From NCBI RefSeq assembly GCF_019880305.1, contig NZ_CP082301.1, forward strand, positions 2,232,001 to 2,296,000: a stretch of 64,000 nt of DNA, given 5' to 3'. This DNA comes from Streptomyces decoyicus. Lineage in GTDB: Bacteria; Actinomycetota; Actinomycetes; Streptomycetales; Streptomycetaceae. The position numbers were made by a program, and so were the translations under genes. The first letter of the stretch is position 1; each line of letters starts with the position of its first letter. A model generated the notes under the pieces. The model had not been told where the DNA came from and searched no databases. It was given only the letters and a program-made list of their open reading frames with translations. Of this stretch, positions 1 to 64,000 are shown piece by piece.

Positions 1-513
1 GCCGGCGTAGCGGAAGACCTCTACGTCCGCGCCGGCCCGGCGCATCTGGAGATACCAGGCGTTCAGCCAGTCGTGCGGCTCGTACGGGTCCGGGTCGGCG
101 ACATGCAGCTGCACCGGCAGGTCGTCGGCGACGGTACCGTCCGCGATGTCCGAGGTGCCGTGCAGCAGAAGCAGCCCGCGGGTCCGCTCGTCGCCCAGCG
201 CGAGGTTCTGGGCGACCGAGCCGCCGAAGGAGAAGCCGGCGTAGACCAGTCCGCGGTCGGAGTAGGGCGCCACGGCCGTGATGGCGCGCTTGAGCAGCTC
301 CTCCTTGCCGATCTCGTCCTTGATGAGAATGCCGTCCGGGACCGAGTCGGCGGTCCGGCCGTCGAACAGATCGGGGACGATCACCTCATGCCCCGCGGCG
401 CGCAGCCGGTCCGCCGCCGCGTGCACCGCGGGACGCAGCCCGCACACCGAATGAATCAGGACAATCGTCGAAAGTCCGCTGGTCGAGGACTCGGTGGAGG
501 CCGGCACTGACAT
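1..513 (-). CDS. Dienelactone hydrolase family protein (3' end outside window)
   Basis: This is the N-terminal 171 codons of an alpha/beta hydrolase; the C-terminus lies beyond the left edge. After a short polar N-terminus, a beta strand (STIVLIHSVCGL, about residues 15-26) is followed by the nucleophile elbow GFSFGG at 93-98. Dienelactone hydrolases normally have Cys in this elbow (GxCxGG); here it is Ser95, as in many DLH-fold esterases of unknown substrate. The ATG at 511-513 has a GGGAAG-type ribosome site just upstream. It is transcribed divergently from the MscS gene across about 107 bp. The family is clear; the substrate cannot be inferred, and the catalytic Asp/His are not in view. 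Confidence 0.85.
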   Translation of the reverse strand, partial: MSVPASTESSTSGLSTIVLIHSVCGLRPAVHAAADRLRAAGHEVIVPDLFDGRTADSVPDGILIKDEIGKEELLKRAITAVAPYSDRGLVYAGFSFGGSVAQNLALGDERTRGLLLLHGTSDIADGTVADDLPVQLHVADPDPYEPHDWLNAWYLQMRRAGADVEVFRYAG

Positions 514-620
514 CACTTCCCTGGGGTTGGATCGATCTCCCCCCCATCGTGCCAGTTACGGTCACGGGGACCGGGTACCAGCACACCACAGCCCCTCGCA
601 CCCCATGGAGGAGGAGTCTC

Positions 621-1718
621 GTGTCATTGGAGGACGTCCTGCGTCCGGTCGTCGTCATCGGCGGCGCGGTCCTGCTCACGCTCATCCTGGTCTGGCTCAC
701 CGACCGGGCACTGCGCCGGATCGATGCCGCCCATCCGGAGACACCCCTGTGGGGGCTGCTGCGCCGCTGCCGGATACCGCTGCAAGTGGCGCTCTGCGCG
801 GCCCTCTTGCGCGGCTCGTTCGGGCAGGCGGGGCTCAAGTCCGCCGACAAACACGCGGCGGGCATCGGCCAGGCGCTGACCCTGGTCCTGATCGCGGCCG
901 CCGCCTGGCTGGTCATCCGGGCCGCGGCGGCGATCGTCGAGTCGTCGTACTCGCGCTATGCGGCGAGCGGCCGGGACGCGGCGCGGGTGCGGCGGGTACG
1001 GACCCAGGTGACGCTGATCCAGCGGGTGGTGACGGCCGTGGTGATCGTCGTCGCGGCCGCCTCGATGCTGCTGACGTTCCCGGAGATGCGGGCGGTCGGC
1101 ACGTCCATGCTGGCGTCGGCCGGACTGCTGGGCATCGTCGCCGGTATCGCCGCCCAGTCCACGCTCGGCAACCTCTTCGCGGGGCTCCAGATCGCGTTCG
1201 GCGACATGGTGCGGATCGGGGACACCGTCGTCGTGGACGGCGAGTGGGGCACTGTCGAGGAGATCACGCTGACCTTCCTGACCGTACGGACCTGGGACGA
1301 GCGCCGGATCACCATGCCGGTGTCGTACTTCACCGGCAAGCCGTTCGAGAACTGGTCGCGCGGCGGTGCCCAGATGACCGGCACGGTGTTCTTCCACCTC
1401 GACCACGGCGCGCCGGTCGAGAAGATGCGCCAGCGGCTGCTGGAAATCCTCCAGGAGTGCCCCGAGTGGGACGGCAGGTCCTGGAGCCTGGTGGTCACCG
1501 ACACCACACCGTCCACGATCGTGGTGCGTGCGCTGGCCACCGCCCGGGACGCGGACACCCTCTGGACGGTGCGCTGCGAGGTCCGTGAGCGGATGCTGGA
1601 GTGGCTGCAGGCCGAGCACGCCTACGCGCTGCCGCGGATCAGCACCTCGCCGGCGCCCACGGGCACCCCCCTGCCCGACCGGGGCCGGGAGCCGGGCCCG
1701 GAGGCCGCGCGGGGCTGA
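621..1718 (+). CDS. MscS-family mechanosensitive ion channel
   Basis: A 365-residue small-conductance mechanosensitive channel homologue, expected to release solutes from the membrane on hypo-osmotic shock. Three hydrophobic segments lie in the first 200 residues. They are followed by a Gly/Ala-rich pore helix (ASAGLLGIVAGIAAQSTLGN) and the MscS beta domain (FGDMVRIGDTVVVDGEWGTVEEITLTFLTVRTWDERRITMP), which are the family hallmarks. The GTG at 621 is preferred because GGAGGAGG sits 7 bases upstream; an in-frame ATG-containing extension back to 549 lacks a ribosome site. The C-terminal 20 residues are Pro/Gly-rich. The gene ends 58 bp before the convergent antiporter gene. The exact gating preference is unknown. 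Confidence 0.93.
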   Translation: MSLEDVLRPVVVIGGAVLLTLILVWLTDRALRRIDAAHPETPLWGLLRRCRIPLQVALCAALLRGSFGQAGLKSADKHAAGIGQALTLVLIAAAAWLVIRAAAAIVESSYSRYAASGRDAARVRRVRTQVTLIQRVVTAVVIVVAAASMLLTFPEMRAVGTSMLASAGLLGIVAGIAAQSTLGNLFAGLQIAFGDMVRIGDTVVVDGEWGTVEEITLTFLTVRTWDERRITMPVSYFTGKPFENWSRGGAQMTGTVFFHLDHGAPVEKMRQRLLEILQECPEWDGRSWSLVVTDTTPSTIVVRALATARDADTLWTVRCEVRERMLEWLQAEHAYALPRISTSPAPTGTPLPDRGREPGPEAARG

Positions 1719-1776
1719 GCCCCACCGGCCCCACCGGCTCCACCACCCCCACCGGCCCCGCTCTCCCGCAACGTCC

Positions 1777-3372
1777 TCACGGCGCGCCCCGCAGGCTGCG
1801 CATGTCCAGATGCCGCAGCACCCGGTCGACGATCTCCGGGTCGGCGCCCGGTTCACTGCGCGCCGCCAGTACCTCGTGCCGGGCGGCCGAGAGCATCTCC
1901 CCCTGGATGCGCTGCACCTTCTTCAACCGGGTGATGCGCTTCTCGAAGAGCTCGCGCCGCTCGTCGTCGACGATGTCCGGCGCGATACGGGCCCCGATGT
2001 CGTGCGCACGGCGCGCCAGCTGGTCGGTGACCTCGTCAGGCAGCTCCTCGACCTCCAGGATCTCCTTCAGCCGCCGCTTGGACGCCTTGATCACCCGGAT
2101 CGCCAGCTCCCGCTCCAGCGCGTCGACGACATCGGTGTCGGCCCGTACCCGCAGCCTGCGCACCAGCCAGGGCAGGGTGAGGCCCTGGATGAGGAGGGTG
2201 CTCAGCACCACCGCGAAGGCGATGAAGAGGATCTCGTCGCGGACCGGGAACTCACCGCCGCCGTCGATGCTGTACGGGATGGCCAGCGCCAGCGCCACCG
2301 AGGCCACCCCGCGCATCCCCGACCACCACATGATGAGCGTCTCCCGCCAGCTCATCGGGATCTCCTCGTCGTAGTCGCGGCGCTTGTGCATCCGCTTGGC
2401 CAGCCAGGCGGCGGGCAGCAGCCACAGCAGCCGGACGCCGACGACCACCCCGACGACGGCGGCGCCGGCCCCGAGCAACTGGCCCCAACGGTGGGAGGCC
2501 GCCCCGAAGATGTTGTGCAGCTCCAGGCCGATCAGCCCGAAGGCGACCCCGGTGACGAGGGTGTCGACGACCTCCCAGAAGGTGTAGCCGGCCAGCCGGC
2601 CCATCACATCGTCCGGGTCGACCGCGTACTCGGCCAGGAAAAGCGCGCAGGTCAGCACCGCGAGCACCCCGGAGCCCCGGAACTCCTCGGCCAGGACGTA
2701 CGCGACGAACGGCACCAGCAGCGTCAGACCGATCTGGAGCGTCGGGTCGCCGAGCAGCCCCATCAGCTTGTTGGTGAGCCAGCCGAGCCCCAGGCCGACC
2801 GCTATGGCGACGACCGCGGAGAGCACCAGCGAGCCGACCGCGGCGGGCACCGAGAAGGTTCCGGTGACCGCCGCGGTGAGCGCGACGTGGTAGAGCACGA
2901 TGGCGGTGACATCGTTGAACAGCCCCTCGCCCTCCAGGATCGAGACCATCCGGCGGGGCAGCCCGAGCTTGCCGGCGACGGCGGTCGCGGCCACCGGGTC
3001 GGGCGGGGCGACCAGCGCACCGAGCACCACCGCGGCGGCCACCGGCATACCGGGCACCACCGCCTGGGCGACGGCGGCGACCGCGGCGGTGGTGGCGAAG
3101 ACCAGTGCCACCGCGAGCAGGAAGATCGGCCGGAGGTTGGCGGTGAACTGCCGCCAGGAGGTGCGCTGCACGGCCGCGTAGAGCAGCGGCGGCAGCACCA
3201 CCGGCAGGATGAACTCGGGCGGTACCTCGACGTTGGGCACGAACGGCAGCAGCGCCAGGACGCCACCGACCAGGGTCATCAGCACCGGTGAAGGGAGTCC
3301 CAGCCGGTCGCCGACCGGAACCATGACCACGGCTCCGAGCAGGAGGACGAACATCAGAGCCAGCTGGTCCAC
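1777..3372 (-). CDS. Na+/H+ antiporter, CPA1/NhaP type
   Basis: A 531-residue monovalent cation/proton antiporter of the CPA1 family, predicted to exchange cytoplasmic Na+ or K+ for external H+. It has about 12 hydrophobic segments in residues 5-430. The conserved PPDPVA (123-128) and EGEGLFND (147-154) motifs contain the acidic residues of the CPA1 ion site. The roughly 100-residue hydrophilic C-terminus (RVRADTDVVDALERELAIRV onward) is a cytoplasmic regulatory tail typical of the bacterial branch. The GTG start at 3370-3372 follows a CGGAG ribosome site. It is monocistronic, convergent with mscS and upstream of nothing obvious. Cation selectivity cannot be read from sequence. Confidence 0.93.
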   Translation of the reverse strand: MDQLALMFVLLLGAVVMVPVGDRLGLPSPVLMTLVGGVLALLPFVPNVEVPPEFILPVVLPPLLYAAVQRTSWRQFTANLRPIFLLAVALVFATTAAVAAVAQAVVPGMPVAAAVVLGALVAPPDPVAATAVAGKLGLPRRMVSILEGEGLFNDVTAIVLYHVALTAAVTGTFSVPAAVGSLVLSAVVAIAVGLGLGWLTNKLMGLLGDPTLQIGLTLLVPFVAYVLAEEFRGSGVLAVLTCALFLAEYAVDPDDVMGRLAGYTFWEVVDTLVTGVAFGLIGLELHNIFGAASHRWGQLLGAGAAVVGVVVGVRLLWLLPAAWLAKRMHKRRDYDEEIPMSWRETLIMWWSGMRGVASVALALAIPYSIDGGGEFPVRDEILFIAFAVVLSTLLIQGLTLPWLVRRLRVRADTDVVDALERELAIRVIKASKRRLKEILEVEELPDEVTDQLARRAHDIGARIAPDIVDDERRELFEKRITRLKKVQRIQGEMLSAARHEVLAARSEPGADPEIVDRVLRHLDMRSLRGAP

Positions 3373-3474
3373 GGTGGCTACGCTCCGGGGTCGGAATCGA
3401 TCACTTGCCGACCCCAGCGTGCCACGGCACCCGCGGTTGCCCGCCGTGTCGGCTCCCGCAGGATGCCCGTCGCG

Positions 3475-4416
3475 TCAGTTGCTCTCGTCCCGGACGGTGT
3501 CCAGGGCCTTCTGGAGATCGTCCGGGTAGGCGCTCTCGAACTCGACCCAGCGGCCGTCGGAGGGGTGCTCGAAGCCCAGCCGCATGGCGTGCAGCCACTG
3601 CCGGGTGAGGCCGAGGCGCTTGCCGAGGGTGGGGTCGGCGCCGTAGGTCAGGTCGCCGACGCAGGGGTGGCGGTGCGCGGCCATGTGCACCCGGATCTGG
3701 TGGGTGCGGCCGGTCTCCAGCTTGATGTCGAGCAGGCTGGCCGCGCGGAACGCCTCGATGAGGTCGTAGTGCGTGACGGACGCCTTGCCCTCGGCCGTCA
3801 CCGCCCACTTGTAGTCGTGCTGCGGGTGCCGGCCGATGGGGGCGTCGATAGTGCCGCTCATCGGGTCCGGGTGGCCCTGGACCAGGGCGTGGTAGCGCTT
3901 GTCGACCGTGCGCTCGCGGAACTGCTGCTTGAGCAGGGTGTAGGCGCGCTCGGACTTGGCGACCACCATCAGGCCCGAGGTGCCGACGTCGAGGCGGTGC
4001 ACGATGCCCTGGCGCTCGGCGGCACCGGAGGTGGAGATGCGGTAACCGGCCGCGGCCAGGCCACCGATGACGGTCGTTCCCGTCCAGCCGGGGCTGGGGT
4101 GCGCGGCGACGCCGACCGGCTTGACGATCACGACGATGTCGTCGTCGTCATGCACGATCTCCATGCCCTCGACGGGCTCCGCGATGATCTCCACGGGCGG
4201 CGCGGCCTGGGGCATCTCGACTTCCAGCCAGGCGCCGCCGCTCACCCGCTCGGACTTCATCACCTCGGAACCGTCGACCCGGACCTTGCCGGCGGCGGCG
4301 AGTTCGGCCGCCTTCGTACGGGAGAAGCCGAACATCCGGGCCAGCGCAGCGTCGACGCGCTCGCCCTCCAGGCCGTCCGGTACGGGCAGGGTGCGGATCT
4401 CGGGAATGGTGCTCAC
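3475..4416 (-). CDS. RluA-family 23S rRNA pseudouridine synthase (RluD-like)
   Basis: A 313-residue enzyme isomerising uridine to pseudouridine in RNA, probably in the 23S rRNA decoding region as for RluD. An S4 RNA-binding domain occupies about residues 15-75 ([20 protein letters not shown]). The catalytic domain carries [14 protein letters not shown] with the HRLD motif at 140-143, whose Asp attacks the base, and the RTHQIRVH strand near 240. The GTG start is at 4414-4416. It lies 79 bp downstream of lspA in the same direction, an arrangement common in bacteria (lspA-rluD), so co-transcription is likely. RNA target assignment is by family only. Confidence 0.94.
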
Positions 4417-4495
4417 CCCACGAGTATGGCAGTCCCACCGCGGTGCCCTGCCCGGCGGCCGGGACCCGGACGGCCCAGGCCCTTCCGGGCCCCGG

Positions 4496-5095
4496 TCAGT
4501 CCTTGTGGACGGTCCCGTCGGGGTCCAGTCCGCGGAAGGAAAGGATCACGATGAGGATGCCGCCGCAGACGATCCCGGAGTCCGCGAGGTTGAAGACCGC
4601 GAAGTGCGCCGGGGCGATGAAGTCGACCACCGCGCCCTCGAAGACCCCCGGCGAGCGGAACAGCCGGTCGGTGAGGTTGCCGAAGGCGCCGCCGAGCAGC
4701 AGCCCCAGCGCGATCGCCCAGGGCAGGCTGTAGAGCTTGCGGGCGATCCGGACGATCACCAGGATCACGACCGCCGCGATGATGGTGAGGAAGATCGTCA
4801 GCGCCTCGCCCATGCTGAACGCGGCCCCGCGGTTACGGATGACGGTGAACTGGAGCAGCGTCCCGATGACCTCGATGGGCTCGTGGTGCTCCAGCTTCGC
4901 GACCACCAGCAGCTTGCTGCCCAGGTCGAGCAGGTAGACGACGAGCGCGACCAGCAGCAGCGCGCCGATCCGCCGCTTGCCGCGGCCGCCCGGTTCCGGC
5001 TCCACCGGACCTCCCCCCTCGGAGCCCGTCGTGGGATCCGCTCCGGTACCCGGCTCGGGTTCCGGCGTACCGGTGATGCGTTCCGCCTCTGCCAC
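4496..5095 (-). CDS. lspA: Signal peptidase II (lipoprotein signal peptidase)
   Basis: A 199-residue inner-membrane aspartic protease that cleaves lipoprotein signal peptides before the lipidated Cys. Four transmembrane helices span about residues 43-65, 97-116, 123-137 and 166-188. The catalytic aspartates are in GNLTDRLF (Asp143) and FNLADSGI (Asp172). An acidic, Pro/Gly-rich N-terminal extension of about 40 residues is longer than in E. coli LspA and typical of Streptomyces. The gene is followed by the rluD-like gene. The upstream gap to the TraR-like gene contains the inverted-repeat element at 5202-5410, so lspA needs its own promoter inside or beyond that element. Confidence 0.95.
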
Positions 5096-5201
5096 GTGTG
5101 AGTCCCTCAGCCCGTTGTGTACACGGCCGGGCCGTGCCCGGCTGAACCACGAGAGTACGGCACACGCGTACGGACGCGGGCGGTACGGGTGCGGCCCGCG
5201 A

Positions 5202-5410
5202 CAGGGCCTGTCTTCAAAGTCCCGTCGTTCGCCCGCAGGGCGGGCCTCGCGGCGTCTGGTGCGTGCGATCGCAAGGCTGAGGGTCGTCCCGGTACTGGGT
5301 GTACCGGGATGATCCCGACAACGCGGATGGGGGTCCCCCCGCGCCGTTCAGGCGCGGGGGAGTGCGTGCCAGGCGTCGCGAGGCAGGCGGGACTTTGAAG
5401 ACAGGCCCTG
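5202..5410. mobile_element. MITE-like element with 23-bp perfect terminal inverted repeats
   Basis: The left end (5202-5224) begins CAGGGCCTGTCTTCAAAGTC. The right end (5388-5410) is its exact 23-base reverse complement. The 209-bp interior has no credible transposase. It contains GTCCCGGTACTGGGTGTACC-type inner palindromes and a GC-rich hairpin at 5328-5362. This fits a non-autonomous miniature inverted-repeat element mobilised by an IS that shares the ends. No target-site duplication is evident at the flanks (GCGA to the left, GTAC to the right), so the insertion is old or the true ends differ by a few bases. It sits between the 3' end of the TraR-like gene and lspA. Confidence 0.75.
5328..5362 (-). 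repeat. GC-rich dispersed palindrome (CTCCCCC family) inside the MITE
   Basis: Read on the minus strand this is CTCCCCC, a stem-loop built from GCGCCTGAACGGCGC, then GGGGGGACCCCCA. It has the same plan as the copies at 41082-41113, 41136-41169 and 58548-58590: CTCCCCC, hairpin, G-run, then a second C-run. Confidence 0.6.
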
Positions 5411-5422
5411 GTACCGGCCGCC

Positions 5423-6199
5423 TCAGCGGCGCTCCTGTTTCTGCTTGCACTCCACGCACAGCGTCGCGCGCGGGAAGGCCTGCATCCGCGCCTTGCCGAT
5501 GGGGTTGCCGCAGTTCTCGCACAGCCCGTAGGTGCCCGCGTCCAGCCGGCCGAGGGCGCGCTCGGTCTGGTGGAGCATCTCGCGGGCGTTGGAGGCGAGC
5601 GACAGCTCGTGTTCGCGGGTGATGTTCTTGGTGCCGGTGTCGGCCTCGTCGTCGCCCGCTCCGTCGCCGGAGTCGCGCATCAGCCCGGCGATGGCGTCCT
5701 CGGCCGAGACGATCTCCAGCCGCAGCCGGGCCGTCTCCTCCATCAGTTCGGTCCGCGCCGCGGCGACCTCCCCGGGCGTCCAGGGGTCCTCGCCCGGCCG
5801 TACGGCGAGCTCTCCCGGCGCCGCGGCCACCCGGGCCATGGGCAACGCGGAGTCGTCGCCGTGTGCCTTGGCCGTTGCGGCCGCAGTCTTTTTCGCCGCC
5901 ACCGTCTTGGCTCCCGTCTTCTTCGCGGGCACCGCGGCCGTCGTGGCCGGAGCCTTCTTCGCGGTCTTCTTCGCGGTCTTCTTCGCGGTCTTCTTCCCGG
6001 TCTTCTTCGCGGTCTTCTTCGCGGCCGCCTTCTTCGGAGCCGCCTTTTTCGCCGTGGTCTTCACCGGCGTGGTCGTGCCGGCCGCCGTCTTCTTGGCCGC
6101 GGCCTTCTTCGGAGCCGCCTTCTTCGATGCAGGCTTCTTCGCGACGGCCTCGTCGGCAGGCGTCGTGCTCTTCTCCGCGGCGGTCTTTTTCGCCACCAT
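5423..6199 (-). CDS. TraR/DksA C4 zinc-finger protein with Lys/Ala-rich N-terminus
   Basis: A 258-residue protein with two halves. Residues 1-115 are an almost pure Lys/Ala/Thr low-complexity tract (AAKKTAKKTGKKTAKK), encoded by degenerate 12-bp tandem repeats around 5955-6035. It resembles the basic tails of histone-H1-like or HupS proteins and probably binds nucleic acid. The C-terminal half is a TraR/DksA module: a helical region, then a four-Cys finger at C227, C230, C248 and C251 (CENCG...LCVEC). DksA-like proteins act in the RNA polymerase secondary channel; whether this one does is inference. The ATG at 6199 is chosen because homologues begin at MVAKK; the in-frame upstream extension is unlike the protein. 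It is divergent from ileS. Confidence 0.88.
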   Translation of the reverse strand: MVAKKTAAEKSTTPADEAVAKKPASKKAAPKKAAAKKTAAGTTTPVKTTAKKAAPKKAAAKKTAKKTGKKTAKKTAKKTAKKAPATTAAVPAKKTGAKTVAAKKTAAATAKAHGDDSALPMARVAAAPGELAVRPGEDPWTPGEVAAARTELMEETARLRLEIVSAEDAIAGLMRDSGDGAGDDEADTGTKNITREHELSLASNAREMLHQTERALGRLDAGTYGLCENCGNPIGKARMQAFPRATLCVECKQKQERR

Positions 6200-6576
6200 G
6201 GCCGCGACCCCTTCACCTATGTGACTTTGTTCGCGAATCGTGACGGGAACGATAAATCGCCACACGCCACGCGGCAACGGGACGCACCGCCCTCCCGGCC
6301 CCACCACCCGGCCCGGGACGCCCGGTCTGTCTCGGTTGTGCCCCGCTCCCCGGCCGGTAATCCGCCGGTCGGCACGGCACCCGCCCGCTCGCCATTCGGG
6401 TCACGGCGCGCGCCCCGACGCGGCGCGGCGAGGGGCCGGGACGTGGCACGGCGAGGGCCGGAACACGGCGCGGCGGGAGAGCGGGGCACCCCCGTACGGC
6501 GCCGGTGGCGCGGCCCGCCCCCCGGCTGCCGTAAATCCGGTCGGCCGGTGTCGGCTCGGCCCCGTACACTGGGCCG
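6200..6576. other. Divergent spacer between the TraR-like gene and the ileS leader
   Basis: About 375 bp of GC-rich sequence with no credible gene on either strand. A possible -10 element TACACT at 6565-6570 lies just before the ileS leader, without a convincing -35. Nothing else is recognisable. Confidence 0.5.
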
Positions 6577-6862
6577 AGCGAGAGGCATTGACGGGACGAG
6601 TAGCGCCGTACGCAGCCAGCAGCGACCCGGGGACGGTGGAAGCCCGGGGGCGTGCACGACGCGAAGATCACCCCGGAGCCGCCGGAAGAAAGCTTTGGAC
6701 AGTGGGCTCCGCCCACGGGCCTCGGGCCGCCCAAGGCGAGTAGAACCGGCAGCGCGACCCCAATGAGGGGGCGGTGCAGTGGCACCGCCAAGGAGGGTGG
6801 TACCGCGGGAGCCCAGCTCTCGTCCCTCCGGACGGAGAACGCAGCAGGTGTCCGCCGGAGGA
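6577..6862 (+). promoter_or_regulatory. T-box riboswitch of ileS (translational type)
   Basis: The leader contains the T-box core AGGGTGGTACCGCGG at 6794-6808. Its TGGT would pair with the ACCA end of uncharged tRNA-Ile. The candidate specifier ATC (Ile) is at 6667-6669, followed by A. Two exclusive folds are visible. In the antisequestrator, GGAGGG at 6792-6797 pairs with CCCTCC at 6824-6829. In the sequestrator, CCTCCGG at 6825-6831 pairs with CCGGAGG at 6855-6861, which holds the ileS Shine-Dalgarno. There is no intrinsic terminator, so control is of translation initiation, as known for actinobacterial ileS. The 5' boundary and Stem I are approximate. Confidence 0.92.
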
Positions 6863-6870
6863 AGCCCCCG

Positions 6871-9800
6871 ATGAGTCCGCAGCCCCAGTACCGCCAGGTA
6901 CCCGCCCAGGTAGACCTCCCCGCCCTCGAGCATGCCGTGCTCGAGTTCTGGCAGGAACAGAAGATCTTCGCCCGCACCCTCCAGCAGTCCGAGGGGCGGC
7001 CCGAGTGGGTCTTCTACGAGGGCCCCCCGACCGCCAACGGCATGCCCGGCGCGCACCACATCGAGGCGCGCGTCTTCAAGGACGTCTTCCCCCGGTTCCG
7101 CACGATGCAGGGCTACCACGTCGACCGCAAGGCCGGCTGGGACTGCCACGGCCTCCCGGTCGAGCTGGCCGTGGAGAAGGAGCTGGGCTTCAACGGCAAG
7201 AAGGACATCGAGGCGTACGGCATCGCCGAGTTCAACGCCAAGTGCCGCGAGTCGGTGACCCGCCACACCGACGCCTTCGCCGAGCTCACGACCCGTATGG
7301 GCTACTGGACCGATCTGGACGCCCCGTACCGCACGATGGACCCCGACTACATCGAGTCGGTGTGGTGGTCGCTGAAGGAGATCTTCAACAAGGGCCTGCT
7401 GGTCCAGGACCACCGCGTCGCCCCCTGGTGCCCGCGCTGCGGCACCGGCCTGTCGGACCACGAGCTGGCCCAGGGCTACGAGAACGTCGTCGACCCCTCG
7501 GTCTTCGTCCGCCTCCCGCTGACGTCCGGCCCGCTGGCCGGCCGGGCCTCGCTGCTGATCTGGACGACCACCCCCTGGACCCTGGTCTCCAACACCGCCG
7601 TCGCCGCGCACCCCGACGTCACCTATGTCGTCGCCACCGACGGCAGCGAGCAGCTGGTCGTCGCCGAGCCGCTGCTGGAGAAGGCCCTCGGCGAGGGCTG
7701 GAGCGCCACCGGCGAGTCCTTCACCGGCCGCGAGATGGAGCGCTGGGCCTATCAGCGCCCGTTCTCCCTCGTGGAGCTGGAGGGCGCCAACATCGTCGTC
7801 AACGCCGAGTACGTCACCACCGACGACGGCACCGGCCTCGTCCACCAGGCCCCGGCCTTCGGTGAGGACGACCTCAGGACCTGCAAGGCGTACGACCTGC
7901 CGGTGATCAACCCGGTCCGCGCGGACGGCACCTTCGAGGAAGAACTCGCCCTGGTCGGCGGTCAGTTCTTCAAGAAGGCCGACGAGGCGCTGGTCGCCGA
8001 CCTCGACGCCCGCGGTCTGCTCTTCCGCCACCTCGCGTACGAGCACAGCTACCCGCACTGCTGGCGCTGCCACACCGCGCTGCTCTACTACGCACAGCCC
8101 TCGTGGTACATCCGCACCACCGCCGTCAAGGACGCCCTGCTGCGGGAGAACGAGAGCACCAACTGGTTCCCCGAGTCGGTCAAGCACGGCCGCTTCGGCG
8201 ACTGGCTCAACAACAACATCGACTGGGCGCTGTCCCGCAACCGCTACTGGGGCACCCCGCTGCCCATCTGGCGCTGCGAGGAGAACCACCTCACCTGCGT
8301 CGGCTCGCTCACCGAGCTGACCGAGCTGACCGGCACCGACCAGTCCGGCCTGGACCCGCACCGCCCGTTCATCGACGAGATCACCTTCGCCTGCCCGACG
8401 TGCCAGGGCACCGCGACCCGCGTCCCGGAGGTCATCGACGCCTGGTACGACTCGGGCTCGATGCCGTTCGCTCAGTGGGGCTACCCCTACCGCAACAAGG
8501 AGCTGTTCGAGAAGCGCTATCCGGCGCAGTTCATCTCCGAGGCCATCGACCAGACCCGTGGCTGGTTCTACACGCTGATGGCCGTCGGCACGCTCGTCTT
8601 CGACAAGTCCTCGTACGAAAACGTGGTCTGCCTCGGTCACATCCTCGCCGAGGACGGCCGGAAGATGTCCAAACACCTGGGCAACATCCTCCAGCCGATC
8701 CCGTTGATGGACCAGCACGGCGCCGACGCGGTCCGCTGGTTCATGGCCGCCGGCGGCTCGCCGTGGGCCGCCCGCCGGGTGGGCCACAGCACCATCCAGG
8801 AAGTCGTCCGCAAGACGCTGCTGACGTACTGGAACACCGTCGCCTTCCAGGCGCTGTACGCCCGTACGTCCGGCTGGGCGCCCTCCGCGGCCGACCCGGC
8901 CCCGGCCGGCCGCCCGCTGCTGGACCGCTGGCTGCTCGGCGAGCTGAACACCCTGGTCGAGCAGGTCACCGAGTCGCTGGAGTCCTTCGACACCCAGCGC
9001 GCCGGCAAGCTCCTCTCCTCCTTCGTCGACGACCTCTCCAACTGGTACGTCCGCCGCTCCCGCCGCCGCTTCTGGCAGGGCGACGCGGCCGCGCTCCGCA
9101 CGCTCCACGAGGTCATCGAGACCGTCACCCGCCTCATGGCGCCCCTCACCCCGTTCATCACCGAGCGGGTCTGGCAGGACCTGGTCGTCCCGGTCACCCC
9201 GGAGGCGCCGGCGTCGGTGCACCTCACCAGCTGGCCGGTCGCCGACCGCGCGCTCATCGACCCGGCGCTGTCCGGCCAGATGCAGCTGGTGCGCCGGCTG
9301 GTCGAGCTGGGCCGCGCCACCCGCGCCGAGTCGGGGGTGAAGACCCGCCAGCCGCTGTCCCGCGCACTGGTCGCGGCCCATGGCTTCGCGGGCCTGTCCG
9401 AGGACCTGCGGGCCCAGATCGCCGAGGAGCTCAACGTCAGCTCGCTGGCCTCGCTCTCGGAGGTGGGCGGCTCCCTGGTCGACACCACCGCCAAGGCGAA
9501 CTTCCGAGCGCTGGGCAAGCGGTTCGGCAAGGGCGTCCAGGCGGTCGCCAAGGCCGTCGCCGCCGCGGACGCCGCGGCCCTCTCCCTCGCCCTGCGCGAG
9601 GGCACGGCGAGCGTCGAGGTCGACGGGGAGACCGTCTCGCTCGCCCCCGACGAGGTCATCATCACCGAGACCCCGCGCGAGGGCTGGTCGGTGGCCTCCG
9701 ACTCCGGTGCCACGGTCGCCCTCGACCTGGAGATCACCCCGGAGCTGCGCCGGGCGGGCCTGGCCCGCGACGCGATCCGGCTGATCCAGGAGGCCCGTAA

Positions 9801-10008
9801 GAACAGCGGCCTGGACGTCGCCGACCGGATCGCGCTGCGCTGGCAGTCCACCGACGAGGAGGTGCGCACGGCGCTGACCGACCACGCCGGCCTGATCTCC
9901 GACGAGGTGCTCGCCGAGGAATTCACCCCCGGCGAGGCGGACGGGTCCTACGGCACGGCGTTCACCGACGAGAGCCTGGCCCTGACGTTCCAGCTGCGCA
10001 AGGCGTAA
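6871..10008 (+). CDS. ileS: Isoleucyl-tRNA synthetase
   Basis: A 1045-residue class I aminoacyl-tRNA synthetase charging tRNA-Ile. The HIGH-region PPTANGMPGAHHIEAR is near residues 52-67. The CP1 editing domain follows (WTTTPWTL). A Cys-pair cluster appears as WCPRCGTG and as the CxxC pair FACPTCQG. The GRKMSKHLGN loop is near 600. A C-terminal anticodon-binding domain and an extended tail follow. Length and the KMSKH variant match the longer eukaryote-like IleS class found in many actinobacteria. The ATG at 6871 lies 8 bases after GGAGGA, whose pairing is switched by the T-box; in-frame codons back to 6652 belong to the leader. A strong hairpin follows the gene. Confidence 0.97.
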   Translation: MSPQPQYRQVPAQVDLPALEHAVLEFWQEQKIFARTLQQSEGRPEWVFYEGPPTANGMPGAHHIEARVFKDVFPRFRTMQGYHVDRKAGWDCHGLPVELAVEKELGFNGKKDIEAYGIAEFNAKCRESVTRHTDAFAELTTRMGYWTDLDAPYRTMDPDYIESVWWSLKEIFNKGLLVQDHRVAPWCPRCGTGLSDHELAQGYENVVDPSVFVRLPLTSGPLAGRASLLIWTTTPWTLVSNTAVAAHPDVTYVVATDGSEQLVVAEPLLEKALGEGWSATGESFTGREMERWAYQRPFSLVELEGANIVVNAEYVTTDDGTGLVHQAPAFGEDDLRTCKAYDLPVINPVRADGTFEEELALVGGQFFKKADEALVADLDARGLLFRHLAYEHSYPHCWRCHTALLYYAQPSWYIRTTAVKDALLRENESTNWFPESVKHGRFGDWLNNNIDWALSRNRYWGTPLPIWRCEENHLTCVGSLTELTELTGTDQSGLDPHRPFIDEITFACPTCQGTATRVPEVIDAWYDSGSMPFAQWGYPYRNKELFEKRYPAQFISEAIDQTRGWFYTLMAVGTLVFDKSSYENVVCLGHILAEDGRKMSKHLGNILQPIPLMDQHGADAVRWFMAAGGSPWAARRVGHSTIQEVVRKTLLTYWNTVAFQALYARTSGWAPSAADPAPAGRPLLDRWLLGELNTLVEQVTESLESFDTQRAGKLLSSFVDDLSNWYVRRSRRRFWQGDAAALRTLHEVIETVTRLMAPLTPFITERVWQDLVVPVTPEAPASVHLTSWPVADRALIDPALSGQMQLVRRLVELGRATRAESGVKTRQPLSRALVAAHGFAGLSEDLRAQIAEELNVSSLASLSEVGGSLVDTTAKANFRALGKRFGKGVQAVAKAVAAADAAALSLALREGTASVEVDGETVSLAPDEVIITETPREGWSVASDSGATVALDLEITPELRRAGLARDAIRLIQEARKNSGLDVADRIALRWQSTDEEVRTALTDHAGLISDEVLAEEFTPGEADGSYGTAFTDESLALTFQLRKA

Positions 10009-10033
10009 CCGCCCCCGCGGTCACCACGGCGTA

Positions 10034-10070
10034 CGGAGCCCCCCGGCGCAGCCCGCGCCGGGGGGCTCCG
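10034..10070. terminator. Terminator hairpin after ileS
   Basis: A perfect 16-bp stem, CGGAGCCCCCCGGCGC (10034-10049) with its complement at 10055-10070 and a 5-base loop, 25 bp after the ileS stop. TCGTTT follows. Confidence 0.85.
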
Positions 10071-10116
10071 TCGTTTCCGCGGAGGTACCCGGACGGGGCG
10101 CACAAGTACACACAAA

Positions 10117-10158
10117 AGGGCCGGGCCCCGAAGGAATGTTCCCTCGGGGCCCGGCCCT
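10117..10158. terminator. Terminator hairpin after divIVA
   Basis: A perfect 15-bp stem, AGGGCCGGGCCCCGA (10117-10131) with its complement at 10144-10158. Read on the minus strand it is followed by TTTT, so it terminates the dcw/divIVA transcript. It may also back up ileS termination. Confidence 0.85.
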
Positions 10159-10187
10159 GATTGCCGACTGTGCGCGCTACGCGGACG

Positions 10188-11300
10188 TCAGTTGTCGTCC
10201 TCGTCGATGAGGAAGCCGCGCATCGGCGACGGCGTCTGCTGCATCGGCTGCGGGCTCTGCGGCCGCACCGGAGCCATCGGCTGGGTCATCGCCGGCGACA
10301 TCTGCTGCTGGCCGCCGTAGGACGGACCACCGTTGGACTGACCGGCCATGGAGTGGTTGCCGCCCATCTGCTGGCCGCCACCCATGGTGTGGTTGCCGCC
10401 CATGGTGCCGGCACCGGCCGACGCCATCGACGGGGACGGCGGCAGCGAAGCGGTCGCCGGGGTCCGCGGCGGGGCCAGCGAGTCGTCGGCCTGGTTCTCC
10501 AGCTGGCGCAGCTGGCTCTCCAGGTAGGACTTCAGCCGCGTGCGGTACTCGCGCTCGAAGCCGCGCAGGTCCTCGACCTTGCGCTCCAGCGTCGCGCGGG
10601 CCGACTCCAGCGAGCCCATTGCCACGCGGTGCTTCTCCTGCGCGTCCCGCTCCAGCGCATCGGCCTTGGCGCGGGCGTCCCGCTCCAGGCCCTCGGCACG
10701 GCTGCGCGCCTCGCCGACGATCTTGTTGGCCTCGGAACGGGCCTCCGCGATCGCCTGGTCGGCGGTCTGCTGTGCCAGCGACAGCACGCGCGCGGCGCTG
10801 TCACCACCGGGACCACCCTGCTGGCCGCCCTGGGGCAGCTGCTGCGGTCCGCCGGGGCCGCCCATCGGGCCACCCATCGGACCGCCGGGGCCCATCGGAC
10901 CGGGGCCGTGCGGGCCCTGCGGACCGGGGCCGTGGCCACCGGGACCAGGAGGCAGCTGCGGTGCACCACCGGGCAGTTGGGGCGGGCCACCCATCCCCTG
11001 CTGCTGCGGCGGCACCGGCTGCGGACCGGATATGGCGGCGGGCACCGGAGACCCGGGCCGCTGCTGCTGCTCCTGCTGCTGGTCCGGTCCCTTGCGCAGA
11101 CCCTGCTGCTGCTGGTTCTGCGCGGCGGCGCGGGTGGCAGCGGCCAGCTTGGCGCGAAGGTCCTCGTTCTCCCGCAGGAGCCGGGTCAGTTCGGCTTCGA
11201 CCTCATCGAGGAAGGCATCGACCTCGTCCTCGTCATAGCCTTCTCGGAGGCGGACGGTCGTGAACTGCTTGTTCCGCACGTCCTCGGGGGTCAACGGCAT
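10188..11300 (-). CDS. divIVA: DivIVA polar-growth scaffold
   Basis: A 370-residue coiled-coil protein. In Streptomyces, DivIVA marks hyphal tips and recruits the cell-wall machinery. The conserved lipid-binding N-terminus (MPLTPEDVRNKQFTTVRLREGYDEDEVDAFLDEVE) is followed by a first coiled coil to about 65. A roughly 90-residue Pro/Gly/Gln-rich linker (about 70-165) comes next, then a long second coiled coil (about 170-285, SLAQQTADQAIAEARSEANKIV) and a Gly/Met/Gln-rich tail. This two-coil plan with a long PQG linker is the streptomycete form. It is the last gene of the minus-strand division cluster, 49 bp after yggT, and is closed by a strong terminator. Confidence 0.96.
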   Translation of the reverse strand: MPLTPEDVRNKQFTTVRLREGYDEDEVDAFLDEVEAELTRLLRENEDLRAKLAAATRAAAQNQQQQGLRKGPDQQQEQQQRPGSPVPAAISGPQPVPPQQQGMGGPPQLPGGAPQLPPGPGGHGPGPQGPHGPGPMGPGGPMGGPMGGPGGPQQLPQGGQQGGPGGDSAARVLSLAQQTADQAIAEARSEANKIVGEARSRAEGLERDARAKADALERDAQEKHRVAMGSLESARATLERKVEDLRGFEREYRTRLKSYLESQLRQLENQADDSLAPPRTPATASLPPSPSMASAGAGTMGGNHTMGGGQQMGGNHSMAGQSNGGPSYGGQQQMSPAMTQPMAPVRPQSPQPMQQTPSPMRGFLIDEDDN

Positions 11301-11349
11301 CTCTACTTCACCTCAACGTAGTCGTCGGCAATCGGCAAGACCGTATCGT

Positions 11350-11643
11350 TCACACCAACAACACCGACCTCACGACGGTGATCAGGATGTACACGATGAT
11401 CATCAATACGAAGAAGGACAGGTCGAGCGCCACGCCCCCGAGACGCAGCGGCGGGATGACCCGCCGCAGAAGCTTGAGTGGCGGATCAGTGACAGTGTAG
11501 GCGGCCTCAAGAACGACCACCATCGCCTTGCCGGGTTGCCATGAACGGGCGAACTGGAAGACATAGTCCATCACCAGCCGGAAGATCAACACGATCAGGA
11601 AGCAGTACAGCGCGATGTAGATCACCTGACCAAAAACACTCAT
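11350..11643 (-). CDS. YggT family membrane protein
   Basis: A 97-residue integral membrane protein with two hydrophobic helices (about 5-25 and 70-92) around the conserved YggT core FRLVMDYVFQ and DPPLKLLRRVIPPLRLGGVALDLSFF. YggT/YlmG proteins are encoded beside sepF and divIVA in Gram-positive bacteria and cyanobacteria. Their molecular role is not settled; links to division, osmotic tolerance and FtsZ placement have been reported. It lies 71 bp after sepF and 49 bp before divIVA, consistent with one transcript. Confidence 0.93.
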   Translation of the reverse strand: MSVFGQVIYIALYCFLIVLIFRLVMDYVFQFARSWQPGKAMVVVLEAAYTVTDPPLKLLRRVIPPLRLGGVALDLSFFVLMIIVYILITVVRSVLLV

Positions 11644-11714
11644 CTCGCGCGTCCCTCTCCCCTTGCCTTGCTCCTGTGTTGGCCTTACGGCCTCGGTGTG
11701 CCCGGTGTTGCGTC

Positions 11715-12335
11715 TCAGCTCTGGTTGAAGAACCCACCCTCTGCGATACGGGCCTTGTCCTCCGCCGTGACATCGACGTTAGCAGGAGACAACAGGAACA
11801 CCTTCTGCGTCACCCGCTCGATACTGCCGTGAAGACCAAACACCAAACCGGCCGCAAAGTCGACAAGTCGCTTCGCATCGGTGTCATCCATCTCCGTCAG
11901 ATTCATGATCACCGGAGTGCCCTCACGGAAGTGTTCCCCGATGGTACGGGCTTCGTTGTAGGTCCGGGGGTGGAGTGTGGTGATGCGGTAGGGCTCCCGC
12001 TCGGACACAACCTTGGGCATGATCACCGGTGCGTTCTTCTCCAGATTTGGGCGTTCGGGTGTGATGGATGCCACGGGGGCGATTCGCGCGGGTCGTCCGC
12101 TTTCCGCGGCGAGCGGGGCCGGTTCACGTTGCGCCGGAGGCGTCACGGCACGGACGGGTTCCTCCCGTTCCGGGTGCGTTTCGGCCTGCACTTGGTGCTG
12201 TTGCCGCCGTCCCCGATCGGGTTCCGGGTCAAGCTCGGGTTCGAACTCGTCATCGGGGTCGAACCCCCGGCCGTCGTACCCATCGTCCTCCACGAGGCCG
12301 AGGTAGACCGCCATCTTGCGCATCGCGCCGGCCAT
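11715..12335 (-). CDS. sepF: SepF, FtsZ-associated division protein
   Basis: A 206-residue cytoplasmic protein that in Gram-positive bacteria bundles FtsZ and tethers it to the membrane. An N-terminal amphipathic stretch ([17 protein letters not shown], 1-17) is the membrane anchor. A disordered, acidic then Arg/Gln-rich linker runs to about 105. The globular SepF domain (about 110-195) has the signature [34 protein letters not shown] and the FVFxPxN-like strand [12 protein letters not shown]. The linker is long, as usual in Streptomyces. It sits 123 bp downstream of yggS; that gap is unusually AT-rich and may carry a separate promoter. Confidence 0.95.
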
Positions 12336-12458
12336 TCTCTGCGTCCTCCGCTCTGTGGTGGATCGGCTCCGTCACCAGGGGCCTTGGATCCACTCGGCCT
12401 GCCCGCTTTTTGCGGGAATGACCATATTTTGTGCTGTGGTCCGACTTGCTTGGCGACG

Positions 12459-13181
12459 TTACCGGAGCCGTGGTCTGACTCCGAGTACCGCAGTGCCGAC
12501 GCGCACATGTGTCGCCCCGGCCGCCACGGCGTCTTCGAGGTCCGCGCTCATGCCTGCTGACACCATGTTGGCAGCAGGATGAGCGACGCGCAGGTCGGAT
12601 GAGATTTCCATGAGCCGTTCGAAAGCGGCGAGTTCACGCCCGGCGTACGGCCCGGCCAGCGGCGCAACGGTCATCACACCGTCGAGCCGCAGACCTTGGG
12701 CCCCGGCGATCACCTCGGCGAGCGCCTCGACACCGTCGGGCGCCACCCCGCCGCGCTCACCCCGCTCCCCCGACTCCGCATCGAGCGCCACCTGGATCAG
12801 ACAGCCCAGTTCACGCTCGGCACGCGCCGCCTCCTTGGAGAGCGCGGTGACGAGTCGGGCCCGGTCGACGGACTGAATAATTCCGGCATAACCGGCCACA
12901 GACCGCACCTTGTTCGTCTGGAGCTGACCAACGAAGTGCCAAGTAAGGGGCAAATCAGCACATTCAGCGGCCTTGGGTGCCGCCTCCTGATCGCGGTTCT
13001 CCGCGACCTGCCGCACCCCCAGCTCCGCGAGCAGCCGGACATCGCTCGCGGGGTAGGTCTTGGTGACCACGATCAGGGTCACCTCGTCACGCGGCCGGCC
13101 GGCCCTGGCGCATGCGGCGGAGATACGTTCCTCCACCTGTGCCAGGTTCTGTGCCAGTTGCGTCTTGCGGTCGTCCGTCAC
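12459..13181 (-). CDS. YggS/PLPBP family pyridoxal-phosphate homeostasis protein
   Basis: A 240-residue single-domain PLP-binding protein with the N-terminal TIM barrel fold of alanine racemases. It is thought to buffer PLP rather than to catalyse racemisation. The PLP lysine is in LIVVTKTYPASD and the phosphate-binding strands in WHFVGQLQTNKV and SAGMSADLEDAVAAGATHVRVGTAVLG. The GTG at 13181 is chosen: it overlaps the pgeF stop as GTGA (13178-13181) and has GGGGGAGG upstream. An in-frame extension to 13223 would run into pgeF. It belongs to the conserved ftsZ-pgeF-yggS-sepF block. Confidence 0.94.
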   Translation of the reverse strand: MTDDRKTQLAQNLAQVEERISAACARAGRPRDEVTLIVVTKTYPASDVRLLAELGVRQVAENRDQEAAPKAAECADLPLTWHFVGQLQTNKVRSVAGYAGIIQSVDRARLVTALSKEAARAERELGCLIQVALDAESGERGERGGVAPDGVEALAEVIAGAQGLRLDGVMTVAPLAGPYAGRELAAFERLMEISSDLRVAHPAANMVSAGMSADLEDAVAAGATHVRVGTAVLGVRPRLR

Positions 13182-13939
13182 TCGGCCTCCCCCAGCCGCG
13201 GGCCGGGGGTGTCCCCGAGCCATACATAGCTCGCGAGCCGTCCCGTCGTACGGTCGCGCCGGTAAGAGAAGTGGTCGGCGGATTCGAGGGTGCAGATGTG
13301 GGGATCCTCACGCACCGGCACGCCCGCCGCGGCGAGTTGGGCCCGTACCCCCGCGGTGACGTCCACCGCAGGAGTGCCCCAGCTGGTCGTCGCACGGGCC
13401 TCGGGCACCACCGCGGCGACATCGGAACGCATCGCCTCGGGCACCTCGTAACACCGCCCGCAGATCGCCGGTCCGGTGTACGCGACGATCCGCGCCGGCA
13501 CCGCGCCCCGCTTCACCATCGCCTCGACGACCGCCGGGGCGACCCCGGCGACCAGACCGGGCCGGCCTGCGTGCGCCGCCCCCGCCACCCCGGCGACCGG
13601 ATCGGCCAGCAGGACCGGGGTGCAGTCGGCGGTCAGAACGGCCAGCGCCAGGCCCCGGCGGTCCGTGACCACCGCGTCCACACCGGGAATGTCGTCGCCG
13701 TACCAGGGCCCGTCGACCACCGCGACGTCCCGGCCGTGCACCTGGTTCATCCAGACCACCGCGGCCGGGTCGAGGCCGAGTTCCGCGGCGGCACGGGCAC
13801 GGTTGGCGCGGACGGCCTGCGGGTCGTCGCCGACCGCACCGCCCAGATTGAGCTGATCATACGGAGCGGCGCTCACCCCGCCCCACCTGTCGGTGAAGGC
13901 GAAATGCGCGCCGCTCTCGTGGTGCTGTTGCCCTATCAC
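13178..13939 (-). CDS. pgeF: Laccase-domain protein, PgeF/YfiH family
   Basis: A 253-residue single-domain multicopper-oxidase-unrelated YfiH protein. Family members act on purine nucleosides, and PgeF edits L-Ser misincorporated into peptidoglycan precursors. The metal/active-site motifs are WMNQVHGRDV (about 71-80), LAVLTADCTPVLLADP (about 101-116) and GAAHAGRPGLVAG (about 121-133), supplying the conserved His-Cys-His set. Its place directly after ftsZ (13 bp) and a 4-bp overlap with yggS fits a role beside wall synthesis. The gene ends in a GC-rich CTCCCCC-type sequence that codes for its last residues. Confidence 0.93.
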   Translation of the reverse strand: MIGQQHHESGAHFAFTDRWGGVSAAPYDQLNLGGAVGDDPQAVRANRARAAAELGLDPAAVVWMNQVHGRDVAVVDGPWYGDDIPGVDAVVTDRRGLALAVLTADCTPVLLADPVAGVAGAAHAGRPGLVAGVAPAVVEAMVKRGAVPARIVAYTGPAICGRCYEVPEAMRSDVAAVVPEARATTSWGTPAVDVTAGVRAQLAAAGVPVREDPHICTLESADHFSYRRDRTTGRLASYVWLGDTPGPRLGEAE

Positions 13940-13952
13940 TTCGGTGCTTCGG

Positions 13953-15179
13953 TCACTTCAGGAAGTCGGGGACGTCCAGTTCCTCGGCCGCGGAGTCCGA
14001 GTACGGACGGGCCGGAGGAACCTGCGGGGCGCTCGCCGGGGGCGAGGAAACCTCGCCCAGAGCGGAGGATTCGGCCGGGGCCGGCTCCTCGTCCCGTACG
14101 GGCACCGAACCCAGTCCGCCGAAGGACGACGAACGCGGCTCCGGCGGAGTGGCCGGACGGCTCGGGGCCGGGGCGGGCTCCTCGCGCTTCTGCGACGACA
14201 GTGCGGACTGCGCATCACGGCGGGCCGGCGGCTGACCGCCGTCGAAGCCCGCGGCGATCACCGTCACCCGGACCTCGTCGCCCAGCGCGTCGTCGATGAC
14301 CGCGCCGAAGATGATGTTGGCTTCCGGGTGTGCGGCCTCGCTGACCAGCTGGGCGGCCTCGTTGATCTCGAAGAGACCGAGGTCGGAACCACCGGAGATG
14401 GAGAGCAGCACCCCTCGGGCGCCGTCGATGGAGGCCTCCAGGAGCGGCGAGGAGATCGCCATCTCCGCGGCGGCCACCGCGCGGTCGTCGCCCCGTGCGG
14501 AGCCGATGCCCATGAGCGCGGAACCGGCCTCCGACATCACGGACTTGACGTCGGCGAAGTCGAGGTTGATCAGGCCCGGGGTGGTGATCAGATCGGTGAT
14601 GCCCTGCACACCCGACAGCAGCACCTGGTCCGCGGACTTGAACGCGTCGAGCACGCTCACCTGACGGTCCGAGATGGACAGCAGCCGGTCGTTGGGAATC
14701 ACGATGAGGGTGTCGACCTCTTCGCGCAGCTGGGCGATGCCGTCCTCGGCCTGGTTGGCGCGACGGCGGCCCTCGAAGGTGAACGGCCGGGTGACCACAC
14801 CGATCGTCAGGGCGCCCAGCGAGCGGGCGATGTTGGCGACGACGGGCGCGCCGCCGGTGCCGGTGCCGCCGCCCTCACCCGCGGTCACGAAGACCATGTC
14901 GGCCCCCTTGAGGACCTCCTCGATCTCCTCGCGGTGGTCCTCGGCCGCCTTCCGACCCACATCCGGGTTGGCGCCGGCGCCGAGTCCGCGTGTCATTTCG
15001 CGGCCGACGTCGAGCTTGACGTCGGCGTCGCTCATCAGCAGCGCCTGCGCATCGGTGTTGATCGCGATGAACTCGACGCCCTTGAGCCCGACCTCGATCA
15101 TCCGGTTGATGGCGTTCACGCCACCGCCGCCGATGCCGACGACCTTGATGACTGCGAGGTAGTTCTGCGGTGCTGCCAC
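13953..15179 (-). CDS. ftsZ: Cell division protein FtsZ
   Basis: A 408-residue tubulin-like GTPase forming the septal ring; in Streptomyces it is needed for sporulation septa and cross-walls. The N-terminal glycine loop [15 protein letters not shown] is at about 13-27, and the tubulin signature GGGTGTG is at 103-109. The T7 region [16 protein letters not shown] is near 200. A Pro/Glu/Ala/Ser-rich linker (about 320-395) precedes the conserved C-terminal peptide LDVPDFLK, the docking site for SepF and FtsW. The 282-bp upstream region is regulatory (see the entry for 15180-15461). This gene begins the distal part of the cluster. Confidence 0.98.
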
Positions 15180-15461
15180 GTCGAAGGCCTCTCGCCTCGA
15201 GTTACGTGTCGTCGCCGCACGTGCGTGTGGACGCCGACTGATGCCGATGGGACGGTTCGTATCGCCGACCCGAACCCTAACGTTGAAGTTTAGGGTTACC
15301 TGTGCCTGTGTTCCTTGGTTCCATAGTCCCTTTGGAACGAGACACTAAGTCGACAAGGCGCGCCCGTTCAACGAACACGCCGAACCTCCCGTTTTTCTTT
15401 TCACCCTATGTGATCACCCATAGTCGTAGCCATCCAGGGTGCTGGCCTGCGACTCGGCACG
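15180..15461 (-). promoter_or_regulatory. ftsZ promoter and leader region
   Basis: The 282-bp gap between ftsQ and ftsZ is AT-richer than its surroundings. On the minus strand a plausible promoter is TTGAAC (15366-15371), an 18-bp spacer and TAGTGT (15342-15347). A GACAC pentamer, the known WhiA-type motif, overlaps this -10 at 15341-15345 on the plus strand. In the leader, AACCCTAA (15273-15280) and TTAGGGTT (15290-15297) form a perfect 8-bp inverted repeat with a 9-base loop. In Streptomyces ftsZ is known to have several promoters, one developmentally controlled. Assignment of these elements is inference. Confidence 0.7.
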
Positions 15462-16277
15462 TCAACTCCCGGACACCGCAGGGGCGCTGGGCACCGACAC
15501 GTCGAAGTGACGCCCGGCATGTGCCGCTTTCAGCAGCGCGGTCAGCACCTTCGCCTTTTCGGCGCCCCCTTCGCGACTGCCCCAGGCGACCGAGCGGCCG
15601 CCGGCCAGTTCGAGGGTGATGGCGTCGTAGGACCGTACACGGACCTTGCGTACGTCCTTGCGCACGGCCGCCGGCAGATCCTGGGTCACCTCGACCGCCG
15701 CACGTCGCAACCGGTCGATTCCGAAACGATGCAGACTCGGGGAGTCGGATACGGCCATTTCCAGAAGCGGAACGCCCTTGGGGGCCGTGGCGACGGTGGC
15801 GAACCGGACGCCTTCGGTGTCCACTTCGGTGAACTTTCCGCCCGTTCGCATCACCAGTTCCGGCTCCCTTTCGATCACCTTCAGACCGATCGTGTGCGGC
15901 CAGGACCGCTCGACGTCCACGGTCTTGATGCGCGGCAGCCGCGCGCGCAGCCGGCGCGCCAGGGCGTCCGTATCCACCGATACCAGCGGCTCGTTCATCG
16001 GGGCGTGCGCCGCGGCGGTGACCTCATGCGGCGTCAGAACCTTGGTGCCGGTGGCCTTGACGCGTTCCAGCCGGAGCCAGTTCGAGGCGTAGAGGGCCCA
16101 GGCGCCGAACGCGCCGAGCAGCACCGCGACGACCGTGATGATGATCAGACTGCGGCGGCCCGGCGCGCGAAGGGGAAGGCGCACCCACCGGAGCCGCGGG
16201 CCGCCGGGCGGCGCGGCGGAGGGCGGGCCGGACAGTGACTTCTTCTCGCCGCGGCGGGCGGTTGTCGGTCCGGCCAC
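15462..16277 (-). CDS. ftsQ: Cell division protein FtsQ/DivIB
   Basis: A 271-residue bitopic membrane protein of the divisome core (FtsQLB). A basic, Pro/Gly-rich cytoplasmic N-terminus (1-48) precedes one transmembrane helix (SLIIITVVAVLLGAFGAWAL, about 44-63). The periplasm-facing POTRA domain (about 68-135, RLERVKATGTKVLTPHEVTAAA) and the FtsQ beta domain follow. The ending ADVS-like tail is short. It starts 22 bp after murG and ends 282 bp before ftsZ, where the cluster is interrupted by the ftsZ promoters. Confidence 0.95.
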   Translation of the reverse strand: MAGPTTARRGEKKSLSGPPSAAPPGGPRLRWVRLPLRAPGRRSLIIITVVAVLLGAFGAWALYASNWLRLERVKATGTKVLTPHEVTAAAHAPMNEPLVSVDTDALARRLRARLPRIKTVDVERSWPHTIGLKVIEREPELVMRTGGKFTEVDTEGVRFATVATAPKGVPLLEMAVSDSPSLHRFGIDRLRRAAVEVTQDLPAAVRKDVRKVRVRSYDAITLELAGGRSVAWGSREGGAEKAKVLTALLKAAHAGRHFDVSVPSAPAVSGS

Positions 16278-16299
16278 GCTCCCTGCCTTCTCTCGTGCG

Positions 16300-17391
16300 C
16301 TACTTGTTGCGCTGTGCGATCGCCTCGTACACCATGCCGACCAGCAGCTCGTCGGCGTCCCTGCGGCCGAACTCGGAGGCCGCGCGGGACATCTCGTACA
16401 GCCGGTGCGGATCGGCCAGGACCGGGAGCACGCTGTTCTGCACCCAGTCCGGGGTCAGCTGGGCGTCATCGACCAGCAGGCCCCCGCCCGCGTTGACCAG
16501 CGGCTGGGCGTTGAGCCGCTGCTCGCCGTTGCCGATGGGCAGCGGGACGAACGCGGCCGGGAGCCCGACAGCGGACAACTCGGCGACGGTCATTGCGCCC
16601 GCGCGGCAGAGCATCATGTCGGCCGCGGCGTACGCGAGATCCATCCGGTCCACGTACGGTACCGGGACATAGGGGGGCATCCCGGGCATGTTGTCCACAT
16701 GCGGCAGTTCGTTCTTCGGACCGACCGCGTGCAGCACCTGGATGCCGGCGCGCTGGAGGACCGGCACGGCGGCCTGAATGACCTCGTTCAGCCGGCGGGC
16801 GCCCTGGGAACCACCGGACACCAGCAGGGTCGGGAGGTTGGGGTCGAGACCGAAGGCGGCCCGCGCCTCGGGGCGGACCGCGGCACGGTCCAGGGTGGCG
16901 ATGGTGCGGCGCAGCGGGATGCCGACATAGCGGGCACCGCGCAGCTTGCTGTCGGGGGTGCTGACGGCGACGAACTTGGCGTACCGCGAGCCGATCTTGT
17001 TGGCCAGGCCGGGCCGGGCATTGGCCTCGTGGACGATGATCGGCACCCCGAGGCGCTTGGCGGCCAGGTAGCCGGGCAGCGCCACATAGCCGCCGAAGCC
17101 GACGACGCAGTCCGCCTTCGTGCGCTCCAGGATCTGCTCGGCGGCCTTGATCGTGCCGCGCAGCCGCCCGGGGACGGTGATCAGTTCGGGTGTGGGCTTG
17201 CGCGGCAGCGGGACGGCCGGGATGAGGCCCAGCTCATAGCCGCGTTCCGGGACGAGGCGGGTCTCCAGGCCCTTCTCCGTACCGAGTGCCGTGATCCCCA
17301 CGGTGGGGTCCTGCCTCCGCAGTGCGTCCGCGAGGGCGAGCGCGGGCTCGATGTGGCCGGCGGTCCCCCCACCGGCGAGTACGACATGCAC
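16300..17391 (-). CDS. murG: MurG, UDP-GlcNAc transferase forming lipid II
   Basis: A 363-residue GT28 glycosyltransferase. On the cytoplasmic face it adds GlcNAc from UDP-GlcNAc to lipid I. The N-terminal Gly-rich loop HVVLAGGGTAGHIEPALALADAL (2-24) binds the lipid diphosphate. Further motifs are VVGFGGYVALP and the C-terminal donor-binding segments LLVSGGSQGARRLNE and CRAGAMTVAELSAVGLPAAFVPLP. It lies 6 bp after ftsW and just upstream of ftsQ in one transcription unit. Confidence 0.97.
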   Translation of the reverse strand: MHVVLAGGGTAGHIEPALALADALRRQDPTVGITALGTEKGLETRLVPERGYELGLIPAVPLPRKPTPELITVPGRLRGTIKAAEQILERTKADCVVGFGGYVALPGYLAAKRLGVPIIVHEANARPGLANKIGSRYAKFVAVSTPDSKLRGARYVGIPLRRTIATLDRAAVRPEARAAFGLDPNLPTLLVSGGSQGARRLNEVIQAAVPVLQRAGIQVLHAVGPKNELPHVDNMPGMPPYVPVPYVDRMDLAYAAADMMLCRAGAMTVAELSAVGLPAAFVPLPIGNGEQRLNAQPLVNAGGGLLVDDAQLTPDWVQNSVLPVLADPHRLYEMSRAASEFGRRDADELLVGMVYEAIAQRNK

Positions 17392-17397
17392 CGAAAT

Positions 17398-18744
17398 TCA
17401 CCGCTCTCCGGACGGCCGCTTCTTGACGCGCCGTCTCATCGTCTTCCATCTCACCCCAGCCGGTTTTCTTCCGAAAACCGGCTTCCGCGTGGCCAACGCC
17501 GCCAACGCCGCCCGTGCAGCGGGCTCGTCACGCGCGAAGGCGATCAGCAGCCCGATGGCGAACATCGTCGGCAGCAGGGCGGAGCCTCCGTAGGAGAACA
17601 GCGGGAGCGGGACACCGGCGATCGGCAACAGGCCGAGCACCGCACCGATGTTGATCACGGCCTGGGCCGTGATCCAGGTGGTCACACCTCCCGCGGCGTA
17701 CCGTACGAAGGGGTCCTCCGTGCGTCCGGCCACGCGGATACCCGCATAGCCTAGAGCCGCGAAGAGGGCGAGCACCGACAGCGTCCCCGCCAGACCCAGT
17801 TCCTCCCCGGTGATGGCGAAGATGAAGTCGGTGTGCGGTTCAGGGAGTTCTCCCCATTTTTCCATACTCGCACCGAGGCCGGAACCGAAGAATCCGCCGG
17901 ACGCCAGAGCATAGATGCCGTGCACGGCCTGCCAGCACTGGTCGCCGGGGCCCGGATCGGTCGCACCGATGCAGGCCAGCCGGGACATCCGGTTCGCGCT
18001 GGTCTTGATCAGCAGCGCCCCGATCAGCGCGGCGCTGCCCAGCACCCCGACGAACAGCCGGGTCGGCGCACCCGCCAGCCACAGCAGCCCGAAGAGGATC
18101 GCCGTGAGAATGATCGCGGTGCCCATGTCGCCGCCGAGCATGATCAGCCCGAGCAGCAGGAACGCCACCGGGATCAGCGGCACCAGCAGGTGCTTCCACT
18201 GCACCAGCAGCCGTTTGTCCTGTTTGCGGGCCAGCAGATCGGCGCCCCACAGCACCAGCGCGAGCTTGGCGACCTCGCTCGGCTGCATCTGGAAGGGGCC
18301 GCCGAGGTTGATCCAGTTCTGGTTGCCGTTGACCGCGACCCCTATGCCCGGAATCTGCACCAGGCACATCAGGAACACCGAGGCGGCGAGCAGCGGATAG
18401 GCCAGCCCGCGGTGCAGCCGCACCGTCATCCGGGAGGCGGCCAGCAGCAGCCCGCCGCCGAGGACGGCGGCGAGCAGTTGCTTGCGGAAGAAGTACGTCG
18501 GGGCCAGACCGGACTGGAGCGCCTTGATCTGGGACGCCGAGTAGACCATCACCAGCCCCAGGACGGTGATCAGCAGGCTGCCGCCGAGGATCAGGTAGTA
18601 CGCGGTCAGCGGGCGGTCCCAGGCCCGTTTCAGCCGGGTGTGGAGCCCCCGGGGGCCGACCGGTGTGCGGCCCCCGCCCGACCCTCGCCCCGTGGACGGC
18701 CGACGCGGACGCGCCGGGGCCGCCTTCGCCGATCGGGCCGTCAT
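17398..18744 (-). CDS. ftsW: FtsW, SEDS peptidoglycan polymerase
   Basis: A 448-residue SEDS-family membrane protein that polymerises lipid II at the septum with its partner PBP. About ten hydrophobic helices occupy residues 50-420. Signature stretches include MQPSEVAKLALVLWGADLLA, FAITGEELGLAG and the C-terminal GVPLPLFSYGGSALL. A basic, Arg/Pro-rich cytoplasmic head (1-40) and a basic tail are present. The ATG at 18744 follows GGAGGGG at a normal distance; a GTG five codons earlier overlaps that ribosome site. It is 60 bp after murD and 6 bp before murG. Confidence 0.96.
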   Translation of the reverse strand: MTARSAKAAPARPRRPSTGRGSGGGRTPVGPRGLHTRLKRAWDRPLTAYYLILGGSLLITVLGLVMVYSASQIKALQSGLAPTYFFRKQLLAAVLGGGLLLAASRMTVRLHRGLAYPLLAASVFLMCLVQIPGIGVAVNGNQNWINLGGPFQMQPSEVAKLALVLWGADLLARKQDKRLLVQWKHLLVPLIPVAFLLLGLIMLGGDMGTAIILTAILFGLLWLAGAPTRLFVGVLGSAALIGALLIKTSANRMSRLACIGATDPGPGDQCWQAVHGIYALASGGFFGSGLGASMEKWGELPEPHTDFIFAITGEELGLAGTLSVLALFAALGYAGIRVAGRTEDPFVRYAAGGVTTWITAQAVINIGAVLGLLPIAGVPLPLFSYGGSALLPTMFAIGLLIAFARDEPAARAALAALATRKPVFGRKPAGVRWKTMRRRVKKRPSGER

Positions 18745-18804
18745 CCTCGTCCCCTCCACAGGTACGCTCGCCGCCGGCTGACGACGACAGCGGGGAGAAA
18801 CGGT

Positions 18805-20271
18805 CTAGTGATCCCGTGCGGTCAGCTCACCGACCGCGTCGGCGAAGGCCTCGCCCCGCTTGTTGTAATTGACGAACATGTCCATCGAGGCACAGGCCGG
18901 AGCCAGCAGGACGGTGTCGCCGGGCTCGGCCAGGCGGGTCGCTTCCCGGACCGCCTCAGGCATCGCCCCAGTGTCGGTCCGGTCGAGGTCGACCACCGGG
19001 ACATCGGGGGCGTGTCGCGCCAGGGCTTCGCGAATCAGCGCCCGATCGGCACCGATCAGCACCACACCGCGCAGCCGGGCCGCCGACTTCTGCACCAGCT
19101 CGTCGAAGGTCGCGCCCTTGGCGAGTCCGCCGGCGATCCACACGATGTGCTCGTACGCCGCCAACGACGCCTCGGCGGCGTGGGTGTTGGTGGCCTTGGA
19201 GTCGTCGATGTAGGTGACGCCCCCGAGGTCCGCGATGTGCTGGATGCGGTGGGCCTCCGGGTGGAAGGCACGCAGTCCGTCGCGTACGGCGGCGGGACGG
19301 ACCCCGAAGGCACGGGCCAGCGCCGCCGCCGCGAGGGCGTTGGCGATGTTGTGCGGGGCGGGGGTCCCGGAGCCGGGCGCGATGTCGGAGACCTCGGCGA
19401 GCTCCTGGGCCTGCTGCTGGCGGTTCTCCACGAAGGCACGGTCGACGAGGATGCCCTCGACGACGCCGAGTTGGGAGGGGCCGGGCGTCCCGAGGGTGAA
19501 GCCGATGGCGCGGCAGCCCTCTTCGACGTCGGCCGCCCGCACCAGGTCCTCGGTCGCCTTGTCGGCCACGTTGTAGACGCAGGCGACGGTGTTGCCCTCG
19601 TAGATCCGGCCCTTGTCGGCGGCGTACGCCTGCATGGAGCCGTGCCAGTCGAGGTGGTCGGGGGCGAGGTTGAGGACCGCGGCGGAGTGGGCGCGCAGCG
19701 AGGGCGCCCAGTGCAGCTGGTAGCTGGAGAGCTCGACGGCGAGCACGTCGTAGGGGCGCTCGCCGTCCTTGCCCTGGCCGAGGACGACATCGATGATCGG
19801 GGTGCCGATGTTGCCGACGGCCGTGGTGTGCAGCCCTTCGGCGGCCAGGATCGAGGCCAGCATCCGCACCGTGGTGGTCTTGCCGTTGGTGCCGGTGACC
19901 CCGAGCCAGGCGGCTGCCGGTTGTCCCGAGGGGGCTTCCCGCAGCCGCCAGGCGATCTCGACATCGCCGACCACGTCCACCCCGGCCGCGGCGGCCGCCG
20001 CGAACAGCGGGCTGTCCGGCTTCCAGCCGGGCGAGGTGACGACGAGGTCCGTGCCCGCGGGAAGGGTCGCGCCGTCGCCGAGGCGGACGGTGATCCCTTC
20101 CGCTTCCAGCTCACGCGCGGCGGCCTGCTGCTTCTCGCTGTCGCCGCCGTCCACGACGGTGACGTGGGCGCCGAGGCCGGCCAGCGCGCGAGCGGCACTG
20201 ATGCCGCTCACGCCCAGGCCGGCGACGGTGATGTGCTGACCGGCGAAGTCCGCCGGGCTCGGGGTGGTCAC
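18805..20271 (-). CDS. murD: MurD, UDP-MurNAc-L-Ala:D-Glu ligase
   Basis: A 488-residue ATP-dependent ligase adding D-glutamate to UDP-MurNAc-L-alanine. The Rossmann-like N-terminal UDP-binding domain starts [17 protein letters not shown]. The Mur ligase P-loop is [16 protein letters not shown] and the C-terminal domain contains [14 protein letters not shown] at 20271 is chosen because it overlaps the mraY stop as GTGA (20268-20271), giving translational coupling; an in-frame extension into mraY has no ribosome site. Confidence 0.96.
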
Positions 20272-21341
20272 TTGGCCGCCTGCCAGCCGCCGTAGAAGAT
20301 GCCGAGTCCGACGATCACGCACATGCCCTGGATGATCCAGAATCTGACCACCACAAGGACTTCCGACCACCCCTTGAGTTCGAAGTGGTGCTGGAGTGGC
20401 GCCATCCGGAAGACCCGCTTACCGGTGAGCCGGAACGAGCCGACCTGGATGACCACGGACATGGTGATCAGGACGAAGAGACCGCCGAGGATGGCCAGCA
20501 GCAGCTCCGTACGGGAGCAGATGGCCAGACCGGCCAGCGCGCCGCCCAGGGCCAGCGAACCGGTGTCCCCCATGAAGATCTTGGCGGGCGAGGTGTTCCA
20601 CCACAGGAAGCCGAAGCAGGCGCCCATCAGTGCCGAGGCGACGACGGCGAGGTCGAGTGGATCGCGGACCTCGTAACAGCCCGGTCCCGCGGTGATCTGG
20701 TTGGCGCACGACTCCTGGTGCTGCCAGATGCCGATGAACGTGTACGCGCCGAAGACCATCACCGAGGCGCCGGTGGCCAGGCCGTCGAGGCCGTCGGTGA
20801 GGTTCACGCCGTTGGACATCGCCAGGATCATGAACAGCGCCCAGATCACAAAGATCACCGGGCCGATCTGCCAGCCGAAGTCCTGGGTGAAGGAGAGCCG
20901 GTCGGAGGCCGGGGTCTGTCCTCGCAGGTCGGCGAACTGGAGCGACAGCACCGCGAAGGCGATACCGACGATCAGCTGGCCGGCCATCTTGGCCTTGGCC
21001 CGCAGGCCCAGCGAACGCTGCTTGACGATCTTGATGTAGTCGTCGAGGAAGCCGACCAGGCCCATGCCCGCCATCAGGAACAGCACCAGCACACCGGAGA
21101 AGGTGGGGTCGCTGCTCGTGATGACCTTGGTCAGCACATAGGCGATGATCGTGGCCAGGATGAAGGCGATACCACCCATGGTGGGCGTACCGCGCTTGCT
21201 GTGGTGATCACGCGGGCCGTCATCACGGATGAACTGCCCGTATCCCTTTTTGGCCAGCAGCTTGATCAGCACCGGAGTGCCGATCAAGGTCAGGAAGAGC
21301 CCGATCATTCCGGAGAAGAGGATCTGCTTCATCGAGTTCAT
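20268..21341 (-). CDS. mraY: MraY, phospho-MurNAc-pentapeptide translocase
   Basis: A 357-residue polytopic membrane enzyme. It transfers phospho-MurNAc-pentapeptide to undecaprenyl phosphate, forming lipid I. About ten transmembrane helices are present. The catalytic loops are DDYIKI (about 107), [12 protein letters not shown] (about 197) and [12 protein letters not shown] (about 270), plus the HHFELKGW His motif near the C-terminus. It overlaps murF by four bases (ATGA, 21338-21341) and murD by four (20268-20271), a tightly coupled murF-mraY-murD run. Confidence 0.97.
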
Positions 21342-22771
21342 CGGGACGCGGCTCCGCCCTGGAGGCCCGCGTCGTCCAGCAATGCTGCGGCAACCCGCTC
21401 CAGCCCCACCGACCTGGACGCCTTCACCAGCACGACGTCTCCCGGTTGCAGCTCGCTGCGCAACAGGTCGACCGCCGCCCGCGCGTCGGACACGTGCACC
21501 GACTCCTCACCCCACGAACCCTCGTTCTTGGCGCCCATGTCGAGCCAGGCCGCTTCCCTGCCGCCGACTGCCACGAGCTTGCTGACGTTGAGCCGGACGA
21601 CCAGCCGCCCGACCGCGTCGTGTTCGGCGAGCGACTCCTCGCCGAGCTCGGCCATCTCACCGAGCACCGCCCACGTACGACCGCCCTCCGCCTTGGCGGC
21701 TGCGCCCATGGCGACCAGCGCTCGCAGCGCCGCTCGCATGGACTCGGGGTTCGCGTTGTAGGCGTCGTTGACGACCCTCACGCCGTCCGCGCGCTCGGTG
21801 ACCTCCATACGCCAGCGGGAGAGCGTGCCGGCTTCGGAGAGCGCGGTGGCGATCTCGTCTGCGGGCATGCCCAACTCATGGGCGACGGCGGCCGCGGCGA
21901 GCGCGTTCGACACGTGGTGCTCACCGTACAGCCGCATGGTCACATCACTGCACCCGGAGGGTGTGTGAAGCGTGAAGGCAGGCTGTCCCAGCTCCGTGAG
22001 CCGGACATTCTCGGCACGTACGGCGGCGTCCTCGGCCTCACCGAACAGCAGTGTGCGGGCCTTTGTGCGGGGAACCATGGCGCGCACGTACGGGTCGTCG
22101 GCGTTGAGCACCGCCACCCCGCCGTCCTCGGCCGGGGGCAACTCCTCGATGAGTTCGCCCTTTGCCAGGGCGATCTGCTCGCGGCCGCCGAACTCTCCGA
22201 TGTGCGCGCTGCCGACGTTCAGCACCACACCGATGCTCGGCGGGGTCAGCCCGGCGAGGTAGCGGATGTGGCCGACGCCGCGGGCACCCATCTCCAGGAC
22301 GAGATGGCGGGTGGTTTCGTCGGCGCGCAGCGCGGTCAGCGGCAGCCCGATCTCGTTGTTGAGGTTGCCCTCCGGCCAGACCGTCGGGCCTTTGCGCTGC
22401 AACAGCTGGGCGATCAGGTCCTTGGTGCTGGTCTTGCCGGCCGAGCCGGTGAGACCGACGACGGTGGTGCCCAGACGTCCGACGACGGCGCGGGCGAGCG
22501 CGCCGAGCGCGGCGATCACGTCGTCGACGACGATCGCGGGGACGCCGATGGGGCGGGCGGCCAGTACGGCGACCGCGCCTGCCTCGACGGCGCCGGACGC
22601 GAAGTCGTGGCCGTCGGCACGTTCACCGGCGAAGGCCACGAACAGGGCGCCGGGGCGCACCGCGCGGGAGTCCGCCACGACCGGTCCGGTCACCCGGCGG
22701 CCGTCGTCCGGTATGTCGTGCTGCCGGCCGCCGACGATGCTCGCGATCTCGGCGAGGGACAGGGAGATCAC
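21338..22771 (-). CDS. murF: MurF, UDP-MurNAc-tripeptide D-Ala-D-Ala ligase
   Basis: A 477-residue Mur ligase adding D-Ala-D-Ala to the UDP-MurNAc-tripeptide. The N-terminal substrate domain begins [16 protein letters not shown]. The P-loop is [16 protein letters not shown] (about 105-120), and the central Mur ligase signature [16 protein letters not shown] and the C-terminal [15 protein letters not shown] are typical MurF motifs. It starts 62 bp after murE and its stop overlaps the mraY start. Confidence 0.96.
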
Positions 22772-22833
22772 AGGTCACCCCCGGTGAGGGGCGGGCGGTG
22801 ACGGTGCAAGGGTTGTGCGCGCATGGCGGTGTG

Positions 22834-24597
22834 TCATCCCTGGTGGTTCGGCTGCGGTGACTGCTGCGACTGCTGTGACTTCAGCGAGTCCTCGATGGCA
22901 TCGCGCAGCACCTGGCGGTCGTCGAAGGGGCGTACCACTCCGGCGATGTCCTGGCCCTGCTCGTGGCCCTTGCCCGCGACGATCACGGTGTCGCCCGGCT
23001 CGGCGCGGGCGACGGCGGCGGCGATGGCGACGGCCCGCTCTTCTTCGACCAGCACCGTGCCGCGTTCATGGATGGGGACTTCCGCGGCACCCGCGAGCAT
23101 GGTGGCGAGGATCGAGAGCGGGTCCTCGTTGCGGGGGTTGTCGGAGGTCAGGATGGCCGTGTCGGCGAGCCGGGCCACCGCGGCACCCATGGGGAGGCGC
23201 TTGTGCGGGTCGCGGTCGCCGCCGCAGCCGAGGACGGCGTGCAGCTTGCCGTCGGTGACCTTGCGCAGCGCGCGCAGAACCGATTCGACGGCGTCGGTCT
23301 TGTGGGCGTAGTCGACGACCGCCAGGTAGGGCTGGCCGGCGTCGATGCGCTCCAGGCGGCCGGGGACGCCGGGCACCGCTGCGACACCGTCGGCCGCGGT
23401 CTGCGGGTCGATGCCGGCGACGACCAGCGAGACGATCGCGGCGAGCGAGTTGGCGACGTTGAACGGGCCGGCGATCGGCGAGGCGGCGCGCAGGGTCCGG
23501 CCGTCCGGGCCGTGCACGGTGAAGGTCGAGCCGAGCCTGCCGACCTCGACGTCGGACGCCCGCCAGTCGGCGTCCGGGTGGCCCTCCGCGGAGAAGGTGG
23601 TGACCGGGACCTCGGACTCGCCCTCGGCCAGCCGCTTGCCGTACTCGTCGTCGAGGTTGACGACGCCGGCCCGGCTGCGGGCCTTGGTGAACAGCTGGGC
23701 CTTGGCCTGGAAGTAGTCCTCCATGCCGGAGTGGAACTCCATGTGCTCCGGGCTGAGGTTGTTGAAGATCGCGACGTCGAAGACGCAGCCGTCGACCCGG
23801 CCGAGGACCAGTGCGTGGCTGGAGACCTCCATGGCGAGGGCGCGGACGCCGCGCTCGCGCATCACGGCGAACAGCGCCTGGAGGTCGGTGGCCTCGGGGG
23901 TGGTGCGCTCGGACTTGATGCGCTCGTCGCCGATGCGGGTCTCGACGGTGCCGATCAGACCGGTCAGTCCCCCGTCGGGGCGCTTCGCGGCAGCCGCCCG
24001 CAGCCCGCCCTCGATGAGGTAGGCGGTGGTGGTCTTGCCGGAGGTGCCGGTGATGCCGATCTGGAGGAGGTCCTCGCCCGGCGCTCCGTAGATCGAGACG
24101 GCCAGGGCGCCCATCCGGGCGCGCGGGTTCTCCACGACCAGGACCGGCAGGCCGGTCGCCACGGCGCGCTCGGCGCCCGACGGGTCGGTCAGGATCGCCG
24201 AGGCGCCGAGGTCGGCGGCCTGGGCGACGAAGTCGGCGCCGTGCAGACGGGCGCCGGGCAGCGCGGCATAGACATCACCGGGACGGACCGCACGGGAGTC
24301 ATGGGTGATGCCGGTGACCATGGCATCGGCATGGGCGGCGTCCGGGGCCGGACTTCCCAGCTGCTCGGCCAGGTCCGCCAGGGGGGTGGGGCGGACCGTT
24401 TCAGGGCGCGGGGCTCCCGGATATGTGCCGGGCCCGCCCTTCTCGGCGTGCTGGGCTTTCGGGGACTGATCAGCGTGTGACACGGCGGTGAGCGTACCGG
24501 GCACAACCGGCCCGGGGCGAAGCGAGGGCCGCGGGGGGGAGCAGTTTCCCGGAGTGGGGGTGCCGTCGGGGGTGCCGTCGGGAGTGATGGTCGTCAC
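22834..24597 (-). CDS. murE: MurE, UDP-MurNAc-L-Ala-D-Glu:diaminopimelate ligase
   Basis: A 587-residue ligase adding diaminopimelate (LL-DAP in Streptomyces) to UDP-MurNAc-dipeptide. The P-loop is IGITGTSGKTTTAYL. The acceptor-specific motif SDNPRNEDP is the DNPR signature of DAP-adding MurE enzymes. The N-terminal 75 residues are Pro/Thr/Gly-rich and not part of the fold. The GTG at 24597 (after TCGAGG) gives the longest form; a later GTG (VSHADQSPK) is a possible alternative. It is 18 bp from ftsI and 62 bp from murF. Confidence 0.94.
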   Translation of the reverse strand: MTTITPDGTPDGTPTPGNCSPPRPSLRPGPVVPGTLTAVSHADQSPKAQHAEKGGPGTYPGAPRPETVRPTPLADLAEQLGSPAPDAAHADAMVTGITHDSRAVRPGDVYAALPGARLHGADFVAQAADLGASAILTDPSGAERAVATGLPVLVVENPRARMGALAVSIYGAPGEDLLQIGITGTSGKTTTAYLIEGGLRAAAAKRPDGGLTGLIGTVETRIGDERIKSERTTPEATDLQALFAVMRERGVRALAMEVSSHALVLGRVDGCVFDVAIFNNLSPEHMEFHSGMEDYFQAKAQLFTKARSRAGVVNLDDEYGKRLAEGESEVPVTTFSAEGHPDADWRASDVEVGRLGSTFTVHGPDGRTLRAASPIAGPFNVANSLAAIVSLVVAGIDPQTAADGVAAVPGVPGRLERIDAGQPYLAVVDYAHKTDAVESVLRALRKVTDGKLHAVLGCGGDRDPHKRLPMGAAVARLADTAILTSDNPRNEDPLSILATMLAGAAEVPIHERGTVLVEEERAVAIAAAVARAEPGDTVIVAGKGHEQGQDIAGVVRPFDDRQVLRDAIEDSLKSQQSQQSPQPNHQG

Positions 24598-24615
24598 GGC
24601 GGAATTGCCTCGATT

Positions 24616-26613
24616 TCATTGGCCTGGCGTGAAGGTGACCGGCAGCCGCGGGGGTTTGGCGCCGGTCGGCGGGACCTGGAGGGTTTTCAGCGCGAAGGCC
24701 ATGACCTGCTGGTAGATCGGGCCACAGACCTGCCCGCCGAAGTAGCTGCCCGTAGTGGGGTTCTGCACGGCGCAGTAGACCGTGATGCGGGGCTTGTCGG
24801 CGGGCGCGAAGCCGGCGAAGGACGCGGTGTAGCCGTGGTACCGGCCGGTTTTGGGGTCCACCCGGTTGGACGTGCCGGTCTTGCCGCCGACGCGGTATCC
24901 GTCGATCTTCGCCTTGGCTCCGGTGCCTTCCTCGTCGTCGACCACCGATTCGAGCATGGTGGCGAGCGTGGTCGCGGTCCTGCTGCTGACCACGCGGTTC
25001 CTGTCGGGCTTGGGCGCCGGTCGGTAGTGGCCGTCGGGCCCGGTGCTGCCACGGACCAGCGAGGGGGCGATGCGCTCGCCGCCGTTGGCGATCGTGGAGT
25101 AGACGGAGGCGGCCTGTACGGCGTTGAGGGAGAGCCCCTGGCCGAACGGGATGGTGAACTGCTGCGAGGTGTTCCAGTCCTGCGGCTTGGCCAGGATGCC
25201 GTCGGTCTCCCCCGGGAAGCCGAGCCCCGTGGGATTCCCGATGCCGAATTTGCGCAGATACGAGTAGAGGACCTGGTTGGCCTCGGGCTGGGTCTTGCCG
25301 AGCTGGCCGGCGGCGAGGATCGTGCCGATGTTGCTGGACTTGGCGAGCACGCCGTTGAGCGTGAGGTGCCAGGTCTCGTGGTCGACGTCGTCCGCGAACA
25401 GCCGGTCGCCGCGGTGCAGCCGGTTGGGGACGGTGACGTGGGTGGACGACGTGGCTACGCCTTCCTCCAGGACGGCGGCCAGCGACATCAGCTTGCTGGT
25501 GGACCCCGGCTCGAAGGCGTCGGACAGCGCGGCGTTGCCCAGCGCCTCCGGATCGGCCTTCGAGACCTCATTGGGGTCGAACCCGGGCGCGTTGGCGAGC
25601 GCCAGGATCTCCCCGGTGCGGGTGTCCTGGACGACGACGTAGCCGCGGTCGGCCCCGGACTTGGCGACCTGCTTGGTGATGGCCTGCTGAGCGGCCCACT
25701 GGATGTCGCGGTCGAGGGTCAGCTCGACCTTGCTGCCGGGGACGGCGGGGTGTTCCTGGGTGTCGGCGGTGGGTACCCGGCGGCCGCCGGACTGGGCGTA
25801 GACGAGCTTGCCGTCCTTGCCCGCCAGCTGCTTGTTCAAGAGCGCCTCCAGGCCGCCGCCGCCCTTCCCCGCGCCGTTGACGAAGCCGAGGACGCCGGAG
25901 GCGAGGTCCTGGTTCGGGTAGAGGCGCTTGCTGTGCTTGTCGGCGAAGATGCCGACCAGGACGTTGGGGCGGGGCGCGCTCTTGGGGGCGGCGGCCGCCC
26001 GGTCGTCGAGGGTCTTGCGCAGGTCCTTGATCCGCTTCCAGACCTGCGGGGTCCGCTGCCGGGCGAGCAGGACGTAGCGCGCCTTGGGCTGGTCGAGCTT
26101 CTCGGTGAGGGTGGCCTTGTCCTCGCCGAGGACCGGGGCGAGCAGCGCGGCGGCCCGCCGCGGAGCGTCGTCGATCCTGGTCTTGGCGGGCGCCAGCAGG
26201 CTCGGGTCGGCGGTGATGTCGTACGCGTCGACGGTGGTGGCGAGGTCCACGCCGTTGCGGTCGGTGATCGCGCCGCGCTCGGCGGCCAGCTTGACCGGTA
26301 CATAGCGGTTCTCGTTGGCCTTGGCGGCGAAGGCCCCGGCGTCCACGGCCTGCACCTGGAAGAGCCGTACGACGAAGACGAGCATGATCAGCGTCAGCCC
26401 CAGGGAGACCAGCCGCAGCCGGGGGCGCGGGCTGCCGAGGCGGAGCGCCTGCGGTCCCCCGGAGCGGGGGCGGGCGGCGGGGCGGCGGGCCTGGGGCTTG
26501 GGGCCCGGCCGGGGCGCGGGGCGCTTGGCGGGCGGGCGGCCGGCGCGGCTGCCGGCCTGGCCGCCGCGCTGGGCAGGGCGCGGCACCCGGCGAGGGTCCC
26601 TGGGCTCGGTCAT
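24616..26613 (-). CDS. ftsI: Class B penicillin-binding protein, FtsI/PBP2 type
   Basis: A 665-residue septal transpeptidase. A roughly 65-residue Pro/Arg-rich cytoplasmic head precedes one transmembrane helix (LVSLGLTLIMLVFVVRLFQVQ, about 67-88), then the dimerisation domain beginning AAERGAITDRNGVDLA. The transpeptidase active-site motifs follow: SxxK in EPGSTSKLMSL, SxN in AKSSNIG and KTG in VGGKTGTSNR. It lies between ftsL (7 bp) and murE (18 bp) and is expected to work with FtsW. Confidence 0.97.
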   Translation of the reverse strand: MTEPRDPRRVPRPAQRGGQAGSRAGRPPAKRPAPRPGPKPQARRPAARPRSGGPQALRLGSPRPRLRLVSLGLTLIMLVFVVRLFQVQAVDAGAFAAKANENRYVPVKLAAERGAITDRNGVDLATTVDAYDITADPSLLAPAKTRIDDAPRRAAALLAPVLGEDKATLTEKLDQPKARYVLLARQRTPQVWKRIKDLRKTLDDRAAAAPKSAPRPNVLVGIFADKHSKRLYPNQDLASGVLGFVNGAGKGGGGLEALLNKQLAGKDGKLVYAQSGGRRVPTADTQEHPAVPGSKVELTLDRDIQWAAQQAITKQVAKSGADRGYVVVQDTRTGEILALANAPGFDPNEVSKADPEALGNAALSDAFEPGSTSKLMSLAAVLEEGVATSSTHVTVPNRLHRGDRLFADDVDHETWHLTLNGVLAKSSNIGTILAAGQLGKTQPEANQVLYSYLRKFGIGNPTGLGFPGETDGILAKPQDWNTSQQFTIPFGQGLSLNAVQAASVYSTIANGGERIAPSLVRGSTGPDGHYRPAPKPDRNRVVSSRTATTLATMLESVVDDEEGTGAKAKIDGYRVGGKTGTSNRVDPKTGRYHGYTASFAGFAPADKPRITVYCAVQNPTTGSYFGGQVCGPIYQQVMAFALKTLQVPPTGAKPPRLPVTFTPGQ

Positions 26614-26620
26614 GCCGCGA

Positions 26621-27292
26621 TCACCTGCCGGAGGTCGTCGGGGAGAGGGCGGCCGCGGCGCCGGGCGCGGGTGCGGGAGCAGGGGAAGCGTCGCTGCCGG
26701 ACGCGACCAGGGAGACCGGGGCGGCCGACGGCGGTGGGGCGAGGGCGCCGGGTGCCGGCGCCGCGCTGTCCGGGCCCGGCGCGCCGGCAGCGGCCGGCAC
26801 CGGCTGCCGGACGGCCGGCGGCTCGACCGGCGGCGCCTGCGGGCGGGGCGGGGCGGACGGGGCGGTGCGGCCGGTCGCGCCCAGGAGCGACGGCTCGGCG
26901 GAGGTGCTCAGCGGCGCCCCCTCCGACGTGGCCGCGCTGGTCCGGCCGCGGACCGTGCCGTCCGGGAGCAGGAACGCCGGGCTGCCGCCGGGCACCATCC
27001 CCAGCCGGCGGGCCCGCCGCTCCAGCGCGCCCGGGGCGGAGTACGCGTCCACGTCCTGTTGCAGCGCCTGCTGCTCGTCCGTCAGCTCGTCGGTCTTCTT
27101 CTCCAGCTTGCTGAGTTCGAACGAGCCTTGGTTGAGGGCGGAGTTGAGCAGCAGCAGGGTGATCAGGCCGGAACCGAGCAGGACGACGATGAGGAGCACG
27201 AAGGGGGTGCGCGCCGCGGTGCCGCCGGCGCCGGAGGGGAGCAGCGCGGCAAGGCGTTTCTGCCTGCCGCGCGGCCTCCCCTGGCCTCTCAC
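26621..27292 (-). CDS. ftsL: FtsL-like septum formation protein
   Basis: A 223-residue bitopic protein in the ftsL position of the cluster. A basic N-terminus is followed by a transmembrane helix ([23 protein letters not shown], about 30-52) and a short coiled coil ([26 protein letters not shown], about 54-80) with the typical [19 protein letters not shown] ending. Residues 115-223 are a Pro/Ala/Ser-rich tail, much longer than classical FtsL (about 120 residues). It overlaps rsmH by four bases (27289-27292). FtsL assignment rests on topology and position because the family has little sequence identity. Confidence 0.88.
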
Positions 27293-28257
27293 GCGGTGTC
27301 CTCGACGTTCTCGCGGATGCGCTCCGCGCCGCGCAGCCGGGCGGGGGCGGCGCGGCGGTTCTCGGCGACCTCCTCCTCCGTGGGGAGTTCGGCGCCGCGG
27401 GTCAGCAGCTTGAGCCGGGGCTGGTAGCGCTCGGGGACGACCGGCAGCCCGGCCGGCGCCGTATTGGCCGCTCCTGCCGCGAAGACCTGCTTGACCAGGC
27501 GGTCCTCCAGCGACTGGTAGGAGAGCACGGCGATCCGGCCGCCCACCGCGAGGGCCTTCACGGCGGCCGGAACGGCGCGCTCGACGCTCGCCAGCTCACC
27601 GTTGACCTCAATGCGCAGGGCCTGGAACGTGCGCTTGGCGGGGTTGCCGCCGGTGCGCTTGGCGGCCTGCGGCAGCGCGTCACGGATCAGCTCGACCAGC
27701 CGTGCGCTGTTGGTGAACGGTTCCTTGGCGCGCTCGCGTACGACGGCCTCGACGATCCGCTTGGCCTGCTTCTCCTCACCGTAGGAGCGCAGGATCCGGA
27801 CCAGCTCACCGGGCGCGTAGGTATTGAGGACGTCCGCGGCGCTGATGCCGGTCGTCTGGTCCATCCTCATGTCCAGCGGGGCGTCCTGCGCGTACGCGAA
27901 GCCGCGGTCGGCCTCGTCCAGCTGCATGGAGGAGACGCCGAGGTCGAACAGGACGCCCTGGACGCGCGGGGTCCCGAGCCGGTCGAGGACCTCGGGGAGC
28001 TCGTCGTAGACGGCGTGCACCAGGGTGGCGCGGTCGCCGTACGGGGCGAGCCGTTCGCCCGCGAGCTTCAGGGCGGACGGGTCACGGTCGAGGGCGATGA
28101 GCCGGGCCGCCGGGAAGGTGGAGAGGAGTGCCTCGCTGTGCCCTCCGAGGCCGAGCGTGCAGTCGACGACGACCGCGCCCGGCTCGGCGAGAGCGGGGGC
28201 GAGCATGTCCAGACACCGCTGGAGCATGACGGGTACGTGGCGAGTGTTGTTGGTCAT
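27289..28257 (-). CDS. rsmH: 16S rRNA m4C1402 methyltransferase RsmH (MraW)
   Basis: A 322-residue SAM-dependent methyltransferase acting on N4 of C1402 in 16S rRNA. It opens with [13 protein letters not shown] and the SAM loop [38 protein letters not shown] and the C-terminal [14 protein letters not shown] are MraW signatures. The ATG at 28257 is preferred over an in-frame extension to 28305 because homologues begin MTxxxRHVPVM. It is the first gene of the dcw unit; the promoter lies about 300 bp upstream. Confidence 0.96.
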
Positions 28258-28762
28258 GCGACGGCCCCGCTGCGCTCGGCCCGCCTGCCGGCGCCACGCG
28301 CGCACCGCTTCCTGAATCGCTCGCTACGCTCGCTCATGTGCCTTCCGATGGGCTGGGCGGCAGGTGGGTCCCCGGCCGCTGGCTGGGGGATGCCGCACGT
28401 ACCGCTTGGTCCCCGCCCGCTCTGAAGGGGAAGTGGCCCTCCGGCGACGGGGAAGTGACGTCGGAAGACCATGGGAGCGGGAGGAGGCCGAGCCGTACGT
28501 ACGACGCGCGCACGCGAGGAATCCGGTATCCAAGGAGAGCGTCACGCCTCCCACTTCGCGCCACTTTAGTCCACCGGGTGCCCCGGTCAATCAACCGGTT
28601 CCGCGCGTCCTGCGACGGCTTTCGCGCCGCCTTTCCCACGGGCTTCTCACCCGGACGGCGGCGACACGGACGGCCCTGTGGATTACCTCACAACGAGTGA
28701 CGTTGACCCCTATGCCCGACCTCTCCCGCAGCCGAAACGGCCGATGCCGATTACCGTGAATC
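28258..28762 (-). promoter_or_regulatory. dcw cluster upstream region with MraZ-box-like repeats
   Basis: About 500 bp without a gene. On the minus strand a good promoter is TTGACC (28585-28590), a 16-bp spacer and TAAAGT (28563-28568). Two direct repeats, AAAGTGG (28561-28567) and AAGTGGG (28550-28556), lie exactly 10 bp apart over the -10 and expected start. This matches the (A)AGTGG, 10-bp-phased layout of MraZ operators. GGGGAAGTG also occurs twice, at 28427-28435 and 28449-28457, on the plus strand. No mraZ is encoded here. The leader to rsmH would be about 300 nt. Confidence 0.65.
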
Positions 28763-28763
28763 C

Positions 28764-29324
28764 ATGCCTATACCTGCATCGCAGCCGCTGCCCCCGTCCG
28801 CCGACGGCGCCGCCGACCGTGCCGGTGGCACCGTCACCGACCGTCTCGTCGAGGCGAACCGGCGCTACGCCGATGCCTTCACCGACCCCGGGATGGACGC
28901 CCGTCCCGTCCTCAAGGTCGCCGTCGTGGCCTGTATGGACGCCCGGCTCGACCTGCACGACGCGCTCGGCCTCGAACTCGGCGACTGCCACACCATCCGC
29001 AACGCCGGTGGTGTGGTCACCGACGACATCATCCGGTCCCTGACCATCAGCCAGCGCGCGCTCGGCACCCGCTCCGTCGTCCTCATCCACCACACCGGCT
29101 GCGGTCTGCTCAGCCTGACCGAGGACTTCCGCCACGAACTGGCCGCCGAGGTCGGGCAGCGTCCCACCTGGGCGGTCGAGGCGTTCAAGGACCTCGACGA
29201 GGACGTACGGCAGTCCATGCAGCGGGTGCGCACCTCGCCCTTCCTCCCGCACACCGACGATGTCCGCGGCTTCGTCTTCGACGTCACCACGGGGCTGCTG
29301 CGGGAGATCGACCCGCGGACCTGA
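28764..29324 (+). CDS. Beta-class carbonic anhydrase
   Basis: A 186-residue zinc enzyme interconverting CO2 and bicarbonate. The zinc ligands are Cys57 (VVACMDAR), His110 and Cys113 (LIHHTGC), and the Asp59-Arg61 dyad of beta-carbonic anhydrases is intact. The NAGGVVTDD strand follows. A roughly 25-residue polar N-terminal extension precedes the domain. No ribosome site precedes the ATG at 28764. TACCGT at 28752-28757 would place transcription start at the ATG, so a leaderless mRNA is possible. It is divergent from rsmH and ends in a strong hairpin. Confidence 0.93.
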   Translation: MPIPASQPLPPSADGAADRAGGTVTDRLVEANRRYADAFTDPGMDARPVLKVAVVACMDARLDLHDALGLELGDCHTIRNAGGVVTDDIIRSLTISQRALGTRSVVLIHHTGCGLLSLTEDFRHELAAEVGQRPTWAVEAFKDLDEDVRQSMQRVRTSPFLPHTDDVRGFVFDVTTGLLREIDPRT

Positions 29325-29329
29325 GGCAA

Positions 29330-29365
29330 CCGGGCCGGTCCGGGCGGACGTGCGGACCGGCCCGG
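29330..29365. terminator. Terminator hairpin after carbonic anhydrase
   Basis: A 13-bp perfect stem, CCGGGCCGGTCCG (29330-29342) with its complement at 29353-29365, begins 6 bp after the stop codon. Confidence 0.8.
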
Positions 29366-29407
29366 AAAGTCGGTTTCGCCGGGAAGGCCGGGACTTATCC
29401 TTGTGAG

Positions 29408-29416
29408 TTATCCACA
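29408..29416 (+). promoter_or_regulatory. DnaA-box-like sequence
   Basis: TTATCCACA is a perfect match to the classical DnaA box. TTATCCTTG lies just upstream, and TGTGGATTA (28677-28685, one mismatch to the reverse box) lies on the other side of the carbonic anhydrase gene. Function is unproven. Confidence 0.4.
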
Positions 29417-29557
29417 GGTCATGACGCGAAGCCGCACGGGCGGCAAGAATGCGGGGGTGACGTCGTCCTGGCGGTGATCGGGTGCGGCGCACACTTTCGG
29501 GGTGGGCCGGGTCCGCAGAGGGGCATCGGCCCGTAGTACGGGGCCGAGGAGGGCCGA

Positions 29558-30577
29558 GTGACGACGTATGACGAACGAGCGAGCCTCAGCGATCTGACCA
29601 CCACCGCGGAGCGTGTTCACCGGTCGGTGGAGAGCGTGATCGAGGGCAAGCCGGAGGTCGTACGGCTCGCGCTGACCGTGCTGCTGGCGGAGGGACATCT
29701 GCTGATCGAGGATGTGCCCGGCGTCGGCAAGACCATGCTCGCCAAGGCGCTCGCCCGCTCGGTCGACTGCTCGGTGCGGCGCATCCAGTTCACGCCCGAC
29801 CTGCTGCCCTCCGACATCACGGGCGTCAGCATCTTCGACCAGCAGCAGCGGGACTTCGAGTTCAAGCCCGGCGCGATCTTCTCCCAGATCGTGATCGGCG
29901 ACGAGATCAACCGCGCCTCCCCCAAGACCCAGTCGGCGCTCCTGGAGTCCATGGAGGAGCGCCAGGTCACGATGGACGGGCAGACCTACGAGCTGCCCAG
30001 CCCGTTCATGGTGGTCGCCACCCAGAACCCGGTCGAGATGGAGGGCACGTACCCCCTCCCCGAGGCACAGCGGGACCGTTTCATGGCCCGGGTGTCGATC
30101 GGCTACCCCAGCCCGGCGGCCGAGCTTCAGATGCTGGATGTGCACGGCGGCGCCTCCCCGCTCGACGACCTCCAGCCGGTCGCGCACGCCCACGAGATCC
30201 TGAAGCTGATCGACGCGGTGCGTACGGTCCATGTCGCCGAAACGGTGCGCAGGTACACCGTGGACCTGGTGGCGGCCACCCGCAGCCATCCCGAACTGCG
30301 GCTCGGTGCCTCACCGCGGGCGACCCTGCATCTGCTGCGCGCCGCCAAGGCGTCGGCCGCGCTCCTGGGACGGGAGTATGCCCTCCCGGACGATGTCCAG
30401 TCGCTGGCGGTGCCGGTGCTCGCGCACCGGCTGCTGCCCACCGCCCAGGCCCAGTTGAACCGCCGTACGGCCGAACAGATCGTGCAGGAGATCCTCCGGC
30501 GCGTCCCGGTCCCCGACCCGTCCGCACAGGCATGGCGGCATCCCGGCCAGCAGCCGCCCGGCGTACGGGGGTTGTGA
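29558..30577 (+). CDS. MoxR-family AAA+ ATPase
   Basis: A 339-residue AAA+ chaperone-like ATPase. Walker A is IEDVPGVGKTMLAKAL and Walker B IGDEINRASPKTQSALLESMEERQV; the sensor 1 region is MVVATQNPVEMEGTYPLPEAQRDRF. MoxR proteins typically activate or assemble a partner encoded alongside, often with DUF58 and transglutaminase proteins as here. The GTG start at 29558 follows GAGGAGG. The stop (30575-30577) overlaps the DUF58 start by one base (TGATG), indicating coupling. Confidence 0.94.
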   Translation: MTTYDERASLSDLTTTAERVHRSVESVIEGKPEVVRLALTVLLAEGHLLIEDVPGVGKTMLAKALARSVDCSVRRIQFTPDLLPSDITGVSIFDQQQRDFEFKPGAIFSQIVIGDEINRASPKTQSALLESMEERQVTMDGQTYELPSPFMVVATQNPVEMEGTYPLPEAQRDRFMARVSIGYPSPAAELQMLDVHGGASPLDDLQPVAHAHEILKLIDAVRTVHVAETVRRYTVDLVAATRSHPELRLGASPRATLHLLRAAKASAALLGREYALPDDVQSLAVPVLAHRLLPTAQAQLNRRTAEQIVQEILRRVPVPDPSAQAWRHPGQQPPGVRGL

Positions 30578-31959
30578 TGTCCGAGGGGGGAGACGAGGGG
30601 ACGCCGGAGCGGGGCGGACTGCGGGCGGCCCTCGGGGGGCTGACGACACGGGGCCGATCGTTCCTGGCGGCCGGGCTGGCCGCCGTGGTGTGCTCCTACC
30701 TCCTGGGGCAGGCGGATCTGCTGCGGGTCGGCCTGCTGCTCGCCGCCCTCCCGCTGGTGTGTGTCCTGGTCCTGGAGCGCACCCGCTACCGCGTCGCGGG
30801 CAGCCGTACGCTCTCCCCCGCCCGGGTGCCCGCGGCCTCCGAGGCCCGGGTCCGGCTGCGGATGGAGAACATCTCCCGGCTGCCGACGGGCGTGCTGATG
30901 CTCCAGGACCGGGTGCCGTACGTCCTCGGGCCCCGGCCGCGCTTCGTCCTGGACCGGGTGGAGGCCGGCGGCCGCCGCGAGGTCTCCTACCGCGTCCGCT
31001 CCGACCTGCGCGGACGCTATCCGCTGGGGCCGCTGCAACTGCGGCTCTCCGACCCGTTCGGGATGTGCGAACTGACCCGTTCGTTCAGCTCCGTCGACAC
31101 GCTGACGGTGGTGCCGCGGGTCGAACCGCTGCCGCCGGTGCGGCTGGCCGGCGAGGCCGCCGGGTACGGCGACGGACGGCAGCGCTCGCTGGCGCTGGCC
31201 GGCGAGGACGATCTCATTCCGCGCGAGTACCGGCACGGCGACGATCTGCGCCGGGTCCACTGGCGGTCCACCGCGCGCTACGGCGAACTGATGGTCCGCA
31301 GGGAGGAGCAGCCGCAGAAGGCGCGCTGCACGGTCCTGCTCGACACCCGCGGGATCGCCTACCCGGGAGCGGGCCCCGACTCGGCCTTCGAGTGGGCGGT
31401 GGCCGGCGCCGCCTCGACCGCGGTGCATCTGCTGGAGCGCGGCTTCTCGGTACGGCTGCTGACCGACACCGGCACCTCGGTACCGGGCCCCGACAGCGCC
31501 GGCAGCTTCGCGGGCGGCGCCGAATCCGCCGAAGCCGTGGGCCTGCTGCTGGACACCCTCGCCGTGGTGGACCACTCCGAGGAGGAGGGGCTGTCGGCGG
31601 CGTACGACCTCGTGCGCGGCGGCAACGAAGGACTGCTGATCGCCTTCTTCGGCGATCTGGACGAGGAAGTGGCGGCGGTCGCCGGGCGGATGCGGCAGCG
31701 CAGCAGCGCCGCCGTCGCCTTCGTCCTGGACGGCGACGCCTGGATGCGAGGCCCCGGCGGCATCAGATTCTCCGGCGGCCAGGTCCCGGTGGCCGAACGG
31801 CTGCGGCTGCTGCGCAGGGCGGGCTGGACCGCGCTCCCGGTGACGCCCGGCGAGGCGCTTGCCGATCTGTGGCGTGCAGCCGCGGACCGTGCCGCAGCCG
31901 AGCCGCAGCGGTCGGCGGAGACGGGCGCGCCGGAGACGGCGGCCAGGGGCTGGTCATGA
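30577..31959 (+). CDS. DUF58 domain protein (MoxR partner)
   Basis: A 460-residue protein with two N-terminal hydrophobic helices (about 24-60) and the DUF58 signature REYRHGDDLRRVHWRSTARYGELMVRREE near residues 210-240, followed by a VWA-like fold. DUF58 proteins accompany MoxR ATPases and transglutaminase membrane proteins in many bacteria; the biochemical role is unknown. ATG at 30577 overlaps the moxR stop. Its own stop (31957-31959) overlaps the ATG of a 47-codon frame at 31956. Confidence 0.92.
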   Translation: MSEGGDEGTPERGGLRAALGGLTTRGRSFLAAGLAAVVCSYLLGQADLLRVGLLLAALPLVCVLVLERTRYRVAGSRTLSPARVPAASEARVRLRMENISRLPTGVLMLQDRVPYVLGPRPRFVLDRVEAGGRREVSYRVRSDLRGRYPLGPLQLRLSDPFGMCELTRSFSSVDTLTVVPRVEPLPPVRLAGEAAGYGDGRQRSLALAGEDDLIPREYRHGDDLRRVHWRSTARYGELMVRREEQPQKARCTVLLDTRGIAYPGAGPDSAFEWAVAGAASTAVHLLERGFSVRLLTDTGTSVPGPDSAGSFAGGAESAEAVGLLLDTLAVVDHSEEEGLSAAYDLVRGGNEGLLIAFFGDLDEEVAAVAGRMRQRSSAAVAFVLDGDAWMRGPGGIRFSGGQVPVAERLRLLRRAGWTALPVTPGEALADLWRAAADRAAAEPQRSAETGAPETAARGWS

Positions 31960-32099
31960 ACGGGGGCGTGAACATCGGACGGGTTACGGACGGCCGGCCG
32001 GCGAGGGACGGGCGGGCGGGTGCGCCACGGCCCCGCGGCCGGGTCGGCGGACGGTGCGGGCGGTGCCCGGGTCCCGAGCGAAGCGAGGCACGAGCATGA
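31956..32099 (+). CDS. Possible 47-residue coupling ORF between DUF58 and transglutaminase genes
   Basis: The ATG at 31956 overlaps the DUF58 stop as ATGA. The frame's own stop (32097-32099) overlaps the transglutaminase ATG at 32096, again as ATGA. The encoded peptide is Arg/Gly/Pro-rich with two Cys and no recognised domain. Both junctions having the coupling geometry suggests it may be translated to carry ribosomes across the 136-bp gap. Chance in GC-rich DNA cannot be excluded. Confidence 0.35.
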   Translation: MNGGVNIGRVTDGRPARDGRAGAPRPRGRVGGRCGRCPGPERSEARA

Positions 32100-34537
32100 G
32101 CGGGCGGGCGCGGCTGGCGCTGTGCGCGGCGGTGGCCACCCTGTGCGCCGCGGGCGCACTGCTGCCGCTGGTGGATCCGATCAGCTGGATGTTCGAGGCG
32201 GCGATCCTGCTGGGCCTCATGACCGGCGTGGGCGCGGCCGCCCGCCGGGTGCCCCTCGCCGGACCGCTGACCATCGCCGCACAGGCCCTGTCCGCCGTGC
32301 TGCTGATGACCCTGCTGTTCGCCCGGCAGGAGGCGATCCTCGGACTGCTGCCGGGCCCGGACGCCCTCGCGGAATTCGGCCGGCTGCTGCGCCACGGCAT
32401 GCAGGACGTCGGCCGGTACGCCATCCCCGCCCCCGTCACCCCCGGCATCCGGCTGCTGCTGATCGCCGGCGTGCTGCTGATCGGCCTGGTCGTGGACGCG
32501 CTCGCGGTCACGTACCGCAGCGCCGCGCCCGCCGGGCTGCCGCTGCTCGCGCTCTATTCGGTGGCCGCGGGACTGTCGAAGGGTGGCGCGGGCTGGCTGC
32601 TGTTCCTGGTTGCGGCGGCCGGCTATCTGCTGCTCCTGCTGGCCGAGGGCCGCGACCGGCTCTCCCAGTGGGGCCGGGTGTTCGGCGGGCCGGGTGCCGG
32701 AGCGGACCGGCCGGACCGCGGGCGGGGGTTCGCCTCCGGCGCAGACGGGCAGGCGTCCGCCCCGGTCCGTGCGGGCCGCAGGATCGGGGCGGTGGCGCTC
32801 GGGATCGCCGTGGTGGTGCCCGCCGTGCTGCCCTCCTTCGACGCCGGGTTGCTGGGGGGCTCCGGCAGCGGCACGGGCCCCGGTGGCGGTGGCGGCACGA
32901 TCTCCGCGGTGAACCCGCTGGTGTCCTTGCAGGACAGCCTCAACCAGCCCGAGGACAAGGAAGTCCTCAACTACCGCACGACCGCCTCCGACACCCGCGA
33001 TCTGTATCTGCGGATCGTCGCCCTCGACCAGTTCGACGGCACGACCTGGAAGCCGTCCGAGCGTACGGTCACGGACGTCCCCGAGGAGCTTCCGCGACCG
33101 GCCGGCCTCAGCCCCGCGGTCAGCCTCAACCGGATCAACACCTCCATCTCGACGGCCGAGTGGTACGCCCAGAACTGGCTGCCGCTGCCCTACCCGGCGT
33201 CCAAGGTGGACATCTCCGGGCGCTGGCGCTTCGAGCCCCAGGGCCGCACGCTCGTCGGGGACCGCGGGCAGAACACCCACGGCCTGCAGTACCAGGTCGA
33301 GAGCCTGCAAGTGCGGCCCACCTCCCAGCAGCTGGCCGCCGCCCCGGCCCCGTCCGCCCGCCTGCTCCGCGAGTACACCAAGGTCCCGGGCTCGCTGCCG
33401 CCGGTCGTACGGAGCACCGCGCGCCGGGTCACCCGCGGCGCACCGACCGCCTACGCCAAGGCCGTCAGACTCCAGGACTGGTTCGCGGTCAACGGCGGCT
33501 TCTCCTACAACACCGACGTCCGGGCGGGCAGCGGTTCCGAGGCCATTGCCCGGTTCCTGCGGCAGAAGGAGGGCTTCTGCGTCCACTTCTCCTTCTCCAT
33601 GGCGGCGATGGCCCGGACGCTGGGCATCCCGGCCCGGGTCGCGGTCGGTTTCACTCCCGGCACCAAGCAGCCCGACGGCACGACCTCGGTCGGTCTCAAG
33701 GACGCGCACGCCTGGCCCGAGCTGTACTTCCAGGGCATCGGCTGGACCCGCTTCGAGCCGACCCCGAGCCGGGGCAGTATCCCTGACTACGCATACCCCG
33801 ACACCCCGGGCACGGCCGACCCCGGCAGCCCCGACCCCGCACCGTCCCGGTCCGAGGCCCCCTCGGAGGGCCCCTCCACGGCCCCCTCGTGCGGCCCCGA
33901 CGAGCAGCGGTCGGGCTCCGGCACGGGATGCGTCGCGCTGCCCGCGGAGTCCGGCACCCACCCGCCGGAGAGCGGCTCGTCCCCCTGGGCGATCGCCGGA
34001 CTGGCACTGGCCGCCCTGCTCGTCCTGCTGCTGCCCACGGCCCCCTTGCTGTGGCGTGTGCGTACGCGCTCCAGACGGCTGGCGGGCGGCGGCCCGGACG
34101 GGGACTTCGCGGCGGGCGTCCTCGCCGCCTGGAGAGAGCTGCTGGACACCGCCTGGGACTTCGGCATCGTGCCGGACGAGTCGCTGACCCCGCGCAAGGC
34201 GGCCGCTCGGATCAGTGACATCGGAGAACTGCAACCGGAGCCCGCCGCGGCCGCCCACCGAGTTGCGGCGGCGGTCGAGCAGGTTCTGTACGCACCGCAA
34301 CCCCAGCCGGTGTCCGGGCTCACCCGGGATGTGCAACAGGTGCACGCCGGGCTCCAGACCGGCGCGACCCGTCGTCTGCGGTTGCGCGCCCGGCTCGCCC
34401 CGCGCTCCGCGGCCCGCCTCCTCTGGGCCTGGTCCGCCCGCTGGAGGGCCCTGCTGCTCCGGTGCCGCAACAGCCGCCCGGTGGCGTCCGTACGGCGCGC
34501 AGCGGCCGCCCTCCGGCCGGGCCGGCAGCGGGCCTGA
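32096..34537 (+). CDS. Membrane transglutaminase-like protein (TgpA type, DUF3488 plus transglutaminase core)
   Basis: An 813-residue membrane protein. Five or six transmembrane helices lie in residues 5-190, with another near 235 (IGAVALGIAVVVPAVLPSF). An extracytoplasmic region follows. The transglutaminase-like core has catalytic Cys in KEGFCVHFSFSMAAMAR (about 500) and His in KDAHAWPELYF (about 540). A Pro/Ser-rich spacer leads to a last transmembrane helix (SPWAIAGLALAALLVLLLPTAPLLW, about 628-652) and a cytoplasmic DUF4129-like tail. The ATG at 32096 is chosen; the coding character begins there (MSGRARLALCAAV). It is the third gene of the moxR operon; the substrate is unknown. Confidence 0.9.
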   Translation: MSGRARLALCAAVATLCAAGALLPLVDPISWMFEAAILLGLMTGVGAAARRVPLAGPLTIAAQALSAVLLMTLLFARQEAILGLLPGPDALAEFGRLLRHGMQDVGRYAIPAPVTPGIRLLLIAGVLLIGLVVDALAVTYRSAAPAGLPLLALYSVAAGLSKGGAGWLLFLVAAAGYLLLLLAEGRDRLSQWGRVFGGPGAGADRPDRGRGFASGADGQASAPVRAGRRIGAVALGIAVVVPAVLPSFDAGLLGGSGSGTGPGGGGGTISAVNPLVSLQDSLNQPEDKEVLNYRTTASDTRDLYLRIVALDQFDGTTWKPSERTVTDVPEELPRPAGLSPAVSLNRINTSISTAEWYAQNWLPLPYPASKVDISGRWRFEPQGRTLVGDRGQNTHGLQYQVESLQVRPTSQQLAAAPAPSARLLREYTKVPGSLPPVVRSTARRVTRGAPTAYAKAVRLQDWFAVNGGFSYNTDVRAGSGSEAIARFLRQKEGFCVHFSFSMAAMARTLGIPARVAVGFTPGTKQPDGTTSVGLKDAHAWPELYFQGIGWTRFEPTPSRGSIPDYAYPDTPGTADPGSPDPAPSRSEAPSEGPSTAPSCGPDEQRSGSGTGCVALPAESGTHPPESGSSPWAIAGLALAALLVLLLPTAPLLWRVRTRSRRLAGGGPDGDFAAGVLAAWRELLDTAWDFGIVPDESLTPRKAAARISDIGELQPEPAAAAHRVAAAVEQVLYAPQPQPVSGLTRDVQQVHAGLQTGATRRLRLRARLAPRSAARLLWAWSARWRALLLRCRNSRPVASVRRAAAALRPGRQRA

Positions 34538-34562
34538 CCACCGGGCATCAGGCAGCAGAGCA

Positions 34563-34599
34563 TGCTGTGGCCGCCCGGTCCTGTCGGGCGGCCACAGCA
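34563..34599. terminator. Terminator hairpin after the moxR operon
   Basis: A 15-bp perfect stem, TGCTGTGGCCGCCCG (34563-34577) with its complement at 34585-34599 and a 7-base loop, 25 bp after the stop. Confidence 0.85.
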
Positions 34600-34724
34600 C
34601 GGAGATTCCGGTGCCCACGGCGAAAGCCGGCGCGCGCCGGAGCGCCGGATCACCGTGCCGTCGGAGAACCGACGGCCCACCGGTCGGCGAGCCGCGCAGA
34701 GTTGGCAGCAGAGTGGAGAGGACA

Positions 34725-34795
34725 GTACGGAGTGGAGAGAAAGCACGGGGCGGAGCGGAAAGTACGGGGTCGAGAGGAAGTACGGGGTGGAGCGG
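34725..34795. repeat. Four-copy imperfect tandem repeat, unit about 18.5 bp
   Basis: Units resembling GTACGGGGTGGAGCGG start at 34725, 34743, 34762 and 34780. They lie in the 428-bp gap between the operon terminator and the convergent DUF3040 gene, which holds no credible gene. Confidence 0.6.
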
Positions 34796-34965
34796 TCAGC
34801 GCACAGCCCGAAGAAGTGCCGGAAATGCAGCTCCAAGACAGCTGGAGAACGGCTGGGAATCCGAAACGGCTGGAGTAACTGCTGCACTGACGCGCCGGGC
34901 CGACGGGGGCCGGGGCTCGGCGGATCCGCCGGAAGCAGTCCCGCGCGCCCCGTCGCTGCGTCGGC

Positions 34966-35379
34966 TCAGTGCCCCTGCTGCTCGTCCCTGCGGCGCTGCC
35001 AGCGGTCCTCGATGCGGTTCATCATCGAGCGGCGCTGCCTTGCCTGGCGGCGTGCCGGAGCACCTACGCCACCTCCGGAACCCGCACCGGACTGCTGCTC
35101 ACCGGGCTTGGGAGCCTTGCGCCAGCCGGTGACCGCCAGCACCGCGCAGCCGAGCATGACGAGAAAACCCACCACGCTGATCCAGATCTGCTGCGCGACC
35201 ATGCCGGCCATGAGCAGGGCGATACCCACCAGGAAGCCCGCGACCGCTTGGTAGACCCGTCGCCGGGTGTACGTACGCAGCCCGCTTCCCTCAAGCGCTG
35301 TCGCGAACTTGGGATCTTCGGCGTACAGCGCTCGCTCCATTTGCTCGAGCATGCGCTGCTCGTGCTCCGAGAGCGGCAC
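34966..35379 (-). CDS. DUF3040 domain membrane protein
   Basis: A 137-residue actinobacterial protein. The hallmark opening PLSEHEQRMLEQMERALYAEDPKFA is followed by two transmembrane helices (VAGFLVGIALLMAGMVA, about 47-63, and IWISVVGFLVMLGCAVLAV, about 66-84). The cytoplasmic tail is Gly/Arg/Gln-rich. Function is unknown; it is widespread in Streptomyces and mycobacteria, often near division genes. The GTG start at 35379 follows AGGAGG. Confidence 0.92.
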   Translation of the reverse strand: MPLSEHEQRMLEQMERALYAEDPKFATALEGSGLRTYTRRRVYQAVAGFLVGIALLMAGMVAQQIWISVVGFLVMLGCAVLAVTGWRKAPKPGEQQSGAGSGGGVGAPARRQARQRRSMMNRIEDRWQRRRDEQQGH

Positions 35380-35638
35380 GGAGTCCTCCTACTCGTCGGT
35401 CGCGGGGGGCGACCGGGGTGCGACCCTTTCAGGATAGGCAGGGAATCGTCCCCGTGAAACCCGCCCCTCGACGCCAATTCACTGTCCGGGCCGCCACGGC
35501 GACCGGTGGTGATGTTGCCTGCATTCCCCACCCGCCTGTCCGCCATGCCGGAACGTCGTACCCCGATCATACGGGGCGAAGGGGCTGATCGGGTGGTCTG
35601 TGGCCGACTGCACGCGGTAGCCGGGTGTGCCGCGTGGG

Positions 35639-36394
35639 TCAGTCGCGCTCGGCGAGGACATGCAGCTGAGTGGCCACGGAGTGGAAGGCGGGCTGTTCCG
35701 CGGCGGCCGCCTCGAGCTTCAGCAGGGCTTCCATGGCGCCCGGCTCGGTGTCGACCAGCACACCGGGGACGAGGTCGGCGAAGACCCGTACGCCGTGCAC
35801 CGCGCCGACCTGCAGTCCGGTGGCGGACACCAGCTCCGCGAGCTGGTCGGCGGTGAACCGGCGCGGCATCGGGTCGCCCTCGCCCCAGCGCCCGGCCGGG
35901 TCCGTGAGGGCGTGGTGGGCCTCGGTGAAGTGGCCCGCGAGGGCGCGGGCGAGGACGGCGCCGCCCAGACCGGCCGCGAGCAGGCTGAGGGTGCCGGCCG
36001 GGCGCAGCGCCTCGACGGCGTTGCGGACGCCCTCGGCCGGGTCGTCGACGTACTCCAGGACGCCGTGGCAGAGCACGGTGTCGTAGCCGCCGCGCTCGAC
36101 GACGTCGAACAGGCCGTGGGCGTCGCCCTGGACCGCGCGTACCCGGTCGGCGACGCCCGCCTCCGCGGCGCGACGCTCCAAGGCGAAGAGGGCGTTGGGG
36201 CTGGGGTCGACGACCGTGACGCGATGGCCGAGGCGGGCGACCGGCACGGCGAAGTTGCCGGTGCCGCCGCCGGTGTCGAGGACGTCCAGGGTGTCGCGGC
36301 CGGCGGCCTTGACCCGGCGCTCCAGGGCGTCCTTGAGGACGTCCCAGACCACGGCGGTACGAAGGGATGCGCGCGGGCGCAGCGGGTCAGACAC
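35639..36394 (-). CDS. Class I SAM-dependent methyltransferase
   Basis: A 251-residue Rossmann methyltransferase. Motif I is VLDTGGGTGNFAVPVA (about 38-53), motif II VTVVDPSPNAL, and the post-motif region GGYDTVLCHGVLEYVDDP leads to a SmtA/UbiE-like C-terminal half. The substrate is unknown. The GTG start at 36394 follows GAGGAG. It lies downstream of the repeat tract at 36552-36870, which would be in its upstream region. Confidence 0.88.
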   Translation of the reverse strand: MSDPLRPRASLRTAVVWDVLKDALERRVKAAGRDTLDVLDTGGGTGNFAVPVARLGHRVTVVDPSPNALFALERRAAEAGVADRVRAVQGDAHGLFDVVERGGYDTVLCHGVLEYVDDPAEGVRNAVEALRPAGTLSLLAAGLGGAVLARALAGHFTEAHHALTDPAGRWGEGDPMPRRFTADQLAELVSATGLQVGAVHGVRVFADLVPGVLVDTEPGAMEALLKLEAAAAEQPAFHSVATQLHVLAERD

Positions 36395-37169
36395 GGCGGG
36401 TGGCTCCTCGGCGGGGGCATGAACGTCTAGGCGTCCACCACCCTATTCCGTCCCGCGCCGTCCGCCGCCTGCGGAGCCGCCCCGGGGGCCGGCGGCGCGG
36501 GCAGGCGGGCGGCAGACGGGGGCGACGGGGGCGGGGGCGACGGGGGGCGAGGCGCTACGGGGCGGCGGGACGGCAGCCGGGACGGGACGCCGAGCGGTGG
36601 CGGGGTGGGGCGCTACGGGGCGGCGGGACGGGATGCGGTGCGGTGGCGGGGTGAGGCGCTACAGGGCGGCGGCGCGGCAGCCGGGACGGGATCCAGTGCG
36701 GTAGCGGGGTGGAGCGCTACGCGGCGGCGGCACGGGATGCGGTGCGGTAGCGGGGTGAGGCGCTACAGGGCGGCGGCGCGGCAGCCGGGACGGGATCCAG
36801 TGCGGTAGCGGGGTGGAGCGCTACGCGGCGGCGGCACGGGATGCGGTGCGGTAGCGGGGTGGGGCGCTACGGGGCGGAAGTCCGCGGGCAGGGCGGAGCC
36901 CGAGACAGGGGCGGGGAGGGCGGGCGCCGTGCGGGGACGGGGCCCCGGGGCAGGGCGGGGACGCTGGGCTGCCCCGGGCCCGGTCCCGGAGGGAGCAGGG
37001 GCGGGTGAGGGTGGCAGGTGGGGACGGCCGAGGTGGCCAGGTATAGGACGCCGCTTCTTCTTCCCCTCCCCCTCCCCTCCCCCCGGGGCCCCCCGCCCCA
37101 CCCCCACCCCCGCTCCCCGTTCCCCGAACCACCCCCCGGCGCCTCGTTCTCCCGCTCTCCCGCTGCTCC
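36395..37169. other. Gene-free GC-rich spacer containing tandem repeats
   Basis: About 775 bp between the methyltransferase start and the end of the HEPN gene. It contains the repeat tract at 36552-36870, then G-rich and C-rich low-complexity sequence (a pyrimidine-rich run near 37058-37165). No frame has protein-like character. Confidence 0.6.
36552..36870. repeat. Higher-order tandem repeat, 104-bp unit made of 58- and 46-bp subunits
   Basis: GCGCTAC recurs at 36552, 36610, 36656, 36714, 36760, 36818 and 36864, with spacing 58, 46, 58, 46, 58, 46. The last two 104-bp units (36656-36759 and 36760-36863) are nearly identical; the first is diverged. This indicates duplication first at sub-unit level and then a recent 104-bp duplication. 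Confidence 0.85.
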
Positions 37170-37655
37170 TTATCCCGCCCGCTGTGGCGGCAACGACGGC
37201 TGGAGGAGCAGCATCCGCTCCACCAGGCGCAGGAACATGGCGGCGTCGCGCAGAAGGTCGTCGGCGTCCCTGCGGCAGGCCGCGCCGGCTATGCCGGCTT
37301 CGGCCTTGGCCCGGCGGGCGGCGCCGGCGGCGAACAGGGCGCTCCACTCGGCGAGTTCGGGCGCGACCTCGGGGAGGACCTCCCAGGCGCTGCGGATACG
37401 CTGCCTACGGCGCACGGTGGCCTCCGGACGGCCGCGCACGGCGAGGACGGCGGCGGCGGTGCGCAGCGCGGCCAGATGTGCCGTGGCGAACTGTTCGTTG
37501 GGGGTTTCCAGGGTCTGTGCTTCGTCGAGGCCCTGCTGGGCCTGGGCGAGCAGGGCGAGGGCGGCGGGTGGTGCGGCCGCCCGTCGCAGGACGGGGTGGA
37601 CATCGCTCGGGGGACCGTACGCAGCGGAGCTGCCCCCACCGGGACGAGCTGCCAT
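37170..37655 (-). CDS. SAV_6107-family HEPN domain protein
   Basis: A 161-residue, largely helical protein matching the Streptomyces SAV_6107 HEPN family. It opens MAARPGGGSSAAYGPPSDVHPVLRRAA and has helices around LALLAQAQQGLDEAQ, TAHLAALRTAAAVLAV and RRDADDLLRDAAMFLRLVERML. HEPN domains often bind nucleotides or act as RNases, but the RxxxxH nuclease motif is not visible here, so nuclease activity is not claimed. The ATG at 37655 has AGGAGG 7 bases upstream; a longer in-frame extension runs into the divergent promoter region. It is transcribed away from the ABC-like gene. Confidence 0.85.
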   Translation of the reverse strand: MAARPGGGSSAAYGPPSDVHPVLRRAAAPPAALALLAQAQQGLDEAQTLETPNEQFATAHLAALRTAAAVLAVRGRPEATVRRRQRIRSAWEVLPEVAPELAEWSALFAAGAARRAKAEAGIAGAACRRDADDLLRDAAMFLRLVERMLLLQPSLPPQRAG

Positions 37656-37856
37656 GACGAACCTCCTGTCGTCGCATGCTGGTTCGGGACCGAATGCCGA
37701 TTCGGGACCGTATGACCCCATCGTGACGTACACCACTGACAATCGGCACTGACCTGCACTTTCGTCGAAAAGGGGACGCACCCTCAGGCGGATTCGCCGG
37801 ATGGGCTCCCAACACCCCCTTGCGGAATGGGGGGTGGGATACCGCATACTTTTTGC

Positions 37857-37870
37857 ACTGACCAGTCAGT
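37857..37870. promoter_or_regulatory. Palindromic operator upstream of the ABC-like/YhgE operon
   Basis: ACTGACCAGTCAGT is a perfect palindrome (6-bp arms, CA centre). It lies between a CATACT -10-like hexamer (37845-37850) and the AAGGAGGG ribosome site of the next gene. ACTGAC half-sites also occur at 37735-37740 and 37748-37753. The site is a likely target of the TetR regulator encoded at the end of the same gene group, which is inference. Confidence 0.6.
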
Positions 37871-37883
37871 TCAAGGAGGGATC

Positions 37884-38894
37884 GTGGACAGCACCCCGCA
37901 CGGGGCGGCGGTCACGGCCGCGGGATTCGGGGTCAAGGGCCCCCGCGGGTGGGCATTCCGGAACATCGACCTCAGCGCCGGGCCCGGCTCGCTGATCGCC
38001 GTACAGGGCCCTTCGGGCTCGGGCCGTACGTGTCTGCTGCTCGCGCTCACCGGCCGGATGAAGTCCGCCGCGGGCACCGCCGAGGTCGGCGGACTGCCAC
38101 TGCCGAAGAAGAGGGCCGCGGTCCGTTCCGTCACCGCGCTCGCCCATGTGCCGGGGGTCGCCGAGCTCGATCCCGCCCTCACCGTGGGCGAGCATCTGCG
38201 TGAACGTGCCCTGCTACAGGGCCGGTTCGGCGGTTCGCTGCGTGCGCTGCTGCGGCCGCGGCGCGAGCGCCGGGCCGAGGCCCGCGCCCTGGTGGATGCC
38301 GCGCTCACGGCGGGCGGCCTCGACCTGGAGTCGCTGCCCAAGGGGATCCGCACGTCCGTCCGCGACCTGGAACGGCTGGAGGCGCTGCGGCTTTCCGTGG
38401 CGCTCGCGCTGATCGGCGGCCCCCGGCTGCTGGCCGTCGACGACACCGATCTGAAGCTGTCCGACGACGAGCGCGCCGGGGCCTGGGCGATGCTGCGCGC
38501 CCTGGCGGCGGCCGGCACCACCGTGCTCGCGGTGTGCAGCGAGCCGCCGCAGGACGGCGAGGGCGTGGTGCTGGTGCGTACCGGTGGCCGTCGGGAGGCG
38601 GACGCCCCTAAGAGCGCGCCCGGCGACTCCCCCGCCACCACGGGCACCACGGACACCGCGGCCGGCACGACCGACGGGAACAGCGGGAACAGCAGGGACG
38701 ACGGGGACAGCGAGAGTCCCACGGCCGGCGCGGACAGCGCGGCCGGCGGGGGCCCCGCGGCCGGCAACGCCAGCGACGACCCCGCAAACAGCAAGGCCGG
38801 CGAAGACCCCGCGGACAGCGAGCACGACGAGCAGGACGGGACCGACGACGAGGAGGGGGCGGCCGATGCGCTCGCCGAAGCTGGCCGCTCTTGA
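37884..38894 (+). CDS. Degenerate ABC ATPase-like protein with acidic tail
   Basis: A 336-residue protein with an ABC nucleotide-binding-domain fold (residues 10-235). Its Walker A is GPSGSGRT (42-49) with Arg for the invariant Lys. The LSGGQ signature is missing (TSVRDLERLEALRL instead). Walker B reads RLLAVDD (181-187) with Asp for the catalytic Glu, and the H-loop His is absent (VCSE, 217-220). Residues 240-336 are a low-complexity Asp/Glu/Ser/Gly/Ala tail. All ATPase motifs are thus impaired, suggesting a structural or nucleotide-sensing partner. GTG at 37884 follows AAGGAGGG. It overlaps the YhgE/Pip gene by 29 bp. Confidence 0.85.
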   Translation: MDSTPHGAAVTAAGFGVKGPRGWAFRNIDLSAGPGSLIAVQGPSGSGRTCLLLALTGRMKSAAGTAEVGGLPLPKKRAAVRSVTALAHVPGVAELDPALTVGEHLRERALLQGRFGGSLRALLRPRRERRAEARALVDAALTAGGLDLESLPKGIRTSVRDLERLEALRLSVALALIGGPRLLAVDDTDLKLSDDERAGAWAMLRALAAAGTTVLAVCSEPPQDGEGVVLVRTGGRREADAPKSAPGDSPATTGTTDTAAGTTDGNSGNSRDDGDSESPTAGADSAAGGGPAAGNASDDPANSKAGEDPADSEHDEQDGTDDEEGAADALAEAGRS

Positions 38895-41073
38895 GCTGAA
38901 GCGGTTCGGGCGGGGGAAGCTGCCGCGCGCCGCGCTGGCCGCACTTCTGCTGCTGCCGCTGCTGTACGGCGCGCTGTACCTGTGGTCCTTCTGGGACCCG
39001 TACGGGCGGCTGGACAAGATCCCGGTCGCGCTGGTCAACGAGGACACCGGCGCGACCGTCGGCGGGAAGCACCTCGCGGCCGGCGGCAGCATCGTCTCCG
39101 GGCTGCGCGACAGCCACACCTTCGACTGGCAGCCCGTGGACGCCGAGAAGGCCGCCAAGGGCGTCGAGGACGGCTCGTACTACCTCTCGCTGTCCATCCC
39201 GAAGGACTTCAGCCGGCGGATCGCCTCCAGCTCCGGGGACCACCCGGAGACCGGCGCCCTCAAGGTGCGGACGAACGACGCGAACAACTACATCGTCGGG
39301 CAGATCTCCCGGACGGTGTTCTCCGAGGTGCGCTCCGCGGCCTCCACGAAGTCGTCGCGGACCTTCCTGGACAAGATCTTCGTCTCGTTCTCGACGCTGC
39401 ACGGCAGGACCGAGCAGGCCGCGGACGGCGCCGACCAGCTCAACGACGGTATCGGGCAGGCGAAGGACGGCGCGGGCAAACTGGCCGACGGTCTGGGCAC
39501 CGCCAAGGACGGCAGCGGCAAGCTGGTGACGGGCCTGGGCGATCTCGACGCGGGCGCGGGGCGGCTCTCCCAAGGCAGCTCCGACCTCGCCAGGGGAGCC
39601 GGTACGGCGGCACATGGCTCGCGCCAACTGGCCGACGGTTCCGGGCAGGTGGCGCAGGGAACCCAGCAGCTGGCGGACACGGTCAACGGAGTCGTCGGCA
39701 AGGTGGGGCCCTTCATCCGGGCGCACGGCAAGGAGATCGGCGAGGCGGCACAGCTCGTCGCCGACGGTTCGCAGGCGGTCAGTGACCACCTCGACAAGCT
39801 CCCCGCCGCGGCGTCCACGGGGGCCGAACTCTCCCGGGGGATGTCCGACCATCTGGCCGCCTACTACCGGCTGCGCTGTGGGAGCGCGGTGGAACTCGAC
39901 GCCTCCTGCGCGGAGCTGAAGCAGCTCAAGGAGCAGGCGGCCACCGCCGCGGACAAGGCCGAGGAGGTCAGCGGCTACGTCCACGACCAGAAGAACCTCG
40001 ACCAACTGGGACGGGACCTGGACACGCTGCACTCGCTGGCGGGCGAGCTGGCCGAGCGCGGGCCGACCCTGGGCGCCGACATGGACGCCGCCGTCAAGAA
40101 GATCAACGGTCTCAACGACGGCGCGCACAAGGTGTCCGCGGGGGCGCGCAAGCTGGCCGCGGGCAATGCCCGGCTGGCGGCCGGTGCGGACAAGCTCAAC
40201 GACGGCACGCATGCGCTGCACGACGGTACGGGCCGCGCGGCAGCCGGTATGGGCGACCTCGACTCCGGTGTGGGCAGGCTCAAGGACGGCGCGCAGACGC
40301 TGGACGGCGGCATGTTCAAGCTCTCCGACGGCTCGCAGAAGCTGGCCGGCGGACTGCACGACGGGGCGAAGCAGATCCCCGACTACGGCAAGAAGGCCCG
40401 CGACGCGCGCACCCAGGTCATGTCCGACCCGGTGCAGCTGGCCTCGTCCGCCGCCCACAAGGCGCCGAACTACGGCACCGGCTTCGCCCCGTACTTCATC
40501 CCGCTGTCCCTGTGGGTCGGCGCGATGGTGGCGTACATGCTGATCCAGCCGCTCAACCGGCGGGCACTGGCGATGGGTGCGTCCTCCTGGCGGGTGGCGG
40601 TCTCCGGGTGGCTGCCGGTGTTCGGTGTGGGGGTGCTGCAGACCGCGGCCCTGATGTCCGTATTGCACTTCGCGATCGGCCTGGAGATGGTCCGGGCGGC
40701 CGGCACGGTCGGCTTCCTCGTCCTGGTCACGGCGTGTTTCTCGGCGATCGTGCAATGGCTGAACGCGCAGTTCGGCCCGGCCGGCCGGATCCTGGTGCTG
40801 GCGCTGCTGATGCTCCAGCTGACCTCGGCCGGCGGCACCTACCCGGTGCAGACCAGCCCGGGGTTCTTCGCCGCCATCCACCCCTACCTGCCGATGAGTT
40901 ACATCGTGGAGGGGCTGCGCCGGCTCATCACGGGCGGGGAACTCGCGCCCGTATGGCAGGGCAGTGTGGTGCTGCTGGCGTTCACGGCGGTGGCGCTCGC
41001 GCTGACGTCCCTGACGGCGCGCGGCCGCCAGGTGGTGCGGATGAAGGACCTTCATCCGGAGCTGAGCCTGTGA
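38866..41073 (+). CDS. YhgE/Pip domain ABC-2-type membrane protein
   Basis: A 735-residue membrane protein of the YhgE/Pip (phage infection protein) family. One transmembrane helix near the N-terminus (about 18-42) precedes an extracytoplasmic region with IPVALVNEDTGA and many DG-x-x-x-L repeats (GADQLNDGIGQAKDGAGKLADG and similar). Five C-terminal transmembrane helices end the protein (about 540-720). Relatives act in phage susceptibility, protein secretion or lipid export; function here is unknown. The ATG at 38866, inside the preceding gene, follows GAGGAGGGGG. The overlap with the ABC-like gene implies a complex between the two products. Confidence 0.9.
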   Translation: MRSPKLAALELKRFGRGKLPRAALAALLLLPLLYGALYLWSFWDPYGRLDKIPVALVNEDTGATVGGKHLAAGGSIVSGLRDSHTFDWQPVDAEKAAKGVEDGSYYLSLSIPKDFSRRIASSSGDHPETGALKVRTNDANNYIVGQISRTVFSEVRSAASTKSSRTFLDKIFVSFSTLHGRTEQAADGADQLNDGIGQAKDGAGKLADGLGTAKDGSGKLVTGLGDLDAGAGRLSQGSSDLARGAGTAAHGSRQLADGSGQVAQGTQQLADTVNGVVGKVGPFIRAHGKEIGEAAQLVADGSQAVSDHLDKLPAAASTGAELSRGMSDHLAAYYRLRCGSAVELDASCAELKQLKEQAATAADKAEEVSGYVHDQKNLDQLGRDLDTLHSLAGELAERGPTLGADMDAAVKKINGLNDGAHKVSAGARKLAAGNARLAAGADKLNDGTHALHDGTGRAAAGMGDLDSGVGRLKDGAQTLDGGMFKLSDGSQKLAGGLHDGAKQIPDYGKKARDARTQVMSDPVQLASSAAHKAPNYGTGFAPYFIPLSLWVGAMVAYMLIQPLNRRALAMGASSWRVAVSGWLPVFGVGVLQTAALMSVLHFAIGLEMVRAAGTVGFLVLVTACFSAIVQWLNAQFGPAGRILVLALLMLQLTSAGGTYPVQTSPGFFAAIHPYLPMSYIVEGLRRLITGGELAPVWQGSVVLLAFTAVALALTSLTARGRQVVRMKDLHPELSL

Positions 41074-41081
41074 GCGCGCAC

Positions 41082-41113
41082 CCTCCCCCAGCTACCGCTG
41101 GGAGGTGCCCCCA
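41082..41113 (+). repeat. CTCCCCC-family palindromic repeat, copy 1 before tetR
   Basis: CCTCCCCCAGCTACCGCTGG continues into GAGGTGCCCCCA, a hairpin flanked by C-runs, 9 bp after the YhgE/Pip stop. It shares CCTCCCCC and GGGAGGTGCCCCCA with the copy inside trpEG at 58548-58590. Confidence 0.75.
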
Positions 41114-41135
41114 GCCCACCACCGCCCTGCCGGAG

Positions 41136-41169
41136 ACTCCCCCGGACTCCGTCCGGGGCAACCCCCACC
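41136..41169 (+). repeat. CTCCCCC-family palindromic repeat, copy 2 before tetR
   Basis: ACTCCCCCGGACTCCGTCCG continues into GGGCAACCCCCACC. It has the same plan as the preceding copy with a different loop, 42 bp upstream of the tetR start. Confidence 0.7.
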
Positions 41170-41210
41170 GCGCCGCGCATCGATCGCCGGGGACCGGCAC
41201 AATCGCCCCC

Positions 41211-41825
41211 ATGGACAGCTCCAACACACGCCGCGACGCCACCCGGCGCAAGCTCTTCGAGGCCGCGGTCACGCTCATCGCCGAACAGGGCTTCTCCTCC
41301 ACCACGGTGGACGAGATCGCCGAGCGGGCAGGCGTCGCGAAGGGCACCGTCTACTACAACTTCGCGAGCAAGAACGTTCTCTTCGAAGAGCTGCTGCGGC
41401 ACGGCATCGAGATGCTGGCGACCTCCTTGCAGGCGGCCGCCGAGGAGGTCATCGGACGGGGCGGCCGCAGGATCGACGCGCTGGACGCGATGATCCGGGC
41501 CGGGCTGGACTTCATCTCCCGTTACCCGGCGCTCACCCAGCTCTACGTCGCCGAGCTGTGGCGCACCAACCGTGCCTGGCAGTCGACGCTGATGGTGGTG
41601 CGCGAGCGGGCCATCACGGTGGTGGAGGACGTGCTGCGCGAGGCGGTGGCGGAGGGCGAGCTGAGCGAGGAGATCGACATCCCGCTGACCGCCTCGGCGC
41701 TGTTCGGAATGGTCCTGGTGGCCGCCCTGGACTGGCAGTCCTACCAGCCGGACCGGTCGATCGACGATGTCCACGCGGCGCTGTCGCGGCTGCTCCAGGG
41801 GCGGGTCAGCGGCCGGCCGTCGTAG
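41211..41825 (+). CDS. TetR/AcrR family transcriptional regulator
   Basis: A 204-residue repressor. The N-terminal helix-turn-helix is RRKLFEAAVTLIAEQGFSSTTVDEIAERAGVAKGTVYYNFASKNVLFEELL (about 10-62). The C-terminal ligand-binding helices match the TetR_C branch (ALDAMIRAGLDFISRYPALTQLYVAELW). ATG at 41211 has no strong ribosome site, so the start is set by domain length. It follows the ABC-like/YhgE pair with 137 bp holding two palindromic repeats and probably regulates them through the palindrome at 37857-37870. Confidence 0.92.
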   Translation: MDSSNTRRDATRRKLFEAAVTLIAEQGFSSTTVDEIAERAGVAKGTVYYNFASKNVLFEELLRHGIEMLATSLQAAAEEVIGRGGRRIDALDAMIRAGLDFISRYPALTQLYVAELWRTNRAWQSTLMVVRERAITVVEDVLREAVAEGELSEEIDIPLTASALFGMVLVAALDWQSYQPDRSIDDVHAALSRLLQGRVSGRPS

Positions 41826-41920
41826 CTCCGGGAGGACGCTCCCCGGAGGGAGGCCGGTGCGCGCCGTATTGGTCAGGTGCGACGCGCACCGTTTTCCCCC
41901 GCGGGCACGCACAAAAGGGT

Positions 41921-41970
41921 GCGCTGCCCTGGCACGGATCGTTCCCCCATCGATCCGACCAGGACAGCGC
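41921..41970. terminator. Long imperfect hairpin after tetR
   Basis: The left arm (41921-41941, GCGCTGCCCTGGCACGGATC plus G) pairs with 41951-41970 (CGATCCGACCAGGACAGCGC), with one mismatch and one bulge, around the loop TTCCCCCAT. It is a probable terminator for tetR, though it could also form in a leader of the next gene. Confidence 0.65.
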
Positions 41971-41971
41971 T

Positions 41972-42019
41972 TCCCCCGTACTCCCCCGTATCCCCCGTGC
42001 GTCCCCCGTGTTCCCCCGT
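41972..42019 (+). repeat. Five helically phased TCCCCCGT repeats
   Basis: TCCCCCGT occurs at 41972, 41982, 41991, 42002 and 42012 (spacing 10, 9, 11, 10 bp), placing all copies on one DNA face. It lies in the 378-bp gap between tetR and the DUF4126 gene. Confidence 0.7.
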
Positions 42020-42145
42020 CACGTCCGGGAGCCGCGCCGCTCCGCCGCCCCGTGTCGGCGGTGCGGCGCCGCTTCCCTTCCGTGGCCCCTACTCTTCCTT
42101 CCGGGCGGGCGTCGGCCCATCCGCGTACCTACTCATCTCGGTGAC

Positions 42146-42161
42146 TGAGTACGGATACTCA
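42146..42161. promoter_or_regulatory. Inverted repeat TGAGTA-CGGA-TACTCA upstream of DUF4126 gene
   Basis: A perfect 6-bp inverted repeat with a 4-base centre, containing GATACT, which could act as a -10 element; 43 bp upstream of the GTG start. It is a candidate operator. Confidence 0.5.
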
Positions 42162-42203
42162 AACCTGAGCACCGGCCCCCAGCCAGGGCCTACGCTTTCC
42201 GCC

Positions 42204-42824
42204 GTGTCCGTACTTCCCTTGGTGTTCACCAGTGGCTGGGCGAGCGGGATCAACGCCTACGCCGTCGTCCTGCTCTTCGGCCTGCTCGGCGCGACCGGTG
42301 TCACGGATGAGGTGCCCGCGGCGTTGCAGCGCCCCGATGTGCTGATCGTGGCCGGGGTGCTCTTCCTGTGCGAGGCCGTCGCCGACAAGGTCCCGTACGT
42401 GGACTCGGTCTGGGACACCGTGCACACGGTGATCCGGCCGGTCGCCGGCGCCGTCGTGGCGGCGCTGCTGGCCGGCCACAACGGTTCGCTGCCCGAGTTG
42501 GCGGCGGGCGCGGTCGGCGGCTCCACGGCGCTGCTGAGCCACCTGGTCAAGGCCGGTACGCGGATCGCGGTCAACACCTCCCCGGAGCCGGCCAGCAACA
42601 TCGTGCTGAGCCTCGCCGAGGATCTGGGCGTCGCCGCGCTCATCGCCTTCGCCGTGTTCCACCCGGTGGCGGCTGCGGTCATCGCGGCGGCACTGCTGGC
42701 CGCGGGGATCGCGGTGGTGGTCTTCCTGTGGTCGCGGATCCGCCGGTACCTCCGGCGCCGTCGGCAGCGGCGCGCGGAGAAGCGGACGGCCACGGCAGGG
42801 GATGTGCTGCCACCGGTGGCCTGA
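42204..42824 (+). CDS. DUF4126 family membrane protein
   Basis: A 206-residue integral membrane protein of unknown function. About five hydrophobic segments are present (LPLVFTSGWASGINAYAVVLLFGLLGATG, VLIVAGVLFLCEAVADKV, VAGAVVAALLAG, LGVAALIAFAVFHPVAAAVIAAALLAAGIAVVVFLWSRI). A basic tail (RRYLRRRRQRRAEKR) is followed by a short polar end. GTG at 42204 is chosen because homologous sequence starts there. No ribosome site precedes it, while TACGCT (42191-42196) sits at the distance expected for a leaderless transcript. Confidence 0.85.
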   Translation: MSVLPLVFTSGWASGINAYAVVLLFGLLGATGVTDEVPAALQRPDVLIVAGVLFLCEAVADKVPYVDSVWDTVHTVIRPVAGAVVAALLAGHNGSLPELAAGAVGGSTALLSHLVKAGTRIAVNTSPEPASNIVLSLAEDLGVAALIAFAVFHPVAAAVIAAALLAAGIAVVVFLWSRIRRYLRRRRQRRAEKRTATAGDVLPPVA

Positions 42825-42916
42825 CGGGGTGCTTCTGGGGGTGGCGGCGCCGGTGCTGCCGGGCCGGGAACCCGGCCGTGCGGGCGTTGTCGGTGGGGCC
42901 GGATAAAGTCGCAGGC

Positions 42917-44428
42917 ATGGCACGGATTGCGGTGATCGGCGCCGGGATGGGCGCGATGGCGGCCGCTGCCCGGCTGGCCGTCGCGGGCCACCGGGTGGCG
43001 GTGTTCGAGCGCGGCGCGACGCATGGCGGCGCGGTGCGGCGGTGGGAGCGGGGCGGCTTCGCCTTCGATACGGGCCCCGGCCTGCTGCATCTGCCGGCCG
43101 TCTACCGCGATCTGTTCCTCAAGACCGGCCGGGAGCCGCTGGAGAGCTGCATCGAGCTGTCCCAGGTCGACCCCGCGAGCCGGCATGTCTTCCCCGACGG
43201 CACGGCCGTATCGCTGCCGAACGCCTCGCGGGCCGGGGTGCTGACGGCCCTGGACGAGGCGCTGGGCGCGGGTTCCGGGGAGCGCTGGAGCGCGCTGGTG
43301 GGCCGCGCCCGCGAGGCCTGGGACGCCACCCGCCGGCCGCTCCTGGAGGAGCCGCTGTGGCAGGACTGGCGGGTGCTGGGGCGCGATCCGTATCCGGCGG
43401 TGCGCAGGCGCGGGCTGTTCGGCCGGGGCAAGGGCCCCACGACCGCCACCCTCGCCGAGGTGGCCCGCCGTGAGCTGACGGACCCCCGGCTGATCGCGCT
43501 GCTGGAGAGCCATGCGCTGGCGTACGGCTTCGACCCGCGCAGCGCCCCGGCGAGCGCCGTCGTGCTGCCGTACATGGAGCAGACCTTCGGGAGTTGGTAT
43601 CCGCGCGGCGGTATGCGGGCGCTGGCCGATGCGCTGTACGAACGCTGTCTGGCGCGCAAGGTGGAGTTCAGCTTCGGTGCGGCGGTGACCGGGATCGTGG
43701 AGAAGGACGGCCGGGCGTCGGGCGTCGAGCTGGCCGACGGCCGGGTGTCCGAGGCGGAGTTCGTGGTGGCGGGCGTCGATCCGGTGCAGCTTGTGGAGCT
43801 CTGCCGGGGACGGGAGCCGTGGGGTGCGGACGATGTCCGCCCGGGACCGGATGACCGCGCCACCGCGCGGCTCACGGTCTGCCTCGCGCTGCGCGGTGCG
43901 CGCCCCGAGGACGCCGTGCACCGGACGGTCGTCCATGCCGCGGACCGCACGGCGGAGCTGGCGGGCGTGTTCGGGGACGGCCCCGGGCTGCGGACCCCCT
44001 GTGACCGGCCCACGGTGACGGTGCTGCGCCCGGACGACCCTGCTTCCCGGCCGGACGACGCCCATGAGGCCGTGACCCTGACGGCGACGGTGGCGCCGCA
44101 CGGCCCGGTCGACTGGCACGACGGCGAGGCCGTGGCGGCCGGTGCGGAGCGGATGACCGAGATCGCCGAGGCCGCGGTTCCCGGGCTGCGGGAGCGGGTG
44201 CTGTGGCGGGAGGTGCTGCCGCCCGCCGATGACGCAGGGGTGCCGGGACCGGCGCTGGCGGGCCGGGAAGGCCGCTTTCTGCGACCCGGCAACCGCACCC
44301 GGATACCGGGGCTCTACGCGGTCGGTGGCTGGTCGCACCCGGGCGGCGGGCCGGCGCACGCCGGGATGTCCGGCGCGATCGTCGCCGGCCTGATCGTGAA
44401 CGGCGACGACTGGCACGGCTCCACATGA
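42917..44428 (+). CDS. FAD-dependent oxidoreductase, phytoene desaturase (CrtI)-like
   Basis: A 503-residue flavoprotein. The N-terminal FAD loop is IAVIGAGMGAMAAAARLAVAGHRVAVFER. GGAVRRWERGGFAFDTGPGLLHLP matches the substrate-side segment of CrtI-like amine oxidase/desaturase proteins, and the C-terminal FAD motif is PGLYAVGGWSHPGGGPAHAGMSG. No carotenoid genes are nearby, so the substrate is open and phytoene is not implied. ATG at 42917 lacks a ribosome site. TAAAGT at 42904-42909 is positioned for a leaderless transcript. Confidence 0.88.
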   Translation: MARIAVIGAGMGAMAAAARLAVAGHRVAVFERGATHGGAVRRWERGGFAFDTGPGLLHLPAVYRDLFLKTGREPLESCIELSQVDPASRHVFPDGTAVSLPNASRAGVLTALDEALGAGSGERWSALVGRAREAWDATRRPLLEEPLWQDWRVLGRDPYPAVRRRGLFGRGKGPTTATLAEVARRELTDPRLIALLESHALAYGFDPRSAPASAVVLPYMEQTFGSWYPRGGMRALADALYERCLARKVEFSFGAAVTGIVEKDGRASGVELADGRVSEAEFVVAGVDPVQLVELCRGREPWGADDVRPGPDDRATARLTVCLALRGARPEDAVHRTVVHAADRTAELAGVFGDGPGLRTPCDRPTVTVLRPDDPASRPDDAHEAVTLTATVAPHGPVDWHDGEAVAAGAERMTEIAEAAVPGLRERVLWREVLPPADDAGVPGPALAGREGRFLRPGNRTRIPGLYAVGGWSHPGGGPAHAGMSGAIVAGLIVNGDDWHGST

Positions 44429-44545
44429 GCGCGTAGCGGGCGCCGCCGGGCGAGGGCGTGAGGGGCGCTGCGGGAGGCACAGCGGCGGGAGAGGGCCGAC
44501 GCGGGATGCGCGGCCGTGGCCCCGGCCCCTTCCCCGGCCGCCGGC

Positions 44546-45811
44546 TCAGTAGCGGTACTGCTGCCCGTCGTACCCGGGCTGCTGGTAGGGCGGGTAGGGC
44601 TGCTCGGGCGGCAGTTCGCCGTCGCGCTGCTGGGGGACCCAGACGCCGCCGGGCGGTGTCTCGCCGTAGCCCTGGCCGAGCGGCTGTCCCTGGGCGTCGT
44701 ACTGCTGCGCGGCGTAGGGCTGCTGGGCGTAGGGGTCGGCCTGCTGGTAGGGGTCGTAGGACGCGGAGTACTGCTGGCCGCCGACGTACGGATCGGCGTA
44801 GGGCGCCTGCTGGCCCTGGCCGTCGCCGTACGCCGCGTAGGGGTCGGCATAGGGGTCGGCATAGGGGTCCGCGTAGGGGTCGGCGTAGGCGTCCTGGACG
44901 GCTCCGGTCTGGTCGTAACCGCCGCCGTACGCATAGCCGTTGCCGTCACCGTTGCCGTTGCCGACCGCGCCGTTGTAGGCGTCGTAGCCGCCGTAGCCGG
45001 GCTGCTGGGCGCGGGCGTCGGGGCTGTAGACGCCGTACTGGCCGGTCTCCTCCGGCATCGGCTGCGGAGCGTAGACGGCGGCGTTGTCGGGGCGCCCGAA
45101 TTCGTCCGGGACGGCGAACGCCTGTGTGGCGTAGGCACTTTGGTCCTGCTGCTGGTCCTGGTACGGATCCTGGGCGCGGTAGCCGTCGCCGCCGTTGTAG
45201 TCGTAGAAGCCCTGCCCGACGACGGTCTCCTGCGCGGCAAAGGCTTCCTGCCCCGCGACAAAGGTGTCCTGCGCGGCAAAAGCGTCCCGCCCCGCCACAA
45301 AGGTGTCCTGGGCGGCGAAGGCGTCCTGCCCCGCAGCGGAGCCGGGACCGCCGTAGGAGCCCTGTCCCGCAGAGGTGTCCACGCTGCGGAAGCCGCCGGT
45401 GCTCTCGAAGGTGTCCGGGCCCCCGTCGTCGAACCGGCCGGGGCGGGCGGCGGGCGCCACCGCCTCCAGACCGGAGACCTCCAGCGTCGGTTCGGCGGGG
45501 GCCGGACCGGCCTGGCGGGCCCGGCGGCGCCGGCCGCTGTCGCCGGACGCCCCGGGCTTGCCGCCCAGCGCCCAGCCGGTGGTGAAGCCGCGGCGGAAGG
45601 AGAGCGTCACATTCGTCTGCCCGATGGCGAAGGCGACAAGTCCCAGCCCGATCACGACTATTGACGGGATGATGACGCCGATGACCACGCCGAGGAAACC
45701 GGTGAAGGCCAGCAGCCGCCAGCGCAGCCGCGCCTTGTTCTGGAGCAGGACCTCACCCAACAGCCACAGAGCGACCAGGCCGAACGCGATGTAGAGGACC
45801 GTCCAGCCCAT
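44546..45811 (-). CDS. Membrane protein with long Tyr/Gln/Gly-rich repetitive tail
   Basis: A 421-residue protein not assignable to a family. Two transmembrane helices occupy residues 2-22 and about 34-64. A basic patch (GDSGRRRRARQAG, about 88-100) follows, then a roughly 320-residue disordered tail. The tail holds three copies of a 13-residue unit around DAFAAQDTFVAG (about residues 160-200), then Tyr/Gln/Gly/Asp-rich sequence with four YADP units in tandem (12-bp DNA repeats near 44838-44890). The end is rich in QYxxQP. The composition resembles prion-like or phase-separating tails. ATG at 45811 follows GAGGGG; it lies 36 bp downstream of metF. Confidence 0.85.
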   Translation of the reverse strand: MGWTVLYIAFGLVALWLLGEVLLQNKARLRWRLLAFTGFLGVVIGVIIPSIVVIGLGLVAFAIGQTNVTLSFRRGFTTGWALGGKPGASGDSGRRRRARQAGPAPAEPTLEVSGLEAVAPAARPGRFDDGGPDTFESTGGFRSVDTSAGQGSYGGPGSAAGQDAFAAQDTFVAGRDAFAAQDTFVAGQEAFAAQETVVGQGFYDYNGGDGYRAQDPYQDQQQDQSAYATQAFAVPDEFGRPDNAAVYAPQPMPEETGQYGVYSPDARAQQPGYGGYDAYNGAVGNGNGDGNGYAYGGGYDQTGAVQDAYADPYADPYADPYADPYAAYGDGQGQQAPYADPYVGGQQYSASYDPYQQADPYAQQPYAAQQYDAQGQPLGQGYGETPPGGVWVPQQRDGELPPEQPYPPYQQPGYDGQQYRY

Positions 45812-45847
45812 ATACGCCCCTCTTCCGCCGCTCGCCGGCAACCGTGA

Positions 45848-46765
45848 TCAGGACTGCTGGTGCAGCCCCAGATTCTCGTAGATTTCCAGGGTCGCCGTGG
45901 AGTGGTTCAGGGTAATGAAGTGCAACCCGGGAACATCCTCGGCCATCAAGCGTGCGCACAGTTCCGTTGCGTACTCGATACCAATGGAGCGTACCGCCGC
46001 CGGGTCGTCCTTGACGGCGAGGATGCGCTCGGCCAGCTCGGGCGGGAAGGCCGCGTTGCTGAGCTGAGCGAACCGCTCGATCTGGCGCACGTTCGTGACC
46101 GGCATGATCTCCGGAATGATCGGCGTCGAGCAACCCGCCGACGAAACGCGGTCCCGCAGCCGGAAGTAGTCCTCGGGGTAGAAGAACATCTGGGTGATGG
46201 CGAAGTCCGCGCCGGCTCGGCACTTGTCGACGAAGTGCGCCACGTCCGTGTCCCAGTCCCTCGAGCGCGGATGCATCTCGGGGAAGGCCGCGACGCCGAC
46301 GCAGAAGTCGCCGGACTCCTTGATCAGCCGGACCAGGTCGGCCGCGTAGCCGACGCCGTCGGGGTGCTTGACCCACTCGCCCATCGGGTCGCCGGGCGGA
46401 TCGCCGCGCAGCGCGAGCATGTTGCGGATCCCGGCGTCGGCGTACTGGCCGATGATGTTGCGCAGGTCAGCCGTGGAGTGATTGACCGCGGTCAGGTGCG
46501 CCACCGGGGTCAGGGTGGTGTCGGTGGCGATGCGCTCGGTGGCGCGCACCGTGCCGTCACGGGAGGTGCCGCCGGCGCCGTACGTCACGGAGACGAACGT
46601 CGGCGAGACGGCCTCGATGCGGCGAATGGCGTTCCACAGGGTCCGCTCGCCCTTCTCCGTCTTGGGGGCGGCGAACTCGAACGAATACGACTGCTTACCG
46701 GAAGCAAGCAGGTCGCGCACCGTACGGGCGCGATCAGTCCTGGTGGAAGCTGTACCTAGGGCCAT
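45848..46765 (-). CDS. metF: 5,10-methylenetetrahydrofolate reductase
   Basis: A 305-residue FAD-containing TIM-barrel enzyme reducing methylene-THF to methyl-THF for methionine synthesis. Motifs include [19 protein letters not shown] with the catalytic Glu, [27 protein letters not shown] and [19 protein letters not shown] at 46765 has no ribosome site. A TTGGTG (46795-46800), 17-bp spacer, TAACCT (46772-46777) promoter places transcription start at about the ATG, so the mRNA is probably leaderless. A palindrome further upstream may be an operator. Confidence 0.96.
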
Positions 46766-46771
46766 ACCGGC

Positions 46772-46853
46772 AGGTTAACCACCGGCCGGGCACACACCAA
46801 CCGGGTCCGGCGTAATGCCTGGTTGGTCGGGTTGATGTCCACTGGGTGGACAT
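46772..46853 (-). promoter_or_regulatory. metF promoter and upstream palindrome
   Basis: The promoter hexamers on the minus strand are TTGGTG (46795-46800) and TAACCT (46772-46777), 17 bp apart. ATGTCCA (46835-46841) and TGGACAT (46847-46853) form a perfect 7-bp inverted repeat with a CTGGG centre, 35 bp upstream of the -35. This would suit an activator site, or thiE read-through control. Confidence 0.6.
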
Positions 46854-46912
46854 TTTCCGGTCGCCCGGACGTCAGGAGACCGCCCGCCCGAAACCGCGCG
46901 AAGTGATCCTCG

Positions 46913-47605
46913 TCACCCGTCCCCGCGGGCCGGACGGGACGGCGCGGACACGTCCGAGGCGTCCCAGGTCCGGATGCGCTTCGCCAGGGCGGCGGCCGCC
47001 GCTCCCGGGTCGTCCGCTTCCGTGATCGCGCGGACCACGACGACCCGACGGGCGCCCGCCTCCAGCACCTCGTCCAGATTCCCGGCGTCGATCCCGCCGA
47101 TCGCGAACCAGGGGCGCTCGGGGGCGCGGGCCGCGGTGTAGCGGACCAGGTCGAGGCCGGGGGCGTGGCGGCCCGGCTTGGTGGGTGTCGGCCAGCACGG
47201 GCCCGTGCAGAAGTAGTCCACGCCGGGCTCGGTGAGCGCGGCGTCCACCTCGGCCTCGGCATGGGTGGAGCGGCCTATGAGGACGTCCGGGCCCAGGAGG
47301 GCGCGGGCGGCCGGGACCGGCAGATCGCCCTGCCCGAGATGCAGCACGTCGCTGCCCGCCGCATGGGCGACATCCGCCCGGTCGTTGACCGCGAGCAGCT
47401 TGCCGTGCCGCCGGCAGGCGTCCGCGAAGACCTCCAGATGCCGGAGCTCCTCGCCGGCCTCCATTCCCTTGTCCCGCAGCTGGACGATGTCCACACCCGA
47501 GGCGAGCACCGCGTCCAGGAACTGCGGGAGGTCGCCCTGCCGCCGACGGGCGTCCGTGCAGAGGTAGAGCCGGGCGTCGGACAGGGCCGGGCGTGCGGTG
47601 GTCAT
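46913..47605 (-). CDS. thiE: Thiamine-phosphate synthase
   Basis: A 230-residue TIM-barrel enzyme joining HMP-pyrophosphate and thiazole phosphate. Motifs are [80 protein letters not shown] and [10 protein letters not shown]. The last 20 residues are an extra Ser/Pro/Arg-rich tail. ATG at 47605. No TPP riboswitch precedes it, unlike the thiO operon 2 kb away. It precedes metF in the same direction. Confidence 0.95.
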
Positions 47606-47627
47606 CGGGCGGCTTCCCCCCAGGTCG

Positions 47628-47664
47628 GGGGCGTACGGGCCGGGCCTTCCGGTCCGTACGCCCC
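47628..47664. terminator. Hairpin between the Rv2175c-like gene and thiE
   Basis: GGGGCGTACGG (47628-47638) pairs perfectly with CCGTACGCCCC (47654-47664), and the loop has a further CCGG/CCGG pairing. It lies 61 bp after the Rv2175c-like stop and 23 bp before thiE. Confidence 0.75.
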
Positions 47665-47724
47665 GCGGATGCGGTTACGGATGCTGGTGCGGCCGCCTGC
47701 TGGGAGCGGGCCGCGCCGGAGGTC

Positions 47725-48090
47725 TCAGACGGCGAGCGCCTGGGCCCGGCGCTTCACCTCCGTGCCGCGATTCTCGCGCAGCGCCTGGGCGGGCGTGCCG
47801 GGCAGGCTCTCATCCGGGGTGAACAGCCACTCCAGCATTTCCTCGTCGGTGAAGCCGTCGTCCTTGAGGAGGGTGAGGGTACCGACGAGGCCCTTGACCA
47901 CCTTGTCGTCCTGGATGAAATCGGCGGGCACATGCAGCGCCCTGTTCTCGCCGCGGCGCACCGCGATCAGCTGGCCCTCCTTGACCAGCTGCCGCACACG
48001 CGTCACCTCGACACCGAGCTGTTCGGCGATGTCGGGGAGGGTGAGCCAGGCGGGGACGAGTCCATCGATGTTTGCGTCAATCTCGGTCAC
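47725..48090 (-). CDS. Rv2175c family DNA-binding protein
   Basis: A 121-residue winged-helix-type protein. The helix-turn-helix WLTLPDIAEQLGVEVTRVRQLVKEGQLIAVRRGENRALHVPADF (about 15-58) and the following Rv2175c C-terminal region (VKGLVGTLTLLKDDGFTDEEMLEWLFTPDESLPGTPAQAL) are diagnostic. In M. tuberculosis Rv2175c is phosphorylated by its neighbour PknL, which stops DNA binding. Here a PASTA kinase gene is 4 kb away at 52160. The GTG start is at 48090. Its DNA target is unknown. Confidence 0.92.
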   Translation of the reverse strand: MTEIDANIDGLVPAWLTLPDIAEQLGVEVTRVRQLVKEGQLIAVRRGENRALHVPADFIQDDKVVKGLVGTLTLLKDDGFTDEEMLEWLFTPDESLPGTPAQALRENRGTEVKRRAQALAV

Positions 48091-48232
48091 AGGACAAGCC
48101 TGCCACCTCGCACTGACAGCCGGTAGCCGGGATCGCCATCAGGGGCTTCCTGCACACCGGAGGGTGACGGCAGGCCCCCGGGCGACCGACGGGCACGGAC
48201 CGCCCCGGTTACCGGCGCGGACCCGCCCCCGG

Positions 48233-49474
48233 CTACAGCGCAGCGGCCTTCAGCGGCAGCGACGCGTTCGCGGCCCGCGCCCGGTCCAGCGCCACACCCC
48301 GCTCGATCAGCTTGCGTCCCTGGGCCAGATCCCGCGGCCGCCCCACGGCCAGCAGCGCGACGAGCCGCCCGTCCCGCAGCCAGATCACCGACCAGGCGGC
48401 CCCGGTCGGATCGCCGCGCCAGACCAGCTCGTCGGCGTCCCCGTGATGGCCCGCGTACTGCACGAACCGCCCGAACTGCTCCGACCAGAAGTACGGCACG
48501 GGGTCGTAGGCCACCCCTTCCGCCTCGCCGCGGGCGATGTTCTCGGCGACCGTACGGGGGCCCTGGAGGGCGTTGTCCCAGTGGTGGATCAGCAGACGGG
48601 TGTCGTAGCGGGCCGACGGGAAGGAGGCGCAGTCGCCGACCGCGTAGACATCGGCCACGGAGGTGCGCAGCTGCTCGTCGGCCAGTACGGAGCCGTCCTG
48701 CGGCGAGACCTCGATGCCCGAGCCGGCCAGCCAGCCGGTCGCGGGCCGGGCCCCGATCCCGATGACCACCGCGTCGGCGGGCAGCGTCGTGCCGTCCGCG
48801 AGGGTGACCACGCCCGCCGTGACGGACGCGACCCGCGCGTTGGTGCGCAGCTCGGCTCCGGCGTCCGCGTACCAGCCGGTCATGTGGGCGGCGACCTCGG
48901 CGGGCAGCGCACCGGCCAGCGGGCGGTCGGCGGCCTCGACGACGGTGACCGCGCAGCCCGCCTCGCGCGCCGCGGTCGCGAACTCGGCACCGATCCAGCC
49001 GGCGCCGACCACCACGATCTCGTGCTGGGCGGCGAGCACCGGCCGCAGTCGCTCGGCGTCGTCCAGGGTGCGCAGCAGATGGATACCGGGCAGGCCCTCG
49101 CTGCCGGGCAGCACGATCGGGTCGGCGCCGGTCGCGATGACCGCGTAGTCGTAGGGGACCGGGCCGTCGGCCGTCTCGATCACGTGGGCGTCCGGCACCA
49201 GGGCGGTGACCGGGCGGCTGAGGTGGAGTTCGATGCCGAGCCCGGCGAAGTCGATGTCGAAGGTGGAGCCCTCGGCCTTGCCCAGCAGCACCGCCTTGGA
49301 CAGCGGCGGACGGTCGTAGGGCTGGTGGGGCTCGTCGCCGAGGAGCGTGATCGCGCCGCGCCAGCCCTGTTCGCGCAGGGCGACCGCGGTCTGCACACCC
49401 GCGATTCCCGCGCCGGCGATCACCACGTGCGGCGTGCGGTCAGGGGCCTGGGAGGACTTGCTCTGCTCGCTCAC
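48233..49474 (-). CDS. FAD-dependent NAD(P)H oxidoreductase (ferredoxin reductase-like)
   Basis: A 413-residue two-dinucleotide-domain flavoprotein. FAD loop VVIAGAGIAGVQTAVALREQG (about 17-37), active region PYDRPPLSKAVLLG, NAD(P)H loop IVVVGAGWIGAEFATAAREAG (about 150-170) and second FAD motif TSVADVYAVGDCASFPS. A reductase C-terminal domain follows (PYFWSEQFGRFVQYAG). It matches the ferredoxin/rubredoxin reductase class of monooxygenase electron-transfer chains; no ferredoxin or P450 is adjacent. GTG at 49474. It is divergent from the TPP riboswitch. Confidence 0.92.
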   Translation of the reverse strand: MSEQSKSSQAPDRTPHVVIAGAGIAGVQTAVALREQGWRGAITLLGDEPHQPYDRPPLSKAVLLGKAEGSTFDIDFAGLGIELHLSRPVTALVPDAHVIETADGPVPYDYAVIATGADPIVLPGSEGLPGIHLLRTLDDAERLRPVLAAQHEIVVVGAGWIGAEFATAAREAGCAVTVVEAADRPLAGALPAEVAAHMTGWYADAGAELRTNARVASVTAGVVTLADGTTLPADAVVIGIGARPATGWLAGSGIEVSPQDGSVLADEQLRTSVADVYAVGDCASFPSARYDTRLLIHHWDNALQGPRTVAENIARGEAEGVAYDPVPYFWSEQFGRFVQYAGHHGDADELVWRGDPTGAAWSVIWLRDGRLVALLAVGRPRDLAQGRKLIERGVALDRARAANASLPLKAAAL

Positions 49475-49633
49475 CCGATCACTCTAGGACGGTGTGTGAC
49501 GCCGCTCGCAGCAGCGCGCAACGAGATCTCTGACACAGCGTCACGGTCGGCTCGGCCCGGGGCGCCGCCCACCGGCGGCCGGGCGCTGCCTTACGGCGCG
49601 TCGCGGCACCGTATTAGGGTGAGCGATACACGC

Positions 49634-49730
49634 ACTCGCGGGAGCCCGGACGCACCGGGCTGAGAGGGAGGCTGGCCGGCCTCCGACCGTACGAACCTGA
49701 TCCGGGTCATGCCGGCGAAGGGAGGGGCTG
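49634..49730 (+). promoter_or_regulatory. TPP riboswitch (THI element) of the thiO operon
   Basis: The conserved core is plain: CTGAGA at 49660-49665 and ACCTGATCCGGGTCATGCCG at 49695-49714, then GCGAAGGGA. The ribosome site GGAGGGG (49721-49727) of thiO directly follows the last helix, so TPP binding probably masks it and blocks translation. No U-run terminator is seen. Confidence 0.96.
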
Positions 49731-49737
49731 GACACCC

Positions 49738-50961
49738 ATGCAGGTATCTGCCACACGAGCGGATCCCACCCCGCAAAGCCCTGATGTGCTCGTCATCGGC
49801 GGCGGCATCATCGGCCTGGTCACCGCCTGGCGGGCGGCCGTCCGCGGGCTGAGTGCCGCGGTGGCCGACCCCGCGCCCGGAGGCGGTGCGGCGCGGGTCG
49901 CGGCCGGGATGCTGGCCGCGGTCACCGAGCTCCACTACGGCGAGCAGACCCTGCTGGGCCTCAACCTCGCCTCCGCGCGGCGCTACCCCGGGTTCACCGA
50001 GGAGCTGGAGGAGGCCGCCGGGCAGCGGATCGGCTACCGGCGCTGCGGCACGCTGGCCGTCGCGCTGGACGCCGACGACCGCGCCCACCTGCGCGAACTG
50101 CTCACCCTCCAGATCCGCTCCGGACTGGAATCACAGTGGCTCACGGGTCGTGAGTGCCGCCGCCTGGAGCCGATGCTGGCCCCCGGGGTGCGCGGCGGCC
50201 TGCGGGTGGACGGCGACCACCAGGTCGATCCGCGCCGGCTGGCGAGCGCCCTGCTGGCCGCCTGTGAGCGCTCGGGGGTGGTCTTCCACCGGAGCGCGGC
50301 CGTGCGGCTGACGGTCGACGGCGGCCGCGCCTCCGGCGCCGAACTCGCCGACGGCACACGGGTCCCGGCCGGTCAGGTCGTCCTGGCCGCGGGCAGCCAC
50401 AGCGGCCGGCTCGCCGGCGTGCCCGACGAGGTGCTGCCGAAGGTACGGCCGGTCAAGGGCCAGGTGCTGCGGCTCCGGATGCCGGACATGCCCGCGGGCA
50501 GCCCGGCCTTCCTCTCGCGCACCGTACGGGCCGTCGTACGCGGCGGCCCCCTCTACCTGGTCCCGCGGGAGAACGGCGAACTGGTCGTCGGCGCCACCAG
50601 CGAGGAGCTGGGCTGGGACACCACCGTGACCGCGGGCGGGGTCTACGAGCTGCTGCGGGACGCGCACGAGCTGGTCCCGGGCATCACCGAGCTGCCGCTC
50701 GTCGAGACCTGCGCCGGGCTGCGCCCCGGCTCCCCCGACAACGCCCCCATGCTCGGGCCGACCGCGCTGCCCGGCTTCCATCTGGCCACCGGCCACTTCC
50801 GCAACGGCGTGCTGCTGACGCCGGTCACCGGTGACGCGATGGCCGAGGTGCTGGCCACCGGCCTCCTCCCCGAAGAGGCCCGCCCCTTCTCCCCCGCCCG
50901 CTTCACCCCCACCGTCCCGGGGCCCGAGCGCACCCGTGCCCCAGAGGAGCAGGCCGTATGA
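49738..50961 (+). CDS. thiO: Glycine oxidase ThiO
   Basis: A 407-residue FAD enzyme oxidising glycine to the dehydroglycine used in thiazole synthesis. The FAD loop is DVLVIGGGIIGLVTAWRAAVRG (about 15-36), and the DAO-family features GGAARVAAGMLAAV and GHFRNGVLLTPVTGDAMAEVL are present. ATG at 49738 is 10 bases after GGAGGGG, under the TPP riboswitch. Its stop overlaps thiS (ATGA, 50958-50961). Confidence 0.95.
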   Translation: MQVSATRADPTPQSPDVLVIGGGIIGLVTAWRAAVRGLSAAVADPAPGGGAARVAAGMLAAVTELHYGEQTLLGLNLASARRYPGFTEELEEAAGQRIGYRRCGTLAVALDADDRAHLRELLTLQIRSGLESQWLTGRECRRLEPMLAPGVRGGLRVDGDHQVDPRRLASALLAACERSGVVFHRSAAVRLTVDGGRASGAELADGTRVPAGQVVLAAGSHSGRLAGVPDEVLPKVRPVKGQVLRLRMPDMPAGSPAFLSRTVRAVVRGGPLYLVPRENGELVVGATSEELGWDTTVTAGGVYELLRDAHELVPGITELPLVETCAGLRPGSPDNAPMLGPTALPGFHLATGHFRNGVLLTPVTGDAMAEVLATGLLPEEARPFSPARFTPTVPGPERTRAPEEQAV

Positions 50962-51185
50962 ACGCCGCCACCCCTACCCCTACCGTCTCGGTGTCCGTCA
51001 ACGGCGAGGCCCGCGAGGTCCCCGGCGGGCTCACCCTCGACCGGCTCGTCGCGACCCTGTCCAAGGCGCCCGCCGGGGTGGCCGCGGCGGTCAACGAAAT
51101 CGTGGTGCCGCGCACCCAGTGGCCCACCACCCCGCTCGGCGACGGCGACCGCGTCGAGGTGCTCACCGCGGTCCAGGGAGGCTGA
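50958..51185 (+). CDS. thiS: Sulfur carrier protein ThiS
   Basis: A 75-residue ubiquitin-like sulfur carrier. The beta-grasp fold reads VSVNGEAREVPGGLTLDRLV and ends in the required Gly-Gly (VLTAVQGG), which is thiocarboxylated. It is slightly longer than E. coli ThiS through an N-terminal PTPT extension. The start overlaps thiO by four bases; thiG begins 9 bp later. Confidence 0.96.
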   Translation: MNAATPTPTVSVSVNGEAREVPGGLTLDRLVATLSKAPAGVAAAVNEIVVPRTQWPTTPLGDGDRVEVLTAVQGG

Positions 51186-52049
<864 letters not shown>

Positions 52050-52159
52050 GATCTGAGAGCCTTCCCACGTTTTTGGCTTTCCCGCCGTGGTGGTTTGTCG
52101 CCGTTGCGCCTGCGGCGGGCGGGCAAGCCACGGCGCAGCGCCCCGTAGACTCGTCTGCC

Positions 52160-54100
52160 GTGGATACGACCCTTCAGGACCCGCTCGTGGGCCAGCTGCT
52201 CGACGGCCGCTACCGCGTCCAGGCGCGCATCGCCGCAGGCGGTATGGCCACGGTCTACCAGGCCATGGACACCCGGCTCGACCGCGTGCTCGCGCTGAAG
52301 GTGATGCACCCGGGCCTCGCCACGGACGGGGCGTTCGTCGACCGCTTCATCCGTGAGGCGAAGTCGGTCGCGCGGCTGTCGCATCCGAATGTGGTGGGCG
52401 TCTTCGACCAGGGCACCGACGGTACGTACGTCTATCTGGCGATGGAGTACGTCGCCGGCTGCACGCTGCGCGATGTGCTGCGCGAGCGGGGCGCCCTCCA
52501 GCCCCGGGCCGCGCTGGACATCCTGGAGCCGATCCTGGCCGCTCTGGGGGCCGCGCACCGCGCGGGCCTGGTGCACCGCGACATGAAGCCGGAGAACGTC
52601 CTGATCGGGGACGACGGCCGGGTCAAGGTCGCCGACTTCGGGCTGGTGCGCGCGGTGGACACCAACACCACCGCCTCGACGGGCTCCGTCCTGGGCACGG
52701 TCTCCTACCTCGCCCCCGAGCAGCTGGAGCACGGCACCGCGGACGCCCGGGTCGATGTCTACGCCTGCGGTGTGGTGCTCTACGAGATGCTGACCGGCGG
52801 CAAACCGCACACCGGCGGCACCGTGGCGCAGATCCTCTACCAGCATCTGCACGAGGACGTGCTGCCGCCGTCGGGGCTGGTGCCCGGTCTCGCGCCGCAG
52901 CTGGACGAGCTGATCGCGCTGGCCTGCGCACGCGATCCGCAGCAGCGTCCGGAGGACGCGGTGGCGCTGCTGTCCCGGGCGCAGGAGGCCCGGGCGCAGC
53001 TGACCGACGCACAGCTGGACATCGTGCCGCCGGAGGCCAAGGAACTGCCCGCGGGCGGCGCCGGGGCGGGCGACGGCTCGGAGCGTACGGACGTGATACC
53101 CCGCACCGGCGAAGCGGAGCTGAACCGCACCAGCCGGCTGGAGGTGCCGTCGGACGAGCAGACCACACGGCTGCGGCCGGAGCCCGCCGCCGCGCCCCGT
53201 GGCGGACTGCTCCAGAGGCGGCGGCTCGCCACCCTCATCGCGGCCGTCCTGCTGGTCCTCGGGGCGGGTGCGGGCGTCTGGTACATCAACTTCGGCCAGT
53301 TCACCACCGTCCCCGCGGTGCTGGACATGACACAGGCCAAGGCCGCGAAGACCCTGCGGGACGACGGTCTGGGGGTGAAGGTGGTGCGCGGCTTCAGCTC
53401 GAACGTCGAGCGCGGCCATGTCATGAAGACGGATCCCGCGAACGGCAAGCAGATCCGTGGCACGGGCACCGTCACCCTCACCATCTCCCGCGGCCCGGAG
53501 ATCGTCACCATCCCGGATCTGTCCGGCACCCCGGTCGCGGACGCCAAGCGCAAGCTGCGCGACCGCGGGCTGGTCCCGGGCACCGTGACCCGCGCTTTCA
53601 ACGACGAGGTCGCCAAGGGCTCGGTGATCCGTACGGACCCGCCCGCCGGCACCAAGCGGCGGCCCGATACGGCGGTGGGGCTGACCATCAGCCGCGGCAC
53701 CTCGATCGATGTGCCCGGAGTGCTCGGCAGCGACCGCACCGACGCGGTGTCCACGCTGCGCGCGGCCGGTTTCCAGGTGCGCTTCGCCGACCAGCCGGTC
53801 TTCTCCACCCAGGACAAGGGCACCGTCGCCCGGCAGAACCCGGATGAGGGCGGCAAGCTCGGCAAGGGCGAGACGGTCACCCTCACGCTCTCCAAGGGCC
53901 CGGAGATGATCCCCGTCCCGGATGTCACCGGCAAGAACGTCGATGACGCCAAGAAGCAGCTGACGGACCTGGGCTTCCAGGTCGAGGTGGACAAGCCGTT
54001 CCTGTTCCCGCAGGACACCGTCGAATCCCAGTCCGTCGACCCCGGCAAGAAGGCGCCCAAGGGCGGCACGATCACCATCAAGCTCAAGGGCGCCCTGTAG
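52160..54100 (+). CDS. Transmembrane Ser/Thr protein kinase with four PASTA domains
   Basis: A 646-residue Hanks-type kinase. Kinase domain about 16-275: Gly loop IAAGGMATVY, catalytic Lys47 (ALKVMHP), HRDMKPEN at 139-146, DFG at 159-161. A juxtamembrane linker precedes one transmembrane helix (ATLIAAVLLVLGAGAGVWYI, about 355-374). Four extracytoplasmic PASTA repeats follow (about 380-446, 447-512, 513-579, 580-646), expected to sense peptidoglycan fragments or lipid II. GTG at 52160 has TAGACT (52146-52151) at leaderless distance. It resembles Streptomyces PkaF. Proximity to an Rv2175c-like gene recalls the mycobacterial PknL-Rv2175c pair. Confidence 0.95.
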   Translation: MDTTLQDPLVGQLLDGRYRVQARIAAGGMATVYQAMDTRLDRVLALKVMHPGLATDGAFVDRFIREAKSVARLSHPNVVGVFDQGTDGTYVYLAMEYVAGCTLRDVLRERGALQPRAALDILEPILAALGAAHRAGLVHRDMKPENVLIGDDGRVKVADFGLVRAVDTNTTASTGSVLGTVSYLAPEQLEHGTADARVDVYACGVVLYEMLTGGKPHTGGTVAQILYQHLHEDVLPPSGLVPGLAPQLDELIALACARDPQQRPEDAVALLSRAQEARAQLTDAQLDIVPPEAKELPAGGAGAGDGSERTDVIPRTGEAELNRTSRLEVPSDEQTTRLRPEPAAAPRGGLLQRRRLATLIAAVLLVLGAGAGVWYINFGQFTTVPAVLDMTQAKAAKTLRDDGLGVKVVRGFSSNVERGHVMKTDPANGKQIRGTGTVTLTISRGPEIVTIPDLSGTPVADAKRKLRDRGLVPGTVTRAFNDEVAKGSVIRTDPPAGTKRRPDTAVGLTISRGTSIDVPGVLGSDRTDAVSTLRAAGFQVRFADQPVFSTQDKGTVARQNPDEGGKLGKGETVTLTLSKGPEMIPVPDVTGKNVDDAKKQLTDLGFQVEVDKPFLFPQDTVESQSVDPGKKAPKGGTITIKLKGAL

Positions 54101-54101
54101 G

Positions 54102-54138
54102 GCCCGCCGGCGGTGCCCCCGGCTGCCGTCCGGCGGGC
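54102..54138. terminator. Hairpin after the kinase gene
   Basis: GCCCGCCGG (54102-54110) pairs with CCGGCGGGC (54130-54138) across a 19-base loop, directly after the stop codon. A weak terminator candidate. Confidence 0.45.
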
Positions 54139-54162
54139 GTGGGGCACCTGGCACCCTGGGGG

Positions 54163-55056
54163 GTGAGTACCTCCCCCGAGGGCGCCGAGCAGCGCGCCCG
54201 TGCACGTAACCCGGTCGGCGGCCATGTGCCGGTGGCCGGCGGCCTGGCGAAGGTCGGCATTCCCTACGCCCACGAGATGGGCGACGAGGTCGTTCAGGTC
54301 TTCGTGGCCAATCCGCGCGGCTGGGCCACGCTGCCCGGCAACCCCGCACAGGACGAGGCGTTCCGGGCCGCCTGTGCCCAGCACGGGATCCCGGCGTATG
54401 TCCATGCGCCCTATCTGATCAACTTCGGCTCGCACACCGAGGCGACCGTCGACCGATCCGTGGACTCGCTGCGCCATTCGCTGCGCCGCGGCCGGGAGAT
54501 CGGCGCGCTCGGGGTGGTCGTCCACACCGGCTCGGCGACCGGCGGGCGGCCGCGTGCCACGGCCATGGCGCAGGTCAGGGAGCGGATGCGGCCCTTGCTC
54601 GACGAGCTGACGCACCCGGACGACCCCTGGCTTCTGCTGGAGCCGACGGCCGGGCAGGGGGCGTCACTGTGTGCGCTGGCCGAGGATCTCGGTCCGTACT
54701 TCGACGCACTGGACCGGCACCCCAAGCTGGGGATCTGCCTCGACACCTGTCATGCGTTCGCGGCCGGGCACGACATGGCGGCGCCGGGCGGGACGAAGGC
54801 GCTGCTGGACGAGCTGGTGGAGGTCGCCGGCGAGGGCCGGCTGAAGCTGATCCACGCCAATGACTCCAAGGACGTGGCCGGCGCCCACAAGGACAGGCAC
54901 GAGAACATCGGTGCGGGTCACATCGGTGCGGAGCCCTTCGGCGAGCTGTTCCGTCATCCGGCGACGGCCGGAGTGCCGCTGGTCGTCGAGACCCCGGGCG
55001 GCAAGGAAGGGCATGCGGCGGACGTGGTCCGGCTCAAGGAGCTGCGCGCGCACTGA
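54163..55056 (+). CDS. Endonuclease IV-type AP endonuclease
   Basis: A 297-residue TIM-barrel, zinc-dependent AP endonuclease (AP endonuclease family 2) for base excision repair. Metal-ligand motifs are YVHAPYLINFGSHTEA, GVVVHTGSATGG, LLLEPTAGQGASLC, GICLDTCHAFAAGHD, LIHANDSKDVAGAHKDRHENIGAGHIG and VVETPGG. The GTG at 54163 (VSTSPEG) fits homologue starts; another in-frame start at 54139 is possible. Neither has a clear ribosome site. It is convergent with the next gene, 19 bp apart. Confidence 0.93.
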   Translation: MSTSPEGAEQRARARNPVGGHVPVAGGLAKVGIPYAHEMGDEVVQVFVANPRGWATLPGNPAQDEAFRAACAQHGIPAYVHAPYLINFGSHTEATVDRSVDSLRHSLRRGREIGALGVVVHTGSATGGRPRATAMAQVRERMRPLLDELTHPDDPWLLLEPTAGQGASLCALAEDLGPYFDALDRHPKLGICLDTCHAFAAGHDMAAPGGTKALLDELVEVAGEGRLKLIHANDSKDVAGAHKDRHENIGAGHIGAEPFGELFRHPATAGVPLVVETPGGKEGHAADVVRLKELRAH

Positions 55057-55075
55057 GCCCCGGGAGCATACGGGA

Positions 55076-55708
55076 TCAGAGCTCGGGGCCGTCCCCGGGC
55101 TCTTCCTGGTACGAGTAGCGCTGCTCGCGCCACGGGTCGCCGAGGTTGTGGTAGCCGCGCTCCTCCCAGAAGCCGCGGCGGTCGGCCCGCATGTATTCGA
55201 TGCCGCGGACCCATTTGGGGCCCTTCCAGGCATACAGATGCGGAACGATCAGGCGCACCGGGAATCCATGCTCCGCGGTGAGCAGCTCACCCGAGCGATG
55301 GGTGGCGAAGAGGCACTTCTCCGCGGCGAAATCCTCGATTCGCACATTCGAACTGAAGCCGTACTCGGCCCACACCATGACATGGGTGACATCGGGTGCC
55401 GGCGGCGCCAGTTCCAGGATCGTCCGGGTACTCACCCCGCCCCATTCGGCTCCCAGCATGCTGAATTTCGTCACGCAGTGCATATCGGCGACGACCGTGG
55501 TGTACGGCAGCGCCGTGAATTCCTCGTGCGACCAGCAGTGCTTGGCGCCGTCGGCGGTGGCACCAAAAGCCCGGAACTCCCAGCGTTCGGCGCGGAACTT
55601 CGGCACCGGCCCGTAATGCGTCACCGGCCAGCCCCGCTGTAGCCGCTGGCCCGGAGGCAGCTGAGGAGGCTCCTCTTCGCGGCTTTCCGGCTGACCCATG
55701 CCCTCCAT
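55076..55708 (-). CDS. Sulfite oxidase-like molybdopterin oxidoreductase
   Basis: A 210-residue protein with the oxidoreductase molybdopterin-binding fold. The Mo-coordinating Cys is in VADMHCVTKFSMLGAEWGGV. Further motifs are FRAFGATADGAKHCWSHEEFTALP, the substrate-side ENCLFATHR-like segment AAEKCLFATHRSGE, and FPVRLIVPHLYAWKGPKWVRGIEYM. There is no signal peptide and no dimerisation domain, so it is a short cytoplasmic member with unknown substrate. The ATG at 55708 is used; an ATG three codons later (55699) has GGAGGG too close. Long upstream in-frame sequence is unlike the family. Confidence 0.88.
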   Translation of the reverse strand: MEGMGQPESREEEPPQLPPGQRLQRGWPVTHYGPVPKFRAERWEFRAFGATADGAKHCWSHEEFTALPYTTVVADMHCVTKFSMLGAEWGGVSTRTILELAPPAPDVTHVMVWAEYGFSSNVRIEDFAAEKCLFATHRSGELLTAEHGFPVRLIVPHLYAWKGPKWVRGIEYMRADRRGFWEERGYHNLGDPWREQRYSYQEEPGDGPEL

Positions 55709-55856
55709 GTTGTCAGACCGGGAGGGGTGCCGATGACCAGGGAGGGAGGGATTCGGGCAACTCGCACTAAGCGTGCACTTACTGGACGCCCTGGTCACAG
55801 CGGTGCGAGGATGCGCGGCACCTGCCCAGTTTCTCGCGTGGAAGGAGCCCGCAGCC

Positions 55857-56333
55857 ATGCAGGGCGACCCCGAGGTCATCGAATTCCTCAATGAGCAGCT
55901 GACCGCCGAGCTCACCGCGATCAACCAGTACTTCCTGCACGCCAAGATGCAGGAGAACTTCGGCTGGACGAAGCTCGCGAAGTACACCCGCTCAGAGTCC
56001 TTCGACGAGATGAAGCACGCGGAGATCCTGACCGACCGGATTCTCTTCCTTGAAGGTCTGCCGAATTACCAGCGGCTGTTCCATGTGCGGATCGGCCAGA
56101 CCGTCACGGAGATGTTCCAGGCCGACCGGCAGGTCGAGGTCGAGGCAATCGACCGGCTCAAGCGCGGTATCGAGGTCATGCGCACCAAGGGTGACATCAC
56201 CTCGGCGAATATCTTCGAGGACATTCTCGCGGACGAGGAAGAGCACATCGACTATCTCGACACCCAGCTGGAGCTGGTGGAGAAGCTCGGCGAGGCGCTC
56301 TACATCGCCCAGGTCATCGAGCAGCCGAGCTGA
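55857..56333 (+). CDS. bfr: Bacterioferritin
   Basis: A 158-residue iron-storage ferritin. Ferroxidase ligands and the haem Met lie in LTAELTAINQYFLHAKM, ESFDEMKHAEILTDRILFLEGLP (Glu-Met-x-His) and FEDILADEEEHIDYLDTQLELV. ATG at 55857 is preceded by AAGGAG at a normal distance; an in-frame extension upstream is not homologous. It is convergent with bfd, 70 bp apart, so storage and release partners are adjacent but separately expressed. Confidence 0.97.
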   Translation: MQGDPEVIEFLNEQLTAELTAINQYFLHAKMQENFGWTKLAKYTRSESFDEMKHAEILTDRILFLEGLPNYQRLFHVRIGQTVTEMFQADRQVEVEAIDRLKRGIEVMRTKGDITSANIFEDILADEEEHIDYLDTQLELVEKLGEALYIAQVIEQPS

Positions 56334-56403
56334 GCGAGCGGTCGGATGTCCAGCCTCCGCCATGCCCTGACCGGCAGCGGGAGACCCCCGTCGCCCCTGA
56401 GGG

Positions 56404-56658
56404 CTACGCGGCCTCCGAAAGCGCCGCGGGCTCCACTGCGTCCGCCTCCACGCCCAGCGGCTCGGGCGCGCCACCGTCGATGAGCTCCCGGCGGGGGCAC
56501 GCGCTCCGGCCGAGCAGCGCCTGGATGCGGCGCACACAGCCGCCGCAGTCGGTACCGGCCTTGCAGGCCGAGGCGATCTGGCGGGGGGTGCAGGCACCGG
56601 TATCCGCGTGGTCACGGACCTGCTGCTCGGTGATCCCGAAGCAGGAGCAGACGTACAC
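56404..56658 (-). CDS. bfd: Bacterioferritin-associated ferredoxin
   Basis: An 84-residue [2Fe-2S] protein that reduces bacterioferritin to release iron. The cluster Cys pattern is intact: MYVCSCFGIT (Cys4, Cys6) and AGTDCGGCVRRIQALL (Cys38, Cys41). About 28 extra C-terminal residues are Ala/Glu/Pro-rich. An iron box 48 bp upstream indicates derepression when iron is scarce, the opposite of bfr-type storage genes. Confidence 0.95.
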   Translation of the reverse strand: MYVCSCFGITEQQVRDHADTGACTPRQIASACKAGTDCGGCVRRIQALLGRSACPRRELIDGGAPEPLGVEADAVEPAALSEAA

Positions 56659-56705
56659 GCGGTTTCACCTCCGTGGCGGCCACCTCAGATCCGGCTGATC
56701 TTGAG

Positions 56706-56724
56706 TGAGGTAACCCTTACCTTA
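56706..56724. promoter_or_regulatory. DmdR1/IdeR iron box upstream of bfd
   Basis: TGAGGTAACCCTTACCTTA fits the 19-bp actinobacterial iron box (TTAGGTTAGSCTAACCTAA) at about 14 positions, including both AGGT and ACCT half-sites, and lies 48 bp upstream of bfd. Confidence 0.8.
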
Positions 56725-56751
56725 CCTGGCCCGGCAGGGGCTGCACAACGC

Positions 56752-56785
56752 AGTGGGGCGCGGATCACAGGATCCGCGCCCCACT
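56752..56785. terminator. Terminator hairpin after DAHP synthase
   Basis: A perfect 15-bp stem, AGTGGGGCGCGGATC (56752-56766) with its complement at 56771-56785 and a 4-base loop, 45 bp after the gene. Confidence 0.85.
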
Positions 56786-56830
56786 CTTGTCTTGCCCCGG
56801 CCCGTCAGTGCAGGTCAGCGGCCGACCGAC

Positions 56831-58386
<1,556 letters not shown>

Positions 58387-58432
58387 AGCCTTTCCGGCGG
58401 CCGTTCCTCCTCTGTCCGGAAGGAACCCCGTC

Positions 58433-60472
58433 ATGCACCGCGAGCCCCCAGCCCGCACCGACGCCGCCGCACTCGTCCAGCGGCTGCTCGACCCCGCCTG
58501 CCCGCCCTTCGCGCTGCTGCACCGCCGCTCCCCCGGGCGGGAGGCGGCCTCCCCCACTCTCGGCTTCGCTCGAGCGGGAGGTGCCCCCACCGTCGAGGTG
58601 CTGATCGGTGAGGTCGACGAGGTCGGGCGGCTGGCCGACATCCCGCTGGGCGAAGGGGTGCCGGACGCGCCGGTGACCGATGCGCTCGCGCTGATCCCGT
58701 TCCGGCAGATCCGCGAGCGCGGCTTCCGGGCCCATGACGACGGCACACCGCTGGCCGTGCTGCGCCCCCGCGAGAGTGCCGAGCTGCCCCTGGACGAGGT
58801 GCTGGCGGCGCTGCCCGGACACGACGTACAGGTGACGGACGGGGCGTTCGACGTGGACGACGACGCCTACGCCGAGATCGTCGGGCGGGTGGTACGGGAC
58901 GAGATCGGCACCGGCGAGGGCGCGAACTTCGTGGTCCGCAGGACGTTCGAGGGCACGATCGCGGACTTCTCGGCGGCCGACGCGCTGGCGCTGTTCCGGC
59001 GGCTGCTGTCCGGTGAGCGCGGGGCGTACTGGACGTACGTGGTGCACCGCCCCGGGGTGCGCACCCTGGTCGGCGCCAGCCCCGAGGTGCATGTCCGGAT
59101 GACCGGCGGGCGGGGCGGAGGCGAGGCGGCGGCGTCCGAGGACGGCGGGCGAGCGGCCGGCACGGTCGTGATGAACCCGATCAGCGGCACCTACCGCTAC
59201 CCGGAGGGCGGCCCCACCCCCGAGAGCCTGCTGGCGTTCCTCGGCGACCGCAAGGAGGTCGAGGAGCTGTCGATGGTGGTGGACGAGGAGCTGAAGATGA
59301 TGTGCACCGTCGGCGACAAGGGCGGGGTGGTGATCGGGCCCCGGCTCAAGGAGATGGCGCATCTCGCGCACACCGAGTACGAGCTGCGCGGCCGGTCCAC
59401 CCTCGATGTGCGCGAGGTGCTCAAGGAGACGATGTTCGCGGCGACGGTCACCGGGTCGCCGGTGCAGAACGCCTGCCGGGTGATCGAGCGGTACGAGCCG
59501 GTGGGCCCCGACGGGCGGGGCCGTGGCTACTACGCGGGGGCGCTGGCGCTGATCGGCCGGGATGCGGGCGGCGCCCAGACGCTGGACTCACCGATCCTGA
59601 TCCGTACCGCCGATATTGCCGCCGACGGCCGGCTGCGGGTGCCGGTGGGCGCCACCCTCGTCCGCGCCTCCGACCCGCACAGCGAGGTCGCCGAGACGCA
59701 CGCCAAGGCCGCGGGTGTGCTGAGCGCGCTGGGAGTACGGCCGGCGCCCGCGCGTCCGGCGGCCGGGGACCGGGGGCGGCGGCTGGCCGACGACCCCCGG
59801 GTGCAGGCCGCGCTGGATGCCCGCCGCGCCGACCTGGCGCCGTTCTGGCTGCGGATGCAGACCACCGCGCCGACCGCCGAGCTGAGCGGGCATGCGCTGG
59901 TCGTCGACGCGGAGGACACCTTCACCGCGATGCTGGCGCATCTGCTGCGCACCTCGGGGCTGACCGTCACCGTGCGCCGTTTCGACGAGCCGGGGCTGCG
60001 CGAGGCCGCCCGCGCGCACCGGGGCCCGATCGTGCTGGGCCCGGGACCGGGCGACCCGTCGGACGCCGCCGACCCCAAGATGCGCTTTCTGCGGTCGCTG
60101 ACCGCCGAGCTGGTCGCCGGGCACCGCGACGGCCTGCTGGGGGTGTGCCTCGGCCATGAACTGCTCGCCGCGGAGCTGGGGCTGGAGATCGTCCGCAAGG
60201 AGGTGCCCTACCAGGGCGCGCAGGAGCGGATCGACTTCTTCGGGCACCAGGAGACGGTCGGCTTCTACAACACCTTCACGGCCCGCTGTGACGACACCAC
60301 GGCGACCGAACTCGCCATGCACCGCGTCGAGTTGAGCCGGGACGCGGACACCGGAGAGGTGCATGCGCTGCGCGGTCCGGGCTTTGCGGGCGTGCAGTTC
60401 CACCCCGAGTCGGTGCTGAGCCTGGACGGCGCCTCGGTCACCGCCCAGCTGTTGGCAGCTGTCCTCGTGTGA
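58433..60472 (+). CDS. trpEG: Fused anthranilate synthase TrpE-TrpG
   Basis: A 679-residue fusion. The TrpE (chorismate-binding) part, about 1-430, carries RQIRERGF, GEGANFVVRRTF, PISGTYRYPEGG, VDEELKMMCTVGDKGGVVIGPRLKEM and the Mg site ETMFAATVTGSPVQNA. The TrpG glutamine amidotransferase part, about 480-679, has nucleophile Cys in LLGVCLGHELLA and the His-Glu pair in GVQFHPESV. Tryptophan feedback is likely but not shown. ATG at 58433 follows GGAAGGA. Residues 39-53 are encoded by an in-frame palindromic repeat. The 3' end overlaps the convergent dehydrogenase by 35 bp. Confidence 0.95.
   Translation: MHREPPARTDAAALVQRLLDPACPPFALLHRRSPGREAASPTLGFARAGGAPTVEVLIGEVDEVGRLADIPLGEGVPDAPVTDALALIPFRQIRERGFRAHDDGTPLAVLRPRESAELPLDEVLAALPGHDVQVTDGAFDVDDDAYAEIVGRVVRDEIGTGEGANFVVRRTFEGTIADFSAADALALFRRLLSGERGAYWTYVVHRPGVRTLVGASPEVHVRMTGGRGGGEAAASEDGGRAAGTVVMNPISGTYRYPEGGPTPESLLAFLGDRKEVEELSMVVDEELKMMCTVGDKGGVVIGPRLKEMAHLAHTEYELRGRSTLDVREVLKETMFAATVTGSPVQNACRVIERYEPVGPDGRGRGYYAGALALIGRDAGGAQTLDSPILIRTADIAADGRLRVPVGATLVRASDPHSEVAETHAKAAGVLSALGVRPAPARPAAGDRGRRLADDPRVQAALDARRADLAPFWLRMQTTAPTAELSGHALVVDAEDTFTAMLAHLLRTSGLTVTVRRFDEPGLREAARAHRGPIVLGPGPGDPSDAADPKMRFLRSLTAELVAGHRDGLLGVCLGHELLAAELGLEIVRKEVPYQGAQERIDFFGHQETVGFYNTFTARCDDTTATELAMHRVELSRDADTGEVHALRGPGFAGVQFHPESVLSLDGASVTAQLLAAVLV
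58548..58590 (+). repeat. CTCCCCC-family palindromic repeat inside trpEG
   Basis: CCTCCCCCACTCTCGGCTTC continues into GCTCGAGCGGGAGGTGCCCCCAC, read in frame as trpEG residues 39-53 (ASPTLGFARAGGAPT). It shares both C-runs and the GGGAGGTGCCCCCA half with the intergenic copy at 41082-41113. Confidence 0.75.
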
Positions 60473-61454
60473 CCAGCATGTTCTCGTTGGTGCGGTGGGC
60501 CAGGTAGTCCTCGACATTGGCCACGGTGGCCTCGACGATCTGGCCCACCGCCTCCTCGGTGAAGTACGCCTGGTGCGAGGTGACCAGCACGTTCCCGAAG
60601 GTCATCAGGCGGGCGAGGGTGTCGTCGTCGATGATGTCCAGGGACTTGTCGAAGAAGAAGAATTTGGCCTCCTCCTCATAGACGTCCAGCCCGACGCCGG
60701 TGAGCCGGCCGGCCTTGAGCGTCTCGACGAGGGCCGCGGTGTCGACGAGCCCGCCGCGGCTGGAGTTGACGAGGATCGCGTCGTCCTTCATCGCGGCCAG
60801 CGCGGCGGCGTCGACGAGCCGCCGGGTGTCCGCAACCAGCGGGACATGGAGGGTGATCAGATCCGCCTCGGCGAACAGCCGCTCCCGGGGGACGTATTTC
60901 ATGCCCAGCTCGATGCAGCGCGGGTTCTCGGCGAGGTCCCAGCCCAGCAGGTTCATCCCGAAGCCATGGGCGATCCGGGTGAAGGCCTCGCCGATCTTGC
61001 CGGTGCCGACCACCCCCGCCGTCCGCCCGCGCAGATCGCGGCCCATCAGGCCGTCCAGCCGGAAGTCGAAGTTACGGGTGCGGTTCGTGGCCCGGACGAT
61101 CCGCCGGTTGACGGCCAGCGCGAGGGTCCAGGCGAATTCGGCGACCGCGTGGGGGGAGTAGAAGGAGACCCGGCCGATGCTCATCCCGAGGTCGGCCGCG
61201 GCCTCCAGATCGATGTTGTTGAAGCCCGTGGAGCGCTGGGCGATCATCTTCGTCCCGCCGGCCGCGAGGGTCTGCAGGACGTCCGCGCCCAGATCGGCGT
61301 TGACGCTGGAGCTGACGATCTCGTAGCCGCGCGCGATGGGGGCGGTGTCGCGGTTGAGGAAGACATCCAGGCTGCGGACCTGGTGACGGCCGGCGAAGGC
61401 CTTGTCCAGGAACGGCTGCTCATCCGCCTGTACACCGAAGGCGACGATCTCCAC
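60438..61454 (-). CDS. D-2-hydroxyacid dehydrogenase (D-lactate dehydrogenase-like)
   Basis: A 338-residue NAD-dependent dehydrogenase. The NAD loop is GVVGTGKIGEAFTRIAHGFG (about 147-166). Catalytic residues are Arg in LVNSSRGGLVDT, Glu in GVGLDVYEEEAKFFF and His in LVTSHQAYFTEEA. The YEEEAKFFFFDKS segment is characteristic of fermentative D-LDH (LdhA) rather than phosphoglycerate dehydrogenase. Last 12 codons overlap the convergent trpEG. Substrate preference for pyruvate is inferred from family only. Confidence 0.92.
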   Translation of the reverse strand: MEIVAFGVQADEQPFLDKAFAGRHQVRSLDVFLNRDTAPIARGYEIVSSSVNADLGADVLQTLAAGGTKMIAQRSTGFNNIDLEAAADLGMSIGRVSFYSPHAVAEFAWTLALAVNRRIVRATNRTRNFDFRLDGLMGRDLRGRTAGVVGTGKIGEAFTRIAHGFGMNLLGWDLAENPRCIELGMKYVPRERLFAEADLITLHVPLVADTRRLVDAAALAAMKDDAILVNSSRGGLVDTAALVETLKAGRLTGVGLDVYEEEAKFFFFDKSLDIIDDDTLARLMTFGNVLVTSHQAYFTEEAVGQIVEATVANVEDYLAHRTNENMLVTRGQLPTAGR

Positions 61455-61621
61455 GAGCTCTCCCGGGTTCTCCCGCCGGTTCCGTTCTCCCGCCTATGGG
61501 CGATAGGCCGGATATGCCGTGTAGGGCGAATATACGGCCCATCGCCCGGTGATGCCGCCCGGAGTGCACGACGGCCGGCGGGAGGACTACGGGGTACGGG
61601 AAGAGGGGGCGGCGGCGCCGC

Positions 61622-62650
61622 TCAGCCGAAGAACACCCCGACCTCGGCATAGAGCGCCGGATCGACGGTCTTGAGCTTCGCGGTCGCCTCCGCGATCGGC
61701 ACCCGGACGATGTCCGTGCCGCGCAGCGCGACCATCTTGCCGAAGTCGCCGTCGCGCACCGCGTCGATGGCGTGCAGCCCGAAGCGGGTGGCGAGCCAGC
61801 GGTCGAAGGCGCTGGGCGTACCGCCGCGCTGGGTGTGCCCGAGGACCGTCGTACGCGCCTCCTTGCCCGTACGTGCCTCGATCTCCTTGGCCAGCCACTC
61901 CCCCACCCCGGACAGCCGGACATGCCCGAAGGAGTCGGTGGAGCTGTCCTTGAGCACCATCTGGCCGTCCTTGGGCATGGCGCCCTCGGCGACGACCACG
62001 ATCGGGGCGTAGCGGACCTTGAAGCGGGAGTCGATCCACCGGCAGACCTGCTCGATGTCGAAGCGCTGCTCCGGGATGAGGATGACGTTCGCCCCGCCGG
62101 CGAGGCCGGAGTGCAGGGCGATCCAGCCGGCGTGCCGGCCCATCACCTCGACGACCAGCACCCGCATATGGGACTCGGCGGTGGTGTGCAGCCGGTCGAT
62201 GGCTTCGGTGGCGACGCCGACGGCGGTGTCGAAGCCGAAGGTGTAGTCCGTGGCCGACAGATCGTTGTCGATGGTCTTGGGGACGCCGACACAGGGGATC
62301 GCGTGTTCGCCGGAGAGCCGGGCGGCGACGCCGAGGGTGTCCTCGCCGCCGATCGCGATCAGTGCTTCGACCTCCTCCTTGGCGAGCGTCTCCTTGATCC
62401 TGCGGACGCCGTCGTCCTCCTTGAAGGGGTTGGTCCGCGAGGAGCCGAGGATCGTGCCGCCACGGGGCAGAATGCCGCGTACCGCCGGGATGTCCAGCGG
62501 CACCGTGTCGCCGTCCAACGGCCCGCGCCAGCCGTCCCGGAAGCCGACGAATTCGTATCCGTACTCCTGGGTGCCCTTGCGGACAATGCCTCTGATCACT
62601 GCGTTCAGACCCGGGCAGTCGCCGCCGCCGGTCAGTACTCCGACCCGCAT
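61622..62650 (-). CDS. pfkA: 6-phosphofructokinase
   Basis: A 342-residue group III (actinobacterial) phosphofructokinase phosphorylating fructose-6-phosphate. Motifs are VGVLTGGGDCPGLNAVIRG, GSSRTNPF, IGGEDTLGVAARL, VGVPKTIDNDLSATDYTFGFDTA and VMGRHAGWIAL. GGEDT (Asp) and PKTIDND (Lys) are the residues found in PPi-dependent enzymes, but close streptomycete relatives with the same residues use ATP. The phosphoryl donor therefore cannot be decided here. ATG at 62650; monocistronic. Confidence 0.94.
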   Translation of the reverse strand: MRVGVLTGGGDCPGLNAVIRGIVRKGTQEYGYEFVGFRDGWRGPLDGDTVPLDIPAVRGILPRGGTILGSSRTNPFKEDDGVRRIKETLAKEEVEALIAIGGEDTLGVAARLSGEHAIPCVGVPKTIDNDLSATDYTFGFDTAVGVATEAIDRLHTTAESHMRVLVVEVMGRHAGWIALHSGLAGGANVILIPEQRFDIEQVCRWIDSRFKVRYAPIVVVAEGAMPKDGQMVLKDSSTDSFGHVRLSGVGEWLAKEIEARTGKEARTTVLGHTQRGGTPSAFDRWLATRFGLHAIDAVRDGDFGKMVALRGTDIVRVPIAEATAKLKTVDPALYAEVGVFFG

Positions 62651-62849
62651 CGCTGCTTCACCTACATCCCGTCAGTGGCCGCGCACGGCCGTGTGTGAGC
62701 CGACCCCGGCCACGCTAATGGTGATCTGGGTCACTCAGGGATGGGACAAAGGGTGATGTCGGTGATTTAACGGGGAGTTGATCCGGGCCGTTCACCCGTA
62801 CGAGCGGCTCCGGCCGGGTCATGGCCGGCCCGGCCGGTGACCGCGCCGC

Positions 62850-63518
62850 TCACGCCTCGTCGAGGCCGCGCTCTATCGCATAGCGCACCAGCTCCACGCG
62901 GTTGTGCAACTGGAGCTTGCCGAGGGTGTTCTGGACGTGGTTCTGCACCGTGCGGTGCGAGATGACCAGCCGTTCGGCGATCTGCTTGTACGAGAGTCCC
63001 TTGGCGACCAGGCGCAGCACCTCGGTCTCCCGGTCCGTCAACTGCGGTGCGCCCGGCTCGTCCGGCGTCGCCGGGGCCGGCTCGGTGGCCAGCCTGCGGT
63101 ACTCGCCGAGCACCAGACCGGCCAGGCCCGGTGTGAACACCGCATCGCCGGCGGCCGTGCGCCGCACCGCGTCCAGCAGCTCCTCGGTGCTCGCCGACTT
63201 CAGCAGATAGCCGGTCGCCCCGGACTTGACCGCCTCCAGGACATCGGCGTGCTCACCGCTCGCGGACAGCACCAGCACCCGCAGCGCCGGATTGGCGCCG
63301 ACCAGCTCCTTGCACACCGCCACGCCGGGCAGCCCCGGCAGATTGAGGTCCAGGACCAGCACATCGGGCCCCGCGGCCTGCGCCCTGCGCACCGCCTGGA
63401 GGCCGTCGCCGGCCGTCGCCACCACCTCGCACCCGGCCTCCGCCAGATCCCGCGCGACCGCGTCCCGCCACATCGGGTGGTCGTCGACCACCATGACCTT
63501 CAGCCCCTGCTCGTTCAC
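62850..63518 (-). CDS. NarL/LuxR-type response regulator
   Basis: A 222-residue two-component regulator. The receiver domain has the acidic pocket VMVVDDHPMWRDA (about 8-20), phospho-Asp in DVLVLDLNLPGLPG (about 56) and Lys in GYLLKSAS (about 106). The LuxR helix-turn-helix is LTDRETEVLRLVAKGLSYKQIAERLVISHRTVQNHVQNTLGKLQLHNR (about 155-202). GTG at 63518 overlaps the kinase stop as GTGA (63515-63518), so the pair is translationally coupled. Confidence 0.94.
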   Translation of the reverse strand: MNEQGLKVMVVDDHPMWRDAVARDLAEAGCEVVATAGDGLQAVRRAQAAGPDVLVLDLNLPGLPGVAVCKELVGANPALRVLVLSASGEHADVLEAVKSGATGYLLKSASTEELLDAVRRTAAGDAVFTPGLAGLVLGEYRRLATEPAPATPDEPGAPQLTDRETEVLRLVAKGLSYKQIAERLVISHRTVQNHVQNTLGKLQLHNRVELVRYAIERGLDEA

Positions 63519-64000
63519 GCTCCGGCCTTCCCCCGCTTGCCACCCCCGGGCGCGCCGCCCTTGGGAACCGTCAACTCCACTTCCGTGCCCTGGCCGGGGA
63601 CCGAGACCCACTCCGCGCTGCCGCCCAGATCCCGCAGCCGCCCGCGGATCGACAGGGCCACCCCCAGACGGCCCTCGCGCTCGGCGTCCGCGAGCCGGCC
63701 CTCGGGAATGCCGGGGCCGTCGTCGCGGACCGTCACGATCACCGCATGCGGTTCGTCCTCCACCAGGATCCATGCGTGGGCCTCGGCCCCCGCATGCACC
63801 CGTACATTGTCCAACGCGGCACTGACAGCGGCCGCGAGTTCGGCCGCCGCGGCGGCCGGCAGCGCGACCGGGGCGCCGGGCTCGGAGAAGGTGACGCCGG
63901 CCCCCGCGTACGGCGCGAGCAGCGCCCGGACATCGCACGGCTCGCCGGCCGACGCCGAAGCGGCCCCGGCGGGCGCCAGGGTGCCCTCGCGTCCGCCCTC
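63515..64000 (-). CDS. NarL-type sensor histidine kinase (5' part outside window)
   Basis: This is the C-terminal 161 residues; the N-terminus lies past the right edge. The visible part is the HATPase_c domain: N-box AAAVSAALDNVRVHAG, G1-box VRDDGPGIPEG, G2-like GRLGVALSIRGRLRDLGGSAEW and a VPGQGTEVELTVPKG end. The phospho-acceptor His and sensor domains are not in view, so the signal is unknown. It partners the response regulator that follows with a 4-bp overlap. Confidence 0.88.
   Translation of the reverse strand, partial: EGGREGTLAPAGAASASAGEPCDVRALLAPYAGAGVTFSEPGAPVALPAAAAAELAAAVSAALDNVRVHAGAEAHAWILVEDEPHAVIVTVRDDGPGIPEGRLADAEREGRLGVALSIRGRLRDLGGSAEWVSVPGQGTEVELTVPKGGAPGGGKRGKAGA

Follow-up and report, generated by a model that had tools for sequence, protein, structure and literature searches.

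What can an ABC-like subunit do for the cell once it has none of the catalytic motifs of an ATPase? This question is raised by a three-gene unit in a 64,000-nucleotide stretch of the Streptomyces decoyicus genome (the window), in which a degenerate ABC-like gene is followed by genes for a YhgE/Pip membrane protein and a TetR-family regulator (Table 1). Proteins of the YhgE/Pip family are phage receptors, little understood and related to EsaA/YueB, and degenerate ABC sites are usually studied next to a working one. The original prediction, made from the DNA sequence, was that a pseudo-ATPase locked to a large envelope protein could form a structural or sensing complex rather than a transporter.

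Layout and genomic setting of the unit

The 29-bp overlap of the ABC-like gene with yhgE, the length of 735 residues for the YhgE/Pip protein and the position of the TetR gene after yhgE had all been read correctly from the sequence.

Table 1. The unit and its conserved neighbours, in window coordinates
Feature	Position	Strand	Remarks
Palindrome ACTGAC-CA-GTCAGT, putative TetR operator	37857..37870	.	Two 6-nt arms, 2-nt centre
ABC-like pseudo-nucleotide-binding domain (pseudo-NBD), 336 aa	37884..38894	+	GTG start, GGAGG immediately 5'; PF00005
Walker A region GPSGSGRTC, residues 42-50	38007..38033	+	Arg48 where Lys is expected
Acidic low-complexity C-terminal tail, residue 235 to stop	38586..38894	+	D/E vs K/R count; low pLDDT
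YhgE/Pip membrane protein, 735 aa	38866..41073	+	TIGR03061, TIGR03062, TIGR03057, PF12698
TetR-family regulator, 204 aa	41211..41825	+	PF00440
Divergent conserved neighbour	37170..37847	-	Homologue in 92/100 same-genus loci
Conserved neighbour, methyltransferase-like by sequence reading	35639..36394	-	Homologue in 92/100 same-genus loci

The divergent neighbour is presumably SAV_6107/HEPN-like. A hairpin-like element lies between yhgE and tetR (window 41087-41114), and the genome contains two further exact copies of its 23-nt core. The dcw cell-division/wall cluster (window 10188-28305), in which DivIVA, FtsZ, MurG, FtsW, MraY, FtsI and RsmH were recognised by sequence reading, precedes the unit at a distance of about 9.6 kb. 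Of 14 chosen same-genus genomes, all but G012 have 8.2-9.6 kb between the unit and rsmH, and the corresponding distance is 9.0-20.5 kb in all three chosen genomes from other genera of the same family; outside the family, the two are unlinked, on another contig or more than 500 kb away on the same contig, in all 12 chosen genomes. A linkage that is local to the family says little on function, so that a functional tie of the unit to the dcw cluster was rejected. The same genome encodes a second ABC-YhgE-TetR unit (L038, G000:C1:3019257-3031757; 61% identity of the ABC-like proteins), which carries the operator form ACTGACCAGTCAGA, and a third copy that is a diverged ABC-YhgE pair without TetR (L039, G000:C1:8157198-8169698). 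Second units are also found in four other genomes of the same-genus sample (G064, G090, G048 and G036).

The ABC-like protein retains the fold and has lost the catalytic motifs

The ABC-like protein is recognised by the PF00005 profile (39.6 bits, cut-off 25) and departs from the canonical motifs at every catalytic landmark. Its Walker A motif reads GPSGSGRT, with Arg48 in place of the Lys of the GxxGxGK[ST] pattern, the Q-loop Gln is replaced by Gly91, the catalytic Glu after Walker B by Asp187 and the H-loop His by Ser219; in an alignment with ABCA7, LERLE stands opposite the signature LSGGM, and DDTDLKLS opposite DEPTAGVD. The losses of the Walker A Lys, the LSGGQ signature, the Walker B Glu and the H-loop His had all been read from the sequence, and the loss of the Q-loop Gln adds to them.

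The AlphaFold model predicts an ABC fold with a helical subdomain. In this model, 193 residues have a pLDDT of at least 90, residues 8-235 are mostly of high confidence, and pLDDT is low from about residue 240 onward, with the tail appearing disordered. Alignment of the predicted model with VIA-align gives Z 22.8 for 4yer_B (rmsd 2.6 over 208 residues) and Z 21.5 for FtsE (6z4w), the latter being also the top Foldseek match (6.3e-14). FtsE has been solved in complexes with ADP and AMPPNP, according to the structure titles, whereas the protein described here has lost the catalytic motifs. The acidic tail, estimated in the original prediction at about 95 residues, is real in its composition (25 Asp/Glu against 6 Lys/Arg over the final 102 residues), but it varies in length between 9 and 129 residues, with a median of 43.5 in 100 same-genus copies (L039 excluded); it was thus rejected as a conserved part of the protein. 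Conservation of the last residues of the tail may stem from yhgE because these residues are encoded within the yhgE overlap.

The losses are conserved across the genus

Such losses could reflect ordinary decay, restricted to this one strain, of a transporter subunit, and taken alone, the motif losses speak for it. The same-genus sample consisted of 121 genomes, 100 of which contain a homologue (E 1e-15); after setting aside fragments and contig edges in five genomes (G003, G017, G099, G116 and G119), 100 loci from 95 genomes, including five second units and L039, were read together with the window copy, for a total of 101 copies. All 101 have Arg at position 48, encoded by three codons (CGC in 61, CGT in 22 and CGG in 18), which indicates that the residue, not the DNA, is conserved. 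Apart from this position, the P-loop does not vary in the genus, with Thr49 in 100 copies and Ser in one. Patterns resembling LSGGQ or a Glu-type Walker B are found in none of the 101 copies; Asp161, Asp186 and Asp187 are invariant, Gly91 is present in 100, and Glu163, at the position of the signature Ser, in 95. Position 219 is more variable, with Ser in 79 copies; six different residues cover this position in all 101, and His is not one of them; the diverged L039 has a His one position off the H-loop place. Among 80 named loci, of which 79 are titled Streptomyces, 78 have GPSGSGRT and two GPSGTGRT, and the signature pattern is absent from all 80.

Identical losses in all 101 copies, the Walker A and signature losses in all 80 named loci, the open frames, the synteny and the constraint (median dN/dS of 0.34 over 60 random same-genus pairs) leave strain-specific decay with hardly any credence, and the comparison with more distant rows, described below, refutes it as well.

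An old actinobacterial family

Searches at larger phylogenetic scales, each with same-genus genomes included, gave matches in 51 of 61 genomes of the family sample (E 1e-10) and in 64 of 296 genomes of the class sample (E 1e-12), the weakest of which include ordinary ABC proteins. Sixty more distant loci were fetched, and these yielded 58 readable rows linked to YhgE (L213 counts twice, and L201, with the gene in another frame, was dropped); two of the loci, L244 and L246, serve as controls that lack YhgE and keep both the Walker A Lys and the DEP motif. In the 58 linked rows, the Walker A position is occupied by Arg in 51 and by Lys in seven, and the Q-loop Gln is present in one. The catalytic Glu is found in none of 49 readable rows and the H-loop His in none of 43; of the two signature Gly residues, the second is present in 0 and the first in 1 of 52 rows, and the signature Ser is kept in 18 of 52. 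Beyond these rows, a locus outside the class (L346) keeps the Lys, with none of the other motifs seen, genes upstream of YhgE in three loci (L350, L391 and L393) have His for the Walker A Lys, and six more (L352, L382, L384, L387, L392 and L403) match the ABC-like profile without a recognisable P-loop; a Pfam scan of the L352 product found no family.

In a quick tree, which was accompanied by long-branch warnings and includes the long branch of L201 as well as L351 cut to its last 205 residues, 82 linked rows are separated from five canonical ABC proteins with an SH-aLRT of 99, and the Lys, Arg and other states at the Walker A position require four changes. The simplest reading of this distribution is that the signature, the Glu and the His would have been lost first, and that the replacement of Lys by Arg came later. 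The orthologue comparison proposed in the original prediction has thus been carried out, and neither the 101 same-genus copies nor the 58 distant rows contain a homologue beside YhgE whose motifs are intact. Because the motif losses and the linkage to YhgE extend across the genus and the distant loci, the ABC-like protein belongs, as judged by sequence comparison, to an old actinobacterial family of dedicated pseudo-NBDs rather than to the products of decay in one strain.

A tight tie to YhgE/Pip

The membrane protein itself is a typical member of its family, scoring 191.3 bits against TIGR03061 (cut-off 96.15) and 231.1 bits against TIGR03062 (cut-off 102.2); it also matches PF12698, ABC2_membrane_3 (E 3.9e-30). 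The family models and the LxxG repeats are those of Lactococcus Pip, Enterococcus faecalis EF0858 and Bacillus subtilis YhgE. The N-terminal domain is related to that of EsaA/YueB of type VIIb secretion; the score against TIGR03929, 55.5 bits, is well under the cut-off of 122 bits, and membership in EsaA was rejected. The 'dozens' of DG repeats in the original prediction came down to 15 DG dipeptides (mean of 5.9 and maximum of 14 in 1000 shuffles), and these were dismissed as a special feature, the recurring unit being the known LxxG type (25 LxxG, matched by TIGR03057). A role in anti-phage defence was likewise rejected, with weak PADLOC matches only (E 7e-5 to 5e-4).

The structural model of YhgE is poor (mean pLDDT 61, pTM 0.38), and therefore its topology is drawn from hydropathy and family knowledge. 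Hydrophobic stretches at residues 19-43, 540-563, 577-661 and 692-720 would be compatible with six transmembrane segments and a large ectodomain following the first of them, and the best 60 of 166 matches in a PDB profile search are mostly coiled-coil or helical proteins. The PIP protein of E. faecalis is described as having six transmembrane segments, the first two of which flank a large extracellular domain (PMC4999554). The term 'ABC' does not appear in the main text of that article, whereas here the gene for a pseudo-NBD precedes yhgE. The match to PF12698, together with the YhgE/Pip models, makes the pair resemble an ABC-2 exporter whose motor is devoid of the catalytic residues. In this it is similar to ABC-2 exporters and FtsE/FtsX, with the ABC fold, best matched by FtsE, on one side and ABC2_membrane_3 within YhgE on the other.

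The association of the two genes is close to invariable. YhgE/Pip adjoins the ABC-like gene in all 100 same-genus loci and in 58 of the 60 distant loci, and the overlap is exactly 29 nt in 96 of the 101 same-genus copies. The two genes are also lost together: 20 of the 21 same-genus genomes without the ABC-like gene were examined, and none of these encodes a YhgE of the usual identity, 16 having no YhgE match, three an N-terminal match of 32-33% only, and one (G010) a YhgE of 38-40% identity that has a pseudo-NBD fragment, in part masked by N, in front of it. A search of 197 class genomes started from YhgE found it at 60 places, distributed over 46 of the genomes; a pseudo-NBD lies upstream at 57 of these places (the exceptions being L394, L395 and L404), a count that is partly circular because the profile contained some of the same rows. 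The case for a pseudo-ATPase tied to YhgE is thus well supported by motif loss and linkage in same-genus and distant loci alike. Duplicated arrangements also occur, namely ABC-YhgE-TetR-ABC-YhgE in L213 and YhgE-TetR-ABC-YhgE in L230.

Outside the class, a pseudo-NBD lies within 1.5 kb upstream at one of 15 YhgE loci. YhgE loci without a pseudo-NBD imply that YhgE can act alone, which fits an accessory role of the partner. In genomes outside the class, YhgE genes often form neighbouring pairs without an ABC-like gene (G520, G619, G484, G639 and others; L360, L363-L365), which are perhaps heterodimers. A literature search covering titles and the beginnings of abstracts, mostly outside subscription journals, returned nothing on an ABC-like partner of YhgE/Pip.

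A probable operator of the linked TetR gene

The regulator has a TetR_N DNA-binding domain (PF00440, 64.4 bits, cut-off 24), and a TetR homologue is present in 99 of 100 same-genus loci. The palindrome in front of the unit, originally called perfect, does have two perfect 6-nt arms, but these are separated by a 2-nt CA centre, so that it is not gapless; it has no other match in the window, with 0 expected from 100 shuffles. The core TGACNNGTCA is found no more than 120 nt upstream of the ABC-like start in 97 of the 101 same-genus copies, the exceptions being L039, L077, L088 and L130. The 60 distant loci fall into two equal sets according to whether a TetR of this type (profile score above 150 bits) is linked: the palindrome is present in 27 of the 30 that have one and in three of the 30 that do not, the latter set including the controls L244 and L246; in two of these three, the contig ends before a TetR gene could show. 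TetR without the palindrome is seen in L216, L219 and L230. Because the palindrome tracks the linked TetR gene, it is probably the operator of this TetR, which would then be autoregulated through it.

In the genome as a whole, ACTGACNNGTCAGW occurs in five places, compared with one for the backward control. Two palindromes are CA-centred, one in front of the unit at 2.27 Mb and one in front of the second unit at 3.02 Mb; three others have the same arms and other centres (G000:C1:241994, GC; 695264, GC; 8328476, AG).

Scaffold, exporter or a part of a proton-driven machine

Degenerate ABC sites are compatible with activity. Passages of PMC7756269 describe a degenerate site in ABCG5/G8 with the Walker A Lys-to-Arg replacement and changes in the signature, a Pdr5 site with all four motifs changed that works beside a canonical one, and, more generally, Lys-to-Arg and Glu-to-Asp replacements in degenerate sites of working transporters. 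By that account, Pdr5 and ABCG5/G8 keep a canonical second site, whereas the unit described here has a single NBD gene that has lost the signature as well. There is no sign of a heterodimer with a canonical partner NBD within the unit: a pattern search for ORFs with canonical Walker A, signature and Walker B motifs was negative in all 100 same-genus loci, and among the 60 distant loci, it detected only the control L246 and L205, where the ORF is on the other strand.

The unit could nevertheless be an active exporter with unusual chemistry, whose ABC-like subunit either continues to bind ATP and hydrolyse it slowly or takes as its partner a canonical ATPase that could be encoded elsewhere in the genome. 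The frequency of degenerate sites in working ABC transporters (PMC7756269, in the passages cited above) is compatible with this, as are the otherwise invariant P-loop with its nearly universal Thr49 and universal Asp186 in the genus, and the canonical ORF near the L205 unit. However, without the signature, the subunit could not complete the site of a partner as is usual in ABC transporters, the same-genus loci contain no canonical pattern, and the P-loop itself has been lost in other lineages, so that we regard an ATP-driven exporter as quite unlikely.

The fairly likely reading, in our assessment of the sequence evidence, is that the unit encodes a TetR-controlled, ABC-2-like envelope module, in which YhgE/Pip is joined by a dedicated, non-hydrolysing pseudo-NBD that would stabilise or gate it from the cytoplasm. 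From conservation, gene neighbourhood and co-loss, motif loss, the predicted ABC fold and the co-occurrence of the operator, we infer that the pseudo-NBD would dock onto a YhgE dimer from the cytoplasmic side, in the manner of an ABC ATPase on its permease, and would act there, without hydrolysing ATP, as a scaffold or an allosteric clamp. The invariance of the remaining P-loop suggests that in Streptomyces the domain perhaps still holds a nucleotide or phosphate. YhgE would project a long, coiled ectodomain beyond the membrane, TetR bound to the palindrome would keep the unit repressed until a ligand related to the envelope or to lipids arrives, and the energy for any movement would be drawn from another source, such as the proton motive force. 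The pseudo-NBD is thus probably a scaffold or a switch rather than a motor; the one distant row with the Q-loop Gln and the 18 rows with the signature Ser are points against it. A subunit that no longer hydrolyses ATP may still take part in transport, so that the complex may be structural or sensing, as originally proposed, or a transporter.

A possible source of energy is suggested by gene fusions. In three families, 12 places have a single frame immediately before YhgE that combines an MMPL domain with a pseudo-NBD downstream of it (f17, one place; f26, four; f36, seven). Five of these fusions are firm (L215, L223, L228, L233 and L234), with Pfam matches to PF03176 (E 1e-83 to 3e-90) and ABC_tran, and keep the Walker A Lys. 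The seven f36 fusions (L396-L402) are weaker and have no recognisable P-loop: in the two frames scanned with Pfam (L398 and L400), MMPL was seen and the ABC domain was not, so that the NBD is assigned by our own profile (39-84 bits), and MMPL in the other five by likeness to these two. The LSGG match in L402 and the DEP match in L396 were rejected because they do not coincide with the positions of the signature and of Walker B in the domain, and the long frame of L240 was rejected as a fusion, with no MMPL match. In Saccharopolyspora hirsuta, a YhgE gene (F1721_04135) and an MMPL gene (F1721_04140) both rise with cholesterol, with values of 3.82 and 3.33, respectively, in Table 2 of PMC9782250. 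The two genes have neighbouring locus tags.

The fused frames in other actinobacteria hint at a link to transport. Taken further, they would make the dead NBD an adaptor between two membrane proteins, so that the ABC-2-like YhgE is driven or gated by a proton-driven MMPL/RND transporter; MMPL and pseudo-NBD would act as a single polypeptide where they are fused, in some actinobacteria, and would meet in trans in Streptomyces. The 12 frames, five of them firm, and the joint cholesterol induction in S. hirsuta (in the table cited above) argue for such a hybrid, but seven of the fusions are of the weaker kind, L240 lacks MMPL, none of the 180 same-genus or named loci scanned contains an MMPL match, no identified MMPL gene carries the operator, and the fusions may be lineage-specific. 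Hence we consider it unlikely, while keeping it in view as a tentative idea next to the preferred non-hydrolysing scaffold.

Implications

The only NBD gene of this unit lacks all catalytic motifs, keeps the same kind of membrane partner class-wide and has lost even the P-loop in places; it thus offers a natural test of the roles of NBDs other than hydrolysis. In actinobacteria, YhgE/Pip gains a dedicated partner, a probable operator and, possibly, a proton-driven partner. If the coupling to MMPL is true, the module would be an ABC-shaped machine of the envelope that has abandoned ATP.
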